Assembly (NCBI GenBank): GCA_005791535.1
Contig: SXWH01000035.1
Span: 1-64,000, forward strand
Reading direction: 5' to 3'
From: Verrucomicrobiaceae bacterium
GTDB lineage: Bacteria; Verrucomicrobiota; Verrucomicrobiia; Chthoniobacterales; Chthoniobacteraceae
Length of the DNA: 64,000 nt
Shown: positions 1 through 64,000 of the stretch, in pieces
Layout: each line of letters opens with the position of its first letter
Position numbering within the stretch: the stretch's first letter is position 1
Notes under the pieces: generated by a model
The model's database searches: none
What the model was told of the DNA's origin: nothing
What the model saw: only the letters and a program-made list of their open reading frames with translations
Position numbers and translations under genes: made by a program

Positions 1-892
1 GCGACTTCATGCCGACGAAGCGGTTCTCCACCATGTCCACACGACCGCAACCATGCGCGCCGCCGAGTGCATTGAGCACTTTCATCACCCAGTATGGCGA
101 GAGAATGACGTGGTTCTCGGAGTTCGTAACCACGGCTCCCGTGTAGCCGAGTTTCTTCAGCAGCGCGTCGATGTTATTGTAGCCGACCGCCGTGCAGTTG
201 CCCTTCTCGAACGAAACCTCCACGTGCTCGGCCTCGTCGGGCGCGTCCTCGGGCGAGACGGAGAGCACATACATATCGCGGGCCTTCTCGGCGCTCGCAT
301 CATACCACGGGTCCTCGAGGATTCCGGCTTCAAAGGAAATGTGCAGAAGATTGCGGTCCATCGAATACGGCTTCTTCGCGGAGGCCTGCACGGGGATGTT
401 GTGCTTCTCGGCGTAGGCGATCATTTCTGCGCGACCGGGGAACTCCTCGCGGAAACGGTCCTGCCGCCACGGAGCGATGACTTCCAGCGATGGCGCGAGC
501 GCGGCCGACGCGAGTTCGAAGCGCACCTGGTCATTCCCCTTCCCCGTCGCGCCGTGGGCCACGGCGTGAGCACCCTCGGCTTTCGCGATTTCCACCATGC
601 GCTTCGCGATGCAGGGCCGCGCGATGCTGGTTCCCAGAAAATACTGTCCCTCGTAAATCGCCCCCGCCTGCATCATCGGGAAAATGAAATCACGCGCGAA
701 CTCCTCGCGCAGGTCCTCGATGTAGCACTTGCTGGCGCCGGTCTTCAGCGCCTTCGGCTCGACGCCCTGCAATTCCTCCTCCTGCCCCACGTCGGCACAA
801 AAGGCGACGATTTCAGCAGAATAGGTTTCTTTCAGCCACGTGAGCAGGACGCTCGTGTCGAGACCACCGGAATAAGCGAGGACGATTTTCAT
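1..892 (-). CDS. argG: argininosuccinate synthase, C-terminus cut off by window edge
   Basis: Reading the minus strand from the ATG at 892 gives a protein beginning [14 protein letters not shown]. This is the SGGLDTS ATP-pyrophosphatase loop that opens every argininosuccinate synthase. The enzyme joins citrulline and aspartate with ATP in cytosolic arginine synthesis. Further family segments follow, including [14 protein letters not shown] near residue 115 and the [21 protein letters not shown] region. About 297 residues are inside the window and the family is usually near 400, so roughly the last quarter is missing. The gene points away from the pterin dehydratase at 1043, so its promoter should lie in 893-1042. 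Identification is secure; nothing about regulation is visible. Confidence 0.97.
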
Positions 893-1042
893 AAAGTGAG
901 GCGCGCATGAAACAAACTCCCGCCCCGAGTGCAAGCATCGCGCACGTTAAAAACGAACGGATTCCCCGCCGACAGCCGGGGGCTTCGATTTTTCAAAACC
1001 ATTTCCTTGCAGACAAACCACTCGCGGATTAATCCCCGCAAC

Positions 1043-1330
1043 ATGGCAAACGTTCTTAGCTCCAAGGAAATCAAGGAAGCCCTCAAGGAACTCCCTCAAT
1101 GGGAGGCCGAGGGCAAGGCAATCGAGCGCACTTTCGAGTTCGACGACTTCTCGGATGCGATTGATTTCGTGAACGGCGTCGCTGAACTGGCAGAGGAGGT
1201 CGGCCACCATCCGGACATCGAGATCCACTTCAACAAAGTGCGCCTCATCCTTTCCACGCACAGCAAGGGCGGCGTGACCGAGGCCGACCTCGACCTCGCC
1301 GAGCGTATCGACACCCTCGTCGATGAGTGA
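1043..1330 (+). CDS. phhB: pterin-4a-carbinolamine dehydratase
   Basis: A 95-residue protein starting MANVLSSKEI. It carries the family signature around residues 52-73: EVGHHPDIEIHFN followed by a histidine in LSTHSKGG. His55, His56 and His73 match the three histidines of the dehydratase active site. The enzyme dehydrates 4a-hydroxytetrahydropterin, recycling the cofactor of aromatic amino acid hydroxylases; many bacteria keep it without an obvious hydroxylase. The frame is open upstream to 929, but the ATG at 1043 gives the normal family length and the upstream residues look non-homologous. Its 3' end overlaps the small gene at 1323. No hydroxylase gene is present in this window. Confidence 0.93.
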   Translation: MANVLSSKEIKEALKELPQWEAEGKAIERTFEFDDFSDAIDFVNGVAELAEEVGHHPDIEIHFNKVRLILSTHSKGGVTEADLDLAERIDTLVDE

Positions 1331-1457
1331 TGCCGGCCGGCGCTGGCTCGCAACGGCCCTGACGCTTTCGATTGCCGCCGGAGTCTGGGCCTATATCGAA
1401 TGGAAAGCCAAGCCGCCCGCCCCGCCTGCGGTGAAGGCATTTCCTTGGGAGAAATAG
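1323..1457 (+). CDS. 44-residue single-pass membrane protein, unknown function
   Basis: An ATG at 1323 lies inside the last codons of the pterin dehydratase gene, an 8-base overlap. It opens a 44-codon frame ending at the TAG at 1455-1457. The translation has a short basic N-terminus (MSDAGRRW), one hydrophobic stretch of about 18 residues (ATALTLSIAAGVWAYI) and a proline-rich tail ending AFPWEK. This is the layout of a small single-span inner-membrane protein. The overlap suggests translational coupling to the dehydratase. I do not recognise a family. It could be a chance frame, but the coherent membrane topology and the overlap argue for a real gene. Confidence 0.5.
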   Translation: MSDAGRRWLATALTLSIAAGVWAYIEWKAKPPAPPAVKAFPWEK

Positions 1458-1478
1458 ATCGGCGGGGGCTCTGGTTTT

Positions 1479-1967
1479 CTACTTCGCCTCCAGCGCTGCG
1501 AGCACGGCGTCCACGTGCTCTCCCGGCTTAACCTTCCGCAGCACCGCGCGAATCTTCCCATCGGCCCCGATGACAAAGGTCGTCCGTTCCGTGCCCATGT
1601 ACTTTTTCCCGTACATGCTCTTCTCAACCCAGACTCCGTAGGCTTCGACGATCGCTTTGTCCTCATCGACAAGCAGAGGAAACGGCAGCTCGTGCTTTTT
1701 GATGAACTTTAAATGGCTCGCGGCGGAATCCACGCTGACGCCAAGAACCACAGCCTTCGCCGATACCGCGTCCCATGAATCGCGCAACCCGCAAGCCTGC
1801 ATGGTGCAACCGGGCGTGTCGTCCTTCGGGTAAAAATAGAGAACCAAATCCCTGCCCTTAAAGTCCGCGAGAGATACCACCTTCCCTTCCTCCCCATACG
1901 CACCACCCACGGCGGGTGCTTTAAAAGACGGAGCCTTGCTGCCTGCTTCGAGAGATTTCGTAGTCAT
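1479..1967 (-). CDS. bcp: thioredoxin-dependent thiol peroxidase (BCP/PrxQ)
   Basis: A 162-residue peroxiredoxin. The catalytic motif DDTPGCTMQAC places the peroxidatic cysteine at residue 54 and the resolving cysteine at 59, the five-residue spacing typical of BCP/PrxQ enzymes. The preceding YFYPKD and the downstream GVSVD and PFPLLVDE segments are also family features. The enzyme reduces hydrogen peroxide and organic hydroperoxides in the cytosol using thioredoxin. The length is normal for the family and the N-terminus (MTTKSLEAGSKAPSF) fits a cytosolic protein. It lies downstream of the cytochrome P460-like gene on the same strand, 33 bases after that gene's end, so co-transcription is possible. 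Confidence 0.95.
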   Translation of the reverse strand: MTTKSLEAGSKAPSFKAPAVGGAYGEEGKVVSLADFKGRDLVLYFYPKDDTPGCTMQACGLRDSWDAVSAKAVVLGVSVDSAASHLKFIKKHELPFPLLVDEDKAIVEAYGVWVEKSMYGKKYMGTERTTFVIGADGKIRAVLRKVKPGEHVDAVLAALEAK

Positions 1968-2000
1968 CGGCGTACTTACGTCCCCCGCTCGTGATCGGAT

Positions 2001-2498
2001 TCAACGCTTTGGCAAATCGGTGAATACGTAGTCGCGCTTCGCTCCACTGTGGCAGCCGACACAGCTCTCCACCTTCGTCTGCTGCACCTGCCCGTCCCAT
2101 ACTTGGAAAAACAGCCAGTCGCCCGTCTTGGGTGACGTTCCTGCCGGCTGTTTGATCATTCCGGTGGCACCGCTCAACTTCGGCGTCGCGCCATCCCGCT
2201 CGATCATGAGCTTTTCCTTCACGAGCACGCTGCCGGGCGGAAAATCTCCTTTCTCCGTTTTCGCGAGATCATTGCGGTAGTGCTGCACGAAGTGCCGGCT
2301 GTGCGGGCCATATTTTTTGTCGTCGGGAATACTGCTGCACATCCCCGCCAGCTCTGCGCTGATGGACTTCGGCTTGTCGGTCAGACGCGTGAGGGTCGTG
2401 GCGTAATTCTTTGCGATTGTTTCGGGCGTCACAACCGGCGCATCGGCGCCGATTGCGGAAATTGCTGCGATGGATAGGATGATGAATGCTGTTTTCAT
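2001..2498 (-). CDS. secreted cytochrome P460-like haem protein
   Basis: A 165-residue protein with a signal peptide (MKTAFIILSIAAISAIGADA) and a single c-type haem site CVGCH at residues 146-150, close to the C-terminus. The layout of an alpha/beta domain followed by a C-terminal CxxCH, with GDWLFFQVWDGQ just before it, resembles the cytochrome P460 family. Members oxidise hydroxylamine or act as nitric-oxide-binding proteins, but many environmental homologues have no assigned role. I chose the internal ATG at 2498 over the one at 2516 because it begins directly with the signal sequence. The neighbour upstream on the same strand is another haem protein (2646-6950), so both may work in periplasmic electron transfer. 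Confidence 0.72.
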   Translation of the reverse strand: MKTAFIILSIAAISAIGADAPVVTPETIAKNYATTLTRLTDKPKSISAELAGMCSSIPDDKKYGPHSRHFVQHYRNDLAKTEKGDFPPGSVLVKEKLMIERDGATPKLSGATGMIKQPAGTSPKTGDWLFFQVWDGQVQQTKVESCVGCHSGAKRDYVFTDLPKR

Positions 2499-2645
2499 GG
2501 ACGGGAAGGATGCCATTTTCGGCGGATTTGTGGTGCCGAATGGTTCAACGAATTGTCAAAGATTTGTGACGTCGCACCCGCACAATTGGGCGACCCGACG
2601 CAACGCCGCGACAGATTCGGCACAAATCCCCGCAGGACGCTGCCG

Positions 2646-5600
2646 CTACTTCAGAGAGAGCAGGTAGGCGAACAGGTCGCTCACCTGCTGGTCGGTCATT
2701 CCGGCAAGCAGCCCCTCGGGCATCATGGAACGGCGGAGGTAGGTCGTCTTGACGATGTTCTTTTTCGGGATGCGCTGGTCGGCGGCACCGGGCAGGCGGA
2801 TGATTACGGCGTCTTTGTCTTCGCTGACGAAGAAGGCGTCGAGTACCGAGCCATCGCGCTGTTCCACGCGGAAGATTCGGTAGCCGCTTTCCATGGCTGC
2901 GTTTGGCGTGAGGATGTTTCGCAGGATGGCTTCCGCGCCCATCGAGCCGACGCCGCTGAGATTGGGCCCGATTTGTCCGCCGGTGTTGCCGAAAAGATGG
3001 CATGCCTGGCAGATCGCAGCGACTGCTTTACCGCGTTCCTTATCTCCGGCCTTTGCGGAAAGGGCGCGGTACTTTGCAAAGTCGGCGTCGAGTTTCGCTG
3101 CGGCGTCCGCAGTGAGGACCGGTGGGAGGTCGCTGGTTTTCACGATCTTTGCGCCAGCGCCGGGCTTGAGGGTGGCGAGATCCGGGAGATCCGACCGATC
3201 CGCGCGATCAAAGCTCCCGCGAATCTGCTCCGCCGTCCGCTCGGTTTTCCAAATGCGGAACTCGGCGAGCTGGCCTTTGAAGCCGCCAGCCGAGCTGGTC
3301 CAGCCGATGACCGGCTTTTCGATCTTCTCGGCGGAGGTCTTTGTGCCGGTGGCGTTGAGTTCGCCGTCGATGTAGATTTTCCAATTGCCAGCGGCGTCGC
3401 GGGTCGCGGCGACGTGCTGCCACATTCCCGGGACGGTGGGTTTCTTCGCGATCACTACGTCGCCGAGCGGCGGGAAAACATACACGCGGAATTGTCCGCC
3501 GAAGAAATTCATATCGAGCTTGCCCGGCGCACCGAGGATGCCGTCGGCGTTGCTGATTCCTTCGTCGAGTTTCACCCAGGTCTCCACTGTGAATGCGCCG
3601 TCAAGCGTGAGCCCGGTTTCGATGGTCGCGTTGTCGGTGCCGTCGAGCGCGAGCACGGGACGGAACAGCGAGCCGAGGCTATCGACGAGCTTCGCGAGCT
3701 CCGCGTCCTTTTCGCCGAGCACGGCGAGCAGACGGTCGAGCGTGGCGGCGTCGATATCGCCCTTGGGCAATGTGCCCGCAGAAACCGCACCGACCACGGC
3801 GGAAGCGCCGGCTTTGGTGGTGGTGAGTTTGTCGAGCGCGAGACGGCACTGCGCAGGCGCGAGCTTCGCATAAAGCGCGAGCACGCGGGCCGGAGCGTCG
3901 GCGGCTTTGGAACCGGCGAGCGCGGCGAGGGCTTCGTCGCGAACGAGCGGATCTTTGGATTCCACAACGAGCTTTTCAAACAGCTCGGCCTTCGCGCTGC
4001 CCATCTCGCCCAGCGCACGAAGCGCCAGCAGCGCCGATGTATCGCTGCCCGTGAGCGCCACAAGCGCGGGCTCGGCGGCGGAAATCTTGAACGCACCTGC
4101 GAGCTTTACGCCGCTCTCGATTTGCGCGGAATCCTTGCTGGCGAGCAACTTCGTGGCGGCGTCAGCGACGAGCGGCGAGAGCTTTGCGGGGTCGAGCTTT
4201 GCACGGAGTTCGAGCAGCGCATTCAGCACCGCTGGCGCGGTGGCGGGATTCCCCAGCGTGGCCTTCACGGCATCCGCAACACCGGGTTCATCGAGATACT
4301 GCACAAGGCGGAGAATCTCCTCCTTCTCCGGCGGACGCGTGAGCTGCGGCAGCAGCGCGGCGACACGCGGCGCACTAGCCTTCGGCTCCAGCGCAAGCGA
4401 AGCGAGAAGACGGGCTTCAAGCGGGAGCTTCTTCGCGTCGTCAGTTGCGAGAAACTTCGCGACCGCCTCGGGATTCCGCTCAAGGAACATTCGGACGAGG
4501 AACCGCTCGTATTCCCGCTCGTAGGCTTCGCCGACTTTGATGGTCTTATTGCCGTGGGTGGCTTTGGCAGTGGGTTCGGCGAGGGAAGGCAGCGCGAATT
4601 GAAGCACCAATGGAATTGCTCGCTGGGCCTTTTGTATCCGGGCTTCCGGGTTTTTGAGTCCAACCGAAAGAATCATTTTGCCCAACCGTATGATCGCCGC
4701 CGCTCGAAACTCTGGATCAGCATCGTTGTGCAAATTCAGGAGAGCTTTCCAAAGCGGCTGGGTTTCGGCCTCGTCCTTCTCGACCCCAATTATTCCATCG
4801 CATATGACGTCGAGGACTTGAATGCGAACATTTGGATTCGGGTCACTGAGGAAGTCAAACCATCGACTGGCGGTGGGAGCGAATCGACGAGCGGCCCACA
4901 ATGCCTGAATCCGGCGGGCCGGTGATGCGGATTTGTCGGCAATTACGCCGAGAAGCTGTTCTCCCACCTCGCTCGGCCACGGCGTTGCTTCATTCCGATC
5001 AATCAAGTTCTGCCACGCCAGATGACTCTGCGCCACCGACGCCCCGCCGAGCTTCGCGATCAACTCATCCCCGCTCAGCTTCGTGAAATCCGGCGCTTCC
5101 ATCGGTGCCTTGCCTTTCGGCTTGATGCGCCAGATGCGGCCGCGCGTTTTGTCGCGGTCGGGGTGATTGCGGGGGACTTCGTTGTGCGAGATGATTTTGT
5201 TGTACCAATCCACCACATACACGCAGCCGTCCGGCGCGAGCGTGAGCGCCACGGGGCGGAACCACGAATCGGTCGTCTGCACGATGTCGGCGCGTTGCTC
5301 GAGCTTCCAACGCGGGCCGTCGCGGTGCATCTTGATGGTCTGGATGCGGTTCGTGATGGGGTTCGCCACGAGCATCACATCGCGCCAGCCATCGGGAAAA
5401 ATGCCGTCTTTATCCGTGAGCGCGAGGCCGCTCAGCCCCGTGCCGCCCATGCGGAACTCGGCTTGCGGCGGGAAGTCCGGCTGGTAGCTCTTCTTCCGCG
5501 CTTCCATGCCGCCGGGGTAATAGGCGTATTCGTGGAACGGCATCACGGGATAGCCGTAGTCGTTTGCCTCCTGGATAAACGTCTCGCCTTCCGCCGTCAT

Positions 5601-6950
5601 CACGAGGCCCCAGATATTGTTCGGGCCGGTGCTCGTGACTTCAAACTGGCTGCCGTCGGGACGCATCTTCGCCATCGAGCACTGTGGCCAATCCACGACG
5701 TTCTTCTCGCCCGGCTTCGTCACCTTGCTGTTATTAAAAAGCCCCTGCGCCATCCAAATCCAGCCGCCCGGAGCGCGGGTGAATTGATGAGGGAAAAGAT
5801 GCGAGTCCTGCACGCCGAGACCCGTGAGAATCACCTCGCGCTTGTCCGCTTTTCCATCGCCGTCCGTGTCGCGGAGGAACACCAAATCGTGCCCGTGCTG
5901 CACGTAGCAGCCGTCCTTGTAAGGCAGGATTCCGAGCGGAATCGCCAGCCCGTCGGCAAACACGCGCGGCTTGCTCACGAAGCCCGTCGGCGACTTCGGG
6001 TCGCGGTCGTAGATGAGGATTTTGTCCTTCGCCTTGCTCGCGTAGAGCGCCTCAGCGGCAGCGGCGTTTTCGTTGCCATCCACCGGATACTCCAGCGCTG
6101 TCATCGTCCACATCGCGCCTTTCGCATCAAAATACACAGCGATGAATTTCCCCACGCCCTGCTCCGGGATTTCGCTCGCGATGAGATCCATCTCCAGCCC
6201 CTCTGGCAGCGTGAAAGTCGCGAGTTGCTCCGCCGGAGTCTTCGGTCCGGAATTTCCGCCATTGTAAGCACCCGCGTCTTTCTTGGGCTTCTTTTCGCCG
6301 GGCTTGCCCACCTTTTCCCAAGTCGGCGCTCCCGGCGTCGCGGGCAGTTCCTCGATCGTGATGTCCTTCACCTGAATGACAGCCTTGCCGCCGCCGTGGA
6401 CCTGGATGCCGATGTGACCGTCCTGCGCGATGTTCGGGTCTGCCTCGATGTAGTCGAGCGCCGGCACGCCGTTGATCCACGACTGAATGCGCGCACCTTC
6501 CGCGCGGATGACGTATTCATTCCACTCGCCGGGCTTGATCACCGCCGCCACCGCTTTCGGGTCCTTGGAATCAGCGACGACCTTGTTGCGCCGCGATTCG
6601 TCGTAGAGCTTGCCATACCAGCCGTCGCCGTAATCGACCTGATACCCGCTCATCTCCGAAGAACCCGGCACACGAAGCGAACGAATCTGCACACCGCTGT
6701 TCACAAACCCTGTCCCGGTAAGCCGCAGCTTCACCTTCAGCTCGAAATTGGAATACGACTTCTTCGTGGCGAGAAACTCGTTCTGCTTCACCGTCTCCGT
6801 GAGCGAGCCACCGCGAATCTCACCCTCCTCGACTTTCCAGAGCTTTGCGTCGCCCTCAAATTGGTCGAGCGATTTACCGTCGAAAAGCGGCACGGGCGCT
6901 GCGTAAAGCGATGAAGCAAAAAATGCGAGGAGCGTGAATGATCTGAGCAT
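2646..6950 (-). CDS. DUF1080 / PVC-type dehydrogenase / HEAT / LamG / cytochrome c fusion protein
   Basis: A 1434-residue secreted protein with a signal peptide (MLRSFTLLAFFASSLYA). Segments in order: a DUF1080-type beta-sandwich at about 20-205 (PLFDGKSLDQFEG at its start), as in 3-keto-glycoside hydrolases; a beta-propeller of the PVC-type membrane-bound dehydrogenase class at about 245-640; HEAT-like alpha-solenoid repeats at about 640-1090; a LamG-like domain at about 1110-1230; and a C-terminal haem domain with CQACH at 1314-1318, ending with the MPEGLL and DLFAYLLSLK motifs of the PVC haem-binding family. Such proteins are abundant in Planctomycetes and Verrucomicrobia and are thought to oxidise sugars or alcohols at the cell surface. 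The substrate is unknown. The LamG insertion between HEAT and haem domains is less usual. Confidence 0.88.
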   Translation of the reverse strand: MLRSFTLLAFFASSLYAAPVPLFDGKSLDQFEGDAKLWKVEEGEIRGGSLTETVKQNEFLATKKSYSNFELKVKLRLTGTGFVNSGVQIRSLRVPGSSEMSGYQVDYGDGWYGKLYDESRRNKVVADSKDPKAVAAVIKPGEWNEYVIRAEGARIQSWINGVPALDYIEADPNIAQDGHIGIQVHGGGKAVIQVKDITIEELPATPGAPTWEKVGKPGEKKPKKDAGAYNGGNSGPKTPAEQLATFTLPEGLEMDLIASEIPEQGVGKFIAVYFDAKGAMWTMTALEYPVDGNENAAAAEALYASKAKDKILIYDRDPKSPTGFVSKPRVFADGLAIPLGILPYKDGCYVQHGHDLVFLRDTDGDGKADKREVILTGLGVQDSHLFPHQFTRAPGGWIWMAQGLFNNSKVTKPGEKNVVDWPQCSMAKMRPDGSQFEVTSTGPNNIWGLVMTAEGETFIQEANDYGYPVMPFHEYAYYPGGMEARKKSYQPDFPPQAEFRMGGTGLSGLALTDKDGIFPDGWRDVMLVANPITNRIQTIKMHRDGPRWKLEQRADIVQTTDSWFRPVALTLAPDGCVYVVDWYNKIISHNEVPRNHPDRDKTRGRIWRIKPKGKAPMEAPDFTKLSGDELIAKLGGASVAQSHLAWQNLIDRNEATPWPSEVGEQLLGVIADKSASPARRIQALWAARRFAPTASRWFDFLSDPNPNVRIQVLDVICDGIIGVEKDEAETQPLWKALLNLHNDADPEFRAAAIIRLGKMILSVGLKNPEARIQKAQRAIPLVLQFALPSLAEPTAKATHGNKTIKVGEAYEREYERFLVRMFLERNPEAVAKFLATDDAKKLPLEARLLASLALEPKASAPRVAALLPQLTRPPEKEEILRLVQYLDEPGVADAVKATLGNPATAPAVLNALLELRAKLDPAKLSPLVADAATKLLASKDSAQIESGVKLAGAFKISAAEPALVALTGSDTSALLALRALGEMGSAKAELFEKLVVESKDPLVRDEALAALAGSKAADAPARVLALYAKLAPAQCRLALDKLTTTKAGASAVVGAVSAGTLPKGDIDAATLDRLLAVLGEKDAELAKLVDSLGSLFRPVLALDGTDNATIETGLTLDGAFTVETWVKLDEGISNADGILGAPGKLDMNFFGGQFRVYVFPPLGDVVIAKKPTVPGMWQHVAATRDAAGNWKIYIDGELNATGTKTSAEKIEKPVIGWTSSAGGFKGQLAEFRIWKTERTAEQIRGSFDRADRSDLPDLATLKPGAGAKIVKTSDLPPVLTADAAAKLDADFAKYRALSAKAGDKERGKAVAAICQACHLFGNTGGQIGPNLSGVGSMGAEAILRNILTPNAAMESGYRIFRVEQRDGSVLDAFFVSEDKDAVIIRLPGAADQRIPKKNIVKTTYLRRSMMPEGLLAGMTDQQVSDLFAYLLSLK

Positions 6951-7278
6951 AAGTGTGAGTGGGAATTCAGACCCGCAGAGTGACCGCTCGCTTTGAAAAT
7001 GTCACCAGATGAAAATCCACCAGCGCCCGATGAAATGATTCGACGACCAATCGCGTCACGCATTGCCGTTTAGACGGCGGATGGGCCGGTCGGAACCCAC
7101 AAACGCAGGGATCGCTACGAAGCGTCGCGGGAGAAGTCGTCGTTCACAAAAGAATCGCAATGCGCACGCTCATCCGCGGCTCACACGTGGAGGCTGATTT
7201 CAGAACGATGGATTCCTTTTTGCGTCAAACTCTATAGCTATTCTGACCATCATCAGTTAGATGGTCCTGCCACCACTT
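6951..7278. other. intergenic region between divergent genes, with a small hairpin
   Basis: No gene is visible in these 328 bases, which separate the start of the dehydrogenase fusion (minus) from the POT transporter (plus). Promoters for both should lie here, but I could not find a convincing pair of -35 and -10 boxes. The one clear structure is a perfect inverted repeat: GACCATC at 7245-7251, an 8-base loop, and GATGGTC at 7260-7266. An in-frame ATG at 7261 falls inside its right arm. That makes the second ATG at 7279 the more attractive start for the transporter. Confidence 0.5.
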
Positions 7279-8625
7279 ATGAGCGACGTTCAGAACCGCC
7301 TACCACCCCAAACAAAATATATCGTCGGTAACGAAGCCTGCGAACGCCTGAGCTTTTACGGCGTCGCAGCAATCCTGACGACTTACGCGGAATTGATATT
7401 CGCTGGAGGCGGCATCGTTGATTCCGCCGATAAGGCCGATGCAAAAATCCTCGTCCACAACTGGAAATTTCTGACCTACCTCCTCCCTTTACTCGGAGCA
7501 TTTGTCGCTGACCGGTATTGGGGGCGCTACCGGACGATTTTGTGGATCTCGTTTGCCTACTGCGTCGGACACGGCGTCCTTTCAGCCACAGAAGGGACCC
7601 GGTGGGGGCTCTACGCGGGACTCATCCTTCTCGCGATCGGTTCCGGCGGCATTAAACCATGCGTTTCCGCGTTCGTCGGCGATCAATTCGGACCGGGACA
7701 GGAGAGGCAGCTTACCAAAGTGTACAGTCTGTTTTACTGGAGCATCAACCTCGGTGCGGCCTTCGCATTTCTCGGTATTCCCGAGATTAAGAAACACTTC
7801 GGCTACACGGTCGCGTTCCTGATTCCGGGGGTCTTCATGCTATTCGCCCTCGTGATCTTTTACCTTGGGCGGAAGCACTACGTTATCAAACCTCCGACGA
7901 TTCATGAAACGCCGTTGTCGGCGGAAGAAAAACGGGCGAACCGCTCCACTCTGATTCGTATCACCACGGTGTTCCTGCCTTTTCTGGTGTTCTGGGCTGT
8001 GTTCGACCAGCAACATACGACTTGGGTTCAGCAGGGCAAACAGATGACACCTTTTGAAATCCCTATTCCGTTCTACGGGAACTACACTGTGAGCGGCGAA
8101 AGCATGCAGTCGGCGAATCCCATATTTATCATGCTGATGATTCCGCTTCTGGTCGGGGTTGTTTACCCCGCATTGGAGCGGCGCGGGCTTCGGAACACCC
8201 CACTGCGCCGCATGGGCTTCGGGATTATCTTATCGGCGGTCGCCTTCTTCTTCTCAGCGATGATTCAACGCCGGGTCGATGGAGGAGAACAATTGAGTAT
8301 CCTCCTCCAACTCGGGCCATATGCGGTAATGACGGCTGCAGAAATTCTCATATCCGCCACGGGTCTCGAATTCGCGTTCACAAATGCGCCCGCGCGATTG
8401 AAGAGCACCATCATGAGCATCTGGCTGTTGATCGTCGCATTCGGAAATCTACTGGCTGCCAACATCACAAAGCTGGTCGCGTGGATGAACGAGTCGCGCG
8501 GCGCCGGTGGCAAAATCGCCGCGTCGGAAGAAATGTTGATCTATGTCGGACTTCTCGTCGTCGTCGCAGGCATCTTCGCCGTCATAGCCAAGAAATTTCC
8601 CGAACCCGACCGAGCGGGAGCATGA
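7279..8625 (+). CDS. POT/PTR-family proton-coupled peptide transporter
   Basis: A 448-residue polytopic membrane protein with roughly twelve hydrophobic segments. Near the N-terminus it has NEACERLSFYG: Glu19, Glu22 and Arg23 form the ExxER motif of the proton-coupled oligopeptide transporter family, followed by the family's FYG. A second POT signature is seen in AIGSGGIKPCVSAFVGDQF around residue 120. These transporters import di- and tripeptides using the proton gradient. I chose the ATG at 7279 because it gives the normal short N-terminus (MSDVQNRLPPQTKYIVGNEA); an upstream ATG at 7261 would add six residues. The gene stands alone between an intergenic region and an unrelated plus-strand gene. 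Confidence 0.92.
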   Translation: MSDVQNRLPPQTKYIVGNEACERLSFYGVAAILTTYAELIFAGGGIVDSADKADAKILVHNWKFLTYLLPLLGAFVADRYWGRYRTILWISFAYCVGHGVLSATEGTRWGLYAGLILLAIGSGGIKPCVSAFVGDQFGPGQERQLTKVYSLFYWSINLGAAFAFLGIPEIKKHFGYTVAFLIPGVFMLFALVIFYLGRKHYVIKPPTIHETPLSAEEKRANRSTLIRITTVFLPFLVFWAVFDQQHTTWVQQGKQMTPFEIPIPFYGNYTVSGESMQSANPIFIMLMIPLLVGVVYPALERRGLRNTPLRRMGFGIILSAVAFFFSAMIQRRVDGGEQLSILLQLGPYAVMTAAEILISATGLEFAFTNAPARLKSTIMSIWLLIVAFGNLLAANITKLVAWMNESRGAGGKIAASEEMLIYVGLLVVVAGIFAVIAKKFPEPDRAGA

Positions 8626-8726
8626 GTGTGGATTTTTGATAGTAAAAGGTGCGAGATGCGCGCTTCCCTCAGTTGCGGTAAGCACCTATAGAAACGACCC
8701 GTTTTTAACCACTACACCACACTCAC

Positions 8727-9614
8727 ATGCCAAATCCTTGGACCGGAAAAGGGAATCCTTACACACGTAAAGAAGTTCGCGAGCGCCTGATGGCGACCAT
8801 TAAGAAGGGCAATGCCATCATTGCCGGCGGCGCGGGCACGGGTATTTCCGCAAAGTTCATCGAGCGCGGCGGGGCGGATTTGATCATCATTTATAACAGC
8901 GGACGCTTCCGCATGATGGGTCACGGTTCGACTTGCGGCATGATGGCCTATGGTGACGCAAACGCAATCGCGATGGAAATCGGCGAGTACGAAGTGCTGC
9001 CGGTGGTTGAGGAATGCCCGGTCATTTGCGGCGTTCACGCGACCGACCCGCGCCGCCGCATGTGGCACTGGCTTGGAAAAGTAAAGGAGATGGGCTTTTC
9101 GGGCGTGAACAATTTCCCGACGCACACGATCGTCGACGGCCACTTCCGCGGCGTCCTTGAGGAGACGGGAATGAGCGTCAAAAAGGAGTTCGAAATGGTG
9201 GCTCTCGCACGTCGCATGGATCTCTTTAGCGTCGTTTACGTGGGCTCGCCCGAGGAGGCGATCGAGATGGCCAAGGCCGGAGCGGATGCAATCATCGCAC
9301 ACGTCGGAACGACCGTGGGCGGAAGCATCGGAGTGAAGAGCGCCGTGAAGAGCTGGGACTACACGATCAAGCGCACGCAGGATATCATCGATGCGGCGAA
9401 CACCGTCCGGAAGGACATCTTCGTCCTCTGCCACGGCGGCCCGATCAACACGCCAGAGGATGCTGACCGCGTGATGAAATCCACGGACGCCGTCGGCTTC
9501 GTCGGTGCTACATCGCTGGAGCGTATGGGCGTCGAGGAGTCGCTGACCAACCTCACACGGAAGTTCAAGTCGCTCAAAGCACCCGCAGCGAAAAAGTTCG
9601 GGAAAAAGAAGTAG
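8727..9614 (+). CDS. phosphoenolpyruvate hydrolase-like TIM-barrel enzyme
   Basis: A 295-residue cytosolic protein matching the PEP-hydrolase/TIM-barrel family, which is related to the PEP mutase and isocitrate lyase fold. Characteristic segments are IIAGGAGTGISAKFIERGGA near residue 30, FSGVNNFPTHTIVDG near 125, and the barrel strand ADAIIAHVGTTVGGSIG near 190. In many genomes this domain is fused to or follows a Tm-1-like ATP-binding domain, and the pair is proposed to act in carbon metabolism. No such partner is seen here. The lysine-rich tail (APAAKKFGKKK) is outside the fold. It converges on the methyltransferase gene, leaving nine bases between them. Family assignment is good; the actual reaction is uncertain. 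Confidence 0.78.
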   Translation: MPNPWTGKGNPYTRKEVRERLMATIKKGNAIIAGGAGTGISAKFIERGGADLIIIYNSGRFRMMGHGSTCGMMAYGDANAIAMEIGEYEVLPVVEECPVICGVHATDPRRRMWHWLGKVKEMGFSGVNNFPTHTIVDGHFRGVLEETGMSVKKEFEMVALARRMDLFSVVYVGSPEEAIEMAKAGADAIIAHVGTTVGGSIGVKSAVKSWDYTIKRTQDIIDAANTVRKDIFVLCHGGPINTPEDADRVMKSTDAVGFVGATSLERMGVEESLTNLTRKFKSLKAPAAKKFGKKK

Positions 9615-9623
9615 CGATTCGCT

Positions 9624-10526
9624 CTACGGCGGCGTTTCTCCGGCGGACCAACCGCCGTGGGCCTCGCCGTCTTTAAAGCCGAAGGTGCGCCTTACCGCGG
9701 CCATTTCGCTGCCGAGGCGGCCGGATGCCAGACGGACAATCAGGGGCGGCTCAACAATCGTGTCCCCGACAAATTCGGCTGCGTGCCGGCATGCAAAGAG
9801 CGTGAACAAAGCAGGCAGCGTCTCACGCGGTATCACATCCCGCATTCTGGCGACTGCAAGTCCGGCAGCGCGGATTCCATCCAGTGCGCGTTGTTTCTGC
9901 GGGGTCGGGAAACAGATTACGAACCAGCCGTCCGCTGAGAGGTGTGAAACGGCGGCACGCGCGTAATCGCTCACATCGCCGCGAAGCTCGAAGCGCGCAT
10001 GCGCCTTCTGCGAATCCTGGGGCAGCATGCCCGTGCCGAGCGGAAAATACGGCGGACTCCCGGTGATGAGCGGGAATTTTCGCGGCAGCGCGAGACCGCG
10101 CAGATCGCCGTGAATGGATTCCACCCGCTCGCGAAGACCGTTCGCCGAAATGTTCGATTGCAGCAGTCGGAAGCTGATTTCCTGCGCCTCGACGCAAACC
10201 AACCGCGCCACAGGGCCCATACCCCAAAGCGTGAGCAGCCCGACCGTTCCAATTCCCGTCCCCAAATCGAGATGCTCAGTAACCTGCGGAGAAACCTGAA
10301 GCGCATACCACGCTGTCAGCACATCGTCTGCGGAGTGACGGTGTCCGTTTTTCCGCTGCGCAATCATCCATCCGGCTTCGGCACCGGAATCATCCTTCAA
10401 TGGACGCCTCCCCGCGAGACCGACCGGGCCAGTCAGGGCATCCAGCGTGATTCGTTCGCCGAGTTCAGTCTCCAAACGTTGGCGCTCCGCCTCCCAATAT
10501 CCACCATCGCAATCGGAATCGCTCAT
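9624..10526 (-). CDS. TrmN6-like SAM-dependent N6-adenine methyltransferase
   Basis: A 300-residue Rossmann-fold methyltransferase. The SAM-binding motif I is HLDLGTGIGTVGLL near residue 90, and the catalytic motif IV appears as GSPPYFP near 160, a variant of the NPPY motif of N6-adenine methyltransferases. This places it near TrmN6/YfiC, which methylates A37 of tRNA-Val, although a role on another RNA or on protein cannot be excluded. The ATG at 10526 overlaps the stop of the DUF4350 gene in an ATGA junction, so it is the last gene of a translationally coupled operon. Residues read upstream of this ATG belong to the other gene's DNA and are not homologous. Confidence 0.8.
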   Translation of the reverse strand: MSDSDCDGGYWEAERQRLETELGERITLDALTGPVGLAGRRPLKDDSGAEAGWMIAQRKNGHRHSADDVLTAWYALQVSPQVTEHLDLGTGIGTVGLLTLWGMGPVARLVCVEAQEISFRLLQSNISANGLRERVESIHGDLRGLALPRKFPLITGSPPYFPLGTGMLPQDSQKAHARFELRGDVSDYARAAVSHLSADGWFVICFPTPQKQRALDGIRAAGLAVARMRDVIPRETLPALFTLFACRHAAEFVGDTIVEPPLIVRLASGRLGSEMAAVRRTFGFKDGEAHGGWSAGETPP

Positions 10527-11665
10527 CCGCCGAGTGCATCCAGAATCTTTTTTAGGTCCTGAACCAGCAACCTGAGTCCATGCGCATCGGACGGCGCACG
10601 GCTGGAAACAATCGCGCGGGCGCGGTCGGAATTCATGCCGGTGCGCTCCGCGATAAAACGGAAACATTCGTCATTCAGATCATGCCACCCGCGCCGTCGC
10701 GCCGCGGCGAGAATCGCATTCTGAACCGGAGCCAGAAGCGCATCGCCCTTCTTGTGCCGCCACAGAAACGCGCCGGTGAGCAGAAGATGATCGGAAAACT
10801 CACGAGCCGATTCCGATTTGTATGCGGCAACCGGACCGAATCGCCGAAGGTAACGCGTCAGCCAAACAACGAGCAAAACACCGAGGACGGATATCCCCAG
10901 CCATGCCTGCTCCCAGAGCATTCGCCAGAAAGAAATCCGCACACCATCGAGAAACCACACTTCGTCTGCCACACCGAGCGAGAGCAATGCAGAGAGCATT
11001 CCCGCGTGATCATGATTGCCGATGTATCGATTCCGAAACGGCTGCGCGTGCGCGAGAATCGAGACGCGTCCGCTGCCGAATGAGAAACTGACCAGCGAAG
11101 GCTCGTCCTTGTCGCCGGCCCGCGTTGTCCCCCACCCCGGAAGCGAATCGACTTTCATGCGACCGAGGAGTTCGCAATCGAAAGTTCTTCTGCCGATCTT
11201 TACATCGGTTGTTCCGCCGCCGCTGCGGGCTGAAACGTCCCCGACACCGAGGAGCGTAAGCAGATGTTTCTGTCCCGGCTCCTCGCGGCGCTTCAGTATT
11301 TCCCAAATGGCTGCCAAATCGAGCTTGGCCCAATCATCACGCCAACTCTCGCCGCCTGCGAGCATCAGAACCAAATGCCCGCCTCGACGCGTCCAACGCG
11401 CAATATCATCCGCCTCGCCGCGGCTATTGAACGACTGCAATGGCGTAATCACCGTGCCGCTCCGTTTGATACATTCCCGCAAGTCGCGACTCGTTCTCAT
11501 GTCAAATCCCAGTTCATCGAGAAATCGCTGCGCGGCGAGAAAGGGCTTCGTCCGCGCAGGGCCGCGGTAACCGATTTCCACGTCGTCGTACTCAACCTTC
11601 GCGCCGCAACCGAAAAGGAACACCGCGATGAATACGGAAAAGATGCGCGCGATTCCCGGGCTCAT
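10523..11665 (-). CDS. DUF4350-type membrane-anchored lipoprotein
   Basis: A 380-residue protein starting MSPGIARIFSVFIAVFLFGC, a lipoprotein signal with the lipobox cysteine at about residue 20. The following region resembles DUF4350, a ThuA/glutamine-amidotransferase-like fold seen in LLTLLGVGDV and SFGSGRVSILAHAQPFRN. A transmembrane helix lies near 270-290 (LGISVLGVLLVVWLTRYL) and a cytoplasmic tail of about 90 residues follows. DUF4350 proteins normally sit next to MoxR ATPase and DUF58 genes and are thought to serve envelope complexes. The start at 11665 overlaps the stop of the DUF4129 gene by four bases (ATGA), and its own stop overlaps the methyltransferase start the same way. Confidence 0.75.
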   Translation of the reverse strand: MSPGIARIFSVFIAVFLFGCGAKVEYDDVEIGYRGPARTKPFLAAQRFLDELGFDMRTSRDLRECIKRSGTVITPLQSFNSRGEADDIARWTRRGGHLVLMLAGGESWRDDWAKLDLAAIWEILKRREEPGQKHLLTLLGVGDVSARSGGGTTDVKIGRRTFDCELLGRMKVDSLPGWGTTRAGDKDEPSLVSFSFGSGRVSILAHAQPFRNRYIGNHDHAGMLSALLSLGVADEVWFLDGVRISFWRMLWEQAWLGISVLGVLLVVWLTRYLRRFGPVAAYKSESAREFSDHLLLTGAFLWRHKKGDALLAPVQNAILAAARRRGWHDLNDECFRFIAERTGMNSDRARAIVSSRAPSDAHGLRLLVQDLKKILDALGG

Positions 11666-13137
11666 TTCCGCTCCTCCGTTTCGCGATAAGGCCACTGGTT
11701 AAACAGACGCTCCATATCCGCGGCCTGCGGGTCACGCTCGGCGTATGCGATGAGAATCCACTGACCGGTTAGTTCGGAAAAATAATCGCGCTGCGGCGCT
11801 GCGGCGAGAGTCCGCGTGTGTCGAACGCAATCCCCTTCGGTGTCACCTTCCCGAACGGGCAACCGCGCGTGGTGCACGAGCCAGCTCAGCGAGCCCCGGT
11901 AAAGCAGACTCATGGCGCCGCGAGCATCACCAGCCGCCCATTTTCTCCGCGCTTCTGCGACGACGTCATCCGGAAGCGACTCGGGCGAAACATCCATTCC
12001 CATGATGGTTCGCGGTCCGGCGCGCTTGCGGACCACCGCGGATTTCGTACGCCGGAAGACATGGCGATTTGTATAAATGAGCCACGCAATCCATGCGACC
12101 ACCGCGATGATAATCGTGTAATACAAAACAACACCGATATCCGCGAGCCACGACCCTCCACGCATTTCAAAATCCATGTCCTTGTCCGATGAGATTCTGC
12201 GCTGCTTCATCGAATGCACTTTGAAGTCCGGGTGGGCGAGCACCTCTTTAATCACCGTCTTTTCGCGAGAGTCCCCAGCGCCCGACTTCTCAAGTTCGGC
12301 CGCACCCGCGACCGATGAAATGCCAAGAAACGCAAGAATAGCCGCGACTTTCTGCAACCGTCTCGCAAGGCGGCGGAATGAAATCTCGACGTCCCATCCT
12401 TCGAGATGCGTGCGGCAGTTCAGATACAGCCCGAACCCGCCACCGATGTAGAATATCTCAACGAGCGTCATCGACGCCAGATAACCGGCAACGAGAGTCC
12501 ATTTCAGCCACCCCTCCATCTCGCCCCGGCGGAACGCCATGTCGAGAAACGCGTTCCCAAGCTCGGTCGCGCCGCCCGGCTCCCCCGTCATCGTGATCCC
12601 AAGCGTGAGGAGCGCAAACAGCAGCACCATTTCGTAAAGACCGCAAAGCGCGACGAGCGCCGCGGCTCTTCCACCGGCAATTCGAAGCAGCACCTGCATG
12701 CGATCGGCAAGAGCGCGCCCTTTCTGCTGCTCGAGGTCGATGGCTGGCATCGTGAGCGCGCGGGACCACGAAAAATGCGGGACTACAAAGAGCCACGGTA
12801 CGCGATAGACGAGCAGCCACGGAAGGCGGTTCACAATCATTCCCGGCCATGCTTTGAGCACGCTCTTGAGCGACGGTGTCGCACCAAAAAGCGAACGGCT
12901 GATGATAAAAAGCGGCACGCGATCGTAGATCGGCTTCAGCCACCAAATCAGCATGATCGACCAGCCGAACGGAATGAACCAGCTCAGGCCGAGCAGTATC
13001 ATCCAAAGTGGCACCACCGTAAGAAACCAAGCCGCGAGGATGCGCGGAAAAAGCCGGCGGGTCATCGCGAATCCGAGATCCACCGCCTCCCATTGTTCGC
13101 GCGGGCGAATGACTGCGCTTACATCCTCAAGCCTCAT
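11662..13137 (-). CDS. integral membrane protein with C-terminal DUF4129 domain
   Basis: A 491-residue membrane protein. The first half has about six hydrophobic segments (for example FPRILAAWFLTVVPLWMILL and MVLLFALLTLGITM) and amphipathic loops. A periplasmic stretch follows near 285-345, then another helix (VVLYYTIIIAVVAWIAWLIY). The C-terminal DUF4129 domain contains AGDARGAMSLLYRGSLSWL and GQWILIAYAERDP. DUF4129 is commonly found beside transglutaminase, MoxR or DUF58 genes. The chosen ATG at 13137 overlaps the end of the SpoIIM gene by 11 bases. An ATG at 13173 would lengthen the overlap and add a non-homologous N-terminus. Confidence 0.75.
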   Translation of the reverse strand: MRLEDVSAVIRPREQWEAVDLGFAMTRRLFPRILAAWFLTVVPLWMILLGLSWFIPFGWSIMLIWWLKPIYDRVPLFIISRSLFGATPSLKSVLKAWPGMIVNRLPWLLVYRVPWLFVVPHFSWSRALTMPAIDLEQQKGRALADRMQVLLRIAGGRAAALVALCGLYEMVLLFALLTLGITMTGEPGGATELGNAFLDMAFRRGEMEGWLKWTLVAGYLASMTLVEIFYIGGGFGLYLNCRTHLEGWDVEISFRRLARRLQKVAAILAFLGISSVAGAAELEKSGAGDSREKTVIKEVLAHPDFKVHSMKQRRISSDKDMDFEMRGGSWLADIGVVLYYTIIIAVVAWIAWLIYTNRHVFRRTKSAVVRKRAGPRTIMGMDVSPESLPDDVVAEARRKWAAGDARGAMSLLYRGSLSWLVHHARLPVREGDTEGDCVRHTRTLAAAPQRDYFSELTGQWILIAYAERDPQAADMERLFNQWPYRETEERK

Positions 13138-14092
13138 TCCGCCCCCTTCCCACGAACGTAAAGTAAGCGCCAAATGCCAGCCATCCCAGAATCCCGACCG
13201 TATGTTTCACAATCGCTGGCACGCTCGACGGCGACCAGAATCCTTCAATCGGCGCAGCGAGGGCGACCATCAGCGCTCCGCCAATGAGAATCGGAAGCGC
13301 ACGGGTTCCACACGCCGCAAGCGCGTCTTTTCGAGAGAGTCGTCCCGGTTTCACCAGGGCAAGCCCGATAACCGTACCAGCCGCGCCGCACAGAATAATC
13401 CCGAGGATCTCAAACGATGAGTGACTTGCGCAAAACGTGTAAAGCCGGTGCAGGTTTCCATTCGCGTGGACGTAGCCGAACATCGCGCCGATGAACACTC
13501 CCTGAAAACCGAGTCCGTAGATCGCTCCGACTCCGAACAAAACACCACTCGCGAAGCTCCGGAATGCGATGCTCACGTTGTTGATGATGTAAAATCCGGT
13601 CATCGCGAAGTTGCTTCCAAACTGCTCGCGAACGTACTCCTCCATCCCGCCTTTTCCGTACATCGCATCCATCATAGCCTGCTCCTCGGGACCCAGCGCG
13701 GCGTAGATCCATTTCGGCTCAAAATAGGCGGTCGCGATGAATGCAGCGAACGGCAGCCAGAACATCGCGAAACACAGCCACACAACGCGCCATTCCGAGC
13801 GCACTGCGGAGGGAAACGTCTCTCCGAAAAAGAGAACGAAGCCGCTTGCACCGCGATTCAGCGACGCGTGCAGGTGCCCCCAGACAGAGATGATGATCGA
13901 GTTCAGCCGATCGCACAGTTTGCGCCCGTACATTCGATGCTGCGCAAGCGCGAGATCTCCGCAGACCTGCCGGAAAAGGGCAGGAACACGCGCCGCGTCA
14001 CCGGGGTCGGCGCGCTTGTCCAAAGACTGCGCTGCTGCCTCCAGCTCGGCCCAGTGGGTTTCGTTGTTCTTTTCAAAATCCGCGCGTTTCAT
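13127..14092 (-). CDS. stage II sporulation protein M (SpoIIM) family membrane protein
   Basis: A 321-residue protein with about five transmembrane segments and the SpoIIM-family layout: a cytosolic N-terminal helical region with AQHRMYGRKLCDRLN, then membrane helices containing IINNVSIAFRSFASGVLFG and the strongly conserved ASHSSFEILGIILCGAAG. In Bacillus SpoIIM belongs to the engulfment machinery. In non-sporulating bacteria the family is found next to RDD, MoxR and DUF58 genes and has no established role. Its ATG at 14092 overlaps the RDD stop by four bases (ATGA), and its end overlaps the DUF4129 gene, so it is a middle gene of a tightly coupled operon. Confidence 0.85.
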   Translation of the reverse strand: MKRADFEKNNETHWAELEAAAQSLDKRADPGDAARVPALFRQVCGDLALAQHRMYGRKLCDRLNSIIISVWGHLHASLNRGASGFVLFFGETFPSAVRSEWRVVWLCFAMFWLPFAAFIATAYFEPKWIYAALGPEEQAMMDAMYGKGGMEEYVREQFGSNFAMTGFYIINNVSIAFRSFASGVLFGVGAIYGLGFQGVFIGAMFGYVHANGNLHRLYTFCASHSSFEILGIILCGAAGTVIGLALVKPGRLSRKDALAACGTRALPILIGGALMVALAAPIEGFWSPSSVPAIVKHTVGILGWLAFGAYFTFVGRGRNEA

Positions 14093-14868
14093 GAGTCACG
14101 AAGCCAGGTTCCGATTTCGAGCACGCGAACCACACCAGCGTGGCCTTCAACTCCCAGGATATCCGCTAGGGGCTTTACGAGTTCCTGACGCCGCGAATCA
14201 GACCATGTGGGCGAGCGCTCGACGAATTGTACAAATGCAAGCTGCTCCTCGCGCGTGAGCACGAACGGAGGAGGCGCCGCGGGAACCGCCACACGCAGCT
14301 TCGCCGTGACTGCGGACTCCACCGGCTTGTCGTAAATGACGAGTGTATCGGCCACCAAATCTCCGAGCCGCTGGAAGCGCCGGGTGCAAAGGCAACTCGT
14401 GAGCCCGAAAAGGTAAAAACCGAAGACCAGCCACGCGAGCTGCCACTGCGGCAGTAAAGGCATCATATCGGCGAATCGGACAAGATTTCGAAGGAATGCA
14501 GCGCCCCATCCCACCGGCGCGCCGGACGTTCGCACGACACGAAGTCCCATCCATTTCTTCCCAGGCGTCCGCCCCCGCCGCAAAACCTCAAACAGAATAA
14601 AGTATCCCCAGTAAGTCCCGAATGCTGTGAGCAGGATCAATCCGATGGACGTTTCCATGCCGATAATGTTCCCGATGAGCATGAAGAACAGCAGCAACCC
14701 TACGAACATCAACGCCGCGAGCAGCATGTCGGCAATCAGAGCCATCGCCCTCGGAAGAGGTCCCGCGGGGTGCAACTGCACCTGCACGCCTTCGGCGAGT
14801 TCGATGAATTGGAGCGTGTCCAGTTTTTGCGGGGCTTCCACGATCGCGGGATGTATTGCGCGCACCAT
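14089..14868 (-). CDS. RDD-family membrane protein
   Basis: A 259-residue protein with the RDD-family pattern: LPRAMALIADMLLAALM gives the first Arg and the Asp in the first helix, and GRTPGKKWMGLRVV plus the cysteine-rich loop RRFQRLGDLVADTLV complete the family features. It has about four membrane segments followed by a cytosolic tail with a helical ERSPTWSDSRRQELVK motif. RDD proteins are often transport or envelope accessory proteins of unknown function. The ATG at 14868 opens with MVRAIHPAIVEAPQ; upstream codons run towards the rpsU promoter and look unrelated. It is the first gene of the five-gene minus-strand operon and is divergent from rpsU. Confidence 0.82.
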   Translation of the reverse strand: MVRAIHPAIVEAPQKLDTLQFIELAEGVQVQLHPAGPLPRAMALIADMLLAALMFVGLLLFFMLIGNIIGMETSIGLILLTAFGTYWGYFILFEVLRRGRTPGKKWMGLRVVRTSGAPVGWGAAFLRNLVRFADMMPLLPQWQLAWLVFGFYLFGLTSCLCTRRFQRLGDLVADTLVIYDKPVESAVTAKLRVAVPAAPPPFVLTREEQLAFVQFVERSPTWSDSRRQELVKPLADILGVEGHAGVVRVLEIGTWLRDS

Positions 14869-14915
14869 GGCGAGGGCAAGCGGGCATTTTCGGAACTTCA
14901 TCCGCAAATGGCTGA

Positions 14916-14984
14916 TTGACGACAAGTCGGCAGACTCGTAGCTTGCGCGTCCATTTTTACTGCAACCAGCCATCGAAAGGAGGG
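14916..14984 (+). promoter_or_regulatory. candidate rpsU promoter and strong ribosome binding site
   Basis: A sigma70-like -35 box TTGACG lies at 14916-14921. A 17-base spacer separates it from a weaker -10 element TAGCTT at 14939-14944. A canonical Shine-Dalgarno sequence, AAAGGAGGG, lies at 14976-14984, ten bases before the rpsU ATG. It is the clearest ribosome binding site in the window, as expected for an abundant ribosomal protein. The promoter faces away from the RDD operon. The -35 match is good and the -10 is only partial, so the exact transcription start is inferred. Confidence 0.55.
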
Positions 14985-14994
14985 AAATCACCAC

Positions 14995-15195
14995 ATGCCA
15001 GAAGTACAAGTCCGCAAAGGAGAGCCAATCGACCGCGCACTCAAGCGCCTGAAGAGCAAGCTCGAAACCGAGGGAATCATGGACGAAGTGCGCCGACTGC
15101 GCGCTTTCGAGACGCCGACGCAGAAATCACGCCGCAAAGCGAAGATCAACGCCAAGCGCGCCAAAGCCAAAAAGGGCCGTTTCCAAATGGCCTAA
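14995..15195 (+). CDS. rpsU: 30S ribosomal protein bS21
   Basis: A 66-residue, highly basic protein reading MPEVQVRKGEPIDRALKRLK, then the SRRKAKINAKRAKAKKG tail. This is bS21, a late-assembling protein of the small ribosomal subunit that aids initiation at the anti-Shine-Dalgarno region. The length is normal for the bacterial protein. It has its own promoter, a strong Shine-Dalgarno sequence and a terminator, so it appears monocistronic. It lies between the divergent RDD operon and the coiled-coil gene pair, with none of the usual partners dnaG or rpoD beside it. Confidence 0.97.
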   Translation: MPEVQVRKGEPIDRALKRLKSKLETEGIMDEVRRLRAFETPTQKSRRKAKINAKRAKAKKGRFQMA

Positions 15196-15197
15196 CG

Positions 15198-15216
15198 CCG
15201 GAGCGAACCGCTCCGG
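15198..15216 (+). other. stem-loop directly after rpsU stop codon
   Basis: CCGGAGCG at 15198-15205 and CGCTCCGG at 15209-15216 form a perfect 8-bp stem around a 3-base loop. It can extend outward by AAC/GTT with one bulged G. It begins two bases after the rpsU stop and has no T-run, so it is not a terminator by itself. It may stabilise the mRNA end or act with the true terminator 20 bases downstream. Confidence 0.6.
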
Positions 15217-15235
15217 GTTATCCCTTTCACAAAAG

Positions 15236-15260
15236 ACCGCCGGGATTCCGGCGGTTTTTT
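15236..15260 (+). terminator. rho-independent terminator of rpsU
   Basis: ACCGCCGG (15236-15243), a GATT loop and CCGGCGGT (15248-15255) make a perfect 8-bp GC-rich stem. The T-run TTTTTT (15255-15260) starts at the last stem base. This is a textbook intrinsic terminator ending the rpsU transcript. Confidence 0.9.
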
Positions 15261-15286
15261 CGTGTACTACGGTAACCAGATGCGGC

Positions 15287-15314
15287 TCGACAGCGTCTCG
15301 CCCCAGTCTAGAAT
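15287..15314 (+). promoter_or_regulatory. candidate promoter for coiled-coil gene pair
   Basis: TCGACA at 15287-15292 (five of six matches to TTGACA), a 16-base spacer and TAGAAT at 15309-15314 (five of six matches to TATAAT) form a good sigma70-like promoter just downstream of the rpsU terminator. The predicted start of transcription is only about 3 to 5 bases before the ATG at 15324, so the mRNA would be leaderless or nearly so. No Shine-Dalgarno sequence is present, in agreement with that. Confidence 0.5.
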
Positions 15315-15323
15315 AACGCCACT

Positions 15324-16349
15324 ATGAACAAAGCCCTTACGCCAATCCTCGCAGTTGCAGCAATCGGAGGCGCAGCTTTCGGAATTCTCCAGATGAACGC
15401 CCGTTCCTCCGCAGAAGCCGCGGCGGCCGAACGCGACCAGAGACTCTCCAACCTTGAGAAGAGCGTCCGCGATGCACTCGACGCAGCAAACAAAGCCAAG
15501 GATGAACTGGCGACGGAACGCGAAAACGTAGCGCGACTGATGAAGGAACGCGATGACGCCCGTGCGCAATCCAAGGCCGTTGCCGAAGTCGCACCAGCCG
15601 ATCCGGCAAACCCCGGAGCAGGTGGGGACCAGAAGCAGCAGTTCGACGTGCGGAACATTCTCGGCAACATTGCAAAGGGGCTCGACGACCCGGAGCAACG
15701 CAAGGCGATGAAATCCGTAAACCAGCAGATGATTGGCTCGGTTTACGACAAAGTGTTCAAGCAAATCGGCCTCAATGAAAATGACAGCAAGCTCGTCACG
15801 GAGATTCTCGGGGAACGCAATTTCATCGCGATGGACAAAGGGCGCAAATTGCTGAGCGGCAAAAACGACGACGCGTCCGTGGCGCAAGTCCGCAAGGAAA
15901 TTGAAGCAACCAAGACCGAATACGACGGGAAGGTGCGTGCCGTCATCGGCGAGGAAAAATTCCGCGAATTGACGACTTACGAACAAACGATCGCGGATCG
16001 CCGTGCGGTGGACGGTCTGTCGCGTGCTTTTGAACGGAAAGGCCAGCCGCTTGATGAGACTCAAAAAGAGAAGCTGACTTCGATCATGGTCGAAGAACGC
16101 ATGAAGGCGCCTTCGAACGAGATTCCCGATCTTGGCGGCGGTCCGGGAATGCAAGTGCTGATGTCCGATGCCGAGGCCAAGGCCCTTCAGGCACAGGAGG
16201 AAGCACTCCAGCAACGCGTCGCCGCGAGAGCCGCCCAAGCCGGACTGACTCCCGATCAGGTGAACACCCTGATCGAGAGTCAGAAACGGATGAATGACAT
16301 GAAGACCATGGGGCGGACGTTTGGGCGCGCGTTTTTGATGCCCAAATAG
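15324..16349 (+). CDS. membrane-anchored coiled-coil protein, first of a paralogous pair
   Basis: A 341-residue protein with an N-terminal signal or anchor (MNKALTPILAVAAIGGAAFGI) and a coiled-coil at about 30-85 rich in Ala, Glu, Arg and Lys. A Pro/Ala linker near 90-105 leads to an alpha-helical domain (FDVRNILGNIAKGLDDPEQR onward), and a second charged helical stretch ends in AFLMPK. It has no cysteine and no recognisable enzyme motif. The following gene at 16382 has the same layout and aligns in the helical domain (here KVRAVIGEEKFRELTTYEQ, there RLKAVLGDERMKELEAFD). I do not recognise a named family; it is likely a periplasmic-facing protein held in the inner membrane. Confidence 0.8.
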   Translation: MNKALTPILAVAAIGGAAFGILQMNARSSAEAAAAERDQRLSNLEKSVRDALDAANKAKDELATERENVARLMKERDDARAQSKAVAEVAPADPANPGAGGDQKQQFDVRNILGNIAKGLDDPEQRKAMKSVNQQMIGSVYDKVFKQIGLNENDSKLVTEILGERNFIAMDKGRKLLSGKNDDASVAQVRKEIEATKTEYDGKVRAVIGEEKFRELTTYEQTIADRRAVDGLSRAFERKGQPLDETQKEKLTSIMVEERMKAPSNEIPDLGGGPGMQVLMSDAEAKALQAQEEALQQRVAARAAQAGLTPDQVNTLIESQKRMNDMKTMGRTFGRAFLMPK

Positions 16350-16381
16350 ACAACCTTGCCCAGCGGTGACGCTGTCGGAGC

Positions 16382-17440
16382 ATGCACCGGATTCTCAGCA
16401 TTTTCTTCGTCGTAGTCTGCACAGCCCTCGCGTGGTGGGCGTTGGAGTTGCAAGGGAAGCTCGTCTTGAAAGAGAAGGAGATTCTTACGCTACGGAAGGA
16501 GCGGGATGCCGCACAGGCAGCGGAGAAAGTTGCGCGCGCCGAGCTTGCGCCGCTCCAGGAAAATGCAGAGCGCCTGCGGAAAGAACGGGACGAGGCACTC
16601 GGAAACCCGAAGGGCGCCGCTGTAGCCGACGCGGCTTCACCCATAGCACCGGCGGCCGAGGACTCTGCGAGCAGACTGATTGGCGGCATCCTCAAACAAA
16701 TGGATTCGCCGGAAATGAAAAACATGATCCTCAGCCAGCAGACGGCCGAAACGCGGAAGACTTACGGGAAATTGCTAAAACGCTGGAATCTCTCTCCCGC
16801 GGAATCCGATACGGTTCTGACCATCCTTGCAGAGCGCGAGATGGGAGACATTTCGGATGTGCTATCCCTCGCCAGCGGAAAGGCGGACAAAGACACTGTT
16901 GAATCGATTGGCAAGTCCCTCGAAGAAGGAAAAACCAAAGCTGACGAACGCCTAAAGGCGGTGCTCGGTGACGAACGGATGAAGGAGCTCGAAGCCTTCG
17001 ATACCGATCAGGAGCGCGAGCAAACAGTGGGGCGCTACGCCGAGCATCTCGACATTGGCGGCTCGCCGCTCCATCCCGAGCAACGCGTGCAACTTGCCGA
17101 TTTGATCAAGAAAGAAGGTTCCGACGCCCCGCATGAGCAGGAGCAAATTTCGGCTCTCGCAACCGGAAGTATGACCGACGAGCAGCTCGCCAAGCTGCGC
17201 AAAGCCACCGAGGAGCGTCAGGCTCGAATCACTCAGAAGGCAGCGGCATTCCTTTCGCCGGATCAAGTAAGCGGCCTTCAGTCAGCATTCCGCGAAGAAA
17301 ACAATGAACAGGATTCCTCGTTCAGGTTTTTGCGCGAAATGATGAAAGAAGCGAAGCCCGGGGAATCCGCGATCCGCGTTGCACCAAAAGTGCACGTGGA
17401 GATCAAAACAGGCTCTTCCATCATTCCGGCGAAGCCTTGA
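16382..17440 (+). CDS. membrane-anchored coiled-coil protein, second of a paralogous pair
   Basis: A 352-residue protein with an N-terminal membrane anchor (MHRILSIFFVVVCTALAWWA) and a coiled-coil at about 22-75. An Ala/Pro-rich linker precedes a helical domain with the same order of motifs as the preceding gene (MDSPEMKNMILSQQ, ILAEREMGDISDVL, RLKAVLGDERMKELEAFD). A C-terminal extension ends VEIKTGSSIIPAKP. It starts 32 bases after its neighbour, so the two are probably co-transcribed and arose by duplication. Its last 20 bases overlap the end of the convergent lipoprotein gene on the other strand. Function unknown. Confidence 0.8.
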   Translation: MHRILSIFFVVVCTALAWWALELQGKLVLKEKEILTLRKERDAAQAAEKVARAELAPLQENAERLRKERDEALGNPKGAAVADAASPIAPAAEDSASRLIGGILKQMDSPEMKNMILSQQTAETRKTYGKLLKRWNLSPAESDTVLTILAEREMGDISDVLSLASGKADKDTVESIGKSLEEGKTKADERLKAVLGDERMKELEAFDTDQEREQTVGRYAEHLDIGGSPLHPEQRVQLADLIKKEGSDAPHEQEQISALATGSMTDEQLAKLRKATEERQARITQKAAAFLSPDQVSGLQSAFREENNEQDSSFRFLREMMKEAKPGESAIRVAPKVHVEIKTGSSIIPAKP

Positions 17441-18257
17441 ACTTGGGTTTCGCGTCCGCTTTCAACCGGTCGAGTTCGCGCTGCAGTTCGGCACACTCCT
17501 TGGAATGTGCGCGGTAATACTTCTCGAACTCCAGTCGCTGCTCTTCGCTTCGCTCACTGGGTTCAAGCGCCATCGTCGTCCGAATCGAATCCGGAACCTC
17601 CAGAATCGGCGGATTCGCAGTCGATACAAAAACCCGGAAATTGACGGACCTGGCCGCCGTCCGCTGATTTCGAAGTGTGAGAAGCAATGAAGATTGCGGC
17701 TCGTGCTTGGGAGGACTTTTCAATTCGAATACGGCAGCCGTGGACGTCCCCTTATGAAACGGCACCTCCCATCGGGTCTCGACGTTTCCGTCGACTGCAT
17801 TCGTAACCGCGCCCGTATGCGCCTCGAAATTCGCCGTCGCTGTCGCGATGGAAATCAACGGCGCATTTGCACCCGGCCGAATCTCGACCTCTCCAATCTC
17901 GATCTTTTCGACGCCTACACCCGCGGCCCACTCAATTCGGAACGCGGTGATACCGAAGCGCGGAGGGCGTAGTTCGATGGCAAACTCAGCGCCGCTCCCG
18001 TTCGCATTCGATGTCCGAATTGTTCCATCGGCTGCGAGTTCAATACTGCCATTTACAGCATTTACGCGCTCCACTTCCACGGGCTCCCATTTCACGGGCG
18101 CGTGGAGAGCGGCCTCCCATTCATGCAGGCCATTTTCCACAGCTTCCTCGATTCGCTTCTCCAGCGCCGCGATTTGCTCCGTACGTGAATCACATGCGGA
18201 GAGTGCCAGCGGAAGCATGCCGAGCAATACGGCAAATATCACGGTGCAGTGATTCAC
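17421..18257 (-). CDS. lipoprotein with discoidin-like segment, coupled to the giant amylase
   Basis: A 278-residue protein with a lipoprotein signal peptide ending LPLALSAC, the lipobox cysteine at residue 22. A short helical stretch is followed by a beta-rich region (residues 45-220) resembling a discoidin or galactose-binding fold, and then a conserved tail (SIRTTMALEPSERSEEQ, EFEKYYRAHSKE, ELQRELDRLKA). That tail recalls the linker in PVC DUF1549/DUF1553 cytochrome proteins, where a sugar-binding-like domain precedes a similar YYR motif. The start is a GTG sharing its first base with the TAG of the amylase gene (TAGTG), so translation is probably coupled. It may tether or present substrate at the cell surface; that is inference. 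Confidence 0.72.
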   Translation of the reverse strand: MNHCTVIFAVLLGMLPLALSACDSRTEQIAALEKRIEEAVENGLHEWEAALHAPVKWEPVEVERVNAVNGSIELAADGTIRTSNANGSGAEFAIELRPPRFGITAFRIEWAAGVGVEKIEIGEVEIRPGANAPLISIATATANFEAHTGAVTNAVDGNVETRWEVPFHKGTSTAAVFELKSPPKHEPQSSLLLTLRNQRTAARSVNFRVFVSTANPPILEVPDSIRTTMALEPSERSEEQRLEFEKYYRAHSKECAELQRELDRLKADAKPKFKASPE

Positions 18258-21200
18258 TACGGCGCAATCGCAACGACGCGGTAGAATCGTTGAACCTCCA
18301 AGCCCGGCGCGGTGACGGTCTGCGTACCGTCATCGGTCCAGGTAATGTTGCCACCCGTTCCAGCGATATTCGGTCCGGCCTGCGTCCACGGCTGGAGCAA
18401 ATCGTTTGTGTATTCCACACGGTAGGCACGACCGGCGCGACTTGCGAAGGTTACCGCTGTGGTGCTCGCGGTCGGTCGCGTCACGGTGATCCGAGCGATA
18501 GCATTGTCTGCAGCAAGCGGGTTTGAGGAAAAGGCATACTCCTGCGAGTTGGTGAGCCCGTCGTTGTCCGGGTCACCGCCCGCTCCGTTCGCGCCGCTGG
18601 TCAGGAACGGATCAATGCCGTTCTGCACTTCCCACAAGTCCGGCAACCCGTCGCCGTCGGAATCGCCACTGATTGTCGAACCCACCTGCGAACCGATTTC
18701 ATACTGAATCCCGCCGCCGGTGAGTTGGAATTCCACCTGCACGGTTTGCGCGAGGTTTCGCATGTTGATGGTGTCGAACGCCACTCCACTATCGCGATCG
18801 ACCGCAGAAACATTGCGCGGGAAATTCGTGCCAATCGGAACGATCGACACACGCGACGGACGCGCGCTGTTTCGATTGTAGAGTTGGTAGGAAACCGGAT
18901 TCGAATTCGGCGTCCCAAGCAGATTCGCCTGTCCGTTTAGAAGGAGGTCTCCAAGGTTCGGTGAGAGCCCGAAGCGGACGAAAAGCGGACCACCACCGCC
19001 CACGATGCTGTGATTTACGGACAACGCGGTTGCCCCAACAGCAAGCGTCACCGTCTTGCGAATCTTTCCGTCACTGCTGGTAATCTGCCATCCCGCCCCC
19101 GAAGGCGCGGCGACGATTGAGTATAAATCGTTCACATACTGATTGGTCCCGGGCCCGGTCGTCGGAGTGAAGAACTGATCGCGCATCGCGGTCACCCGGT
19201 ACGCGTCCACTGCGCCACCGACGATGTTGCTGAGGCCCTCGCGCTCGTCAGCAAGCCCGGCATAGCTGGCGAAATTTCCAATCGTCTGGACCACTGAGCC
19301 AGTCGCAGGATCGCGAGCCCAAAGTCCTGTGAGCCGCCCGCCAATGCGCTCGAACAGCGCACAGAGCCTATCGTTGTAAATCAGGTATTCGCTCTCGCCA
19401 TCAAGGTCGGCGTCGAATGTATCGGTCGCCACCGTTCCGTTGAACGAACCAGCCGCCGCACCCTGCACCCACGTGTCGATTCGCTTGTATATCGCAGCGT
19501 TTCGGAACTGCGCCTGCGAAACCGCAGCGAATGACGCGAGGGTTTGCGATGTCGTATCGGGGTAAATGTAGGCGCCCGTGCTGAACTTGGAGCGGTCGTC
19601 GTTCGTCTGATTATGGAACGCGGTTTGGAACACCGAACTGAACGCGGTTCCGCGAGCAAGCCGCCCCATCGGACTCGAGAGCGAACTGATCGTATTCAAG
19701 GTCGCCCACGTCTCGTGACTCACGCCGTCGATTCCCACGGTGCCCCATTTCTTCGCAGCAGGAAGTTGCACGGATGGGCGAACGTTAAACCGTTTGTCGC
19801 GCAAGCCCTCCTCGCGCCCGGCCTGGCCATTATACCAGTTGTCGTAGGACTCCTGAGTCGCGTGATCCAGAAAATCATGTTGCACCTTCGGCAATCCAAT
19901 GTTCGCACCGCGATTGACCGTGCCCCATGTATTCCCGTTGCCATCCGGCGGGACATTCAAGTCGATCTGGCCGGCGGCAATCTCCTGTGGAGTCGTGATT
20001 TTGGTCCACGGATGGCAGGCAAGCCACCGCATGTTCCTATCGTAATCGTCGGCGTTGTCATTGATGGCGAAATCCTCCCAGTTGTTGACGATTACAATGA
20101 CCTGATCCTGCGAAGAACTGCGGGCCTTGCGCAGGAGCAAATTGCGCAACGAGATTGGGAGTCCATTGTCGTCGTTGGTGAAAAGAATTACTCCGAGGTT
20201 GTCGTTAATCACGAACGACTTTACGCCGTTCATTTCGTTGATCCGGTATCCGTCGTTGCTGAGCGAACTCTCACGCCCGAACCATTTGAACACGTGCCGC
20301 TGTTGATCGATGAACGTCCAGCCAAAGCCAAGCGCCGCGATCTTCTGGAACACATCCGTGTCGGCGACGCGCTCCGGATTCCAGAAGACCTGAGTCGAAA
20401 CACCGGGTCCGTAAATCGAAGTGAGGTACTCGTTCGCGAGGGAAACATTCGATGCGTTAAAGTCCGCCGGAAAGTAGTCGATGATGTGGTCACTGAAAGT
20501 CGAGCCAAGCAATTGCACGACACCGCTGCCGGCGAGATTCCGGATCCGCGAGTTGAACGCGGGACCGTCGCGATACTGCCGCGGTGAAGCCGGATCCACC
20601 TTCGCCCACTGGATGGCGGAAGCGAGCGTCGGCGTAATGTGCATCGCCACCGGAACCCCGTAAGCCTGATGCACATCAAGAGGACGATAGTATCCCGCGC
20701 CATTCGCAGTGTTGATTAAAGCCTGAATGCTGCTTCCCGGCTGAATCGCCTGATTTCCATGAATCACCGAAAGAATCTTCGCGCTCCGGCCGCGGTCATT
20801 GCCGGCGGTTCGCCCGAAATACGCCTGCAGTTTGCTTCCGTTGCCGCTGATTGCCGCCTGCGCACCGTAATAGTCATTCGCGAGATAATCGTCGTAAATC
20901 GTATCGCGGATGTCCGTGCGTCCACCGAGGTCGCCAGGACCGACAGGACTATTCGTTGTTCCGTCCTTGGTGGTGAAAACCTGGAAAAGCAGGTCCGCTG
21001 CGTTCAAGCCGTTCCATCCAGCATCGAGTAAAGCCTGACGGCTGATCGAAAATTCAACGCTGTCCAATTCGCTGTTGTAATAACTCTTCTTGAAGCCATT
21101 CGCAGACGACTGGTCGCGCTGAATGACACCCGCTCCGGCGAGACTTTGACCGAGCCCCGTGGTGTTGGTCGTGGGATTCGTATCGATGTAAACTCGTCCG

Positions 21201-24200
21201 TTGTTTCCGCTGTAGCAGGCGACTACGGCCTGCCATCCCATGGTTGTGTATGTGTCGACATCGTCCGGGAGATTGCGCTCGCCGATACCCGGATTGCCCA
21301 CATTCAGGACGACGTAGATGTCCAGTTTTCCGTCCTCGGCAAACGGTACCAAGTCGGCCACATCCACACGGAAGTAGAAATTCCCATCGCCACCCGCACC
21401 GGTCGCGCCGCCGTCGTGCGCGTAAAAGGCCACAATATCGCGCGACGAATCACCACCATCGGCGTTGTGGTAAATATCGCCACCGCCGGTGTTGGTTCCC
21501 TCGCCATCAACCTCGTCGAGCACAATTAAGTCATCCGCAGTCCAGTCCGTGAACTCCTTCGAATTGGAGACCCCGCCGATCACAACGGGTGTCTGAGGTC
21601 CGATAACAATGCTATTCGGCGGCGGAGGCACTCCTGTGTCCGGCTGCCGAGGGTCCGTGCCGTTCACGAACTCCTGAAGGTTGGTGAATCCGTCGTTGTC
21701 CGGATCGCCCGCAGGACCATTGCTCGCGAGACCAGGACGGCCCGTGCGCAAGCTGGTCCCGGTGCCAGCATCGAGCGGGTCGAGTCCGTTGGCGGATTCC
21801 CATCCGTCAGAAAGGCCATCCCCATCCGTGTCACCCGAACATGCATCGGTCTCACTGAATAGAAGGCCGATTCGATGTCCGTTGGCCGCGTTCGTTTTCG
21901 GGAACTGAGCAGCAACCTTCGCGAGGCTCACCCGCTTCGATTTATACGAACCAAAGGACCACGTGATGTCGCTGAATCGGCCATAGCCGAGCGCATTCGA
22001 TTCATCGAACGGCCCAAGAACAACGAAGTCGCCGGCCACATCCGCCGCATCGAGATCCACCAGAACCAGTGACACACCACCGCTGTCATCGACATCCTCG
22101 CTTCCGTCTTTCAATCCGTCGCCATCCGTGTCGCCCGAAGCCGGGTCGGTCTCCAGAACGACAGCGCCTGCCGGCAACTTCGACCGGTCGAGACGCGACG
22201 TATTGTAGAACGTCGGCGGATGGGCAATGAGCGCAGTGATGCTGCCCGTTCCATCGACGGTCCCGATATCAACACGACCGTTGCGGTTTGCGTCCTCGAC
22301 GCCGTCATTCAACCCATCGTCATCGGTGTCCGCCTTGTTCGGATTTGTGCTGGTTCCCGCGATGAGATCAGTCCGGTTATTGTTCGCGTTGTAGCTCCAC
22401 GGTGAAAACAGTTCGAAACCACCGGGCCGCGTCGAATTGCCCGTGACGTTGAAAAGCGGTGAATCGAGGTCGGCCTGGAAGTTAAGAAAACCGTCCCCGT
22501 TTGTATCTGTCGCCGTATTTGTGCCGGCATCGCTTGCACTCGCCCACCCTACTTCCAGTCCGTCGGAAAGCCCATCGCCGTCGGTATCCACAATCGTCGG
22601 GTCGGTCTGACCGAACGCAAAATGCACGTGCACCTGACCGTTCGTCCACGTGTTAGGGTCCGTTGCCGGAAGCGCCGTCAAGGTCTGCTCGCCCGAATCG
22701 CTGAGACCGTCGTCATCGTCATCCGTGTCAGTCGGATTCGGCGGGACAATCTGCCGGAAAAGCACCGTCGCATTCCGGATATCGCGGCCCTCGACCGTTG
22801 CTGCGTTTCCATCAAGATCGCCGCGGGCCTCGAATGTGAACTGCCCTTCCGTGATGCCCGACCACAGGAATCTCCAGAACTTGTGATCGCCTTCGATGCG
22901 CGGATTGGGCGTGCCATCATTGATCAGCGCCATCGTTCCCGCGCCCTTCGTGAACACCATCTGCACGCCGATGTATGCATCGTCCGTGTCCACCTCCACC
23001 ACAAACTGTCGCTGCTCCGGTGTGGGCACCGGCACGTCGGGAAGGATTATTTCATACCGCTTCCCATCGCTGTCGAACTCCGGTGGATTAATGATGCTGA
23101 TCAACGGCGGCGGGAGCACCGGAAAAGCCTTCACGAGCCGCGTCGCCACAAGCGACGAGTTTCCGGGCCGCGTCATCGTGACCTCAATTAAGTGCAGGAA
23201 GTCCGGATTGCCATTATATAAATTCGGAAGGGCAAACTGGAAGTCGTGATACCCCGGCGATGCGTTGTAGATGATCGGCAAAGTCTGCGGAACCTGAGTG
23301 ACCGCACCCTGCGATTCACCGCTCACCTCACTCGCGATTTTGACGGATATCCGCGAACGCAACTCCGACTCGCTCAGTCCGTCGCCGAGCGTATTGGTAA
23401 AGCGCACTTTCATCACGTACCCGTCGCCTGTGACCTGCCCGTCCTGCTGGGGAAACGCCACGAACATCCGGAGATTCGGCCCCGCTGTGTTCACCGTGCG
23501 GACGAGTTCCGTAGTCCACGACGCAGCCGGAGAAAGGGTCATATTGCGCGACGACGACAACTCCAGAAGCCTCACCTTGATCGTCGCCGGGCCCGTCGCG
23601 GGGATGTTGCGGTAATTAAACCGGAACTCCCGCGGATACGGACTGCTCGTGGTAAGCGACGGCGTCACCTCGCTCGCACGCTGCCAAGTGGCGGCAAGGT
23701 TCCCATCGAAGGTGCCGTTGCCGTTGATGTCCGTAAACGACTCGCCCGAGTCCCGCACCCCGTTTCCATTCGAGTCGGTGAAAGGCTCCGGCCCCGCACC
23801 ATTCCCGCCTTGCGAACCAGTCACGCCATCATCGTTTGATGGATCACCGTCGGTGATATTGTACCAGACTTCCGTGACATCGCTCGCTGCGCGAACCACA
23901 GCTCCGTAGGTGCCGCCGCCGAGCGTTTCGTTCTGCGACGGGAACACAACTGCCCCCTGCGGCGTCTGGGTGTCGTAGTAAAAAGTCTGCGTAAAAGTAT
24001 TGTAGATGCTCGCCTTTCCACTGCGGCTCAAAAACGCGCGCGCCCGCAGAACGTGCCAGCCCTCTTCAAGTCCGGTTCGCTGCTCCGAGTAGTCGTTGTG
24101 AGGACGAACGGTCGCGGTCGTTGCGTTGAAGTTGGTGATTTGGAAAACAGTCTCCATTTTCCGCTTCACATCCACCGTTGTGGCACTCGATGGAAACACC

Positions 24201-26926
24201 GAGGCGCCGTTTGATTTGAAAGCGCCCACTTTGTAGCGGATTACCGTCCCGGCTGTTTGCGCAGGAATATTGCCGGTCCACCAATCCGTCACATTGGAGC
24301 CATCCGGATTTCCCGCCTCCTGATAACTCATGACCACGACCTGCGTCGTGCCGGCGGGCTCGCCGCCGGAGCCTTCGGGCGCAGACCCGTCCGTCGTGTA
24401 GTAAAGGCGTAGATTATCGACCTGGAACTGGTATCCAGTCTTCACCTTGATCGTAATCGGCTGCCCCGCCGCCAAAGCAGGCTGCGGCGAAAACTGCGCT
24501 CCACCGATGTCACGATTCGCCTCGGGATCATGATAAACGTAAGTCGCCGTGCCGGAACTCGTGTTCGTGCCACTTCCATTCGCGCGCGTGAAACCGACCG
24601 TTCCGACCGTGAACCGCCAGGTCTCGGCGCCGGGTGAACCAATCACATTTCGCGCCGTGTCCTTCGCCGCAAATTTCTCGGTGCTCCGCCGGACAAACTG
24701 CATCTGCTCGTAGCCATTGAATACATCCGTGGATAGCGCGGGCTTGTTGTCACGTTTGTCGCCGGTCGTAGGGCCGATTCCCATCTGGGAATTGATGTCC
24801 ACGCCGCCGTCCAGTTTCATGAGGATGTTCTCCGCAGAACCGTCTGTGCGGGCGATGAACGAAAGGTTCGTGCCGCTCGTCACGCGCGGCAGCGAGATGC
24901 TGTATTTGTAGTCGGTCGTGTTTGCGTCCGGCAGACCGTACGGATTGAAGCCCTTGTCCCCGTTCCGCCCGTCCTTGCGCTCGACGGTCACCGTGCCCGC
25001 AGGCACTCCATTCTGGAGAATCGTCAGCGGCCCGGTGTTTGAAATCGTGGACGTCTCCGGCGACCGGTATGAAAACATGAAGTATCCACCAGGCGGCACA
25101 ATCACACTGCCGAGGCTGGATGCATTGACGTAAAAGCCTCCGTTGTAGGTCGAGTAGTTGTAAAGATACGCGCTGCCGGGAAATGCCGATGCGATCCCCC
25201 TCGCCTGCCCGGACGAAAAATTATCGTTCATCATGAACAGCAGCGTCACGCCATCCGCGTCGCTCATGCTTCCATTCTCGCGCTTGTCGATTCGTTCGTA
25301 GGCAACGTAGTCCGCATCAGACCAGCGTCCGACCTGATCTCCGCGGGAGAAGTGCTCATGGACATACACGACATTTGGAATCTTTGGGTCACCGAACTGC
25401 CCCAGGAAATTTGTGTTTGAATGCCGCGGAAACGCGCCACCGCTCCCCTCCAAAAGGCCCGCCTTGTTGTAGCCGTCCGTGTAAATCAGCGGCAAACCGG
25501 CCCGCGTGAAATAGTACGCGTGCTGCAACTCACGGCGGGCGGCAAAATCCGAATCGTGGGACTGTGCGTGAGTCACACCGACGCCCGGCGAGAATCCTCC
25601 TGCTCCCGGCTGGTCGTAGCCATTAAGCCCGACTCCCGGATTTCCAAGCCGGTTGTTCAATTCGTTCCGCAGCGGATTGTCGATGAGCCGCATTCCAGCG
25701 TTGATGTATCCATCAAATCCCGGCGGTGATCCGAGATGCTCGCCGAACAGCATCAGGTCATCCCGCGGCTGCTCGGTATCGAATACTGTGTCGCGGTGGT
25801 TGTTCCAATCGGAATAGCCGCGCACGAGATTGAACTGCTCCTGCGCGCCGCCGAGGTAGCCGGCATTCGAGCTATCCTTGTTGGCTCCGCCCTGCTGGCC
25901 GAAAAAGTAATCCGGAACGTGTTTTACCGCGTCCAGCCGGTAGCCATCCGCTTTCGTCCGGTCCGTCTGCCAGCGAAGCGTGCGGATCAGCATCGCGTTC
26001 ACATCCTCGGGAACCGGATTTCCCATATTGTACTTCCCGTCACCAAATCCCCAAGCCGCCGTATTCCGGCCGGGCGTCAGCGGATCGACACCCGTGTCCG
26101 TGAACGGCTCGCTCGGCTCCCCGACGTCGTGCTGACCGTTGCCATTCAAGTCCGTCCAATCAAAGCGCCCGTTGCCTGCGCCGTTTCCAGCGACACCGAC
26201 ATCCTGAAACGGCTCCTTGTTCGCGAAAGGATACACGGTCACGTTCACGCCACCGCCGCTCAGCGCCTGCGGCAGGTCCGTATCCACGTAATACTCGGGA
26301 TTGTTTGGATGCCGGGTGAACGTGAGCTTCGGCATATCATCACCTTCATTGAAACCGTGGTTGGTGTTCGGTGTCTCGTGCGCGATGTCGATGAGGTCGG
26401 AAAGCCCGAGATTCTGCACCTGCCAGGCGCTGTTCCAGTCCCGCGTGTTGTCCCATTTCCGGTAGAATCCATCCTTTGTTTTCCGGAGGTGAAAATCCTC
26501 CGGCACAAATCCGGGATACACATCGATGGGCGTCGTCTCGTTGTAACCCGGAATATCGAACGCATTATGGTTCATGATATTGTCGAAATACACGCGGATG
26601 CCGAAGCGGTGCGCTAGGGCAACCAACTCAAGCAACTCCGCTTCCGTGCCGTACAGCGTGCGCACGGTCCCCCGCTGGTTCTTCGATCCAAGATCGAAGC
26701 GATCCCACAAATCATACCCTACGCTGAATCCGCCCGACCCCTTACACGGAGGCGGCAGCCACAGCGACGTGTAGCCGACCTCGGCAAGTTCCGGAATCCG
26801 CCGCATGATTTCACGGTACTCCGTGTTGAAATACTGCAACATCCCCTCGCCCCGCGCTCCGAGGAGAGAGCAACAAAACAGGATGCAACCGACGAGAAGG
26901 CGGAAAATTCGGTTAAAGGTGCGCAT
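18257..26926 (-). CDS. giant secreted amylase with GH13 and GH57-like modules
   Basis: A 2889-residue protein with a signal peptide. The N-terminal GH13 alpha-amylase barrel has all four family regions: DNIMNH (115-120), GYRLDAVKH with nucleophile Asp332, LFGEHLG with acid/base Glu396, and QSHDSD with Asp458. A long beta-rich middle follows, including calcium-binding DxDxDG repeats of the thrombospondin-3 type (for example DTDGDGLSDG) that run to about residue 1780. Next comes a glucodextranase-C/DOMON-like carbohydrate-binding region (about 1785-2035) and a GH57-like catalytic module starting near His2056, with a putative nucleophile Glu2185 in VFWNPERVADTD. Two more DxDxDG repeats and a C-terminal beta domain ending RFYRVVAIAP close the protein. 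It should act outside the cell on starch-like alpha-glucans. Confidence 0.85.
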   Translation of the reverse strand: MRTFNRIFRLLVGCILFCCSLLGARGEGMLQYFNTEYREIMRRIPELAEVGYTSLWLPPPCKGSGGFSVGYDLWDRFDLGSKNQRGTVRTLYGTEAELLELVALAHRFGIRVYFDNIMNHNAFDIPGYNETTPIDVYPGFVPEDFHLRKTKDGFYRKWDNTRDWNSAWQVQNLGLSDLIDIAHETPNTNHGFNEGDDMPKLTFTRHPNNPEYYVDTDLPQALSGGGVNVTVYPFANKEPFQDVGVAGNGAGNGRFDWTDLNGNGQHDVGEPSEPFTDTGVDPLTPGRNTAAWGFGDGKYNMGNPVPEDVNAMLIRTLRWQTDRTKADGYRLDAVKHVPDYFFGQQGGANKDSSNAGYLGGAQEQFNLVRGYSDWNNHRDTVFDTEQPRDDLMLFGEHLGSPPGFDGYINAGMRLIDNPLRNELNNRLGNPGVGLNGYDQPGAGGFSPGVGVTHAQSHDSDFAARRELQHAYYFTRAGLPLIYTDGYNKAGLLEGSGGAFPRHSNTNFLGQFGDPKIPNVVYVHEHFSRGDQVGRWSDADYVAYERIDKRENGSMSDADGVTLLFMMNDNFSSGQARGIASAFPGSAYLYNYSTYNGGFYVNASSLGSVIVPPGGYFMFSYRSPETSTISNTGPLTILQNGVPAGTVTVERKDGRNGDKGFNPYGLPDANTTDYKYSISLPRVTSGTNLSFIARTDGSAENILMKLDGGVDINSQMGIGPTTGDKRDNKPALSTDVFNGYEQMQFVRRSTEKFAAKDTARNVIGSPGAETWRFTVGTVGFTRANGSGTNTSSGTATYVYHDPEANRDIGGAQFSPQPALAAGQPITIKVKTGYQFQVDNLRLYYTTDGSAPEGSGGEPAGTTQVVVMSYQEAGNPDGSNVTDWWTGNIPAQTAGTVIRYKVGAFKSNGASVFPSSATTVDVKRKMETVFQITNFNATTATVRPHNDYSEQRTGLEEGWHVLRARAFLSRSGKASIYNTFTQTFYYDTQTPQGAVVFPSQNETLGGGTYGAVVRAASDVTEVWYNITDGDPSNDDGVTGSQGGNGAGPEPFTDSNGNGVRDSGESFTDINGNGTFDGNLAATWQRASEVTPSLTTSSPYPREFRFNYRNIPATGPATIKVRLLELSSSRNMTLSPAASWTTELVRTVNTAGPNLRMFVAFPQQDGQVTGDGYVMKVRFTNTLGDGLSESELRSRISVKIASEVSGESQGAVTQVPQTLPIIYNASPGYHDFQFALPNLYNGNPDFLHLIEVTMTRPGNSSLVATRLVKAFPVLPPPLISIINPPEFDSDGKRYEIILPDVPVPTPEQRQFVVEVDTDDAYIGVQMVFTKGAGTMALINDGTPNPRIEGDHKFWRFLWSGITEGQFTFEARGDLDGNAATVEGRDIRNATVLFRQIVPPNPTDTDDDDDGLSDSGEQTLTALPATDPNTWTNGQVHVHFAFGQTDPTIVDTDGDGLSDGLEVGWASASDAGTNTATDTNGDGFLNFQADLDSPLFNVTGNSTRPGGFELFSPWSYNANNNRTDLIAGTSTNPNKADTDDDGLNDGVEDANRNGRVDIGTVDGTGSITALIAHPPTFYNTSRLDRSKLPAGAVVLETDPASGDTDGDGLKDGSEDVDDSGGVSLVLVDLDAADVAGDFVVLGPFDESNALGYGRFSDITWSFGSYKSKRVSLAKVAAQFPKTNAANGHRIGLLFSETDACSGDTDGDGLSDGWESANGLDPLDAGTGTSLRTGRPGLASNGPAGDPDNDGFTNLQEFVNGTDPRQPDTGVPPPPNSIVIGPQTPVVIGGVSNSKEFTDWTADDLIVLDEVDGEGTNTGGGDIYHNADGGDSSRDIVAFYAHDGGATGAGGDGNFYFRVDVADLVPFAEDGKLDIYVVLNVGNPGIGERNLPDDVDTYTTMGWQAVVACYSGNNGRVYIDTNPTTNTTGLGQSLAGAGVIQRDQSSANGFKKSYYNSELDSVEFSISRQALLDAGWNGLNAADLLFQVFTTKDGTTNSPVGPGDLGGRTDIRDTIYDDYLANDYYGAQAAISGNGSKLQAYFGRTAGNDRGRSAKILSVIHGNQAIQPGSSIQALINTANGAGYYRPLDVHQAYGVPVAMHITPTLASAIQWAKVDPASPRQYRDGPAFNSRIRNLAGSGVVQLLGSTFSDHIIDYFPADFNASNVSLANEYLTSIYGPGVSTQVFWNPERVADTDVFQKIAALGFGWTFIDQQRHVFKWFGRESSLSNDGYRINEMNGVKSFVINDNLGVILFTNDDNGLPISLRNLLLRKARSSSQDQVIVIVNNWEDFAINDNADDYDRNMRWLACHPWTKITTPQEIAAGQIDLNVPPDGNGNTWGTVNRGANIGLPKVQHDFLDHATQESYDNWYNGQAGREEGLRDKRFNVRPSVQLPAAKKWGTVGIDGVSHETWATLNTISSLSSPMGRLARGTAFSSVFQTAFHNQTNDDRSKFSTGAYIYPDTTSQTLASFAAVSQAQFRNAAIYKRIDTWVQGAAAGSFNGTVATDTFDADLDGESEYLIYNDRLCALFERIGGRLTGLWARDPATGSVVQTIGNFASYAGLADEREGLSNIVGGAVDAYRVTAMRDQFFTPTTGPGTNQYVNDLYSIVAAPSGAGWQITSSDGKIRKTVTLAVGATALSVNHSIVGGGGPLFVRFGLSPNLGDLLLNGQANLLGTPNSNPVSYQLYNRNSARPSRVSIVPIGTNFPRNVSAVDRDSGVAFDTINMRNLAQTVQVEFQLTGGGIQYEIGSQVGSTISGDSDGDGLPDLWEVQNGIDPFLTSGANGAGGDPDNDGLTNSQEYAFSSNPLAADNAIARITVTRPTASTTAVTFASRAGRAYRVEYTNDLLQPWTQAGPNIAGTGGNITWTDDGTQTVTAPGLEVQRFYRVVAIAP

Positions 26927-26976
26927 TGGATAGGAAAGTCCGGGGCGGCGAAGTTAGCACCGTTTCCGGATGGCGC

Positions 26977-27025
26977 AAAAAAAAAGCCCGCCGGGGAAAA
27001 TCCAACTCCCCTCCGCCTACCGGCG
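26977..27025 (-). terminator. likely terminator of the 27026-27556 gene
   Basis: On the minus strand, CGCCGG (27025-27020) can pair with CCGGCG (26994-26989). GGC and a run of nine T follow (26985-26977). The hairpin starts one base after the TAG of the upstream gene. The six-base stem has a long 25-base loop that may fold further (GGGGA with TCCCC). The T-run is strong; the stem is only moderate. Confidence 0.55.
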
Positions 27026-27556
27026 CTATTCGGGGTTCGGCTCGTAGGCGATTGCGACCAGACGGGAATTCTCCGAATACTTCGTGACGACATAGCGCGT
27101 CGAAGACCTGTAGGACGCAGAACCCTTTCCGTTGTCGATGAAACGGATTTCGAGGTCTTCCACTCCGTCGCCATTAAAGTCACGGCGGCCTAATACCTCG
27201 ATGGAGTACCACCAATTCTTCGTATCTAACTCCGCCTTCAACTCCGCGGTCGAAGTCGGCTTGATTCCGAAATCCTCAAAGTGATGTTGACCGGGTTCAC
27301 GACGTGGTCCGAACGAATTGCGGAACGAGGCGAGGTCGAGATTGGCCACGACGAACTCCGCTACTTTTGACTTCGGAATAAACGACTGCATTGGCGGCTT
27401 CTGCGAGCCTTCGGCTGCGTTTCCATCCATCGCAAGCAAAGCGAGTGCTCCTAAGATGGAAGCGGTGAGCTTGCGGGTAGCGCAACGGGGAGTGAAGCGC
27501 GACAGGAGAATTCCGCAGGGATGCTGTGTGGTGGTTGTGTTCATTTTGATGTTCAT
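27026..27556 (-). CDS. secreted protein of unknown function
   Basis: A 176-residue protein. The N-terminus (MNIKMNTTTTQHPCG) leads into a basic and hydrophobic segment (RKLTASILGALALLAMDGNA) that looks like a long signal peptide. The mature part contains DFNGDGVEDLEIRFIDNGKG, an FG-GAP/EF-hand-like DxNxDG motif seen in secreted proteins describing 'measured' values, and a C-terminal beta stretch (STRYVVTKYSENSRLVAIAY). The start could also be the ATG at 27544, four residues in. It lies upstream of the giant amylase on the same strand but is separated by a probable terminator. I do not recognise the family. Confidence 0.68.
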   Translation of the reverse strand: MNIKMNTTTTQHPCGILLSRFTPRCATRKLTASILGALALLAMDGNAAEGSQKPPMQSFIPKSKVAEFVVANLDLASFRNSFGPRREPGQHHFEDFGIKPTSTAELKAELDTKNWWYSIEVLGRRDFNGDGVEDLEIRFIDNGKGSASYRSSTRYVVTKYSENSRLVAIAYEPNPE

Positions 27557-27734
27557 ATGAGCTGGTTTAGGCGTGTTTTGTGTTGTTGCGCGTCAGAACT
27601 GTTCCGACGCTTGCATTCATCGAAACGACGGTTCTCGCGAATTCTTTCAAAAAAATTTGCGGAAATTTCATCCGTCCGCCCGCGCTGCGGTTATTCTCGC
27701 AATCTGCCGGCGCTTGATGCTCAGTTTCATGCAA

Positions 27735-28577
27735 ATGAATCCGCTTCTCACGCGCAGGAGTTTTTTAAGTTCCACCGTTCTTTGTTCGACCGCCAACGCC
27801 ATCGGAACCGCGGAGACTGCCACTGATCATCGTCCGAAGCCTCCGTTTCGAGTCTGGTATCAGCCCCGCCTTTTCCACCGCGACATGAGCCTCTACGCAG
27901 GCATGACTCTGGACGCAAGCGGATGGCTCGATCCGAAGCTCGCCGCGCTCGCTGGAAAGACCGGGCTCCGCTGGGCGTACGGCACGAATCTGCCCGACGC
28001 GAACGGACCGGCCTACTGGCTCGACATGTGCAGACATTCAGAAAGCAAACCCGGCATCGCGATCGACGAGTGGGTACCGTCGAAAAATCCATCCATGGAA
28101 GGCTGGGCCGCAGAAGGCCTCCGCGCAGGACGCAAATCGGCACCGGATATTTTCATCGCCGTGTGGGTCACCGATCCGACACCGGTGCTCGCTTCGCTGG
28201 TAACAGACGGAACCGTCGATCTCGTCATCGCCGAAACCTACACGCACGCCGCAGCAAAATGGGGTCGCGACGCCACGCTTCATTGGGACACCACGCTTCG
28301 CCGGATGGATGCCGCACAACAACTCGGCATGGGTGAGAAGACCATCTTCTGCTTCGGCCACATATCGCCGGATAAGGACATCAAAGGACGCGCCCTGGAC
28401 CCGGGCTGGATCACCGAACGCGCTCACGAAATCAAGGAACGCTACCCGAAAGCACCGGGCATCGCATTCTATCAGGACGACAGTCCCGACGACTCAAAAT
28501 CCTTCCGCGAGTTGGTCAGGCACTGCGATGCCCTGAGCACGAAGCTGTGGCCGGATACCGGTCCGGCACAGCGATGA
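27735..28577 (+). CDS. Tat-exported protein of unknown function
   Basis: A protein of about 280 residues whose N-terminus, MNPLLTRRSFLSS, carries a twin-arginine export motif (TRRSFL). The mature part has a glycoside-hydrolase-like feel: FRVWYQPRLFHRDMSLYAG, GIAIDEWVPSKNP, FIAVWVTDPTP and GIAFYQDDSPDD, with several conserved-looking acidic residues (Asp-Glu in IDEW, Glu in IAETYTH). This might be a TIM-barrel, but I cannot name a family. Start codons at 27717 and 27729 are also possible; the one at 27735 keeps a compact Tat signal. Its TGA overlaps the ATG of the next gene (ATGA), so the two are coupled. Confidence 0.7.
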   Translation: MNPLLTRRSFLSSTVLCSTANAIGTAETATDHRPKPPFRVWYQPRLFHRDMSLYAGMTLDASGWLDPKLAALAGKTGLRWAYGTNLPDANGPAYWLDMCRHSESKPGIAIDEWVPSKNPSMEGWAAEGLRAGRKSAPDIFIAVWVTDPTPVLASLVTDGTVDLVIAETYTHAAAKWGRDATLHWDTTLRRMDAAQQLGMGEKTIFCFGHISPDKDIKGRALDPGWITERAHEIKERYPKAPGIAFYQDDSPDDSKSFRELVRHCDALSTKLWPDTGPAQR

Positions 28578-29470
28578 AAACGGGCACCACGCAACTGCCG
28601 GAATCCCGCCGTCGCGGAACAATTCTCCGCAGCGCATTCCGCGCTTCAATCGTCGGTCTGATATTGGTCTTTGGTTGGGTGTTCTGGAGCACACGCCAGC
28701 GCGAACTCGCGATCAACGAGGCACGGAACCTCGGATGGACCGTCAGCTACAAAACCGCTTTCAGCATCATCAAGGGCGACTGGCGGGCGGCATTCAGGTC
28801 CTCCACGTGGATCAACGACGAACCCATTCTGACAATCGATGAGTCCTCGCAATTCGACAAACATGCCGACCTCGTCCGCCGGATCGCGCCGCGTAAACTG
28901 AGGATTCATGACATTTCGGATTGGACCGACCTCGCGCACCTGCGCGGATTCAAAAGCATTCGCAACCTCGGTCTCGGCTCCGGGCGGAACATTACCTCGC
29001 TTGAAGGACTGGAGTCCCTCCCAAATCTCGAGTCTTTCTTCGCTCCCGGACGCGAGAAGCTTCGCGACATTTCTGCAATTCGGGAACTCAAAAGGCTCCG
29101 CACACTCACGCTTTCATTGCCGAATGAGACGACCGACCTCTCGATCGTGGCCGGACTCGGGAAGCTGAAATTCTTTACAGTCATTCACGGGCGAAAGTTG
29201 AGGGACATTTCCGTGCTCAGCGGCCACCCTACACTGACCGACCTCGCGATATACGATGTCGAACGCCTGCCCGACCTTACGCCGCTCACCACGATCCCAA
29301 ATCTCAGCACACTTTCGCTCAGCAACGTCGGCAATGCCGATGCCATCACGACTTTTCCCATGATACCCGGCCTGAAAACCATCAACCTCCCGCACCCGGA
29401 ATACTTCCCAAAACGCCTTCGCGACCTCATCAAAACCGCAAATCCGACGGCCACAATCTTCAGCGACTAG
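28574..29470 (+). CDS. membrane-anchored leucine-rich repeat protein
   Basis: A 298-residue protein with a basic N-terminus and one transmembrane segment (ASIVGLILVFGWVFW, near residues 25-40), then a domain made of about six leucine-rich repeats of the internalin/LRR_4 kind. Recognisable units are ITSLEGLESLPNLESF, DISAIRELKRLRTLTL, DLTPLTTIPNLSTLSL and MIPGLKTINLP, each with the L..L..L pattern. The protein is likely anchored in the inner membrane with the repeats outside, where such domains bind proteins. The start overlaps the stop of the Tat protein by four bases, which suggests the two form a unit. Confidence 0.82.
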   Translation: MKTGTTQLPESRRRGTILRSAFRASIVGLILVFGWVFWSTRQRELAINEARNLGWTVSYKTAFSIIKGDWRAAFRSSTWINDEPILTIDESSQFDKHADLVRRIAPRKLRIHDISDWTDLAHLRGFKSIRNLGLGSGRNITSLEGLESLPNLESFFAPGREKLRDISAIRELKRLRTLTLSLPNETTDLSIVAGLGKLKFFTVIHGRKLRDISVLSGHPTLTDLAIYDVERLPDLTPLTTIPNLSTLSLSNVGNADAITTFPMIPGLKTINLPHPEYFPKRLRDLIKTANPTATIFSD

Positions 29471-29479
29471 GCGCCCGCC

Positions 29480-29614
29480 TCACTCCGCGATTTCGAGCCG
29501 GTAAAACCTCGCGGGCGACGTCGCCTTTCCGTCCCGCATGAAATACTCGCTGCCCGCGAGCCCTTTGCGGCCTTGCTCCGGGCTGCGAGTGGGATATGGG
29601 TGCGAGGCATTCGC
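29480..29614 (-). pseudogene. fragment of a secreted protein's C-terminal module
   Basis: On the minus strand a 44-codon stretch without a usable start ends at the TGA at 29482-29480. Its last residues read EYFMRDGKATSPARFYRLEIAE. The final FYRLE motif is the signature of the beta-sandwich module closing many verrucomicrobial secreted proteins; in this window the amylase ends RFYRVVAIAP and the CotH protein RFYKVVTPAP. No gene for the rest is present upstream, where a stop codon closes the frame at 29615-29617. It is therefore probably a relic of a lost gene. It could be chance; confidence is low. Confidence 0.35.
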
Positions 29615-29616
29615 CT

Positions 29617-32319
29617 ATGAAACGTCTTCTATTCCTCACAGCACTTTTTCTTTCCGGCTCATCGATTTCGAGTGCGGCGGAGGTGCTTTCGGATACGGCG
29701 GTTTGGGGGTTTGCGACGGATTTTTTGAGCTATCGCAATGCGACGAGCAAGGGGTGGAATTTCGGGAACAGCGCGGCGAATGCGCCGACGGTTTCTTTGC
29801 TGGGGGTGACGATGACGGGGAATACCGGGGTGAATGATACGCTGAACGGGCTGATTTTTACGACGGCGCCGCTGACGTATCCGATCGGCGGTTTTACGTG
29901 GACGGGTGCGCCGGAGCAGGCGGCGCGGGATGGAATCAGCAAGGGCGGTCTGCACGGCGGTGCGGGGTTCTTTGCGATGAAGTTCGCGACGACTGCGGGG
30001 AAGACTTACATCGTGGATATCGTGGCGCTGGATGCGTCGGCACCGGCGGGCGGGCGGAGCATGGATGTGCTGGTGGACGGGGTGCTGACGAAGGACGACT
30101 GGCATGTGCCGTCGGGGAGTCCGTACAACCGGGTGCTGCGCATCCGCACAGTGGCGGATGCAGACGGTGTGGATCTTCGTTTTAATCGCGGCGGCGTGGT
30201 GGGGTCGGATCAAAATCCGGCGATTTCGGCGGTGGCGATTACGGAGGAGGTGGCGTCGCCGCCGGTGATCGGGACTGCGCCGCGCTCGCAGACGCAGCCG
30301 ATTGGCGGGACGGCGACTTTTTCCGTGGTGGCGGGTGGTGCGCCGCTGACGTATCAATGGCGGAAAGGGACGGTGCCGATTGGCGGGGCGACGGGTGCGA
30401 GTTATACGATTTCGCCGGTGACCGTGGGGGATGCGGCGAGCTACGATGTGGTGGTGACGAATGCGCAGGGCTCGGTGACGAGCAGCGCGGCGACGCTGGC
30501 GACGGTGGTTCCGCTCGCGCCGGCGGCGAGCGGCGTTTTGCAGAATCTCGCGGGCTACTGGCGCTTTGATGAAACGATGGGCGGGACGGCGGCCGATACG
30601 TCGGGCCAGCACAATAGCGGGGTGCTCACGAATTTTTCCGCGGCGACGAATGCCTACTGGACGCCGGGAAAAGTGGGCGGCGCGCTGCGGTTCGCGGCGG
30701 GGACGACGAATGAGCATGTGATCGTGCCGAACTTTCCGAAGACGACGGCGAACTATTCCATCTCGGCGTGGGTGTGGGCGGATTCGCGTCCGGTCTGGGC
30801 GAGCATCGTGAAGAACTGGTACGGGGAGTTTCATTTCGGTCTCGATGGCGGCACGGGCGAGCTGAGCAATTACATCGGGCTGACGAGCGGGCAATTGAGC
30901 GCGAAGGAAGCGGGCGTTTTCCCGACGGGCTCGTGGCAGCACGTGGCCTGCACGGCGGATGGCGCGAATCTGCGCATCTTCCGCAATGGTCTCCAGGTCG
31001 CTTCCACACCATACAGCGGCGCGCTCTTTACTCCGCCGCAGGCACTGAGCATCGGCGCGAAGATCACCGGCGCGAGCACGACGGACAGCCATTGGCAGGG
31101 GCTCATCGACGATGTGGCGCTGTGGAATCGCGCGCTTTCGGCGGGTGAAATCTACAATCTTTTCGCGGCCGGTTCCGCGGGCCTCGACATCACGAACGCC
31201 ACACCGCCCGCGCCTCCGACTGCGCTCGTGATCAACGAATACATGGCGGACAACGTCGGCGGAATCGAAGACGAGGACCGCGATTCCTCGGACTGGATCG
31301 AGCTCTATAATGGAACGGCCGCGGCGGTGAATCTCGACGGCTACTACCTCACGGATGTCTCGACGAACCTCGTGAAATGGCGCTTCCCCGCGGTGACGAT
31401 CAACAGCGGGCAGTATCTGCTCGTCTGGGCGAGCGGGAAGAACCGCCGCATCGCCGGGCAGCCGCTGCACACGAATTTCCAGCTCGATGTGGATGGCGAG
31501 GACATCGCGCTCGTCGCGCCGGATGGAACGACGATCGTGCACCGCTTTAACACGCCGCTCGCCTTCACGCCGGGCGCGGGATTTCCGCACTACCCCGCGG
31601 CGACAAACGTGAGCTTTGGTCTGCAAAACGCGGGCACGCAGACGGCGTTCTTTCCCGTGCCGACTCCGGGCCAGCCGAACGTCGCGCCAGTCGAGCCGCG
31701 CGGCGCGCTCATCAGCCAGCTCTCGTTTCTGCCGCTCGCGCCGACGGCGGGACAGGCCATCAACGTCACGGCGCGGATTCGTCCGGACCAGACGACTGCG
31801 ACGGCAAATACAATCACCAGCGCGACGCTGCGCTACCGGCTCATGTATGGCGCGGAGCAGACGACCGCGATGCACGACGACCGCGATGCACGACGACGGG
31901 CTGAATGGCGACGCGGTGGCGGGCGATGGATTTTTCACCGGCACGATCCCCGCATCGCTCGGTGCCACGGCGGGACAAATGGTCCGCTGGAATGTCACCG
32001 CCGTGACCGCCGAAGGCCGCACCACGCGCGCACCGCGGCGGCTCATCGCCGAGTCACCCGAATACGAAGGCACGGTGATCGCGGACCCCGCAATCACTTC
32101 GCCGCTGCCGGTCATCCATCGCTTTGTCGAAAACGCGGCGGCTGCGGAACTCATCACCGGCACGCGTTGCGAGATATTTTACGACGGCGAGTTTTACGAC
32201 AATTGCTTCACGCGCATCCGAGGCAACACGTCCATCGGCTGGCCGAAAAAGAGCTACAAGGTCGAGTTCAACAAAGGCCACAAGTTCCGCCTCCGCACCA
32301 CGCAGGGCCGCGTGGATGA
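29617..32319 (+). CDS. LamG/Ig/lamin-tail CotH surface protein, 5' part before a frameshift
   Basis: The ATG at 29617 starts a signal peptide (MKRLLFLTALFLSGSSISS). The frame encodes a beta-rich N-terminal domain, an Ig-like domain near 230-310 (GTATFSVVAGGAPLTYQWRKG), a LamG-like domain near 320-520 (YWRFDETMGG to IDDVALWNRALS) and a lamin-tail domain near 545-680 (LVINEYMADNVGG, DWIELYNG). At about 31880 a 16-bp tandem duplication shifts the frame; everything after that point up to 32319 is arginine-rich nonsense. The CotH-kinase part continues in another frame (next entry). Removing one repeat copy would give one protein ending at 34435. The gene may be broken, phase-variable, or mis-assembled. 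Confidence 0.8.
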   Translation: MKRLLFLTALFLSGSSISSAAEVLSDTAVWGFATDFLSYRNATSKGWNFGNSAANAPTVSLLGVTMTGNTGVNDTLNGLIFTTAPLTYPIGGFTWTGAPEQAARDGISKGGLHGGAGFFAMKFATTAGKTYIVDIVALDASAPAGGRSMDVLVDGVLTKDDWHVPSGSPYNRVLRIRTVADADGVDLRFNRGGVVGSDQNPAISAVAITEEVASPPVIGTAPRSQTQPIGGTATFSVVAGGAPLTYQWRKGTVPIGGATGASYTISPVTVGDAASYDVVVTNAQGSVTSSAATLATVVPLAPAASGVLQNLAGYWRFDETMGGTAADTSGQHNSGVLTNFSAATNAYWTPGKVGGALRFAAGTTNEHVIVPNFPKTTANYSISAWVWADSRPVWASIVKNWYGEFHFGLDGGTGELSNYIGLTSGQLSAKEAGVFPTGSWQHVACTADGANLRIFRNGLQVASTPYSGALFTPPQALSIGAKITGASTTDSHWQGLIDDVALWNRALSAGEIYNLFAAGSAGLDITNATPPAPPTALVINEYMADNVGGIEDEDRDSSDWIELYNGTAAAVNLDGYYLTDVSTNLVKWRFPAVTINSGQYLLVWASGKNRRIAGQPLHTNFQLDVDGEDIALVAPDGTTIVHRFNTPLAFTPGAGFPHYPAATNVSFGLQNAGTQTAFFPVPTPGQPNVAPVEPRGALISQLSFLPLAPTAGQAINVTARIRPDQTTATANTITSATLRYRLMYGAEQTTAMHDDRDARRRAEWRRGGGRWIFHRHDPRIARCHGGTNGPLECHRRDRRRPHHARTAAAHRRVTRIRRHGDRGPRNHFAAAGHPSLCRKRGGCGTHHRHALRDILRRRVLRQLLHAHPRQHVHRLAEKELQGRVQQRPQVPPPHHAGPRG
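31860..31897 (+). repeat. 16-bp tandem duplication that breaks the CotH gene frame
   Basis: CCGCGATGCACGACGA occurs twice back to back (31865-31880 and 31881-31896), and the period-16 match extends from 31860 to 31897. Since 16 is not a multiple of three, the second copy shifts the reading frame. With a single copy the protein would read straight through as TTAMHDDGLNGDAVAGDGFF. The ATG inside the second copy (31886) could serve as a new start for the 3' part. Confidence 0.95.
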
Positions 32320-34435
32320 GTTCGACCTCAATACGACCTTCACCGACAAGAGCTACGTCCGCGCGCAGATGGTGAGCGAGATGTACCGCGCCACCGGTCT
32401 CGCGACGCCGGAGATTTTCCCGGTCCACGTCCGGCAGAACGGCGCATTTTATTCCGTCGCTCTCTATGTCGAGCAGCCGGACGGCGATTTCCTCGGTCGC
32501 AACGGACTCGACCCCGACGGCTCCTACTACAAAGCCGTCGGCGACCACGGCGCGTGCGATTTCACGGCGGCGTCCGCTTTCGACAAAAAGACGCGTCTCG
32601 ACGAAGGCTACGCCGACCTCGATGCGGTCGTCACCGCCATGGGACTCACCGGCACGGCGCTGGAGACGTGGCTCTTTGACAATCTCGACGTGCCGCAAGT
32701 CGTGAACTTCATGGCAGGCGTCGCCATCACGCAGAACATCGACGCGTCGAACAAAAACTACTTCATGTATCGCGACAGCGACGGCTCGCGCGAATGGATG
32801 TTCATCCCGTGGGACCTCGACCTGAGCCTCGGTCCCGATGCGCTCAACACCGACACGATCGTCTATGCGCAAAATGCGCCCGCGACTCCCGCATGCGCGA
32901 GCCACCCGTTCCTCGGCGTGCGGCCATGGCAGCTCCACGCAAACAAGTTCAACCGATTGCAGGAAGCCATCGTCGCCAACCCGCGGACCCGCGCCATGCT
33001 CGTGCGCCGCATCCGCGGAATGAACGATCAATTCCTCGCAACAAACTGGTTTCAAAACCGCATGGATGTTTTGAAACCCACGCTCCAGGCCGACGTGGAC
33101 GCCGACCGCGCGAAGTGGGGCGCGAACTCGCATTTCAATTGGGCCGGCGGCGGAATCGTCACGCTCACGCAGGCGATGGACCGCATCAAAAACGAATACC
33201 TCGCGCCGCGCATCGGGTATCTCACGACGACGCACGCCGCGCCCGAGACGCTGAATTTCAGCACCGGACTCGGCAGTGCGGGAATCCCGTCCAGCCAGCC
33301 CGCAGCGCCCGTCATCACATTCGGCGACATCGAGGCAAATCCCGCGAGCGGCATTCAAGATCAGGAATTTATCGAGCTGCGAAACACCGGCACGACTTCC
33401 GTGGATATGAGCGGATGGACGCTCAGCGGCGGCGTCACATTTACCTTCAAAGGCGGGACCGTCGTTCTTCCCGGCGAGAGCATTTACGTGACGCCGAACC
33501 GTTACGCATTCCGCCAGCGCACGACCGGTCCGCGCGGTGCGGAGCGGCGGCTTGTCACCGGCGACGCATTAGGGCACCTCAGCAATCTCGGCGAAACGCT
33601 CACTCTAAAGAACGTCGCTGGCACGACGATCGCGAGCGTCACACTTCCTGCAGCGCCGAGCCCCGCGCAGCAGCATCTCCGCATCACCGAACTGCACTAC
33701 CATCCGCCCGGCGACGGGCTCGCGGAGTTCATCGAACTCCAGAACACCAGCACGACCGCGACGCTCGACCTCACGGGCATTCACTTCAGCGACGGCGTCG
33801 AGTTTGCGTTCAGAGCATCCACGCTAGCGCCCGGCGAACGGATTTTCGTCGTCCGGAATACCGCCGCATTTACCGCAGCGTTCGGCGCGGGATTCCGCAT
33901 CGCCGGTGAGTTTGCCAACGACACGAACCTCAGCGACGGCGGCGAGCACGTCGCTCTCGACGATGCGACGAACAGCACGATTCAAGAGGTCACCTACAAC
34001 GACATCGCCCCGTGGCCCGTCGCCGCCGACGGCGCGGGAGCCTCGCTGCATTTCATCGTCGGCAGCACCGACGCACCCGCCGTGAGCGAAGCCGTCCGCT
34101 GGTTCGCGTTTGCGCCAAATCCCGGCAGCATCCCCGACGACACCGATGGCGACGGCCAGAGCAATCTCACCGAATGGCTCGCCGGCACGAATTCAGGCGA
34201 CGCCGCCAGCCGCTTCGTGATTTCCAGCACCGTCAAAAACGGCGACGGCAGCATCACCGGCACATTCCCCGGCGCAGCGGGCAAGACCTACCGCATTTTT
34301 TCGTCTCCCGACCTCGCGACATGGTCGCCGCTTGGCGCAATCATCACGCCCGTGGTGAACGGCGCACAGACATTCACCGACCCGACTCCCGGAACCGGCG
34401 CACGTTTTTATAAGGTCGTGACGCCCGCTCCGTGA
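31886..34435 (+). CDS. CotH-kinase / lamin-tail surface protein, 3' part after the frameshift
   Basis: This frame continues the protein interrupted at 31865-31896. It encodes a CotH-type protein kinase-like domain (CFTRIRGNTSIGWPKKSYK, NYFMYRDSDGSREWMFIPWDLDLS) over roughly the first 420 residues. Two further lamin-tail domains follow (DQEFIELRNTGTTSVDMSG and LAEFIELQNTSTTATLDLTG). A DxDxDG stretch (DDTDGDGQSNLTEW) and the common C-terminal module ending RFYKVVTPAP complete it. CotH kinases phosphorylate secreted spore-coat or surface proteins in characterised members. If translated alone it could start at the ATG at 31886, but without a signal peptide it would stay in the cytosol, which makes no sense for these domains. 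It converges tail to tail with the acyltransferase. Confidence 0.78.
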   Translation: MHDDGLNGDAVAGDGFFTGTIPASLGATAGQMVRWNVTAVTAEGRTTRAPRRLIAESPEYEGTVIADPAITSPLPVIHRFVENAAAAELITGTRCEIFYDGEFYDNCFTRIRGNTSIGWPKKSYKVEFNKGHKFRLRTTQGRVDEFDLNTTFTDKSYVRAQMVSEMYRATGLATPEIFPVHVRQNGAFYSVALYVEQPDGDFLGRNGLDPDGSYYKAVGDHGACDFTAASAFDKKTRLDEGYADLDAVVTAMGLTGTALETWLFDNLDVPQVVNFMAGVAITQNIDASNKNYFMYRDSDGSREWMFIPWDLDLSLGPDALNTDTIVYAQNAPATPACASHPFLGVRPWQLHANKFNRLQEAIVANPRTRAMLVRRIRGMNDQFLATNWFQNRMDVLKPTLQADVDADRAKWGANSHFNWAGGGIVTLTQAMDRIKNEYLAPRIGYLTTTHAAPETLNFSTGLGSAGIPSSQPAAPVITFGDIEANPASGIQDQEFIELRNTGTTSVDMSGWTLSGGVTFTFKGGTVVLPGESIYVTPNRYAFRQRTTGPRGAERRLVTGDALGHLSNLGETLTLKNVAGTTIASVTLPAAPSPAQQHLRITELHYHPPGDGLAEFIELQNTSTTATLDLTGIHFSDGVEFAFRASTLAPGERIFVVRNTAAFTAAFGAGFRIAGEFANDTNLSDGGEHVALDDATNSTIQEVTYNDIAPWPVAADGAGASLHFIVGSTDAPAVSEAVRWFAFAPNPGSIPDDTDGDGQSNLTEWLAGTNSGDAASRFVISSTVKNGDGSITGTFPGAAGKTYRIFSSPDLATWSPLGAIITPVVNGAQTFTDPTPGTGARFYKVVTPAP

Positions 34436-35032
34436 TTACTCCGGCACGCGTTTGGCGTAGCGGGCTGGATTGCCGGCGACGATGGTTCCGGGCGGGACGT
34501 CCTTTGTTACGACGGCGCCGGCGGCGATGACGGAATTGTCGCCGATGGTGACCCCTTTGAGGACGATGGCATTCATGCCGATCCAGACATTGTTGCCGAT
34601 TTTCACCGGGCGGGAACGGACGGCTTCGAGCGGACGTTGCGGCTTGTTTTCGTAGTAAGGCGCGAGCGCCTCGGCGTCGATACGGCGCTGGGCGGCGCCG
34701 ACGGGGTGAAAGTCGCTATCGGCAATGCCCACGCCCCAGGAAATGAGACAGTGCGAGCCGATGTCCACGCGCGTTTCGCAAGTAATGAGCGCGCCCACGA
34801 GGAGCGTGAAGTCCCCGATGGTGACGTGGGCGTCGCCGCTGACCGCAAACTGGCAGGCGGCATAAACACTGACATGGTCGCCGATCTCGATGGCGGGCTG
34901 GCGTTTGCCTTTGAAATGCAGAAAGCACTGAGCGCTCTCGCAATAAAAGCCGTCGCCCCAGACGATGTTCTCGGGAATGCGGCGCGGGGACCAGTCGTGC
35001 TCTACGGTGCGGTCGGGACGGACGTTGGACAT
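34436..35032 (-). CDS. hexapeptide-repeat acyltransferase
   Basis: A 198-residue left-handed beta-helix protein. The C-terminal half shows repeated hexapeptides ([35 protein letters not shown]) and ends [10 protein letters not shown], the hallmark of the maltose/galactoside O-acetyltransferase group. A histidine in DSDFHPVG is a candidate catalytic base. These enzymes transfer acetyl or other acyl groups from CoA to sugars, often for surface polysaccharide modification. The ATG at 35032 starts [14 protein letters not shown]; an ATG at 35089 is open but adds an unrelated stretch. Its stop directly abuts the end of the CotH gene, and it is divergent from the small basic protein gene. Confidence 0.85.
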
Positions 35033-35134
35033 GGCGGGACCGTGGCTGGAAACAGCCCGCACGTAAATCTCCGAAAATCGTACTTGCACAAAACGACCAG
35101 ACCGCTAGTTTCCGCGCCTCTTTTCCAAAAATAT

Positions 35135-35290
35135 ATGTCGCAGCACCGCAGTCTCAAAGGTTCCAGCACCATCGCCGCAAAGCGCAACGTCCTCAAGCGC
35201 TTCGAGCGCGTGGAAGTCCTCAAGCGCCGCAATCAGTGGAAGGAAGGCGATCGCGTAATCGGCCTGCGCAAGACAAAGCCGGACGCCTAG
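35135..35290 (+). CDS. small basic protein of the Chlamydiae/Verrucomicrobia type
   Basis: A 51-residue, strongly basic protein starting MSQHRSLKGSSTIAAKRNVL and ending DRVIGLRKTKPDA. This closely matches the family described as a small basic protein restricted to Verrucomicrobia, Chlamydiae and relatives (TIGR04137), whose biochemical role is unknown but which is thought to bind RNA. The start at 35135 is preceded by an A-rich stretch without a Shine-Dalgarno. A strong intrinsic terminator follows at 35324, so the gene is probably monocistronic. It is the best taxonomic marker in the window. Confidence 0.88.
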   Translation: MSQHRSLKGSSTIAAKRNVLKRFERVEVLKRRNQWKEGDRVIGLRKTKPDA

Positions 35291-35323
35291 TCCGCAAGAA
35301 ATTTTCGTGGTTTGTTGTTTCGA

Positions 35324-35363
35324 CGAAGCCGCCGGGCTGTGGGCCTGGCGGCTTCGTTTTTTT
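35324..35363 (+). terminator. rho-independent terminator of the small basic protein gene
   Basis: CGAAGCCGCC (35324-35333) pairs perfectly with GGCGGCTTCG (35347-35356) over ten base pairs. The short GC-rich interior can extend the stem, and a seven-base T-run (35357-35363) follows. The stem's left arm lies 34 bases after the stop codon. Confidence 0.92.
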
Positions 35364-35461
35364 CTCCGCGAGGCAAGCGACGGGCGAACCGTGCCAAAAG
35401 AACGCTTGCCCGGGCGCGCGGAGAAGCGTTCAGTTGAGCCGCCAACTTACATCATCGTTCC

Positions 35462-36259
35462 ATGAGGAAATCCATCATCGCCATCGCGCTCACCGCTTCC
35501 GTCGCCCTCGCCGAACCGCCGCAGAAGATCGACATCTCCAAGCTGCCGCAACAGACGCAGGTCGTGGATGACGTGGTGGTGCCTGTTCCGAGCGAAATCT
35601 TCAATGTTCTCGACAAACTCGGGAAGCCGAACTGGACGTCCGTTTTGCGCGCCCCAAACGGCGTGGCGAAGCCATTCGGCCAGCAGCCGCAGGTCGCTCT
35701 CTATATGGGAACGATCATCGCCGAGGGGTTCATCGCCGTCGAGGCGGAGGACGCGGAGGCCGTGAAGAATATCGGCAAGAGCGTCCTGAGCCTCGCGACA
35801 GCGCTCAGCATTCGGAAGGAAGTGACGAGCCGTGCGAATGCAATCATCGCCGCCGCCGATAAAAAGGATTGGGGCCAGGTCCGCAAGGAACTGGACGGCG
35901 CACTCGGCGAGGTCCGCGGCGCGATGAAGGCCCTCGGCGACGAACAACTCTCACACCTCGTCAGCCTCGGTGGCTGGCTCCGCGGAACGGAGGCACTTTG
36001 CGCGGTGGTGGACAAGAACTACAGCAAGGACGGAGCGGATTTGCTGCGCCAGCAGATGCTGCTCAGTTTCTTCGACAACAAACTCGACGCTTTCAGTAAG
36101 AAGAAGCCGGTGAACGCGCTAATCCCGAAGATTAAAGGCGGACTGAAGAGCATCCAGCCGCTCATCGGTCTCGCGGCCGATGCCGACATTTCCGCCAAGT
36201 CCGTGAAGGAAATCGGCGAAATCACCGCCGGGCTGGTAAAATCGATTCAAACCAAGTAG
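35462..36259 (+). CDS. secreted protein of unknown function
   Basis: A 265-residue protein with a signal peptide (MRKSIIAIALTASVALAEPP). The mature part is mostly helical: SRANAIIAAADKKDWGQVRKELDGALGEV near 125-150, SLGGWLRGTEALCAV, and LLRQQMLLSFFDNKL. It contains one cysteine and no haem or enzyme motif. Similar all-helical secreted proteins recur in Verrucomicrobia, but I cannot name a family. It is followed after 15 bases by another small secreted protein on the same strand, so the two probably form an operon. It is likely periplasmic. Confidence 0.72.
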   Translation: MRKSIIAIALTASVALAEPPQKIDISKLPQQTQVVDDVVVPVPSEIFNVLDKLGKPNWTSVLRAPNGVAKPFGQQPQVALYMGTIIAEGFIAVEAEDAEAVKNIGKSVLSLATALSIRKEVTSRANAIIAAADKKDWGQVRKELDGALGEVRGAMKALGDEQLSHLVSLGGWLRGTEALCAVVDKNYSKDGADLLRQQMLLSFFDNKLDAFSKKKPVNALIPKIKGGLKSIQPLIGLAADADISAKSVKEIGEITAGLVKSIQTK

Positions 36260-36274
36260 TCATCTCAGCAACCT

Positions 36275-36703
36275 GTGAAGAGTTCCTTTTTCAAACTTCT
36301 CGCGATACTCGCCTTCGCACTGCTGCCCGTGAGGGCGACGGTGGACGATTCGCTTTCCTACGCGCTGGAGGCCGCGACGCCCTACGTGAAGGAAGGCTTT
36401 ACCGTGCGCGAAGATTGGTGGGGCGGAGATCTTCCGGTGAAGAAGCCGAAGGCCATCGTGCATCAGCTCTTCAAAGGAAACCAGTACTGGTTCTGGATGG
36501 GCACCGAAGTGAACGGCGCGAAGATTTCGGTGCATATCTACGACGCCGACGGCAACCTCTGCGAAGTCGAGGCGTGGGCAAAGGGACGCTTCGCCGCGGC
36601 GCGCGTGATTCCGAAGAAGACGGGTACCTATTACATCATCGTGGAAGTGGAGAAATCCGACCGGGAACGCACCCACTGGGCACTGGCTTACGGCTTTCGC
36701 TGA
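36275..36703 (+). CDS. small secreted protein of unknown function
   Basis: A 142-residue protein beginning at a GTG (translated as Met). The signal peptide is MKSSFFKLLAILAFALLPVRAT, followed by a beta-rich mature part with WWGGDLPVKKPKAIVHQLFKG, YWFWMGTEVNGAKISVHIYD and a C-terminal TYYIIVEVEKSDRERTHW. The fold resembles small beta-sandwich modules, but no family is recognised. The 15-base gap to the upstream gene suggests the two are expressed together. No Shine-Dalgarno precedes the GTG. Confidence 0.68.
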   Translation: MKSSFFKLLAILAFALLPVRATVDDSLSYALEAATPYVKEGFTVREDWWGGDLPVKKPKAIVHQLFKGNQYWFWMGTEVNGAKISVHIYDADGNLCEVEAWAKGRFAAARVIPKKTGTYYIIVEVEKSDRERTHWALAYGFR

Positions 36704-36864
36704 GTCACTGCAGCGCCGTGCGGTGATGCGAGCAACGCAACACTTCCGGCATTCTTTCGATAGCCGGCGGACGAATCCCACCCTTTACCGCCTGCTGCCA
36801 AAACCATCCGTATGCGGCAACCGCGACATTGCGGCTGCGCATCAAACCTTCATTTTTCATTTTT

Positions 36865-37815
36865 GTGGAACAGACATTTGAATTCGACAGCGCCCGCACA
36901 CTTGGGTCGCTGTTTTTAAACGACCTCGGCAATTTACAACTCATCGAACGCACGCTCGGCGTAAAGATCACCACCCGCGAAGGCTGGCTGCGCGTGGAGG
37001 GCGAAACGGCTGCCGTGGAGCAGACCGGCCGCATTTTCCGCCAGCTCGCAGACGCGCAAAAGGGCGGCCTGACGATTCGCAAGTTCGAGTTTAACTACGC
37101 TCTCCGGGCCGTTCAGGAACCGGACGCGCCTTCGCTCGATGCGCTGGTTGTGACGAAGATCCAGTGCTCCAGCCGGCGACCGCCCATCGTGCCGAAGACG
37201 GCGGTGCAGCGCGCTTACATTCAGGCGATTCAGCAGCACGACATGACGTTTGGAATCGGCCCCGCGGGAACGGGAAAAACGTATCTCGCCATGGCAATGG
37301 CGGTGTCCGCTTTAAAAAAAGAGCAGGTGCATCGCATCATCCTCACGCGCCCCGCGGTCGAGGCGGGCGAAGCGCTCGGGTTTTTGCCGGGCGATTTGAA
37401 GGAGAAGATCATGCCGTATTTGCGCCCGCTCTATGATGCGCTGCACGACATGATCGATGCGGAGGACATGCAGCGGCTGTTTGAGCGCGGCGTGATCGAA
37501 GTGGCTCCCCTCGCCTACATGCGCGGTCGCACGCTGAATCACGCCTTTGTCGTCCTCGACGAAGCGCAGAACACGACGACCGAGCAGATGTTCATGTTTC
37601 TCACCCGCCTCGGTGCGGACAGCAAAGCCGTCATCACCGGCGATCCGACGCAAATCGACCTACCCGGCAACAAGCGGAGCGGACTCATCGAAGCACTCAC
37701 CGCGCTGAAAGGCGTGGAGGGAATCCACTTCACGAACTTCGGCGAGCGCGATGTGATCCGCCACGAACTCGTGCAGCGAATCGTCAAAGCCTACCGCTCG
37801 CACCGGAGCAATTAG
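36865..37815 (+). CDS. phoH: PhoH-family ATPase
   Basis: A protein of about 316 residues with a P-loop (GPAGTGKT at residues 132-139) and Walker B (VVLDEAQN at 229-236). The region between carries the family motifs ILTRPAVEAGEALGFLPG and GDPTQIDLP. These identify a PhoH-like (PhoL/YbeZ) cytosolic ATPase, a family linked to RNA metabolism, usually next to ybeY; no ybeY gene is seen here. The N-terminal part resembles a KH-like domain. The start is uncertain: a GTG at 36865 opens with EQTFEFDSARTLGS, typical for the family, while a TTG at 36829 would add twelve basic residues. It converges on hisD with only three bases between the stops. Confidence 0.92.
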   Translation: MEQTFEFDSARTLGSLFLNDLGNLQLIERTLGVKITTREGWLRVEGETAAVEQTGRIFRQLADAQKGGLTIRKFEFNYALRAVQEPDAPSLDALVVTKIQCSSRRPPIVPKTAVQRAYIQAIQQHDMTFGIGPAGTGKTYLAMAMAVSALKKEQVHRIILTRPAVEAGEALGFLPGDLKEKIMPYLRPLYDALHDMIDAEDMQRLFERGVIEVAPLAYMRGRTLNHAFVVLDEAQNTTTEQMFMFLTRLGADSKAVITGDPTQIDLPGNKRSGLIEALTALKGVEGIHFTNFGERDVIRHELVQRIVKAYRSHRSN

Positions 37816-37818
37816 GCT

Positions 37819-39087
37819 CTACTCAAAGCGAATCCTTGCGCTCCGCCCGTGGGCGTCGAGCCCCTCAATCCTGCTGAACTGTTCGATGGTTTCGACGGAC
37901 TTGCCAAGCGATGCGCGGTCCAGACGGACGATGCTCGTGCGGCGCTGGAACATATCCGCCATAAGACCCGGGAACGATTTCCCGGCGCCACCTGTGGGCA
38001 GCGTGTGACTTGGCCCCGCGACGAAATCGCCTGCTGCCACCGGTGACCAACCGCCGAGGAAAATCGCTCCGCTTGTCCGGATTTGCTTCGCGAGCGCATC
38101 CTCATTTTTTGCGACGATCGAGATGTGCTCGGGCGCAAAGTCGTTGGCGATTGCGACGCCGTCAGCGATTTTCTTTACGAGGATGAGCGCGGCATTTTGC
38201 TCCAGCACCTCGGTGAGATACTCGCGCCGACTGAGCGTGGCAGCCTGCCGTTCGATAGCTTTTTCCACCGCGCCGAGCAGCTTCGCGCTGTCGGTGACAA
38301 AAAGGATGCTGCTGCCGTGACCGTGCTCCGCCTGCGCGAGCAGATCGGCGGCGACCCACTCGGCGTTTGCAGTGGCGTCGGCCAGGACGAGAATTTCCGA
38401 AGGGCCGGGAAGCAAATCGATGGCGACCTGACCGAAAACCTGCCGCTTTGCTTCGACAACCCACGGACTCCCAGGGCCAAAGATTTTCTGCACGGGACGG
38501 ATCGTTTTCGTACCGTAGGCCATCGCGGCAACGGCCTGCGCTCCGCCAACGCGGTAGATCTCCGTGGCACCGGCCTTTTGCAGCGCGTAAAGCAGCGCGG
38601 GATTCACGCTGCCATCGCGTCCGCACGGTGTGGTGGCCACGATTTCCGGGCAGCCGGCAGCGCGGGCAATCGTCACCGTCATGATCGCAGTGGACACCAA
38701 CGGCGCGGTTCCTCCTGGAACATACACACCGACCCGCTGAAACGGGTCGAAGCGCTCGCCTACGGATGCACCCTGGGCGTTGCGACCGCTCCACGACTTG
38801 CGCAGGCTCTTTTTCGCGAACGCGAAAACATTCCGGTCTGCCGCAGCGATGGCACGTCGTGTGGCGGCATCCACCGTTGCCACGCCTGTGACGGCGAGTT
38901 GTGCGGGCTTTAAGCGCGGGCCGCCAAACTTTTCGGTCAGCGCGACGAGCGCCTTGTCGCCATCCTTTCGAATGGCCGCAATGATCCCGCTCACAGTCGT
39001 GCGAACCTCGTCGGACGGCTCGGCGTGGCGCTTCAGGGCATTTAGTGCGTTGGCAAAACCGGGCTGATTAAAACGGATGATTTTCAT
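37819..39087 (-). CDS. hisD: histidinol dehydrogenase
   Basis: A 422-residue enzyme catalysing the last two steps of histidine synthesis, oxidising L-histidinol to L-histidine with two NAD molecules and a zinc ion. Diagnostic segments are VGVYVPGGTAPLVSTAIMT near 130, AGCPEIVATTPCGRDG, the zinc-binding region QAEHGHGSSILFVT and the GPSHTLPTGGAG loop near 345. The length is normal. No other histidine gene is in the window, so it is isolated from a his operon. The start at 39087 faces the divergent TPR gene across about 106 bases. Confidence 0.97.
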   Translation of the reverse strand: MKIIRFNQPGFANALNALKRHAEPSDEVRTTVSGIIAAIRKDGDKALVALTEKFGGPRLKPAQLAVTGVATVDAATRRAIAAADRNVFAFAKKSLRKSWSGRNAQGASVGERFDPFQRVGVYVPGGTAPLVSTAIMTVTIARAAGCPEIVATTPCGRDGSVNPALLYALQKAGATEIYRVGGAQAVAAMAYGTKTIRPVQKIFGPGSPWVVEAKRQVFGQVAIDLLPGPSEILVLADATANAEWVAADLLAQAEHGHGSSILFVTDSAKLLGAVEKAIERQAATLSRREYLTEVLEQNAALILVKKIADGVAIANDFAPEHISIVAKNEDALAKQIRTSGAIFLGGWSPVAAGDFVAGPSHTLPTGGAGKSFPGLMADMFQRRTSIVRLDRASLGKSVETIEQFSRIEGLDAHGRSARIRFE

Positions 39088-39193
39088 TACTGCCGATACG
39101 CTTAGCGGGCGGACAGGGGGCTTGAAAAGCGCGCGATTTGCAGCGGGCGGAATCCTTGACGCTATCCGCCGAGCGCCCTAGCCTGCCGCCCTT

Positions 39194-40519
39194 ATGCGAA
39201 AGAGCGCGCTCTATTTAGCCATTCCGATTGTGATGCTGCACATGCCGCAGCCGGCATCAGCGGTCGATATTTTCAGGCTCAAAATCTTCGAGAAGAAGAA
39301 GCCTTCCGTCCTTCCCGCGCCCACGGCAGCGGACGAAACGGCCGCAAAGGGGGACGTCGGACGCGTTGATGCGCTTGTCGCAAAAGGCGACCTGAAGGAC
39401 GCACTGAAACTGGCGCGCTCCATCGTCGCACAACGCGGACAGACTTCAGCAGCAGCGCGTGCGCAGTTTCAAATTGGACGCATTCTGGAGCAGCAGCAGG
39501 ATTACGAAGACGCATTCGAGGCCTACAGCAGCTACCTCACAAACTACCCCCGCGGCGGTGACTTCGATGCGGCGGTGAAAGCCCAATTCGACATCGCGAA
39601 GACCTTCATGGATGGACGGAAGAAACGGATTCTCGGCATCGCCATCGCTTCGAATCATGGCAAGGCGGAGAAGATGTTTGCCGAAATCGTGAAGCGTGCC
39701 CCCTTCCACCGACTAGCGCCAATGGCTCAATTCAACGTCGGGCAGGCATTGGAGCGGCAGGGCAAGCCATCCGAGGCCCTCGCGGCGTATCAGGAACTTG
39801 TGATTCGGTATCCCAACGATGCCGTCGCTGACGATGCGCAGTATCAAATCGGCTACGTGCAACTCGAGGAGGCGCAGCGCGGTTCCTACGATCAAAACTC
39901 ACGCCAACGCGCCAAAGAGGCGTTTGAGGATTTTTCTGCACGCTATCCGAACAGCGAAAAAATCGCACAGGCCAGAGAGAACATCAAAGCCCTCTCGTCG
40001 AATGATGTCGCAGGCTCCCTCGACGCAGCCCGCTTTTACGACCGAGCGAAAAAGTACCGCGCCGCGGCGATCTACTACAACGACGTGATCCGCCAGGCTC
40101 CCGGTTCGAAAGAGAGCGACATCGCAAAGAAGCGCATCGACGAACTGAAGGGCATCGTCGGTGCCGACGCCTTGCGTGCGCCGAGCAAGGCGCTCAGCGG
40201 CGCGGACGCTCTCGCCCGTCGGCAGGCGCAATCGCGCGTTGACGTAGCTTCGCGTCCGGATTTCGCAGGTCCCGCGGTCGAACTCCCGCCGCTGCCCAGC
40301 GGAAATGTCCCGAATATGCGGATTCCCGTCGGCCCCGCGGTGGAGCCTGCGTTGCCAACCGGCGACCCGCTGCAAGGCGGCGGAGCGGGCTTGATTCCAG
40401 CCGCCGACCTGCCGCCGATTCCCGAGGTCAAGCCGGGCGAAAAGCCCGCAGGAGACCCGGCAAAGCCGGAAGTCGAGAAACCCGCCCCCGCGAAGGAAGA
40501 GAAGCCCAAGTCGGAATGA
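39194..40519 (+). CDS. secreted tetratricopeptide protein, BamD/YbgF-like
   Basis: A 441-residue protein with a signal peptide (MRKSALYLAIPIVMLHMPQPASAV) and TPR repeats from about 55 to 320 (for example QFQIGRILEQQQDYEDAFEAY and QFNVGQALERQGKPSEALAAYQ). This is the outer-membrane assembly (BamD) or cell-division coordinator (YbgF) type. No lipobox cysteine is present, unlike classical BamD. The last 120 residues are a Pro/Ala/Lys-rich tail (EVKPGEKPAGDPAKPEVEKP). Its stop overlaps the lptE start by four bases (ATGA), tying it to envelope biogenesis. Confidence 0.82.
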   Translation: MRKSALYLAIPIVMLHMPQPASAVDIFRLKIFEKKKPSVLPAPTAADETAAKGDVGRVDALVAKGDLKDALKLARSIVAQRGQTSAAARAQFQIGRILEQQQDYEDAFEAYSSYLTNYPRGGDFDAAVKAQFDIAKTFMDGRKKRILGIAIASNHGKAEKMFAEIVKRAPFHRLAPMAQFNVGQALERQGKPSEALAAYQELVIRYPNDAVADDAQYQIGYVQLEEAQRGSYDQNSRQRAKEAFEDFSARYPNSEKIAQARENIKALSSNDVAGSLDAARFYDRAKKYRAAAIYYNDVIRQAPGSKESDIAKKRIDELKGIVGADALRAPSKALSGADALARRQAQSRVDVASRPDFAGPAVELPPLPSGNVPNMRIPVGPAVEPALPTGDPLQGGGAGLIPAADLPPIPEVKPGEKPAGDPAKPEVEKPAPAKEEKPKSE

Positions 40520-41034
40520 GACTGCTCGCCGCGTTCATGGCCATGCTTCTGTGCGGTTGCGCAGGCTACACGGTCGGCCCCATCAAGCCCACGCCGATGA
40601 AAAGCGTGCGCCGCATAGCCGTGCGGAATTGGAAAAACGACACACTCGAACCCCGCGTCGAGTCGATGATCGCTACGATGATCATCAAACAAATCCAGCA
40701 GGACGGTACCTTCGAAGTTACAGACGAAGCCCGCGCCGATGCGGTGCTTGACGGAACACTCCTGTCGATTGACCGCCGCCCGGTGCGCTCGCTTCGAGGC
40801 AACATTCTCCAGACGCGCGAATATCAGCTCACCCTGCGAGGGCGATACAGTGTCACCGAAAAGGCCACCGGAAAAATCCTCGACCAACGCAATCTAATCG
40901 GCGTCACAAGCTTCTTTGTAACCGGGCAGAATCTGCTCGCTGCCGATAGCAATCAGGACGAGAGACAGGCTCTCCCCTACGCGATCGAGGAAATGGCGAC
41001 GCGCCTGACAAGCACGATCAGCGAAGGCTGGTAG
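40516..41034 (+). CDS. lptE: LPS-assembly lipoprotein LptE-like
   Basis: A 172-residue lipoprotein with lipobox CGC near residue 15 (AAFMAMLLCGCAGYT). The mature domain shows GYTVGPIKPTPMKSVRRIAV, NWKNDTLEPRVESMIATMII and EARADAVLDGTLLSID, the pattern of LptE/RlpB-type proteins. LptE plugs the LptD barrel that places lipopolysaccharide in the outer leaflet. Size and motif order fit the family in Planctomycetes and Verrucomicrobia. It is coupled to the TPR gene upstream and followed after nine bases by rsmI. A role in LPS transport is inferred from the family. Confidence 0.8.
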   Translation: MRLLAAFMAMLLCGCAGYTVGPIKPTPMKSVRRIAVRNWKNDTLEPRVESMIATMIIKQIQQDGTFEVTDEARADAVLDGTLLSIDRRPVRSLRGNILQTREYQLTLRGRYSVTEKATGKILDQRNLIGVTSFFVTGQNLLAADSNQDERQALPYAIEEMATRLTSTISEGW

Positions 41035-41043
41035 TCTGCGGAA

Positions 41044-41730
41044 ATGCTCACGCTCGTCCCGACGCCCATTGGCAATCTGGGTGACATCACGCTTCGGGCG
41101 CTGGAGACATTAAAGGCCGCCGACGTCATCGCGTGCGAAGATACACGGCACTCGTTGAACCTGCTGCGGCATTTTCAAATCGAGAAGCCGCTAGTGAGCT
41201 ACCACGAGCACAACGAAGCACGCCGGACATCGGAACTCATCGAACAAATCGCGGCAGGCAAAAACGTAGCCATCATCACCGATGCGGGCATGCCGGGAAT
41301 AAGCGACCCAGGCCACCGCCTGCTCCGCGCGTGCCAGGATCGCGGCCTGCCTTATACCGTCCTGCCCGGCGCAAGCGCTGTGCTGACGGGACTGATTGGC
41401 TCCGGCTTCGAGGCAGGTGAGTTTTTCTATGGAGGATTCCTGCCGGTGAAGAGTGGCGGGCGGGAACGGGAGTTGCGCCTTGCTTCGGAGCGGGGGTGTA
41501 CGAGCGTCTTCTTCGAATCACCACACCGCCTCGAGAAGAGCCTCGCTGCAGCGGTGCCGCTTTTCGGCGAGCGACCCATCTGCGTCGCACGGGAGCTCAC
41601 AAAGACGTTCGAGGACTACCGGCGCGGCACCGCAGCCGACTTGCTGGCGCACTTCACGGCGAAGCCGCCGAAGGGAGAAATCGTGCTGATTCTCTCCGGC
41701 ACCGGCGAACGTGTCAGGCCGCCCGCCTAA
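41044..41730 (+). CDS. rsmI: 16S rRNA (cytidine1402-2'-O)-methyltransferase
   Basis: A 228-residue protein with the RsmI signature: LTLVPTPIGNLGDITLRALE at the start, ACEDTRHSLNLLRHFQI near 35, and DAGMPGISDPGHRLLRAC near 80. The tetrapyrrole-methylase fold is seen again in LPGASAVLTGLIGSG. RsmI methylates the 2'-hydroxyl of C1402 in 16S rRNA. The length is slightly short because the C-terminal extension is missing. It is probably the last gene of the TPR-lptE operon. Its stop overlaps the end of the convergent glycosyltransferase gene by four bases. Confidence 0.95.
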   Translation: MLTLVPTPIGNLGDITLRALETLKAADVIACEDTRHSLNLLRHFQIEKPLVSYHEHNEARRTSELIEQIAAGKNVAIITDAGMPGISDPGHRLLRACQDRGLPYTVLPGASAVLTGLIGSGFEAGEFFYGGFLPVKSGGRERELRLASERGCTSVFFESPHRLEKSLAAAVPLFGERPICVARELTKTFEDYRRGTAADLLAHFTAKPPKGEIVLILSGTGERVRPPA

Positions 41731-43574
41731 TCGTTCCGCTGCGTCCAGCGATCGCGGTCCGCGAAGAGAATGTAGTGACTCTTCGGCGGCAGCGGGAGCG
41801 CGGCTTTCAGCGGGAAATTCGCATTCGCACGCGGCATGCGCATGATGAACTGAGCCCATTCACGATACTCGCTGCCCTCGCCTGCCACCTCGTTCAGGAG
41901 ACCGCGGTAACCACTCTCGGGGCTCAGGAAGAGGCCGGTGATGTGGTTGTCAAAGCGGTAGTCATTGAGCTCGTTAAAGTCGGTAATCGTCTGCGGTAGC
42001 CAGAGGCTGTTCCGATCCGCATACCACGCAGTAGCCCACGGCATGTCCGTGCAGATAATGTCACGCTGGTCGAACCACTGACCGAGACCGGAGATGACGC
42101 GCGGATAATATGGCGGGAAAACCACCGGTTGCTTCGGCGGGTCGGTGAATGCACGCGCCATCGGCATGACGCTGATCGTAAAAGGAATGAGCGCGAGGAG
42201 GATGTTGAGGATGCGGATGTTCAGTTCAAGCCTCGACCACATCATCAAGATCATCCCGAGCCCGTAAAAGGTCATGAATGGGATAAAAATGAGGTGGATA
42301 TCGCTCGCGTGCCGCGGCGCGGCGTCGAGCCCCACGTAGGCCATGCCGACAAGCGCAAACATCCACATCCAGAAAACACCCCAGCGGAACGAGGCAACCT
42401 CCTTCCGTTTGAAGATGTGAAGCAGCGCGAGGAAGAATATCGGTGCGGCAATGATTCCGCCGGCGTGGCGGATGAAACTGCCGGCCTGGAGCTCGATTTG
42501 CCCCTGCATCTTCGCGCGACGGTGCAGCGGCTCGATAGATTCGTCCGGCTTGCCAAGCTGCCGCATGATCTGGCTTTCGGTGCCGCGGATCTGAAACTTG
42601 TCCACCAATCCGGCAGTTCCGCGGAAGTCGCCGCAGATATTGTGCGTTCTCACCCACCACGGAGCGCAGCAAATCAGCGCAAGGGCGAGGATGATTGCCG
42701 GCTCGGCATAGCGGGGACGGAACGCAAACCCGACCCAGACAATCGCACCGATTACCACCCACCACGAAATCATGTGCGTGAGCGTCATCAACCCGAGGAA
42801 AAGCCCCGCCAGACTGTTCCAAAGGATCGCCTTGCGACCGGCATCCCGCGCCATCAGGGCACGGACGAAGCAGTGCATGACGAGACTGAAGAGGAAGAAC
42901 AGCAGCATCTGCGGCTGACCCGTGAAACAGATTTCCCAGAAATGCTCGCAGAGCAGGCAAAGCCCGGCAGCGAAAAGCGAGAGCCGCTTGTCAAAAATCA
43001 GCGCACCCGTGAAGTAGTTCACAATGATTCCGAAAATCATCAGCAGCGCCGCATTGGTGGCAATGAGGCGGTCCGCCGGATGAATTTCCTCCGTCGGGCG
43101 CAGCTTCCAATAATTAGGGCGTCCGTCATCTTCCGTGCGCCATTTGATTACATTGTTCAGCCCCTCAGCAGCCCGAAACGCGAGCGAATTCACCCACGGC
43201 CAGAGCGGCGCGTGGTGGTAATCCGGGATGGTGGCGAAGCCTGCATCCGGATCGAATTTGATGAGTTCATTGAAGGACTTTTCGCCCTTTTTCTTCTCCA
43301 TCAAGTCGATCGCAGCGGGCGAGATGACCTTCGTATGAAATCCGTTCCCCTTCGAGAGTTCCCTCGCAATGACGGCCTGTTCCATGCCGCGCGCATCGGT
43401 CAATCCGCGGAAGAATGGGGCCTGGCCGCCCTGCTGATTGAGCGGATTGATCCAGATGTGAACAATCAAAAGCGCCGCGGTGCCGAACAGGGCCACGAGC
43501 AGCCAGACCCACCAGCGACCTCTGCCGTGTTCGAGGGAATGTACGAGTTGTTGGGCTTCTAGTTCGGACGCCAT
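41727..43574 (-). CDS. polytopic membrane glycosyltransferase (GT39-like)
   Basis: A 615-residue membrane protein with about twelve hydrophobic segments and a hydrophilic first loop, the layout of GT39/PMT-like lipid-linked sugar transferases. Loop 1 contains GLTDARGMEQAVIARELSKG, where an acidic residue of the catalytic type lies near the first membrane helix, and later DYHHAPLWPWVNSLAF. Helices include LLMIFGIIVNYFTGALIF and MISWWVVIGAIVWVGFAF. Such enzymes add sugars from polyprenyl carriers to proteins or lipid A on the outer side of the membrane. The substrate cannot be told. It overlaps rsmI's stop by four bases and is divergent from nothing nearby. Confidence 0.72.
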   Translation of the reverse strand: MASELEAQQLVHSLEHGRGRWWVWLLVALFGTAALLIVHIWINPLNQQGGQAPFFRGLTDARGMEQAVIARELSKGNGFHTKVISPAAIDLMEKKKGEKSFNELIKFDPDAGFATIPDYHHAPLWPWVNSLAFRAAEGLNNVIKWRTEDDGRPNYWKLRPTEEIHPADRLIATNAALLMIFGIIVNYFTGALIFDKRLSLFAAGLCLLCEHFWEICFTGQPQMLLFFLFSLVMHCFVRALMARDAGRKAILWNSLAGLFLGLMTLTHMISWWVVIGAIVWVGFAFRPRYAEPAIILALALICCAPWWVRTHNICGDFRGTAGLVDKFQIRGTESQIMRQLGKPDESIEPLHRRAKMQGQIELQAGSFIRHAGGIIAAPIFFLALLHIFKRKEVASFRWGVFWMWMFALVGMAYVGLDAAPRHASDIHLIFIPFMTFYGLGMILMMWSRLELNIRILNILLALIPFTISVMPMARAFTDPPKQPVVFPPYYPRVISGLGQWFDQRDIICTDMPWATAWYADRNSLWLPQTITDFNELNDYRFDNHITGLFLSPESGYRGLLNEVAGEGSEYREWAQFIMRMPRANANFPLKAALPLPPKSHYILFADRDRWTQRND

Positions 43575-43593
43575 TTGGAGTGTTTAAAAAGAA

Positions 43594-45006
43594 TCAGGGT
43601 TTGGTTTCCCCTTCGGAAACCGCCGCCAACTCGCCATCCGCCTTCATCTCCTTCAGTCGTCGATGCAGCGTGCGGCGGCTGATGCCGAGCTTTTGCGCGG
43701 CCTTCGTTACATTGCCGCCGGTTTCTTCAAGGGCGCGGACAATCATCCGATGTTCCGTGTCCTGCAAGTTCAAATGCCCGCCTTCCGCAGCGCGCGGCAG
43801 TTTGATTCCCGAGGTCGTCTGAACCACCGCCGCGCCATCGCGGACAGCCGGCGGCAAATCGCGCAGCGTGATCTTGGCTCCCGTCGCCATGACCACCGCG
43901 CGTTCCACGGCGGCGCGCAACTCGCGCACATTTCCCGGCCACGCATATCGCTCCAACGCGGCGAGCGCATCGGCGGTGAGTTCGCGGACGGGTTTCCCGT
44001 TTTCCTCGGCGGCGACTTTGAGAAAATGGTGCACGATTAGTGCGATGTCCTCCACCCGCGTGCGCAGCGGCGGCATGTGAATACGCACCACGCTCAGCCG
44101 GAAGAACAAGTCATCGCGAAAATCCCCCGCCTCCACCATGCGTTCGAGGTCGCGGTTTGTCGCGGCGACGAGACGGACATCGACCTTGATTGGCGAATTC
44201 CCGCCCACGCGCTCAAAGCTCCGCTCCTCGCCAAGCACGCGCAGCAGCTTGACCTGCGTGTTCTTGTCGATCTCACCGATTTCATCGAGGAACAGCGTCC
44301 CGCCATTCGCCTGCTCGAAGCGCCCAATGCGCCGCTCCGTCGCTCCGGTAAAAGCGCCCTTCTCGTGACCGAACAATTCGCTCTCCAAAAGCTGCGCCGA
44401 AAACGCCGCCATGTGCACCGCCACGAACTTCTCCTTCGGACGCCCCGACAGCGCGTGAATCGCCTGCGCAATCAGCTCCTTGCCCGTCCCGCTTTCGCCC
44501 GTGATCAAAACGGTCGCGCGGCTGGGAGCCACCTGCTTCACGGTGTCGAAGATCTCCTCCATCACCGGCGAATGCCCGATGAGCCGCTCGAGCCCGAACC
44601 GCTTCTCCACTTTCTGCTTCAGCTCCACGACCTCCTTCTCCACGTGCCGCGAACGCAGCGCGCGCCGGATCAAAATCTCCAGACGGTCCACGTTCAGCGG
44701 CTTCGTCACAAAGTCGTACGCACCGCGCTTCATCGCCTCCACCGCCGTGTCCACGCCGCCGTAAGCCGTCATCATGATCACCACCGGCGGGTTCGGACGC
44801 GCGAGCGCTTTTTCAATGAGCACCATCCCGTCCTCGCCGCCGAGCCGCAGGTCCGTGAGCATCAGCTCCACGTGCTCGTTATCGAGGACGTTCAGCGCCG
44901 AAGCGATGTTATCCGCCACGTACACGTCGAACGAATCCTCCAGCGACGCACGAAGTCCTTCGCGCGTATGCTTTTCGTCGTCAACGATCAGAATGGTCGG
45001 CTGCAC
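43594..45006 (-). CDS. sigma54-dependent response regulator (NtrC family)
   Basis: A 470-residue regulator with three domains. The receiver domain (residues 1-120) has the acidic pocket DDE near 10 and the phosphorylatable aspartate Asp52 in [10 protein letters not shown]. The AAA+ domain has Walker A GESGTGKE (170-177) and GAFTGA (217-222), the loop that contacts sigma54. The C-terminal Fis-type helix-turn-helix reads [20 protein letters not shown]. It activates sigma54 promoters after phosphorylation. I chose the GTG at 45006 because it begins directly with the receiver domain; the TTG at 45042 adds twelve residues. No sensor kinase is adjacent. Confidence 0.93.
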
Positions 45007-45065
45007 GGCGCGCGGTTTAGAGAGACACGGGGAAATGTGCAAGGTTGACGAGCGTAGGAAGTAGT

Positions 45066-45133
45066 CAGTGGGCGGTGGTCAGTAGTCGGTAGTCGGTTGA
45101 CGGCGCAATGCGCCGACTGACCACTGCCCACTG
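45066..45133. repeat. long imperfect inverted repeat built of AGTCRGT-like units
   Basis: CAGTGGGCGGTGGTCAGT (45066-45083) pairs with ACTGACCACTGCCCACTG (45116-45133) with one G-T pair in eighteen. Inside, CGGCGC/AAT/GCGCCG (45101-45115) makes a second hairpin, and AGTCGGT is repeated (45084-45097). Copies of CCCACTG continue to 45140. It sits between the end of the Gfo/Idh gene and the start of the NtrC-type gene, both minus strand. There is no T-run, so it is not a simple terminator; it may be a genome-wide intergenic repeat. Confidence 0.85.
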
Positions 45134-45154
45134 CCCACTGCCTACCGGCCCCGC

Positions 45155-46201
45155 TTAAGCCACCGGGATCTCACTCACCTTCACCGGGCGGCCTTCGCGC
45201 GCGGACTTGTCGGCGGCGGCGATCACGCGGTGCGATGCAAATGCGTCTGCAAAACTCGTCAGCGGCATGTGCTTGCCGGCGTCCAGCGCATCGAAGAACG
45301 CCTGAAACTGCGTCTGATACGGATGATCGCTCACGTCGCCGCTATCGAGCATCTTCATCGATAGCTGCGACCAAGCGTGCTTGTTCAGCCCGCCGAGCTG
45401 CATCGAGTGGAACTTGTTGTCGAGGATGCTCCCCTCGCTGCCCACGAGATGCGTGTGGAAATAATACGGCTGGAAGCAATCCACGATCGCCGCGCATTTC
45501 CCCACCGCGCCGCCTTTAAACTTCAGGATCGTCGTCGCGCTCGTCTGGTATTCGTAAGCCTGGAAAATCGGATGCGCGCTCTGCGTGGCATAGCTCGTCA
45601 CCTCCTCCACCTCCGCGTCCATGCACAAAAGAAGCGCATCCAGCGCGTGGCAACCCGCCGTCAGCAGCGCGCTGCCGCCGAGCTCCTTCTTCGTGTTCCA
45701 GCGATACTGCCCGTACCAGGGCCCGATGCCGTGGTAATAATCGATTTCGCCGTAGTGCAGCTTGCCCACGAGCCCCTTGTCGATGACCGCCTTCGTGCTG
45801 AGAAACTGCGAACTGTAGCGGCACTCAAAGCACACACACACCTTCGCGCCCGACTCCTCCGCCGCCTTCTTCATCGCCAGAATCTCCGTCCACTCGATCG
45901 CCAGCGGCTTCTCCACGATGATGTGCGTCCCGTTCTTCGCCGCCTCGATGAACTGCGCCGCGTGCTGGTTCGGGTAGCTCGTGATATCCACGACATGCAC
46001 ATCCGGCGAAGACAACATCGCCCCGAGGTCCGTGTAGCTCTTGATCGGCGAGCCATGCTTCGCCGAAAGCTCCGCATCATCCAGCTTGCGCGACGACCAA
46101 ATCGCCGTCACCTGCGCCTGCGAAGAGGCATTGATTGCAGCGATGTGGGCCGTCGCAGCCCATCCGTAACCGATAATAGCGACATTATATTTCTTGCTCA
46201 T
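45155..46201 (-). CDS. Gfo/Idh/MocA-family NAD(P)-dependent oxidoreductase
   Basis: A 348-residue oxidoreductase. The N-terminal Rossmann motif is AIIGYGWAATAHIAAI (residues 8-23), a GxGxxAxxH variant. The catalytic segment EKPLAIEW near 93 contains the invariant lysine, and the C-terminal alpha/beta domain carries GGSALLTAGCHALDALLL with the family's conserved glycine and histidine. These enzymes oxidise or reduce sugars, inositols and 3-keto-glycosides. The ATG at 46201 gives the normal family length; longer upstream frames do not look homologous. The long inverted repeat follows its 3' end. Confidence 0.9.
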   Translation of the reverse strand: MSKKYNVAIIGYGWAATAHIAAINASSQAQVTAIWSSRKLDDAELSAKHGSPIKSYTDLGAMLSSPDVHVVDITSYPNQHAAQFIEAAKNGTHIIVEKPLAIEWTEILAMKKAAEESGAKVCVCFECRYSSQFLSTKAVIDKGLVGKLHYGEIDYYHGIGPWYGQYRWNTKKELGGSALLTAGCHALDALLLCMDAEVEEVTSYATQSAHPIFQAYEYQTSATTILKFKGGAVGKCAAIVDCFQPYYFHTHLVGSEGSILDNKFHSMQLGGLNKHAWSQLSMKMLDSGDVSDHPYQTQFQAFFDALDAGKHMPLTSFADAFASHRVIAAADKSAREGRPVKVSEIPVA

Positions 46202-46525
46202 ATTCGTAGGTAAAAAGGAGACCGAGCGGTTTAGCCGCAACCACCCTTTTGGCGAGCCAATCCTTGCGAAAAAAACCGCGTCCCCCGCGAAAACCGCCAC
46301 CGGAAGCCCCGCATCCCCCTCGCCCCCCGCAATCCACCGCCCGTGCACCTTGAAAGCCCGGCTGTGCAATCCGAATCCGTACGAGGACAACACGGAACAG
46401 CTGGCCGCATGGAATTCGGCGAGCCGCGTGCTACAGTTCGGCGCTGGCGAGGCGCCGCCCATTCAGCCTGCAACGGGACGTTCTCTATCACGATTCGAAG
46501 GCGGGGCTTCGGGCTGCAGCAGGCT
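46202..46525. other. intergenic region, nothing identified
   Basis: About 324 bases separate the start of the Gfo/Idh gene from the end of the sulfatase gene, both minus strand. I find no convincing gene. The open frames that cross it are proline- and arginine-rich, without a domain or membrane segment. It presumably contains the promoter of the Gfo/Idh gene near 46205-46260, but I see no clear boxes. Confidence 0.4.
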
Positions 46526-47968
46526 TCAATTGTCGTCGTCCGGCGCGGCTTTGGCTCCCGGGGATTTCTTCCGGTCCTTCCGGCCCTTTAAACCACCGCT
46601 GATGGAAAGTGCGGAATCGTTCTTTTGCGCAGCGCCCGGCGTGCTGCGTCCCTCGTCGATGTAGCGCTGCATCAGCGTCGCGAGCTTCGTCGCAACCTCC
46701 GCATTTGCCGCAAGGACCTCGGATTTTTCACCGAGGTCGGCTTCGAGATTGTAGAGTTCGCGACTGCCGTCCTTCCTGAAGATCAACTTCCACGCGCCCT
46801 GCCGCAGCGCGAGGTCACCGCCGGCGGACTGGTGAATCGTCCCTTCCCGTGTGGGCGCAGTGCTCTTTCCCAGCAGCGCGGGAAGAAGCGAGACGCTGTC
46901 CTCGCCGGCATTCGGGGGGATTTGGGCGCCGGAAAGTTCCGCAGCAGTCGCCATAAGGTCGTTCAGGCAGACCGGGTGATTCCATGTCGAACCGGCCTTC
47001 ACCTTCGCGGGCCAGCGCACGACGAACGGCACGCGGTGACCGCCTTCGTAGATGCTGCGCTTTGATTCGCGCAACGGCGCATACGAGCGGTGCTCGGCAC
47101 CGTTGTCGGAAGTGGCGATGATGAGCGTGTTCTCCGCGAGACCGCGACTTTCGAGAACGCGCATGATTTCACCGAGCATCGCATCGCCCTGAAAGAGCCA
47201 GTCGGGATACAGCCCGGGGTTCGCCTCGCCTTTCAACTCCCGACCCGCAACATCGACTCCGCCGCTCTTCCCGATGAACTCCGCCGACGGCGCGACCGGG
47301 TAATGCGGTGTGCCCAGCGGGAGGTATAAAAAGAACGGCTTCGTCGAATCGCGCTTTTCGATCCATTCGACGGCCTTGCGCAGCATCAGCGGCTGGTTTT
47401 CCTCCTTCTTCACCTCGGCGATGACGCGATCCTGCTCAATCACCGTCCCTATGTTGCGGGCATGCGTAAAGCCGCAGAAGTAATCGAAACCGAGTTGAAG
47501 CGGCCCGTCGACGATTCGCGCACCAAGCGGCGGCGCACCTTTCCCTTCGGTCTCCCATTTCAAGCCGAGGTGCCACTTGCCGACACACGCGGTGTCGTAG
47601 CCCTGCTGTTTTAAAATCGACGCCACCGTCGCCCGCGAAGGCGAAATGATGGGCGGCGACCATGTCTCCAGCACCCCAAACTGACCGATGCGCGAAGGGT
47701 ATCGTCCCGTGAGCACGCCGTAGCGGGTCGGCGTGCAAACCGCCGCCGCCGAATGGGCATCCGTGAAGCGCATGCCCTGCGACGCCAGCTTGTCGAGGTT
47801 CGGTGTGCGAAGTGCGGACTCCGCGTTGTAGCTCTGCGGCTGGCCCCAGCCGAGATCATCGAACAGGACAAAGACGACGTTCGGTTTCGCACTGTCAGCA
47901 GCCCTCGCGGCGAAGCCAAAGGCGAGTGCTGCGAGGAATACGGAGAGAAAGCGGCGGATGATGTTCAT
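46526..47968 (-). CDS. secreted sulfatase (type I, formylglycine-dependent)
   Basis: A 480-residue protein with a signal peptide (MNIIRRFLSVFLAALAFGFAA). The formylglycine motif CTPTR starts at Cys78 in a standard setting (AVCTPTRYGVLTGRYPSR). The upstream metal site NVVFVLFDDLGWG is present, as are the GKWHLG segment and TSDNGAEH near the C-terminal half. It should hydrolyse sulfate esters of polysaccharides in the periplasm after maturation by a formylglycine-generating enzyme, which is not in this window. The extreme C-terminus is a charged tail (KGRKDRKKSPGAKAAPDDDN). The start at 47968 gives the signal peptide; a longer frame would not. The HEAT/cytochrome gene lies 117 bases upstream. 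Confidence 0.93.
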   Translation of the reverse strand: MNIIRRFLSVFLAALAFGFAARAADSAKPNVVFVLFDDLGWGQPQSYNAESALRTPNLDKLASQGMRFTDAHSAAAVCTPTRYGVLTGRYPSRIGQFGVLETWSPPIISPSRATVASILKQQGYDTACVGKWHLGLKWETEGKGAPPLGARIVDGPLQLGFDYFCGFTHARNIGTVIEQDRVIAEVKKEENQPLMLRKAVEWIEKRDSTKPFFLYLPLGTPHYPVAPSAEFIGKSGGVDVAGRELKGEANPGLYPDWLFQGDAMLGEIMRVLESRGLAENTLIIATSDNGAEHRSYAPLRESKRSIYEGGHRVPFVVRWPAKVKAGSTWNHPVCLNDLMATAAELSGAQIPPNAGEDSVSLLPALLGKSTAPTREGTIHQSAGGDLALRQGAWKLIFRKDGSRELYNLEADLGEKSEVLAANAEVATKLATLMQRYIDEGRSTPGAAQKNDSALSISGGLKGRKDRKKSPGAKAAPDDDN

Positions 47969-48085
47969 ACAGGAAGACAGGTTGCGGACGAGAAATGCGG
48001 TGTTCCCCGGGTAACAGCGCGAGCCGGCCCGATTGTGCCGTTCTTCTTTATCAAACATCCGCCCGCTCGATCAGAAAAAGGCGCA

Positions 48086-49771
48086 CTACTTCACCGAAAC
48101 ACGGAGGTCCTTGATTCGCAGTTCCGCCGACTCGCCGATGAAATGAATCGCGGGCATCAGGCGCGTGCGCGTTGTAGATTCGTGGACGATGACGCCGTCG
48201 ATGCGGACTTTCAGCGCCTCGCCGGCGCGCTCAATGGAAACAGTCTTCCAGCCCTCACCCAGCGAAGTCGGAAGCACGCGGGATTCCGGGGTGCCATCGT
48301 CGCGATAAGTCCAGATGTTCATCGCACTCGGGCCGCCGGCGCTGAGGCTGGTTCCGATGAACCTCCCCGATTTGCGTTCCCCATCGATGACGAGCTCCGC
48401 ACCGCCGGGACCGCTCACTTTCAGGCTGAACGACAGCGTCCCGTCGCCAAGCAACAGCTCGCTTTTGATCGAAACGGGCTTTGCTCCTCCAGAGACGGAC
48501 GCCTCGCCCGCGGCCGTTTTCCATGCACCGGACACGCGCCAGTTGCGAAAGTCGGAACCCGAGAAAAAATCGTTCGCATTTCCCGCCATGAGCAGCATCG
48601 GCACCTGCTGCTTTTGCGCAAGGTAGTGGAAAAGATCGCGCACGCTCTCCTCGTCCATCGTCGTGATGAGTCCCTCCGGCATCATGCTGAGCGGGCTGAT
48701 TTCCGTGCTGGCGACATCGGTCTTTTGCAGGGTGATCAATTCGCCAGCGAGGCTCTTGATGGTAATGGCGGAATCGGTGTCCTGCGTGACGATCCCCGCG
48801 ACGGTCTGGCCGTCCTTCGTCTTCACGAATGTCTGCTGGTAGTCTTTTCCGATCAGCGCGTTTGGATCGAGAATGTTGTTCAGCAGATAGTCCACGTCAC
48901 CGTAGCCGCCGGTAAGTTCCGGGCCGATGTGACCGCCCGTGCCGAACATCGTATGACAGACCGCGCAGCTCTGCGCAAAAATCGCACGACCGCGATTGGC
49001 GTCGGCCCGGGCAATCGCGGCGGGGCTGGTGAATTCCTTGAACTTCGCGATCAGCTTCTGCTTGTCCTCGTTCGGCGCGGAGACGGCGCCCCACTTCTTC
49101 GCAAGCCACGCGGAAATGTCGGAATCCTTCAATCCATCCAGCTGGCGGGCAATCGGCGCGGTGAGTTCGCCCTTCGCAATCGTGCCCGCATCAACTGCAG
49201 CGAGAAACGCCTTCGCGCCGTCAATCCGTGCAAGAAGCGTCTGGAGCGCGGCCCGACGTTCGGCGGTGTCGAGCTTTGCAAACTGACCCGTCACGAGCGG
49301 CGCGATGCGTGGATCGGAAAATCCCGCCAGCCCGCGAAGCGCCGGCTCGCGAAGTGGTCCGGCTTCGGCGGAAATCTTGAGCAGTGAATCCAGTGCGCCG
49401 GCGTCCTTTTGTGCAACGAGCGAATCGAGCGCCTGCCTGCGTGCCTCGACGGGCGCCGAGGAATCGGCAAGCTTCGCGCGCATTTCGTCCATGGCCGCGC
49501 CGCCGCCGAAGATCACCGAGAGTTCCTGTACACGCGCGCGGACGGTCTCATCGGGACTTTTCGCAAGCTTCGCAGCAAGCTCGTCCCATCCTTTAGGCGC
49601 GGCCACGCCCCGGAGACCGGAGAGCGAATCTTTCATCCCCTTCAGCAGACTCGCCTGCACCGTGGGATTCTCCATCTTGCCGAGAGTGGTGACGAGCATG
49701 TCCAGCCGCGAGGAATCCTGCGCGAATGCTGAGAATGAAAGCAGTGCTGAGAGTGCGAGGATTCGTTTCAT
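48086..49771 (-). CDS. secreted HEAT-repeat / PVC cytochrome c / beta-sandwich protein
   Basis: A 561-residue protein with a signal peptide (MKRILALSALLSFSAFAQ). Residues 20-230 are HEAT-like helical repeats (PVEARRQALDSLVAQKD). The haem domain has CAVCH at 269-273, followed by MFGTGGHIGPELTGG and SPLSMMPEGL, as in the PVC haem-binding family. The last 150 residues form a DUF1080-like beta-sandwich (FFSGSDFRNWRVSGAW, RVLPTSLGEGWKTVSIERAG). It resembles the C-terminal half of the large fusion at 2646-6950 but lacks the propeller. It probably takes part in periplasmic electron transfer during sugar oxidation. The sulfatase follows on the same strand. Confidence 0.85.
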   Translation of the reverse strand: MKRILALSALLSFSAFAQDSSRLDMLVTTLGKMENPTVQASLLKGMKDSLSGLRGVAAPKGWDELAAKLAKSPDETVRARVQELSVIFGGGAAMDEMRAKLADSSAPVEARRQALDSLVAQKDAGALDSLLKISAEAGPLREPALRGLAGFSDPRIAPLVTGQFAKLDTAERRAALQTLLARIDGAKAFLAAVDAGTIAKGELTAPIARQLDGLKDSDISAWLAKKWGAVSAPNEDKQKLIAKFKEFTSPAAIARADANRGRAIFAQSCAVCHTMFGTGGHIGPELTGGYGDVDYLLNNILDPNALIGKDYQQTFVKTKDGQTVAGIVTQDTDSAITIKSLAGELITLQKTDVASTEISPLSMMPEGLITTMDEESVRDLFHYLAQKQQVPMLLMAGNANDFFSGSDFRNWRVSGAWKTAAGEASVSGGAKPVSIKSELLLGDGTLSFSLKVSGPGGAELVIDGERKSGRFIGTSLSAGGPSAMNIWTYRDDGTPESRVLPTSLGEGWKTVSIERAGEALKVRIDGVIVHESTTRTRLMPAIHFIGESAELRIKDLRVSVK

Positions 49772-49895
49772 GATAAGGCTTAGGAAACCGCGAACGCGCG
49801 GGAATAATATGATCTTTGTCGCAATAAGAGGAACTCAAATGACTGGAATCAGAAAATGCGCAGCCTATTCTATTGTCCTTAAAACGATCGCCACC

Positions 49896-50465
49896 ATGAA
49901 CAAAATCAATCTCACCATCCTCTCCCTCATCACGCTAGTCGGATCAATCGCAGCCAACGCAGTCCCGGTGCCTGCACCCGACGCGCCATCGCTCGCGAAC
50001 GCTCTCAAACTTCCCCAAACCCACGCTGTAGTCTTTCGGCCAACAAGGATGGCGGCGGACGCAAGGCTGAATCTCGCACACATCCGCATGGGCGATGGCA
50101 GCGTGAAACCGGGAAACCGGCGAGGTGTCATGCTCGTCGTCTATTCAAGCGAAGCAGATCTAAACGGGAACCATTCCATCTACGCACAGGATTTCCATTT
50201 CTTCAGCAACGAGGGCTCACCAGTCACAAATTTCCCCTCATTCACCCCACGTACCGCTGCGCCATCCGCGATCGATTCTCAAGGTCGCCTCGGGATCATC
50301 GCGATCCTGATCGGATTCAATCACAACACGCGCACCAACACCTTCAGTTTCGCACCGCTCCCGCCAAACGACACGCTCTCGGCCGAACTGACTCCGGGCG
50401 ATGGCAGCGTCAGCCTCCTGCTTCCCGCAGTGCAGAAAGTCCGTGCAGCCGCAGCGCGGTTGTGA
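49896..50465 (+). CDS. secreted protein of unknown function
   Basis: A 189-residue protein with a signal peptide (MNKINLTILSLITLVGSIAAN). The mature part is mixed: PDAPSLANALKLPQTHAVVF, a beta-rich RGVMLVVYSSEADLNGNHSI and a C-terminal DTLSAELTPGDGSVSLLLPA. I do not recognise a family. Codons upstream of this ATG stay open but read the reverse of the neighbouring HEAT gene's start region, so the internal ATG at 49896 is preferred. It faces away from the HEAT/cytochrome gene, and a promoter is expected in 49772-49895. Confidence 0.65.
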   Translation: MNKINLTILSLITLVGSIAANAVPVPAPDAPSLANALKLPQTHAVVFRPTRMAADARLNLAHIRMGDGSVKPGNRRGVMLVVYSSEADLNGNHSIYAQDFHFFSNEGSPVTNFPSFTPRTAAPSAIDSQGRLGIIAILIGFNHNTRTNTFSFAPLPPNDTLSAELTPGDGSVSLLLPAVQKVRAAAARL

Positions 50466-50540
50466 GCGCACGGATGCTTGACTCGCACGGCGGCGTCGTC
50501 GCACAACCACGCCTCTTCTTAACCAAAAACACACATCATC

Positions 50541-51392
50541 ATGCGCTTCGGCATTAACTCCTTCCTCTTCGTCAGCCCATTCGTCACCGAGAGCAGTTCG
50601 CTGTTCAAACAGTTCGTCAAATGGGGCTTCGACACCGTTGAAATCCCGGTTGAAGATCCTTCGCACATCGACCCGGCCGCCGTAAAGGTCGCCGCCGACA
50701 AAGCGGGAATCAAGATCGGCAGCATCTGCGCCTGCATGGGACCGGGTCGCGATTTCCGCGGCACGCCAGCGGAGCAAAAGACCGCGTCCGACTACGTTCG
50801 CACGCTCATCGATCAGGCGGTAGTGATGGGCTGTCCGAGCATCATCGGTCCGATTTACTCGGTCGTGGGTCTCATCGGCGCACACGATGACGCCACGCAG
50901 AAAAAGCACTTCGACCTCGTCGTTAAGAATCTCAAGCCGCTCGCGAAATACGCAGAGAAGAAAGGCGTGCAGCTTTGCATCGAGCCCCTCAATCGCTTCG
51001 AGACCGACTTCCTCAACACGTGCGACAAGGGTCTCAAGCTCATCAAAGCAATCGGCAGCAAGGCCGTGAAACTGCACCTCGATACCTTCCACATGAACAT
51101 CGAGGAAAAGAATCAAGCCGCGGCGATCCTGAAAGCCGGCAAGCACCTTGCGCACTTCCACGCGTGCGGAAGCGACCGTGGAACTCCGGGCAATGATCAC
51201 ATCGACTGGAAGCCAATCGTGGCCGCGCTAAAGAAGATTGGCTACAAAGGCGACGTTGTGATCGAGTCGTTCACGACCGACGTGAAAGTCATCGCCCGCG
51301 CCGCCGCCATCTGGCGCAAGATGGAGCCGACCCGCAACGAAATCGCGACCAAAGGCCTGAAGAACATGCACAAGTTCTTCGGTAAAAAATAA
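50541..51392 (+). CDS. sugar phosphate isomerase/epimerase (TIM barrel)
   Basis: A 283-residue xylose-isomerase-like TIM barrel. The metal-binding residues typical of D-tagatose/D-psicose 3-epimerases are present: Glu in CIEPLNRFE, Asp and His in LHLDTFHMNIEE, His in HFHACGSDRG, and Glu in VVIESF. The start MRFGINSFLFVSPF is also typical. Such enzymes interconvert ketohexoses or act on myo-inositol and 3-keto-sugar intermediates. In PVC bacteria they often appear with Gfo/Idh oxidoreductases, one of which is in this window at 45155. A strong terminator follows the gene. Confidence 0.88.
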   Translation: MRFGINSFLFVSPFVTESSSLFKQFVKWGFDTVEIPVEDPSHIDPAAVKVAADKAGIKIGSICACMGPGRDFRGTPAEQKTASDYVRTLIDQAVVMGCPSIIGPIYSVVGLIGAHDDATQKKHFDLVVKNLKPLAKYAEKKGVQLCIEPLNRFETDFLNTCDKGLKLIKAIGSKAVKLHLDTFHMNIEEKNQAAAILKAGKHLAHFHACGSDRGTPGNDHIDWKPIVAALKKIGYKGDVVIESFTTDVKVIARAAAIWRKMEPTRNEIATKGLKNMHKFFGKK

Positions 51393-51415
51393 GGACCACC
51401 ATCATTCTCCAAGAC

Positions 51416-51452
51416 ACCGGGAGTCGCGAAAGCGGCTCCCGGTTCTTTTTTT
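51416..51452 (+). terminator. rho-independent terminator after the epimerase gene
   Basis: The 12-bp stem ACCGGGAGTCGC (51416-51427) pairs with GCGGCTCCCGGT (51432-51443) with a single G-T pair. It is capped by a GAAA tetraloop (51428-51431) and followed by TCTTTTTTT. This is a very stable intrinsic terminator. Confidence 0.93.
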
Positions 51453-51564
51453 GCGGAGGCTTTCTCTACGCAGAGGAAGCTTCAATTGGAGGAGTCCCTT
51501 TTCAAGATTGCCAACCATTTCGGGCGCAAGTAACTCGCAAACAAAGCAAACCTCTAAAACTTCC

Positions 51565-52974
51565 ATGAAAAACCTCCTCGTTCTCTCGCTCGCGGTATTC
51601 ATCGCGACTTCCACCCCGGAGGCATCCGGACAAAACATCGTCATCCGACGTGGCGGCGAAACGAAAAAGAAGCAGATCGCGCTCGATCCATTCTTCGAAC
51701 CAGGCCGCCTTTGGGCGCTCACCCCCGAACAAATCGAGAAAGACTGGAAGGACAAGGGATTCAAATGGAACTCGGAAATCACAAAGGACCGCGGAATGTT
51801 CCGTCGCGAGAAGTGGGGATTTGAGACTCTGGAACTCACCCTGTTCAATAGCTCCCAAACGGTCGAAGAAGCGGTGTTTCAATTCGCCGACGGCAAGCTC
51901 TCGACCGTCACAATCCAAATCTGGAACAAGGGCGATTCCGATCGTCCGGATCTCTCTCAGGCCGATTTCACGAAGATCGTCACAAACTTTGTGACATCGC
52001 TGAATGGAACCATCGCGCCACGCTACAACAATCTCGGAAAGGACCAGGCGAGCGCCGCCAAGGGTGAGCGACTGCAATGGATCGGCAAGGAAACCATCGC
52101 CCAACTCGAATACAGCGGCGGAAAGGAGAAAGTCCGCGACCCTTTTACCGGACGCGAAAAGACCGGTCCAAACTTCCAAGGTGAATTCATCCGTTTGCGG
52201 CTCTTTTCCTCATCGGAGAACAAGGTGGGAGGAATTGCCGCGGCGAGCACCGGGGCGACCGTGAATGTGAATCGCGCCGACCTCGTGAAAAAGGTCGTCA
52301 GGGAGACCAGCGGCGACGTTTTCATACCGAATATTCCGATGATCGACCAGGGCGACAAAGGATACTGCGCAGTCGCCACAGCATCACGCGTGTTGAACTA
52401 TTACGGAATTCCCACCGATCAGCATGAGATCGCGAAGGTCTCAGGGAATGACGCGGGCGGGGGCGGGACGAATCCGGATGAAATGGAGGACGCCATGAAG
52501 AAACTCCAGGGCAAGTATCACATGCGCTTCCAAGTGCTGGAAGATCGCGACTACTCGAGTTCAAAATACAAGCGCTTCCTTACAAACTACAACCGCGCCG
52601 CCAAGCGTATGAACAAACGCGTGCTGGATACGGAAAACTACTTTTACTTCCTCGGAGGTCTCGATGCGGAGGTGATGCGCGAAGTGAACGGAAAGGGTCC
52701 CGTTTTCGAGAAGTTCATGAAAATCGTCCGCGAGAATATCGATAAAGGCGTTCCGGTTTTGTGGGGCTTGCAGCTCGGAAAATACCCGGAGAATGGCGAG
52801 AAGGCGAAGCAGTTCGGCGGAGGCCACATGCGGCTCATCATCGGCTACAATATGACCAAAGGTGAGATCATCTTCAGCGACTCATGGGGAGCCGGGCACG
52901 AAAAGAAGCGCATGCTCGCCGCCGACGCCTCCGCGGCGACGATGGGTCTCTACGCTATGACTCCGTCGTCGTAG
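51565..52974 (+). CDS. secreted papain-like cysteine protease (C39-type)
   Basis: A 469-residue protein with a signal peptide (MKNLLVLSLAVFIATSTPEA). The N-terminal 240 residues form an unrecognised domain. The C-terminal domain is a papain-like cysteine peptidase of the C39/C39-like group: catalytic Cys268 in IDQGDKGYCAVATASRVL with the preceding Gln262 as oxyanion helper, His421 in GGGHMRLIIGYN, and Asp439 in SDSWGAGH. Similar secreted peptidases occur in Verrucomicrobia. The mature start gives QNIVIRRGGETKKK. The gene lies after the epimerase terminator and converges on the DUF1501 gene. Confidence 0.82.
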   Translation: MKNLLVLSLAVFIATSTPEASGQNIVIRRGGETKKKQIALDPFFEPGRLWALTPEQIEKDWKDKGFKWNSEITKDRGMFRREKWGFETLELTLFNSSQTVEEAVFQFADGKLSTVTIQIWNKGDSDRPDLSQADFTKIVTNFVTSLNGTIAPRYNNLGKDQASAAKGERLQWIGKETIAQLEYSGGKEKVRDPFTGREKTGPNFQGEFIRLRLFSSSENKVGGIAAASTGATVNVNRADLVKKVVRETSGDVFIPNIPMIDQGDKGYCAVATASRVLNYYGIPTDQHEIAKVSGNDAGGGGTNPDEMEDAMKKLQGKYHMRFQVLEDRDYSSSKYKRFLTNYNRAAKRMNKRVLDTENYFYFLGGLDAEVMREVNGKGPVFEKFMKIVRENIDKGVPVLWGLQLGKYPENGEKAKQFGGGHMRLIIGYNMTKGEIIFSDSWGAGHEKKRMLAADASAATMGLYAMTPSS

Positions 52975-53013
52975 CACCCGGTCCGGTTCGGTGCGACGCG
53001 TCCCTACGGCAAC

Positions 53014-54432
53014 TCACGCAAGAATCGACTTCACAATGTGCGTGGGCTCCACGCCCGTGAGGCGCTGATCGAGGCCGGAGTAGCGGAAGGTCAGTTTCTC
53101 GTGGTCGATTCCGAGAAGATGCAAAAGCGTGGCATGGAAGTCATGCACGCTCACACGATCGACAACGGCTTTGAAACCCACGTCGTCCGTCGCACCGTGG
53201 TGGACGCCCGGCTTGATTCCCGCGCCTGCGAGCCACGCGGTGAATGCGTGCGGATTATGGTCGCGGCCAGGCTTCGCGCCTTTTTGTGAAATAGGCAGAC
53301 GGCCGAATTCGCCCGCGCACACGACGAGCGTATCCTTCAGCAACCCACGCTGCTCGAGATCGGCCAGCAACGCAGCAAACGGCTGGTCCACCTCTGCGGC
53401 AAAGCCGGTGTGATTGCCGACGATGTCGGCGTGGCCATCCCACGATTGCTGGTTCTCCATTCCGCCACTGTAGATTTGCACGAAGCGGACTCCGCGCTCC
53501 ACAAGGCGTCGCGCCGTGAGGCACTGCAGTGCCATGTGCGCGCAGTGCGGCAGATCGATGCCGTATTGCTTGCGGATGTGCTCGGGCTCGCGGTTCACAT
53601 CGAAAGCCTCCGGCGCCGCTGTCTGCATTCGATACGCGAGCTCGAAGCTGTTGATTCTGGCCGCGAGTTCGTTTTCCGCCGCGGAGCCGGCCATTTGCTC
53701 GCGATTGAGCGTGGCGAGAAAATCGAGCTGCTCGCGCTGGCGTTTCTCCGTGAGATCGGCAGGACGTTTGAGATTCGCGATCGGCTCACCCTGCGGCTTC
53801 AGCCACGTGCCCTGGTACACGCCTGGCAAAAAGCCAGCGGTCCAGTTGCTCGCATTGCCTTTGGGAAGGCCGCGGTTCTTCGGATCGGACATCACGATGA
53901 AGCTCGGCAAATCTTCACTTTCCGAGCCCAGTCCGTAAGTCACCCACGCTCCGACACTCGGATGCCCCATGCGCGTCGTGCCCGTATTCATCATGAAAAG
54001 CGCGGGCGAGTGATTGTTCGAATCCGTGAAGCACGAGTGGATAAACGCCATCTTGTCCACCTGCTTCGCGAGCTTCGGAAACAGGCTGCTTCCCCACGAA
54101 CCCGTCTGCCCGTGCTGCTCAAACTTGAACGGCGATTTCATCAACCCGCCGACGGCGTCGGGAAAAAATCCCGTCTTCGGATCAAAGCCGGGCATCGGCT
54201 GACCGTCGCGCTTTTCCAGCTCCGGCTTGTAGTCCCACGTGTCCACCTGACTAGGTCCGCCGTTCATAAACAGCCAGATGACCGATTTTGCCTTCGCGGG
54301 AAAATGCCCCGCTCTCGGAGCGAGCGGGTTGAGGCCCGGCGCGGCGAATCCCGCGCGGGCGAGCATGGATTGAACAGCCACCCAGCCGAAGCCGGCTCCG
54401 GCGCGTTGAAACATCTGGCGTCGTGTGATCAT
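53014..54432 (-). CDS. DUF1501 protein with Tat signal
   Basis: A 472-residue protein with a twin-arginine signal (MITRRQMFQRAGAGFGWVAV). It belongs to DUF1501, a phosphatase/sulfatase-like fold seen in SVIWLFMNGGPSQVDTWDYK (metal Asp and Asn candidates), FTDSNNHSPALFMMNTG and GHADIVGNHTGFAAEVD. The family is almost always coupled with DUF1549/DUF1553 cytochrome proteins in PVC bacteria. Here the partner (54436-57492) lies upstream on the same strand with just three bases between. The reaction is unknown; it is presumed periplasmic. Confidence 0.9.
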   Translation of the reverse strand: MITRRQMFQRAGAGFGWVAVQSMLARAGFAAPGLNPLAPRAGHFPAKAKSVIWLFMNGGPSQVDTWDYKPELEKRDGQPMPGFDPKTGFFPDAVGGLMKSPFKFEQHGQTGSWGSSLFPKLAKQVDKMAFIHSCFTDSNNHSPALFMMNTGTTRMGHPSVGAWVTYGLGSESEDLPSFIVMSDPKNRGLPKGNASNWTAGFLPGVYQGTWLKPQGEPIANLKRPADLTEKRQREQLDFLATLNREQMAGSAAENELAARINSFELAYRMQTAAPEAFDVNREPEHIRKQYGIDLPHCAHMALQCLTARRLVERGVRFVQIYSGGMENQQSWDGHADIVGNHTGFAAEVDQPFAALLADLEQRGLLKDTLVVCAGEFGRLPISQKGAKPGRDHNPHAFTAWLAGAGIKPGVHHGATDDVGFKAVVDRVSVHDFHATLLHLLGIDHEKLTFRYSGLDQRLTGVEPTHIVKSILA

Positions 54433-54435
54433 AGG

Positions 54436-57400
54436 TCAGTTGAGGTAGGCAAACTCGTTCGTGGAAATCAGCGCCTGGCAGAAATCCGCCACGGCTTTGT
54501 CCTGCCCCGCAGGAAGTCCGTTGCGAATGAACGCATTGGCAGCAGCCAGTTCCGCAGGACGTGGCTCACGGCTCAGAGCAATGGCGTAAGCGCGGGAAAT
54601 CAGCGGCGAGAAATCCTCCCCGGAAAAGGTTCGTTCCTTCAGCAATCGCCGCGCAAACGCGAGCGACCAATCCCGTACCTGCGGGCTGTTCATCAACAGC
54701 AACGCCTGCGGCGCCACGGTCGTGGTCGGACGGCTACCCTGGCTGGAAAGCGGCTCCGGTGCATCGAACACCACCATCGAATTTAGGAGCTGGCTGCGCT
54801 TCACGCGGAAGTAAACGCTGCGGCGCTTGCTGTTCTCATCCAGCGTCCCGGCACCAAACATGGTCGGGTCCAGAATCCCCGCAACCGCGAGCGCCGAGTC
54901 GCGCACCGCCTCGCCCTCCATCCGTCGCGGCACGCGGCGCATGAAAAGCGTATTCTCCGGATCGGCGGCCGCCTTCGCTGCATCCGCAGCACTGCTCTGC
55001 CGGTAGGCGGCACTCGTGAGTACGATGCGATGAAGCGACTTCATCTTCCACCCGCTGCGGATCAACTCGCCTGCCATCCAGTCGAGCAATTCAGGATGCG
55101 TCGGCAACGCTCCCGTTTTCCCGAAATCATTCGGCGTCGCCACGATTCCCCGTCCGAAATGCTGCTGCCAGATTCGATTCGCGGTCACGCGTGCCATCAG
55201 CGTTCCCCCGCCCTTCTCTACGTCGGTGAGCCAGTTCGCAAACGTCCGGCGCTGGCCTGTGGATTTCGCATCCGAAGGCGGCGTCCATTTCCAGCGCTCG
55301 ATGCCCGACTCGCGGCTGAGGACCTGCAGGAACGCCTGGCTTGCTTCACCCTGTTTCTGATTGGGGTCGCCGCGTTTCAAAATGTGCGTCTTCTCGAGAA
55401 ACGGCGCGCCCTGCGAGTGCATCACAATCGGCTTGTATCCCTCGACGCAAACCATCACCGGCGTGGTGTTCTTCGGCTCGGCTTTTGCGAGCGCGTCGAG
55501 CTTCGCACCGAATTGCCGCCACTCCGCATCACGCTCGCGCCACCATGCAAAGAGGGCGTCGCTTTCCGCCGGAGAGAGCGCAGCCTTGGCGCGGAGCTTC
55601 GGTTGCAGCGCGACTATCGCAGCGGGCAAAGCGGGTGTCTTCAACGCGGGCGGACCACCTGCAAATATACCCAGCCGCGGACGCCCGATGCAGTGCGCGT
55701 CGTTCACGTAAAACTCCAGCTTCACCGCAATCCTCACGCCGCCCTCCACGTCCAGCGGCTCGGCAAATGAAAACACCGCAGCCTGATCCTTTCCGATTCC
55801 CCCGAAGTCCACCGCCCACCCGCTTTTGCGTTCCGCATCAAGCGACGATGCGACGGACAGGCTGTCCTTATTCTGCTGGTGGGTCGCCTCTGCGCCGGAA
55901 AGCTTCACTTCGCGGGCGACGCCGCCTTTGAGCGGAGTCGCCGTCACCGAAATCCTGCTGAGCGCAAAGTTCCCGTTCGACGCGCGACCGGGCCCCTTCC
56001 CTCTCATCGATTCGTGCGTGAGCGCTTCGAGCTTGATGCCCGTAATCTGCCGCGCGGACGTTGTCGTCACGAGCGTATAAACATCGTCCTTCGGATTAGC
56101 GCCGCCTGCGAGCCAGGAACCATCCTTCAAGTCCGTGAACTTCGCACCGCCCTGCGATGTGATGCTCTCGAGCACCGCTGTCTGCACCGCAGTCGTCGGC
56201 AAATCTCCGCCGGACGCAATCCACGCATCCATTTTCGGACGCAGCGTTTTTTCGTAAGCGGCCAGCGATGCTTTCAATTCCGCCACCTTCGCGTCATGCG
56301 CGGCTTTTTGCTTCGCACCGCTGTCGGCATCGACAACGAGGTCCACATTGCTGCGGACCGTCTTCGTGAAGGTCGTCAGCATCTGGTAATAATCCTTCGC
56401 CGGAATCGGATCGAACTTATGATCGTGGCACCGCGCGCAGCCCACGGTCAGTCCGAGAAATGCGCTGCCCGTGGTAGCCAGCATATCGTCGAGCGCGTCG
56501 TAGCGCGTGCGCTCCACTTCGTTCGCAGTGATCTGAGTTGGGAAAACACCCGCGCCCAAAAAGCCCGTCGCCATCATCGCCTCGGCGTTCCCCGGCGCGA
56601 ATTCATCGCCGGCAATCTGCCACTTCGCGAACTGATCGAACGGCATGTCCGCATTCGCCGCACGGATGACGAAATCACGGTAATGAAATGCGTGCGGACG
56701 ATCGTAGTCGTGCTCAAAACCGCTGCTCTCTGCGAACCGCGCGACGTCCAGCCAGTGCCGCGCCCACCGCTCGCCGTACCGCGGCGAAGCAAGCAGCGCG
56801 TCCACGACCTTCTCCCAGGCATCCGGCGATTTATCGGCGAGAAACGCCTCAACCGCCTCCGGTTCGGGCGGCAGGCCCGTGAGGTCGAGCGCAGCGCGGC
56901 GAATCAGCGTGCGACGATCGGCCTCCGGTGAAAGCGACAGCTTTTTCTCCGCAGCCTTCGCCTTCAGAAAAGCATCCACCGGATGCCCGCCGCTCGGCGG
57001 CACCGGCTTGGTGAGCGGAACGAAAGCCCACCATTTCCGATCCTCCTCGGTGACCACCGACTTGTCGCGCACGACCTTGCCCACAACGAGCGGCGCATCA
57101 TACGGAGCACCGAGATCGATCCACGCCGCAACCTTCGCGATGACCGCATCGGGCAGCTTCGGCTTCTTCTCCGGCATGTGCGGCTCCTCCTCGTGCCGCA
57201 TCATTTTCAGCATCATGCTCTCGGCCGCAGCAAACGGCTTCAGCGCCGGGCCTTCAGCGCCACCGAGCAGCAGGCCTTCGCGCGTCGCGAGGTCGAAGTC
57301 GCCCTTAGTCTTCTCGCCGCCGTGACATTTCAAACAGTGCTCTTTTAAAATCCCCGCCACGTCGGTGCGGAAGAGCTCCAGGCCTTTCGTCATGCGCTCT

Positions 57401-57492
57401 GCGTGGTCAGGCGGGACGACGTTTGCCGCCGGTGCCGGCAGAATTGTTCCCGCGATGAATGCAGCGATGGAAGTGGTTTGGATAAATTTCAT
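54436..57492 (-). CDS. PSCyt1 / DUF1549 / DUF1553 haem protein
   Basis: A 1018-residue protein with a signal peptide (MKFIQTTSIAAFIAGTILPA). The PSCyt1 haem site CLKCH is at 53-57. DUF1549 spans about 155-420 (LIRRAALDLTGLPPEPEAVE, SPRYGERWARHWLDVARFAE) and contains a second CxxCH, CARCH, at 352-356 within the family's ARCHDHKFDPI. A central discoidin-like region follows, then DUF1553 (about 760-1018: GRGIVATPNDFGKTGALPTH, RLMEGEA-type RRMEGEAVRDSALAVAG). These proteins oxidise unknown compounds at the PVC cell surface. The start at 57492 gives the signal peptide; a longer frame does not. It is divergent from the lysyl-tRNA synthetase gene. Confidence 0.92.
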   Translation of the reverse strand: MKFIQTTSIAAFIAGTILPAPAANVVPPDHAERMTKGLELFRTDVAGILKEHCLKCHGGEKTKGDFDLATREGLLLGGAEGPALKPFAAAESMMLKMMRHEEEPHMPEKKPKLPDAVIAKVAAWIDLGAPYDAPLVVGKVVRDKSVVTEEDRKWWAFVPLTKPVPPSGGHPVDAFLKAKAAEKKLSLSPEADRRTLIRRAALDLTGLPPEPEAVEAFLADKSPDAWEKVVDALLASPRYGERWARHWLDVARFAESSGFEHDYDRPHAFHYRDFVIRAANADMPFDQFAKWQIAGDEFAPGNAEAMMATGFLGAGVFPTQITANEVERTRYDALDDMLATTGSAFLGLTVGCARCHDHKFDPIPAKDYYQMLTTFTKTVRSNVDLVVDADSGAKQKAAHDAKVAELKASLAAYEKTLRPKMDAWIASGGDLPTTAVQTAVLESITSQGGAKFTDLKDGSWLAGGANPKDDVYTLVTTTSARQITGIKLEALTHESMRGKGPGRASNGNFALSRISVTATPLKGGVAREVKLSGAEATHQQNKDSLSVASSLDAERKSGWAVDFGGIGKDQAAVFSFAEPLDVEGGVRIAVKLEFYVNDAHCIGRPRLGIFAGGPPALKTPALPAAIVALQPKLRAKAALSPAESDALFAWWRERDAEWRQFGAKLDALAKAEPKNTTPVMVCVEGYKPIVMHSQGAPFLEKTHILKRGDPNQKQGEASQAFLQVLSRESGIERWKWTPPSDAKSTGQRRTFANWLTDVEKGGGTLMARVTANRIWQQHFGRGIVATPNDFGKTGALPTHPELLDWMAGELIRSGWKMKSLHRIVLTSAAYRQSSAADAAKAAADPENTLFMRRVPRRMEGEAVRDSALAVAGILDPTMFGAGTLDENSKRRSVYFRVKRSQLLNSMVVFDAPEPLSSQGSRPTTTVAPQALLLMNSPQVRDWSLAFARRLLKERTFSGEDFSPLISRAYAIALSREPRPAELAAANAFIRNGLPAGQDKAVADFCQALISTNEFAYLN

Positions 57493-57556
57493 AAACGCGG
57501 GGCGTGGACGGTTTTCGCAAGCTACCAACGGCTGCGTCCTGTCGTAATCGGTTAAA

Positions 57557-59386
57557 ATGCCGACCGCCTTCCCACGCGATGAGTTTCTTGCACTCCACGC
57601 ACATCCCGCTATCCCTTCGCGCCCTATGTTCTGGACCGAAGATGTCGCGGCGCGCGCAGGCGCGGGACCGCATACGATCAATGATTCGAAAACTCCGAGT
57701 GGCCGCGTCCACGTCGGCGCGCTTCGTGGCGTGCTGATTCACGACGCCATTTTCCGCACGCTGAAAGAAAAGGGCGTGGAAGTGCGCTACCTTTTCGGCG
57801 TGGACGACTTTGATCCCGTGGACGAAATCCCGAAGGGCGAGGACATTCATTTTGGCAAATACATCGGCTGGCCGCTCTGCAACACGCCCGCTCCATGCGG
57901 CGCGGAAGGCGATATGGCGGAGTTTTACATGAAGGAATTCTGGCAGGTGTTCGACGAGCTTGGCGTGAAAGTGGAGCGCTACCGCATGCGCGACATTTAC
58001 CGCAGCGGCCAGTTCGACAGTGAGATCGACACCATCCTCCGCAACGCCGACAAAGTCCGCGTCGCCTACAAGGAAGTCAGCGGCGCAGTCCGCCCGGACC
58101 ATTGGTATCCGTTCCAGGTCCTCTGCGAAAAGTGCGGCTGCATCGCGACGACCGAGGTCTATGATTACGACGGCAAGGAAGTCTCCTACCGCTGCCTCCC
58201 GACCCGCTGCGTGAACACCAAACTCCAGCTCGGCAAAGGCTGCGACCATGAAGGAAAAGTGTCGCCGTTTGGCGGAAACGGCAAGCTCCCGTGGAAGCTT
58301 GAATGGGCCGCGAAGTGGAAAAAATTCCCCGTCACCATCGAAGGCGCGGGCAAGGATCACTCCACCAAAGGCGGCTCCCGCGATGTCTCCGCTGCTTGCT
58401 ACAAAGCCATCTACGGCGGCAACGAACCGCTCCGCGTGCCGTATGAATTTTTCCTCGTCCGCGGCGCGAAAATGTCCTCCAGCAAAGGCATCGGCGCCAG
58501 CGCGCGCGACATGGCGAATCTTCTGCCGCCCGATGTCCTGCGCTTCCTCATGACGCGCACCAAGCCAAACTCGCCCGTCAATTTCGAAGCCAACGAAGAA
58601 GGCATCGTGAAACTCTTCAACGAATTCGACCGCTCGCACACGCGATTCTTCAACGGACAGGCGAACCCCGACGAAGCCATGACCTACCGCCTCGCCTGCA
58701 TGGCCGAGCCGCAGAACTACCGCCCGGCGAACATCCAGCTCGCCGCCGCGCTCGTGCAAATGCCGCATCTCGACGCCCGCGCCGAGCTCGCCAAGCGCAT
58801 CGGCTCCGACCTCACCGAGACCGACAACGCCCGCCTCGACGAGCGCATCCGCAGCGCCCGCGAGTGGGTGGAAAACTTCGCCGCCGAGGAGGAAAAAACG
58901 CGCCTCCAGCAGACCATGCCCGCGCGCGCCTCCGAGCTGTCGCACACGCAGCGCGCATTCCTCCACGCCCTCGCCGACGCCCTGCCGACCATCGCGTGGG
59001 AAGACGACGCCATCCAAAGCACCGCCTTCCACGTCTCGCGCATGACGCCCATAGACCAGCCCCTCGCGTTCAAGGCGCTCTACCGCATCTTCCTCGACCG
59101 CGAAGCCGGACCAAAAGCCGGCAACCTCCTCGCATTCCTCGACCGCGACTTCGTTATCGCCCGCTGCCGCGAGCTCGCCTTCGACACCGCCGAGTTCTGG
59201 AAAGAAAGCGCCACCACGCCCGAAGCCCTCGCCAAGTGGCTGGAAAAAGAAGGCGCAAAGCTCACCGGCAACACCGAAGAAATCGTCACCCACGGCGCCT
59301 ACGTCGCCAAGGAAATCATCTACACCTACGCCGACGGTAAACGCGCCAAAAAGCGCCTGCTCTCGGGTGGGGTGCAGTTGGCGTAA
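57557..59386 (+). CDS. lysK: class I lysyl-tRNA synthetase
   Basis: A 609-residue class I synthetase. The nucleotide-binding HIGH-like motif appears as TPSGRVHVG near 46-54 and the KMSKS motif as KMSSSKG at 305-311. Between them lie CEKCGC, a zinc-type pair, and GAGKDHSTKGGSRDVSAAC. Together these identify the archaeal-type (class I) lysyl-tRNA synthetase. Most bacteria use the class II enzyme; the class I form is found in archaea and a scatter of bacteria. No class II lysS is seen in this window, but that says nothing about the rest of the genome. It faces away from the DUF1549 gene. Its stop is followed by the palindrome at 59443. Confidence 0.94.
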   Translation: MPTAFPRDEFLALHAHPAIPSRPMFWTEDVAARAGAGPHTINDSKTPSGRVHVGALRGVLIHDAIFRTLKEKGVEVRYLFGVDDFDPVDEIPKGEDIHFGKYIGWPLCNTPAPCGAEGDMAEFYMKEFWQVFDELGVKVERYRMRDIYRSGQFDSEIDTILRNADKVRVAYKEVSGAVRPDHWYPFQVLCEKCGCIATTEVYDYDGKEVSYRCLPTRCVNTKLQLGKGCDHEGKVSPFGGNGKLPWKLEWAAKWKKFPVTIEGAGKDHSTKGGSRDVSAACYKAIYGGNEPLRVPYEFFLVRGAKMSSSKGIGASARDMANLLPPDVLRFLMTRTKPNSPVNFEANEEGIVKLFNEFDRSHTRFFNGQANPDEAMTYRLACMAEPQNYRPANIQLAAALVQMPHLDARAELAKRIGSDLTETDNARLDERIRSAREWVENFAAEEEKTRLQQTMPARASELSHTQRAFLHALADALPTIAWEDDAIQSTAFHVSRMTPIDQPLAFKALYRIFLDREAGPKAGNLLAFLDRDFVIARCRELAFDTAEFWKESATTPEALAKWLEKEGAKLTGNTEEIVTHGAYVAKEIIYTYADGKRAKKRLLSGGVQLA

Positions 59387-59442
59387 AACGCGGGTAAGTG
59401 TTTAAAGACCGCGCACGATACTTAACCAAATTTTGAGTAGCC

Positions 59443-59460
59443 GTGTGACCTCGGTCACAC
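59443..59460. other. perfect 18-bp palindrome resembling a CRP-type operator
   Basis: GTGTGACC-TC-GGTCACAC is a perfect inverted repeat with 8-bp arms, and contains TGTGA-N6-TCACA, the consensus half-site arrangement of CRP/FNR-family regulators. It lies between the 3' ends of two convergent genes (lysK stop at 59386, lipoprotein stop at 59472), an odd place for an operator. It lacks a T-run, so it is not a clear terminator. Confidence 0.6.
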
Positions 59461-59471
59461 AAGCGGGGCCA

Positions 59472-59870
59472 CTACTCCCAAGAGCGGTGCCTCAACTCAT
59501 CGCATTCCGATTGCGTGCCGACTGCGAAGACAACGGTTTTTTCGCCCGAGTGCACGAGCCGAACTCCAACCTTTCGGGCATTGTAAGGCTCATCATTGTA
59601 TAGCGGGATTACGTCGCCATTCGTCCGAATCGCTTGCTGCGAACTCCAGTGATAGAAGAACCGAACCGATTGAACCCGAACAATTCCATCCGCCGGGATG
59701 ACTAAGTCGATCTGCTTGGTATCCGTCCGCAAACCATCCTTATTCTCTTGAAACACAACCGGACCATGAAACGCATCCGAGAAGTGGAGGGTAACGACTG
59801 GCGCACTTTTCCGACAAGCGCTGACAAAAATCGAAAAAACTGCCAAAACTGCTATCGGGACTATTCTCAT
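59472..59870 (-). CDS. small lipoprotein of unknown function
   Basis: A 132-residue protein with a lipoprotein signal (MRIVPIAVLAVFSIFVSAC, the cysteine at residue 19) and a mature beta-rich part: VVTLHFSDAFHGPVVFQEN, KQIDLVIPADGIVRVQS and EKTVVFAVGTQSECDELRH. The sequence resembles small secreted beta-sandwich proteins predicted in many genomes, but I cannot name the family with confidence. It is on the opposite strand to lysK and convergent with it. The upstream region (59871-60198) has no visible promoter boxes. Confidence 0.65.
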   Translation of the reverse strand: MRIVPIAVLAVFSIFVSACRKSAPVVTLHFSDAFHGPVVFQENKDGLRTDTKQIDLVIPADGIVRVQSVRFFYHWSSQQAIRTNGDVIPLYNDEPYNARKVGVRLVHSGEKTVVFAVGTQSECDELRHRSWE

Positions 59871-60198
59871 ACGGCGGCCTTTGAGCGAGGCACGGTAAGT
59901 CTCGAATCATCAATTGGGAATAAAAAGCCATTGTTTAATCACCGGCGACTCCGAACGAATCGTCACCCATGGTACAAAGGAGATCGCATATATTACGAGA
60001 ACGCTGCGCTCTTTCCATCAATCCGCAATCGGATTCGCGATGTATGTCGGAAGGAGCAATGCATCGGCAGCGGACCATGGGGACACTTTCCCGAACTCGG
60101 CTTTGGCAAAATGCATATCCGCTTCCCGATGGCGCTTGATACGGGCACAGGACATCGCTTTTGACACGCTGCGGGCATCTGCTAGGTCCGGTCGCACT
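59871..60198. other. intergenic region with a short stretch like the 3' end of lysK
   Basis: No gene is supported in these 328 bases between the lipoprotein start (minus) and ridA (plus). In the plus frame beginning at 59914 a short stretch reads ITGDSERIVTHG, near-identical to LTGNTEEIVTHG at residues 571-582 of the class I lysyl-tRNA synthetase. At the DNA level about 28 of 34 bases agree (59937-59970 against 59263-59296). Similarity fades on both sides. This may be a decayed partial duplication of lysK, or coincidence. Bases here look less GC-rich than in the neighbours. Confidence 0.4.
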
Positions 60199-60576
60199 AT
60201 GAAACGCACCATCGCCACAGACGCCGCGCCGAAAGCGGTCGGGCCCTACTCGCAAGCCGTCGCATTTGGGAACCTGCTCTTTTGTGCGGGGCAGATTCCG
60301 CTCGATCCCGTGACCGGGGAACTCACGGGTGCCGACGTCGCAGCGCAGACGGAGCGCGTGTGCGAGAACATCGAGGGCGTGCTCGCGGCTAACGGGATGA
60401 CATTTGAAAACGTGGTGAAGACGACGGTCTTCCTCACGACGATGGATGATTTCGCCGCGATGAACGCGGTATATGCGCGCTATTTCCCGGAGCCATTCCC
60501 CGCCCGCTCGACAGTCGCAGTGGCCGGACTTCCGCGCGGCGCACGCGTGGAAATCGAAGTCACTGCGGCGAAGTAG
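60199..60576 (+). CDS. ridA: RidA-family enamine/imine deaminase
   Basis: A 125-residue protein of the YjgF/YER057c/UK114 (RidA) family. Typical segments are AVGPYSQAVAFGNLLFCAGQIPLDP at the start, FENVVKTTVFLTTMDDFAAMNAVY and STVAVAGLPRGARVEIEVTA, which carries the conserved arginine needed for activity. RidA hydrolyses reactive enamines produced by PLP enzymes in the cytosol. Length and order are normal. The ATG at 60199 is used because upstream codons read a non-homologous region. It precedes the DUF1549/DUF1553 gene by 63 bases on the same strand. Confidence 0.95.
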   Translation: MKRTIATDAAPKAVGPYSQAVAFGNLLFCAGQIPLDPVTGELTGADVAAQTERVCENIEGVLAANGMTFENVVKTTVFLTTMDDFAAMNAVYARYFPEPFPARSTVAVAGLPRGARVEIEVTAAK

Positions 60577-60639
60577 CCGCTGCGACTGCGAATCATTCCC
60601 AAAGGACCACGCGGGCGCGGAGCTTGTATCTGCAACTTC

Positions 60640-63600
60640 GTGAACCCGCCGCTCCAAACACTTGCGATCTTTCTTGCCGCCGCCTCGCTTCCGACTGCCG
60701 GCGCCGCTGAGCAGGACTTTTTTGAATCGCAGATTCGTCCGCTGCTTTTCGATCGTTGCTACGAGTGCCACAGCGGGAGCAATTCCAAGGGCGGACTGAC
60801 GCTCGATACGCGGGAAGGCTGGCAGAAGGGCGGAGATTCCGGTCCGGCCATCGTTCCCGGCAAACCGGATGAGTCTCTGCTGATCAAGGCCATACGTTAC
60901 ACCGACCCGGATACGGCGATGCCGCCGAAGAAGAAGGGAGGAAAACTCTCCGACGCACAAATCGCGGCGCTGACCGAGTGGGTGAAAATGGGCGCACCGG
61001 ACCCGCGGGTCGGCGGTGCGAAGATCGGCGGGATGAAAGCGGAGGACGTGGCGAAATGGTGGGCCTTCCAGCCGCTGCAGGTCCGTACGGAAGCCGGCGA
61101 TTCGGCGAAGATCGACGCGCTCATTTCCGAAAAACGAAATGCTGCCGGCAAAACCGCGACTCCCCGCGCCGACGCCCGCACTTTGATCCGCCGCGCGACT
61201 TACGACCTCACGGGCCTTCCGCCGACTGCCGAGGAAATCGCTGCGTTTGAGCAGGAATCTGCGCGTGATTTCGCAGGAGCGTATCGCGCCCTCGTGGAGC
61301 GACTGCTTGCCTCACCGCATTACGGTGAACGGTGGGGTCGGCACTGGCTGGATGTGGTGCGCTACGCGGACACGGCAGGCGAAACGGCAGACTATCCGAC
61401 GCCACTTGCGTGGCGGTATCGCAATTACGTCATCGAGTCGTTCAATGCGGACAAGCCGTACAATGAATTCCTCCGCGAACAAATCGCGGGCGACATTCTC
61501 GCCGAACGCGGCCCGCGCGAAAAGTATGCGGAACGGACAACGGCGTCGGGCTATCTGGCGATTTCGCGCCGCTTCGGGTTCGATTCGGAGAACTATCACA
61601 ACCTCACAATTCAGGACACGATTGACACGATGGGCCAGTCGGTGCTCGGCCTCACGCTGGGCTGTTCACGCTGTCACGACCACAAGTTCGATCCCGTGAC
61701 GATGCGTGATTACTACGCGCTTTACGGAATCTTCGACAGCAGCCGCTACGCATTTCCAGGGTCGGAGCAAAAGCGAAAGGCCCGCTCCGTGACTCCGCTC
61801 CAGCCCATTGCGGAGTCGGTGAAGAAGTGGCGCGAATTCGACGAGCGCGTCGCGACGCTGACCAATCATCTAGCCGAGCAAAAGCAGGGCGTGCCGTCGG
61901 GCATCCTGCGCTCCATGCACGATGGCGACGGGGATTTGGAAATGCAGGCCGCGGCAAGCGGCGGAAGCAAAGGTGTGCTCGTCCCGCCGTGGATTGCCGA
62001 GGGGAGAATTGACGTGGCGGCAGCCGCGCAGAGTCCGTTTCGCAATGTGTATCCTGCCGGGAAAGTGGGCGCGCACATCGTCGGAGGCAGCGGAGATTAC
62101 TCGATTGTGCGCGGGGTGAATCCACGCCGCACGGCGGCCAATAGCGCCGAACTTCACGTGAATCTCGATTTCCGAGTCGCCCCGCCGTCACCGAATGCAC
62201 AAGGCGTCCATCGCATCCGACTGGGCCCATCATCGGGAAAACCGGCTATTGCGCTAACGCTATCATCCTCAACTCTGTCGCTGCCCGGCGCGGCGGAGCC
62301 CGTCGCTCTTAAGCCCGGCGAATGGCACAATCTGCAGTTCACGCTCAACCTCCGAAGCCGCACATTCTCCGGCCGGCTCGCCACCACCGGCGGAGCAATC
62401 CCGCTGCCCGGCGGCCCGCTCGCGGCAGATTGGGCGGGCACGATCGATCGCTTCACACTCGACTCTTCACGCGGAAAAGACGGACAGGTCCCGGCGCTCG
62501 ACGTGGACAATTTCGCAGCGCAGGACTTCCCTCTCCGCGCCGCGGTGACAACCGTCCCGCCGCTCGCCCTTGCGACCAGCTCCGGTGACGAACCCGCGCT
62601 CAGTGCTGAGATGAAGCGCATCTTGGAGATGGACAGCGGATTTGACTTCCAGACAGATGCCGCACCTCCCGCAACGCCCTGGCACGCCGGACCGAATAGC
62701 GTGGTGAAGATTACCGCGGGCTCCCAAAGCACCTTCCGAAATCTTTTACCAATCGGCGGATTTGGCATCCACATGCCCAATCGTGGCGAATACGACGGCT
62801 TCGGGCAGACGCTCGCAGACGTGCGCCCCGACAAGGACGGACGGCTTTTCGTGGCGTTCGATTTCCGCTGCGCAAGCGCTGGTGCCGGCGGGGATGGCTC
62901 TTGGCGCTACTACCTTGGCAACGGTCCCGGCAATTCAGCGGCGGTGGAATTGTTCTTTAATGCGACCCACTTCTTCCCGCGAAACGGCGACACTCGCGAA
63001 CCGCTGTGCGCACTAACCGTAGGAACGTGGTATCAAGTCCAGCTCACGCTCGACACCAAGGCGAAAACGTATTCAGGAATCCTCGCGAGCGCGACCGGCA
63101 GCGCGGCTTTCACTGGAAAATTCGCCAGCGGTTGGAATGGCAAAATCGACTACACATTCATCGACAGCTACGGACACCGTGGCGGCGTCCGGCCGTCGCT
63201 GGATGCGGACAACTTCATCTTAAGGAACACACCGCTGCCTGCAGCCGACGTGATCGCGGCGGACACCACTGACGCATTTCGCGACGCCGCCGAACGAATC
63301 CGCAAGCGCACGATTGCCGCGAAGGAGCGGCTCGAAAACACACGTAAGGAACTCGAAACTCTGCTCATCGAAGGACCGGAGCCCGTGACGTACGGGATGG
63401 CGGAGGGCACGCCGCATAACGCACGCATCCAACTCCGCGGCGAAGCCGATCGACTCGGCGAGGAGGTCCCGCGCGGATTCATCGCTTCGCTCGGCGGCGC
63501 GGCCCTGCCGACTGATGCGGAAGGAAGCGGACGGCTCGAACTCGCGAACTGGCTGGCGATGCATCCCGTCGCCGCCCGCGTCATGGCGAACCGCATCTGG

Positions 63601-64000
63601 CAGTTTCATTTCGGACGCGGATTGGTCACTACGCCGAATGACTTCGGCGCGCGCGGCCAGCCACCAACGCATCCGGCGCTGCTGGAGTTTCTCGCAAGCG
63701 AGTTCGTCCATCGCGGATGGTCGATCAAGGAATTGCACCGGCTCATCATGCTAAGCGGCACCTACCAGCAGGCAGCCGGCGAAACAGGCGACTATGCGGG
63801 ATTTGCAAGACGGCGGCTTACCGCCGAAGAACTCCGCGACTCCATCCTTGCAGTGAGCGGAACACTCGATCGCGAACCGGGCCGTGCGCATCCATTCCCC
63901 TCTCCGCTCGGATGGGGCTACACGCAGCATGGGCCGTTTAACGCTGTGTACGATCACGATAAGCGAAGCGTCTATCTCATGGTCCAGCGGATCAAACGCC
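60640..64000 (+). CDS. PSCyt1 / DUF1549 / double LamG-like / DUF1553 haem protein, cut by window edge
   Basis: A plus-strand frame open from a GTG at 60640 to the end of the window, 1120 codons without a stop. A signal peptide ([18 protein letters not shown]) precedes the PSCyt1 domain with CYECH at 40-44. DUF1549 (about 155-370) carries [38 protein letters not shown] and a second CxxCH (CSRCH at 342-346). In place of the usual short linker, two beta-sandwich domains of the LamG kind appear (about 505-635 and 665-860). DUF1553 begins near 960 ([39 protein letters not shown]). It is the second member of this family in the window; its C-terminus is missing. Confidence 0.9.
   Translation, partial: [1120 protein letters not shown]

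Follow-up and report, generated by a model that had tools for sequence, protein, structure and literature searches.

The cassette and its junctions

The window, a stretch of 64,000 nucleotides, lies on contig C251 of the draft genome of a Verrucomicrobiaceae bacterium (G000; 86.6% complete, 294 contigs). It contains four consecutive genes for membrane proteins of the RDD, SpoIIM, DUF4129 and DUF4350 families, followed by a methyltransferase gene (Table 1). All four proteins scored above the curated Pfam cut-offs. The overlapping run of genes noted in a preliminary description was confirmed from the sequence, with overlaps of 4, 11, 4 and 4 bases from RDD to the methyltransferase. The lack of a MoxR or DUF58 gene at either end was also confirmed; rpsU and a PEP-hydrolase-like gene flank the cassette, and no match to MoxR or DUF58 was detected on C251.

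Table 1. Positions in the window of the cassette genes, their overlaps and the flanking genes
Feature	Position	Strand	Remarks
RDD-family membrane protein	14089..14868	-	PF06271, 74 bits (cut-off 24.1)
SpoIIM-family membrane protein	13127..14092	-	PF01944, 91.2 bits (cut-off 26.9)
Membrane protein, C-terminal DUF4129 domain	11662..13137	-	PF13559, 29.7 bits (cut-off 24.8)
DUF4350 protein	10523..11665	-	PF14258, 40.6 bits (cut-off 30.4)
TrmN/HemK-like methyltransferase (MTS)	9624..10526	-	PF05175, 24.7 bits (cut-off 23)
RDD/SpoIIM overlap	14089..14092	-	4 bases, ATGA
SpoIIM/DUF4129 overlap	13127..13137	-	11 bases
DUF4129/DUF4350 overlap	11662..11665	-	4 bases, ATGA
DUF4350/methyltransferase overlap	10523..10526	-	4 bases, ATGA; site where MoxR follows in contiguous relatives
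rpsU	14995-15195		Flanks the cassette
PEP-hydrolase-like gene	8727-9614		Flanks the cassette on the other side

The RDD protein was 78% identical to that of the sister genome G015 over 250 aa. Its start is ATG 14868 or possibly GTG 14841, since the G015 homologue starts at the latter. The longer starts in the open reading frame list for the DUF4129, DUF4350 and methyltransferase genes fall within the respective upstream genes. The SpoIIM/DUF4129 overlap was 11 bases in all eight cases examined in which the two genes have remained neighbours (G000, G088, G124, G066, G153, G154, G023 and Prosthecobacter gellanilyticus), indicating that its constancy is more than chance.

SpoIIM and DUF4129 each had a single match in the genome, in the window cassette, and no second SpoIIM/DUF4129 cluster was found there. 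The preliminary description had held that the cassette may be a remnant if MoxR and DUF58 genes turned up in a second cluster with further copies of SpoIIM and DUF4129. MoxR and DUF58 did turn up elsewhere, without such copies; the cassette holds the only SpoIIM and DUF4129 matches of the genome and is therefore not a remnant.

The MoxR-DUF58 pair on other contigs

The genome carries about eight MoxR and about nine DUF58 genes, and six contigs (C241, C94, C186, C7, C255 and C53) break inside MoxR genes. The MoxR half at the end of C241 (161 aa) was 80 to 88% identical to the MoxR proteins of contiguous cassettes (G088, G066, G124 and G023) and at most 60% identical to the five full-length paralogues of its own genome. 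The half at the start of C255 was 58 to 79% identical to the same four proteins and at most 38% identical to the paralogues. The two halves are separated by one residue on the G088 protein and were 92% and 89% identical, respectively, to MoxR of G015. With a profile of cassette MoxR, they scored 340 and 293 bits, compared with 657 for the intact G015 gene and 328 for the best full-length own paralogue. The C241 half contains GKPGLGKTH and LLLADEIN, which we take to be the Walker A and Walker B motifs. No exact overlap of 15 or more bases was found between the ends of C241, C94 and C186 and the starts of C7, C255 and C53; the putative join of C241 to C255 is based on the matching MoxR ends, without any overlap.

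The DUF58 protein of C255 (434 aa; PF01882, 91.9 bits, cut-off 23.4) was identical over its whole length by 78% to its counterparts in G015 and G156, 71% in G088, 68% in G124, 65% in G153 and G066 and 51% in G023. The eight other own DUF58 proteins above the cut-off were about 30% or less identical to the DUF58 proteins of G015, G088 or P. gellanilyticus (best, 30.1% over 93 aa). The canonical MIDAS motif is DxSxS. At this site the C255 protein has LLDCGRRM, and D238, G240, R241, R242 and M243 were invariant in all seven aligned rows. The presence of DCGRRM in place of DxSxS makes metal-dependent binding by the cassette DUF58 uncertain. A sequence search of the PDB with the cassette DUF58 profile gave no match up to E 0.1.

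By these identities, the C241/C255 pair is the orthologue of the MoxR-DUF58 pair directly after DUF4350 in related genomes. The genome search for MoxR and DUF58 that had been proposed as a check thus located both away from C251, and the ATPase that had been thought missing is encoded in the same genome as the cassette, although as two halves on two contigs.

On C241, a 19-base leader (GAACAGRCGGCTAGACTTT) common to G000, G015 and G156 precedes MoxR. Before the leader lies a divergent CCG-domain gene, which adjoins LUD-domain genes. The leader matched 8 of 107 loci, all of them stretches of these three genomes, and no locus from elsewhere. This suggests that the leader is a promoter of MoxR's own.

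Occurrence in the genus and order

A cassette-type DUF58 was present in 8 of 10 genomes of the genus, and DUF4129 and SpoIIM were present in the same eight. None of the three was present in G005 or G155, in which the best MoxR match to the cassette profile (324 and 320 bits, respectively) was at the level of paralogues. These patterns indicate that the parts of the module are jointly present or absent within the genus; over 10 related genomes, this joint occurrence may represent one or two events only. The mapping of operon order in relatives, also proposed earlier, showed RDD, SpoIIM, DUF4129, DUF4350, MoxR and DUF58 as one run in G066, G124, G088 and G153 of the same genus and split arrangements in others. 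The four membrane proteins are therefore members of a MoxR/DUF58 neighbourhood, as first described. In G066 the reading frame of SpoIIM appears to be shifted close to the start of the gene, and contiguity therefore does not guarantee an intact cassette.

In the order, at least 6 of 147 genomes had a cassette-type DUF58 at E ≤ 1e-40; only 11 candidates were scored where more existed, making absence from those genomes less sure. The RDD-SpoIIM-DUF4129 order was seen in the same six genomes. In G030 and G046, DUF58 is located beside or near SpoIIM, and no labelled MoxR was present on the stretch fetched around these genes. A contig scan with two peptide patterns confirmed 10 loci and sets no bound on the wider distribution.

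Split arrangements and selection

The six genes are not contiguous in G000, G015, G156, G108, G072 and P. gellanilyticus. MoxR is separated from DUF4350 by 0.97 kb in G015 and by 5.9 kb in G156. In P. gellanilyticus the membrane, MoxR and DUF58 genes lie at three places, with no MoxR before the DUF58 gene, and the assembly of the named strain NBRC 108608 has the same membrane block without MoxR-DUF58. The preliminary description had suggested that the whole complex is made in a fixed ratio. The overlaps are real, but the idea is weakened because relatives hold the same genes at separate places.

These arrangements also bear on whether the separation is an assembly artefact, with a false join on C251 between the DUF4350 and methyltransferase genes and an operon that is contiguous in reality. 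The fragmentation of the draft and the six contig breaks within MoxR genes would fit an artefact. However, two separate chimeras would be required, on C251 and on C241, where MoxR follows a leader also present in G015 and G156 and, before that, a divergent gene. The gaps in these two genomes and the membrane block of NBRC 108608 also argue against it, and we consider an artefact improbable.

Between G015 and G156 the dN/dS values of the six module genes were 0.02 to 0.14, although the module is split in both. This indicates working genes, and the separated genes are under purifying selection in the two sister genomes. As a group, the values were no lower than those of two unrelated neighbours, the methyltransferase (0.105) and an esterase (0.156), and are thus no evidence of a common function.

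A tblastn search beside the window cassette for traces of MoxR or DUF58, and in front of the C241 MoxR for traces of DUF4350, gave nothing convincing (best E 0.07 or worse outside the genes themselves), and it gave no sign of the route of the operon break at either locus of G000. When genes selected from window positions 1 to 30000, C241 and C255 were compared with 11 other loci, no neighborhood pointed to a reciprocal translocation. Real matches came only from the genes of the cassette, from the methyltransferase and from an smc gene present on C241 and in G066. Three matches in this comparison came from antisense or wrong-frame open reading frames over these genes.

The methyltransferase

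The methyltransferase had been described as fused to the cassette; it overlaps DUF4350 by 4 bases and is a separate gene. NPPY is the motif expected in TrmN-type methyltransferases, and the window protein has SPPY. It resembles TrmN (tRNA1Val m6A37) in weakly matching the TrmN model and in matching solved methyltransferases such as 7wm6, but it scored 36.2 bits with NCBIfam NF047853, for which the cut-off is 350.

One alternative is that this enzyme replaced MoxR-DUF58 as a working part, coupling the membrane complex to RNA or protein methylation. The precise ATGA overlap with DUF4350, with its possible translational coupling, is consistent with this. The gene was, however, present in only 3 of the 10 genus genomes, and in the other two, G015 and G156, the 78% identical orthologue lies away from the module. 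Five of the eight genus genomes with the module gave no match at E ≤ 1e-10, and five other genomes (G128, G142, G112, G096 and G132) have the methyltransferase without SpoIIM. Such a replacement is very unlikely, and the earlier view of the enzyme as a member of the system was not upheld. We regard it as a putative lineage-specific bystander outside the module, which would have an unrelated job and at most be cotranscribed with the cassette.

Predicted structures

The DUF4350 protein has an N-terminal helix, a lipobox-like Cys20 (invariant in 9 of 9 rows), an alpha/beta (GATase1/flavodoxin-like) domain, a long hydrophobic helix and a C-terminal helical domain. The models of DUF4350 and DUF4129 are thin, being made from 9 sequences (pLDDT 74 and 70, respectively). 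The DUF4350 model matched IFT52 (5fmr_A; Z 14.0, rmsd 3.1, 172 aligned) and beta-galactosidase (3tts_A; E 3e-6). Its domain is thus modeled as an IFT52/GldG/beta-galactosidase-trimerisation-like fold, a likeness that shows no function and in which GldG was not itself among the rows. The DUF4129 protein was predicted to be almost wholly helical, and a fold search with this model gave nothing at E 0.001 or better.

A probable broken operon with its parts kept

One alternative is that the cassette no longer has an ATPase and either functions without it or draws on an unrelated partner for power. This would agree with the absence of MoxR and DUF58 from C251 but is largely refuted, and hardly credible, given an orthologous pair in the genome whose conservation equals or exceeds that of the cassette genes. 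The likely explanation is a broken operon of which all parts were kept. The cassette would form the membrane half, and the C241/C255 pair the motor, of a MoxR-vWA module with six genes (RDD, SpoIIM, DUF4129, DUF4350, MoxR and DUF58), the motor remodelling the membrane complex through DUF58. In G000 the operon would be broken between DUF4350 and MoxR, and MoxR-DUF58 kept at the end of C241 and the start of C255, preceded by its own conserved leader. With matching motor genes elsewhere in the genome, the machine is probably whole and merely its operon broken up.

From family knowledge and the thin models, a MoxR hexamer would spend ATP and act via the vWA domain of DUF58, whose N-terminus is hydrophobic. 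Its target would be SpoIIM, RDD and DUF4129, assembled as a complex in the inner membrane. The DUF4129 domain and the C-terminal domain of DUF4350 would be oriented toward the cytoplasm and the DUF4350 scaffold domain toward the periplasm. The output may be assembly or remodelling of an envelope complex.

Makarova et al. (2015; PMC5898192) describe related gene sets. SpoIIM is accompanied by vWA and COG0714 (MoxR-type) genes, and DUF4350 by genes for MoxR and vWA proteins; for the DUF4350 set they predict a complex that serves secretion or membrane remodelling. The gene families are the same, and the DUF4350 features given there (GldG similarity, a signal peptide and one C-terminal transmembrane helix) are those of the window protein. 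In contrast, the membrane and MoxR-vWA blocks are physically separate here, and DUF4350 proteins of the window type have the invariant lipobox-like cysteine. RDD, DUF4129 and DUF58 are not named in the main text of that paper. SpoIIM of the DMP engulfment complex (PMC5898192) is likewise a PF01944 membrane protein but differs from the cassette type, which in relatives has a MoxR/DUF58/DUF4129/DUF4350 context. In NorQ-NorD (PMC13036017), a MoxR-type hexamer acts on its target via a vWA partner, the pairing proposed here; DUF58 belongs to another vWA family, however, and no target like nitric oxide reductase, into which NorQD inserts metal, is encoded at the cassette locus. SpoIIM, DUF58, RDD, DUF4129 and DUF4350 are absent from the main text of an eLife 2020 paper on MoxR conflict systems (PMC7159879). 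The open-licence literature found offers predictions, surveys of genomes and studies of individual MoxR or vWA genes (e.g., PMC11834572 and PMC5700661), with no experiment on the six-gene set.

The retention of every part after an operon has broken is evidence from nature that more than cotranscription links these parts. Lineages with split operons also single out the cognate MoxR and DUF58 from the many paralogues of the genome. We tentatively propose, as a possibility that we hold doubtful, that this lineage repeatedly dismantles the MoxR-vWA machine, along more than one route, leaving the membrane genes in one block and the motor genes, with a promoter of their own, in another. The motor block would have gained its promoter, the 19-base leader, first and then been displaced; its dosage could thereby be set apart from that of the membrane complex, and one MoxR-DUF58 pair might serve further clients. 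The loci of G015 and G156 carry the marks of a duplication followed by complementary loss, which suggests how even genes tied together by an 11-base overlap can be separated.

Cassette structure and its partners elsewhere in the genome

The tight, overlapping gene run that the preliminary description reported was confirmed by coordinates and Pfam matches. The successive overlaps from the RDD gene to the methyltransferase gene are 4, 11, 4 and 4 bases, and the run is flanked by rpsU and a PEP-hydrolase-like gene. The window lies on contig C251 of the draft genome G000 (5.16 Mb, 86.6% complete). It also contains a long minus-strand ORF.

Locations of the cassette genes and of other features (L, fetched loci; G, genomes; C, contigs of G000)
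Feature	Location	Strand	Remark
RDD	window 14868-14089	minus	Pfam, over cut-off
SpoIIM	window 14092-13127	minus	Pfam, over cut-off
DUF4129	window 13137-11662	minus	Pfam, narrowly over cut-off
DUF4350	window 11665-10523	minus	Pfam, over cut-off
Methyltransferase	window 10526-9624	minus	Pfam, narrowly over cut-off
Long ORF	window 18257-26926	minus	2889 aa
Duplication/loss-like remnants	L061:4764-4805, 10745-10870; L064:5518-5643; L073:4581-4769		two sister genomes
DUF4129/DUF4350 joint ORF, P. gellanilyticus	L080:9965-12811		948 aa
DUF4129/DUF4350 joint ORF, G023	L057:4316-7249		977 aa
MoxR-DUF58 locus, C7	L021:1-7648		vWA-like ORFs downstream
MoxR-DUF58 locus, C71	L022:5616-10235		vWA-like ORFs downstream
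GH113 gene before DUF58, G030	L042:2690-5297
SpoIIM start, G066	L053:3614-3700		apparent frameshift
smc gene	L066:4362-8201; L053:9528-13418

The MoxR ATPase, previously described as missing, is present in the same genome as part of an orthologous MoxR-DUF58 pair. A MoxR gene is interrupted at the end of C241 and at the start of C255, and the gap between the halves is one residue on the MoxR protein of the contiguous cassette of G088 (same genus). The C241 half matches that protein at 88% identity and five full-length own paralogues at 60% or less; for the C255 half the corresponding figures are 79% and 38% or less, and against the MoxR of the relative G015 the two halves reach 92% and 89%. 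A cassette-MoxR profile gives 340 and 293 bits for the halves, compared with 657 for the intact G015 gene and at most 328 for the full-length own paralogues. The C255 half is immediately followed by the gene for a DUF58 protein of 434 aa, which has 78% identity to its G015 counterpart and 71% to the G088 one; for the other eight of the nine DUF58 matches over the cut-off, identity to the cassette DUF58 proteins of G015, G088 and P. gellanilyticus does not exceed about 30%. Because a divergent CCG-domain gene, adjoining LUD-domain genes, precedes MoxR on C241, the pair constitutes its own unit. The search thus located the pair at a second locus, but not the additional SpoIIM and DUF4129 copies that would have made the cassette a possible remnant: each has a single match in the genome, within the cassette. 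Judged by sequence, the cassette is a real operon with its motor encoded elsewhere, and the genomic split of the six-gene module is close to demonstrated.

Nine MoxR places exceed the cut-off, including halves at contig ends. Six contigs are interrupted within MoxR genes (ends of C241, C94 and C186; starts of C255, C53 and C7); five of these breaks fall in one conserved stretch (NPIEQEGTYPLPEAQ), and C7 breaks about 23 residues earlier. The breaks are probably caused by DNA similarity among paralogues in this stretch, and for this reason draft assemblies from the group may give unreliable MoxR numbers and operon ends. Two further MoxR-DUF58 loci, on C7 and C71, resemble Bat-type operons.

The methyltransferase gene (METHYLTRANSFERASE), which weakly resembles TrmN, had been described as the end of the operon. 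Within the genus it was found in only 3 of 10 genomes, and in two of these, G015 and G156, it stands at another site, 9 bases after a large gene (with a cytochrome c domain in G015). Of the eight genus genomes with the module, five gave no match. Across the family, 11 of 40 genomes matched at E ≤ 1e-10, and in G112 the gene lies upstream of a dihydrouridine synthase gene. This distribution indicates a neighbour of the module, not a component.

Gene order in relatives

The unbroken run RDD-SpoIIM-DUF4129-DUF4350-MoxR-DUF58 occurs in G066, G124, G088 and G153, and G154, whose contig begins within SpoIIM, has the same order from there onward. Cassette-type DUF58 is found in 8 of 10 genus genomes, and DUF4129 and SpoIIM in the identical eight. 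None of the three occurs in G005 or in G155 (76% complete), where the best MoxR scores (324 and 320 bits, respectively) do not exceed the paralogue level.

SpoIIM was detected in 25 of 147 genomes of the order. On the fetched stretches, MoxR and DUF58 were both labelled in 15 (not adjoining in G015 and G039) and DUF58 without MoxR in three (G030, G046 and G022). Neither was labelled in seven (G000, G021, G052, G108, G072, G146 and G134); among these, the G021 stretch is a contig of 3.9 kb, and the sole SpoIIM match in G146 and in G134 is divergent and was not labelled by our own models. The expected MoxR place immediately before DUF58 is taken in G030 by a GH113 glycoside hydrolase gene.

The order DUF4129-MoxR-DUF58-SpoIIM-RDD, with all five labelled, was found in G054, G092, G003, G059, G071, G139 and G077; a DUF4350-like gene, weakly scoring where tested, lies between DUF4129 and MoxR. 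The window order, found in the genus, G023 and P. gellanilyticus, is on this comparison a rearrangement of that order. The SpoIIM gene of G066 has an apparent frameshift close to its start: the ATGA start, although in its usual position, does not share the frame of the remaining sequence, and homology is seen from residue 36 onward, through sequencing error or a real shift.

Protein features and proposed mechanism

In the DUF4350 model (pLDDT 74), an N-terminal helix leads into an alpha/beta domain; then come a long helix (246-276), interpreted as transmembrane, and a helical domain at the C-terminus. Cys20 is the only cysteine invariant in 9 of 9 relatives, which disfavours a GATase-type activity; its setting, which we take to be lipobox-like, makes a lipid anchor likely. 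The same cysteine is retained within the joint DUF4129/DUF4350 ORFs of P. gellanilyticus and G023, which suggest that the two proteins are partners. The DUF4350 domain model resembles IFT52 and beta-galactosidase domains, which agrees with the connection to GldG and beta-galactosidase trimerisation that Makarova et al. 2015 (PMC5898192) made.

In MoxR-vWA pairs such as NorQD, it is the vWA protein through which the target is acted on (PMC13036017). By this analogy, and from the joint ORF and the predicted anchors, including the hydrophobic DUF58 N-terminus (read by eye as a membrane anchor), SpoIIM, RDD, DUF4129 and DUF4350 most likely form an inner-membrane complex that MoxR would remodel via DUF58. 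The main text of PMC7159879 names none of SpoIIM, DUF58, RDD, DUF4129 and DUF4350.

Recurrent breaking of the operon

In the sister genomes G015 and G156, a piece of the start of DUF4129 remains behind RDD-SpoIIM (14 codons, 93%, E = 0.015, and 31 codons, 55%, E = 8e-4, respectively). At a separate place, intact DUF4129-DUF4350 is preceded by what is left of the RDD N-terminus (22 residues, 68%, E = 0.003 and 0.005) and by the final SpoIIM codons (judged by eye in G156). None of these short remnants has a strong E-value by itself; the convincing point is that every one sits where it would be expected, in the right order. We read them as traces of a duplication followed by complementary loss. 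This would be a route to separating genes that share 11 bases. MoxR-DUF58 lies farther downstream, 0.97 and 5.9 kb from DUF4350. Between the two genomes, dN/dS is 0.02-0.14 across the six genes, comparable to two unrelated neighbours (0.105 and 0.156), and therefore indicates working genes and nothing further; values against G000, with synonymous sites near saturation, carry no weight.

A 19-base leader upstream of MoxR is common to G000, G015 and G156. It matched 8 of 107 loci, all of them stretches of these places, and no copy was detected in the window even with three mismatches allowed. The most parsimonious reading is that in their common ancestor the pair already had a putative promoter of its own and that it was displaced later in G000. 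No scar of an operon break was detected in G000. An smc gene adjoins the cassette DUF58 in G066, and on C241 an smc gene is found some 11 kb away from the relocated MoxR; perhaps the pair stayed near an old site and the membrane block moved.

In Prosthecobacter (Brevifollis) gellanilyticus NBRC 108608, RDD, SpoIIM and the joint ORF lie on a contig of 75.9 kb, and the next gene is convergent. Its cassette-type DUF58 lies on a 367-kb contig with no MoxR immediately upstream, and the cassette-type MoxR (556 bits; next paralogue, 325) is about 30 kb from this DUF58. In G108 and G072, RDD-SpoIIM is separate, and DUF4129, MoxR and DUF58 are grouped on another contig. The frequency of operon breakage without loss of parts, and the number of routes, is mildly surprising.

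Follow-up and report, generated by a model that had tools for sequence, protein, structure and literature searches.

A private 16-bp tandem duplication that frameshifts a CotH surface-protein gene, probably a recent mutation rather than a dedicated switch

A long gene for a CotH surface protein (29617–34435, forward strand) is frameshifted by a short exact tandem duplication in the 64,000-nucleotide stretch of DNA analysed here, which we call the window and which comes from an uncultured freshwater Verrucomicrobiaceae bacterium. The question raised by this locus is what the second copy represents: a means of turning the protein off and on, an ordinary mutation of the sampled strain, the boundary between two separate products, or an error of assembly.

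The duplication and the gene that it interrupts

The repeated tract lies at 31860–31897 on the forward strand (period 16, 2.4 copies, 38 bp, 100% match); no other tandem repeat in the window scores as high. The unit CCGCGATGCACGACGA occurs exactly at 31865–31880 and again at 31881–31896, so that the exact 16-bp duplication claimed in the preliminary description is confirmed both by sequence match and by tandem-repeat scoring; no further site with two or fewer mismatches is present elsewhere in the window. Once the shared GACGAC is counted, the repeated stretch amounts to 22 bp, and an exact tandem repeat with a 22-bp match arose in none of 60 simulated 64-kb sequences (order-2 Markov, matched to the window in composition). 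It is also the sole exact repeat of this kind within a gene across the ~705 kb of its own genome that was scanned. Amongst the other genes in 641 kb of own-genome stretches, a sample weighted toward contigs carrying CotH/LTD genes, there was no intragenic tandem repeat with a period of at least 10 that was not a multiple of 3.

The duplication adds 16 bp, which is 15 + 1, and the frame therefore moves by one. Frame 1 is open from the ATG at 29617, a start that agrees with that of the orthologue L034 described below, right through the repeat; beyond it the reading is out of frame and ends at a stop at 32317–32319. This 5' frame (29617–32319, forward strand) carries the LamG domain and the first LTD domain. 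On the same strand, frame 2 stays open over 31616–34435, its meaningful part beginning in the repeat (~31881) and comprising a choice-of-anchor X motif, the CotH domain and two LTD domains. The frameshift that had been proposed is thereby borne out, with frame 1 stopping at 32319 and frame 2 open to 34435. The choice-of-anchor X motif is matched where the 3' part begins, which places the duplication within that motif.

Read as a whole, the gene has a signal-peptide-like N-terminus followed by Ig-like, LamG, LTD, choice-of-anchor X, CotH and two further LTD elements, the families being those of CotH/LTD/LamG surface-type proteins and choice-of-anchor X (Pfam PF08757, PF00932 and PF13385; NCBIfam NF041940). 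The CotH domain scores 133.5 bits against a curated cut-off of 23.8; the Ig-like stretch in the 5' frame scores below its curated cut-off, and the N-terminus, MKRLLFLTALFLSGSSISSAAE, resembles a signal peptide by eye. The single-copy version of the gene would have a predicted length of 1600 aa. Rfam and tRNA scans found nothing.

Some other features of the DNA may be recorded here. Heptamer tandem repeats of the CCCACTG/CAGTGGG type occur at 45061–45147 of the window, where they form two facing arrays between genes that could fold into a hairpin, and also at 908–930 of locus L131 and 15309–15328 of locus L136; a 20-base triple heptamer copy has three further occurrences in the genome. An unusually large open frame of 2889 aa lies on the reverse strand at 18257–26926, with weak matches to alpha-amylase, GH57 and TSP3. 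On contig C240, a CotH/LTD-related stretch (25336–25896, locus L033) has a long frame containing one TAG stop, and could represent another broken gene for a surface protein.

Ancestral state and age of the break

The preliminary description had asked for a comparison with related genomes, and both same-genus orthologues proved to be single-copy and unbroken. An orthologue is present in two of the nine other genomes of the genus, L034 and L035; both are metagenome-assembled genomes, and their genes are ~85% identical to the window gene at the DNA level. The repeat site reads CAGACCGTCGCGATGCACGACGACGGGCTGAATGG in L035 and CAGACGGTCGCCATGAACGACAGTGGGATCAATGG in L034, a single copy in each case, and both genes are open throughout. 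The L034 orthologue is 1600 aa long, equal to the length predicted for the single-copy window gene. That both orthologues have just one copy and an unbroken frame indicates that one copy is ancestral; on this sequence comparison, the duplication is the derived state and is private to the sampled genome, its close relatives being without it. A single-copy second allele was found neither in the genome itself, nor in viral contigs, nor amongst the fetched loci, where only the window's own locus was recovered. Identity to the next best relative within the genome falls to 39%, so an intact second copy did not come to light.

It should be noted that, although the CotH gene (29563–34435) is ~85% identical to its orthologues, the flanks differ. 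The downstream flank is common to L034 and L035 (90–93% to each other), the downstream neighbours in the window (34500–37800) match the relatives on a different contig, and the region at 27500–29500 was matched by neither L034 nor L035 at the DNA level. The CotH gene seems to have changed place.

Comparison with the orthologues gives dN/dS values of 0.14–0.28 for the 5' piece (749–752 codons) and 0.08–0.14 for the 3' piece (845 codons); both halves of the gene still show purifying selection (0.08–0.28). In the 3' piece, the codon changes specific to the window number 25 nonsynonymous to 72 synonymous, the corresponding lineage-specific ratios being 21:71 for L034 and 15:83 for L035. If a neutral ratio of ~2.5 is assumed, rough arithmetic suggests that unconstrained evolution covers ~5% or less of the window branch. 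The same comparison revealed no second stop or frameshift across the 4.8 kb of the gene. The earlier claim that the gene is otherwise intact, and broken by the duplication alone, is upheld by the clean frames and by the intact single-copy relatives. Purifying selection in both halves, together with the lack of any other lesion, implies either an assembly error or a break that is recent on this scale of divergence; so the gene would appear to have been functional until recently, or to be so still in most cells, unless the break arose in assembly. An old pseudogene was considered and rejected on the same dN/dS values and the absence of further stops or frameshifts.

Origin of the second copy and the competing explanations

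GACGAC occurs at 31860, 31876 and 31892, and the first of these three copies at 16-bp spacing (31860–31865, forward strand) is a likely seed for slippage. Given that spacing, a single-copy ancestor would have held GACGAC-N10-GACGAC; a GACGAC pair 16 bp apart is absent from both L034 and L035. Replication slippage or misalignment between two such hexamers would generate precisely the 16-bp duplication seen here. As a seed GACGAC is nothing special, because the window has ~800 comparable sites with microhomology of at least 6 bp at offsets of 8–40. The duplication frameshifts the long CotH/LTD/LamG gene in the sampled strain and would so inactivate it, with loss of the CotH part of the protein. 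Spontaneous reversion to one copy could follow; this is something that all short, perfect tandem duplications share, rather than the mark of a dedicated switch. We think it probable that a recent, private 16-bp duplication, produced by slippage or misalignment at GACGAC, has inactivated the gene in the sampled strain. On the best reading, replication slippage happened once in the population that was sampled, and the mutation could revert by the same route. A recent inactivating mutation had been mentioned in the preliminary description as an alternative, and it is this alternative that fits best, there being no other lesion and the relatives being single-copy and intact.

An assembly or sequencing artefact, in cells that really carry one copy, is unlikely. 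It would accord with a fragmented assembly (5.16 Mb in 294 contigs, 86.6% complete, presumably of metagenome type) and with a gene that is under selection and free of other lesions, as expected if it were truly intact. However, assembly of the 38-bp stretch presumably required at least some reads across the junction, and exact duplications of this kind are very rare elsewhere in the assembly, so there is no sign of systematic error. It is extremely improbable that the locus is a split gene with two functional products, a LamG/LTD protein and a CotH protein, or a case of programmed frameshifting. Frames 1 and 2 are both long and clean, and the second copy of the repeat does contain an ATG (31886–31888, forward strand) in the downstream frame, which had been described as newly supplied by the duplication. 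Yet this ATG encodes a native internal Met of the motif EQTxAMHDDG, which is present in relatives, and the first copy of the repeat holds it as well, at 31870; both a new start codon at 31886 and the split-gene reading were rejected on that ground. By inspection, no ribosome-binding site precedes the ATG, the downstream product would be without a signal peptide, and the upstream frame continues for 430 bp beyond the ATG before its stop, so that the two frames are not translationally coupled.

The preliminary description had proposed a phase-variation switch, in which gain of the second copy silences the CotH protein, loss of that copy by slippage restores it, and variation in a surface protein is useful to the cell. 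We regard this as quite improbable. In its favour, the gene shows selection and no other damage, the protein is of a surface type, the tandem repeat is perfect with a unit length not divisible by 3, and reversible short duplications are described as switching pneumococcal capsule genes (PMC4022640, PMC4243769). Against it, only a single extra unit is present, neither the repeat nor its microhomology seed is conserved in L034 or L035, a search of 94 related loci (730 kb) for exact, frameshifting tandem duplications within CotH genes found none, the 705 kb scanned from its own genome contained nothing comparable in a CotH/LTD gene, and nearly all of the dozens of related CotH/LTD genes in the genome have stop-free frames. 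A contingency locus is expected to keep its repeat or a tendency to form it, and often has sister loci. Here the number of units does shift the frame (16-bp unit, +1), but a repeat or repeat-prone tract is not kept in L034 and L035 and similar repeats are missing from sister genes (the 94 loci and the own-genome sample), so that these expectations fail. A dedicated on/off switch, as against an ordinary and possibly revertible mutation, is thus not supported. By analogy with the reversion seen in pneumococcal duplications, a population in two states might be possible; a reversible OFF state set by the duplication, with ON and OFF cells generated through microhomology slippage and not through a long repeat tract, seems to us very doubtful.

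Relation to known systems

The frameshifting micro-duplication, recent and private, is real, and it is ordinary in kind. Its value is as a clean worked example of a young mutation of this type in an environmental genome, datable by means of single-copy relatives; if both copy numbers occurred, it would become a rare case of surface-protein switching for the group. In domain order and motif, the window gene resembles the CotH/LTD/LamG proteins of Verrucomicrobia and Planctomycetes, from which it differs in being frameshifted at the choice-of-anchor X motif. A search for literature on CotH in Verrucomicrobia turned up nothing useful.

As in the simple-sequence-repeat phase variation of contingency genes in Haemophilus, Neisseria and Campylobacter, a change in copy number leads to a frameshift. 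At those contingency loci, short units are present in many copies and kept across strains, whereas here there are 2.4 copies of a 16-mer, absent in relatives. There is a likeness, too, to the pneumococcal capsule genes cap3A, cap8E and tts, for which reversible tandem duplications are reported (Waite 2001, 2003, as cited in PMC4022640 and PMC4243769). In those accounts two-way switching was observed in culture, in contrast to the one assembled allele of a CotH gene from an uncultured bacterium. Common to both, as far as the citing papers describe the capsule genes, is a short spontaneous tandem duplication within an open frame that disrupts a surface-structure gene and is, in principle, reversible.
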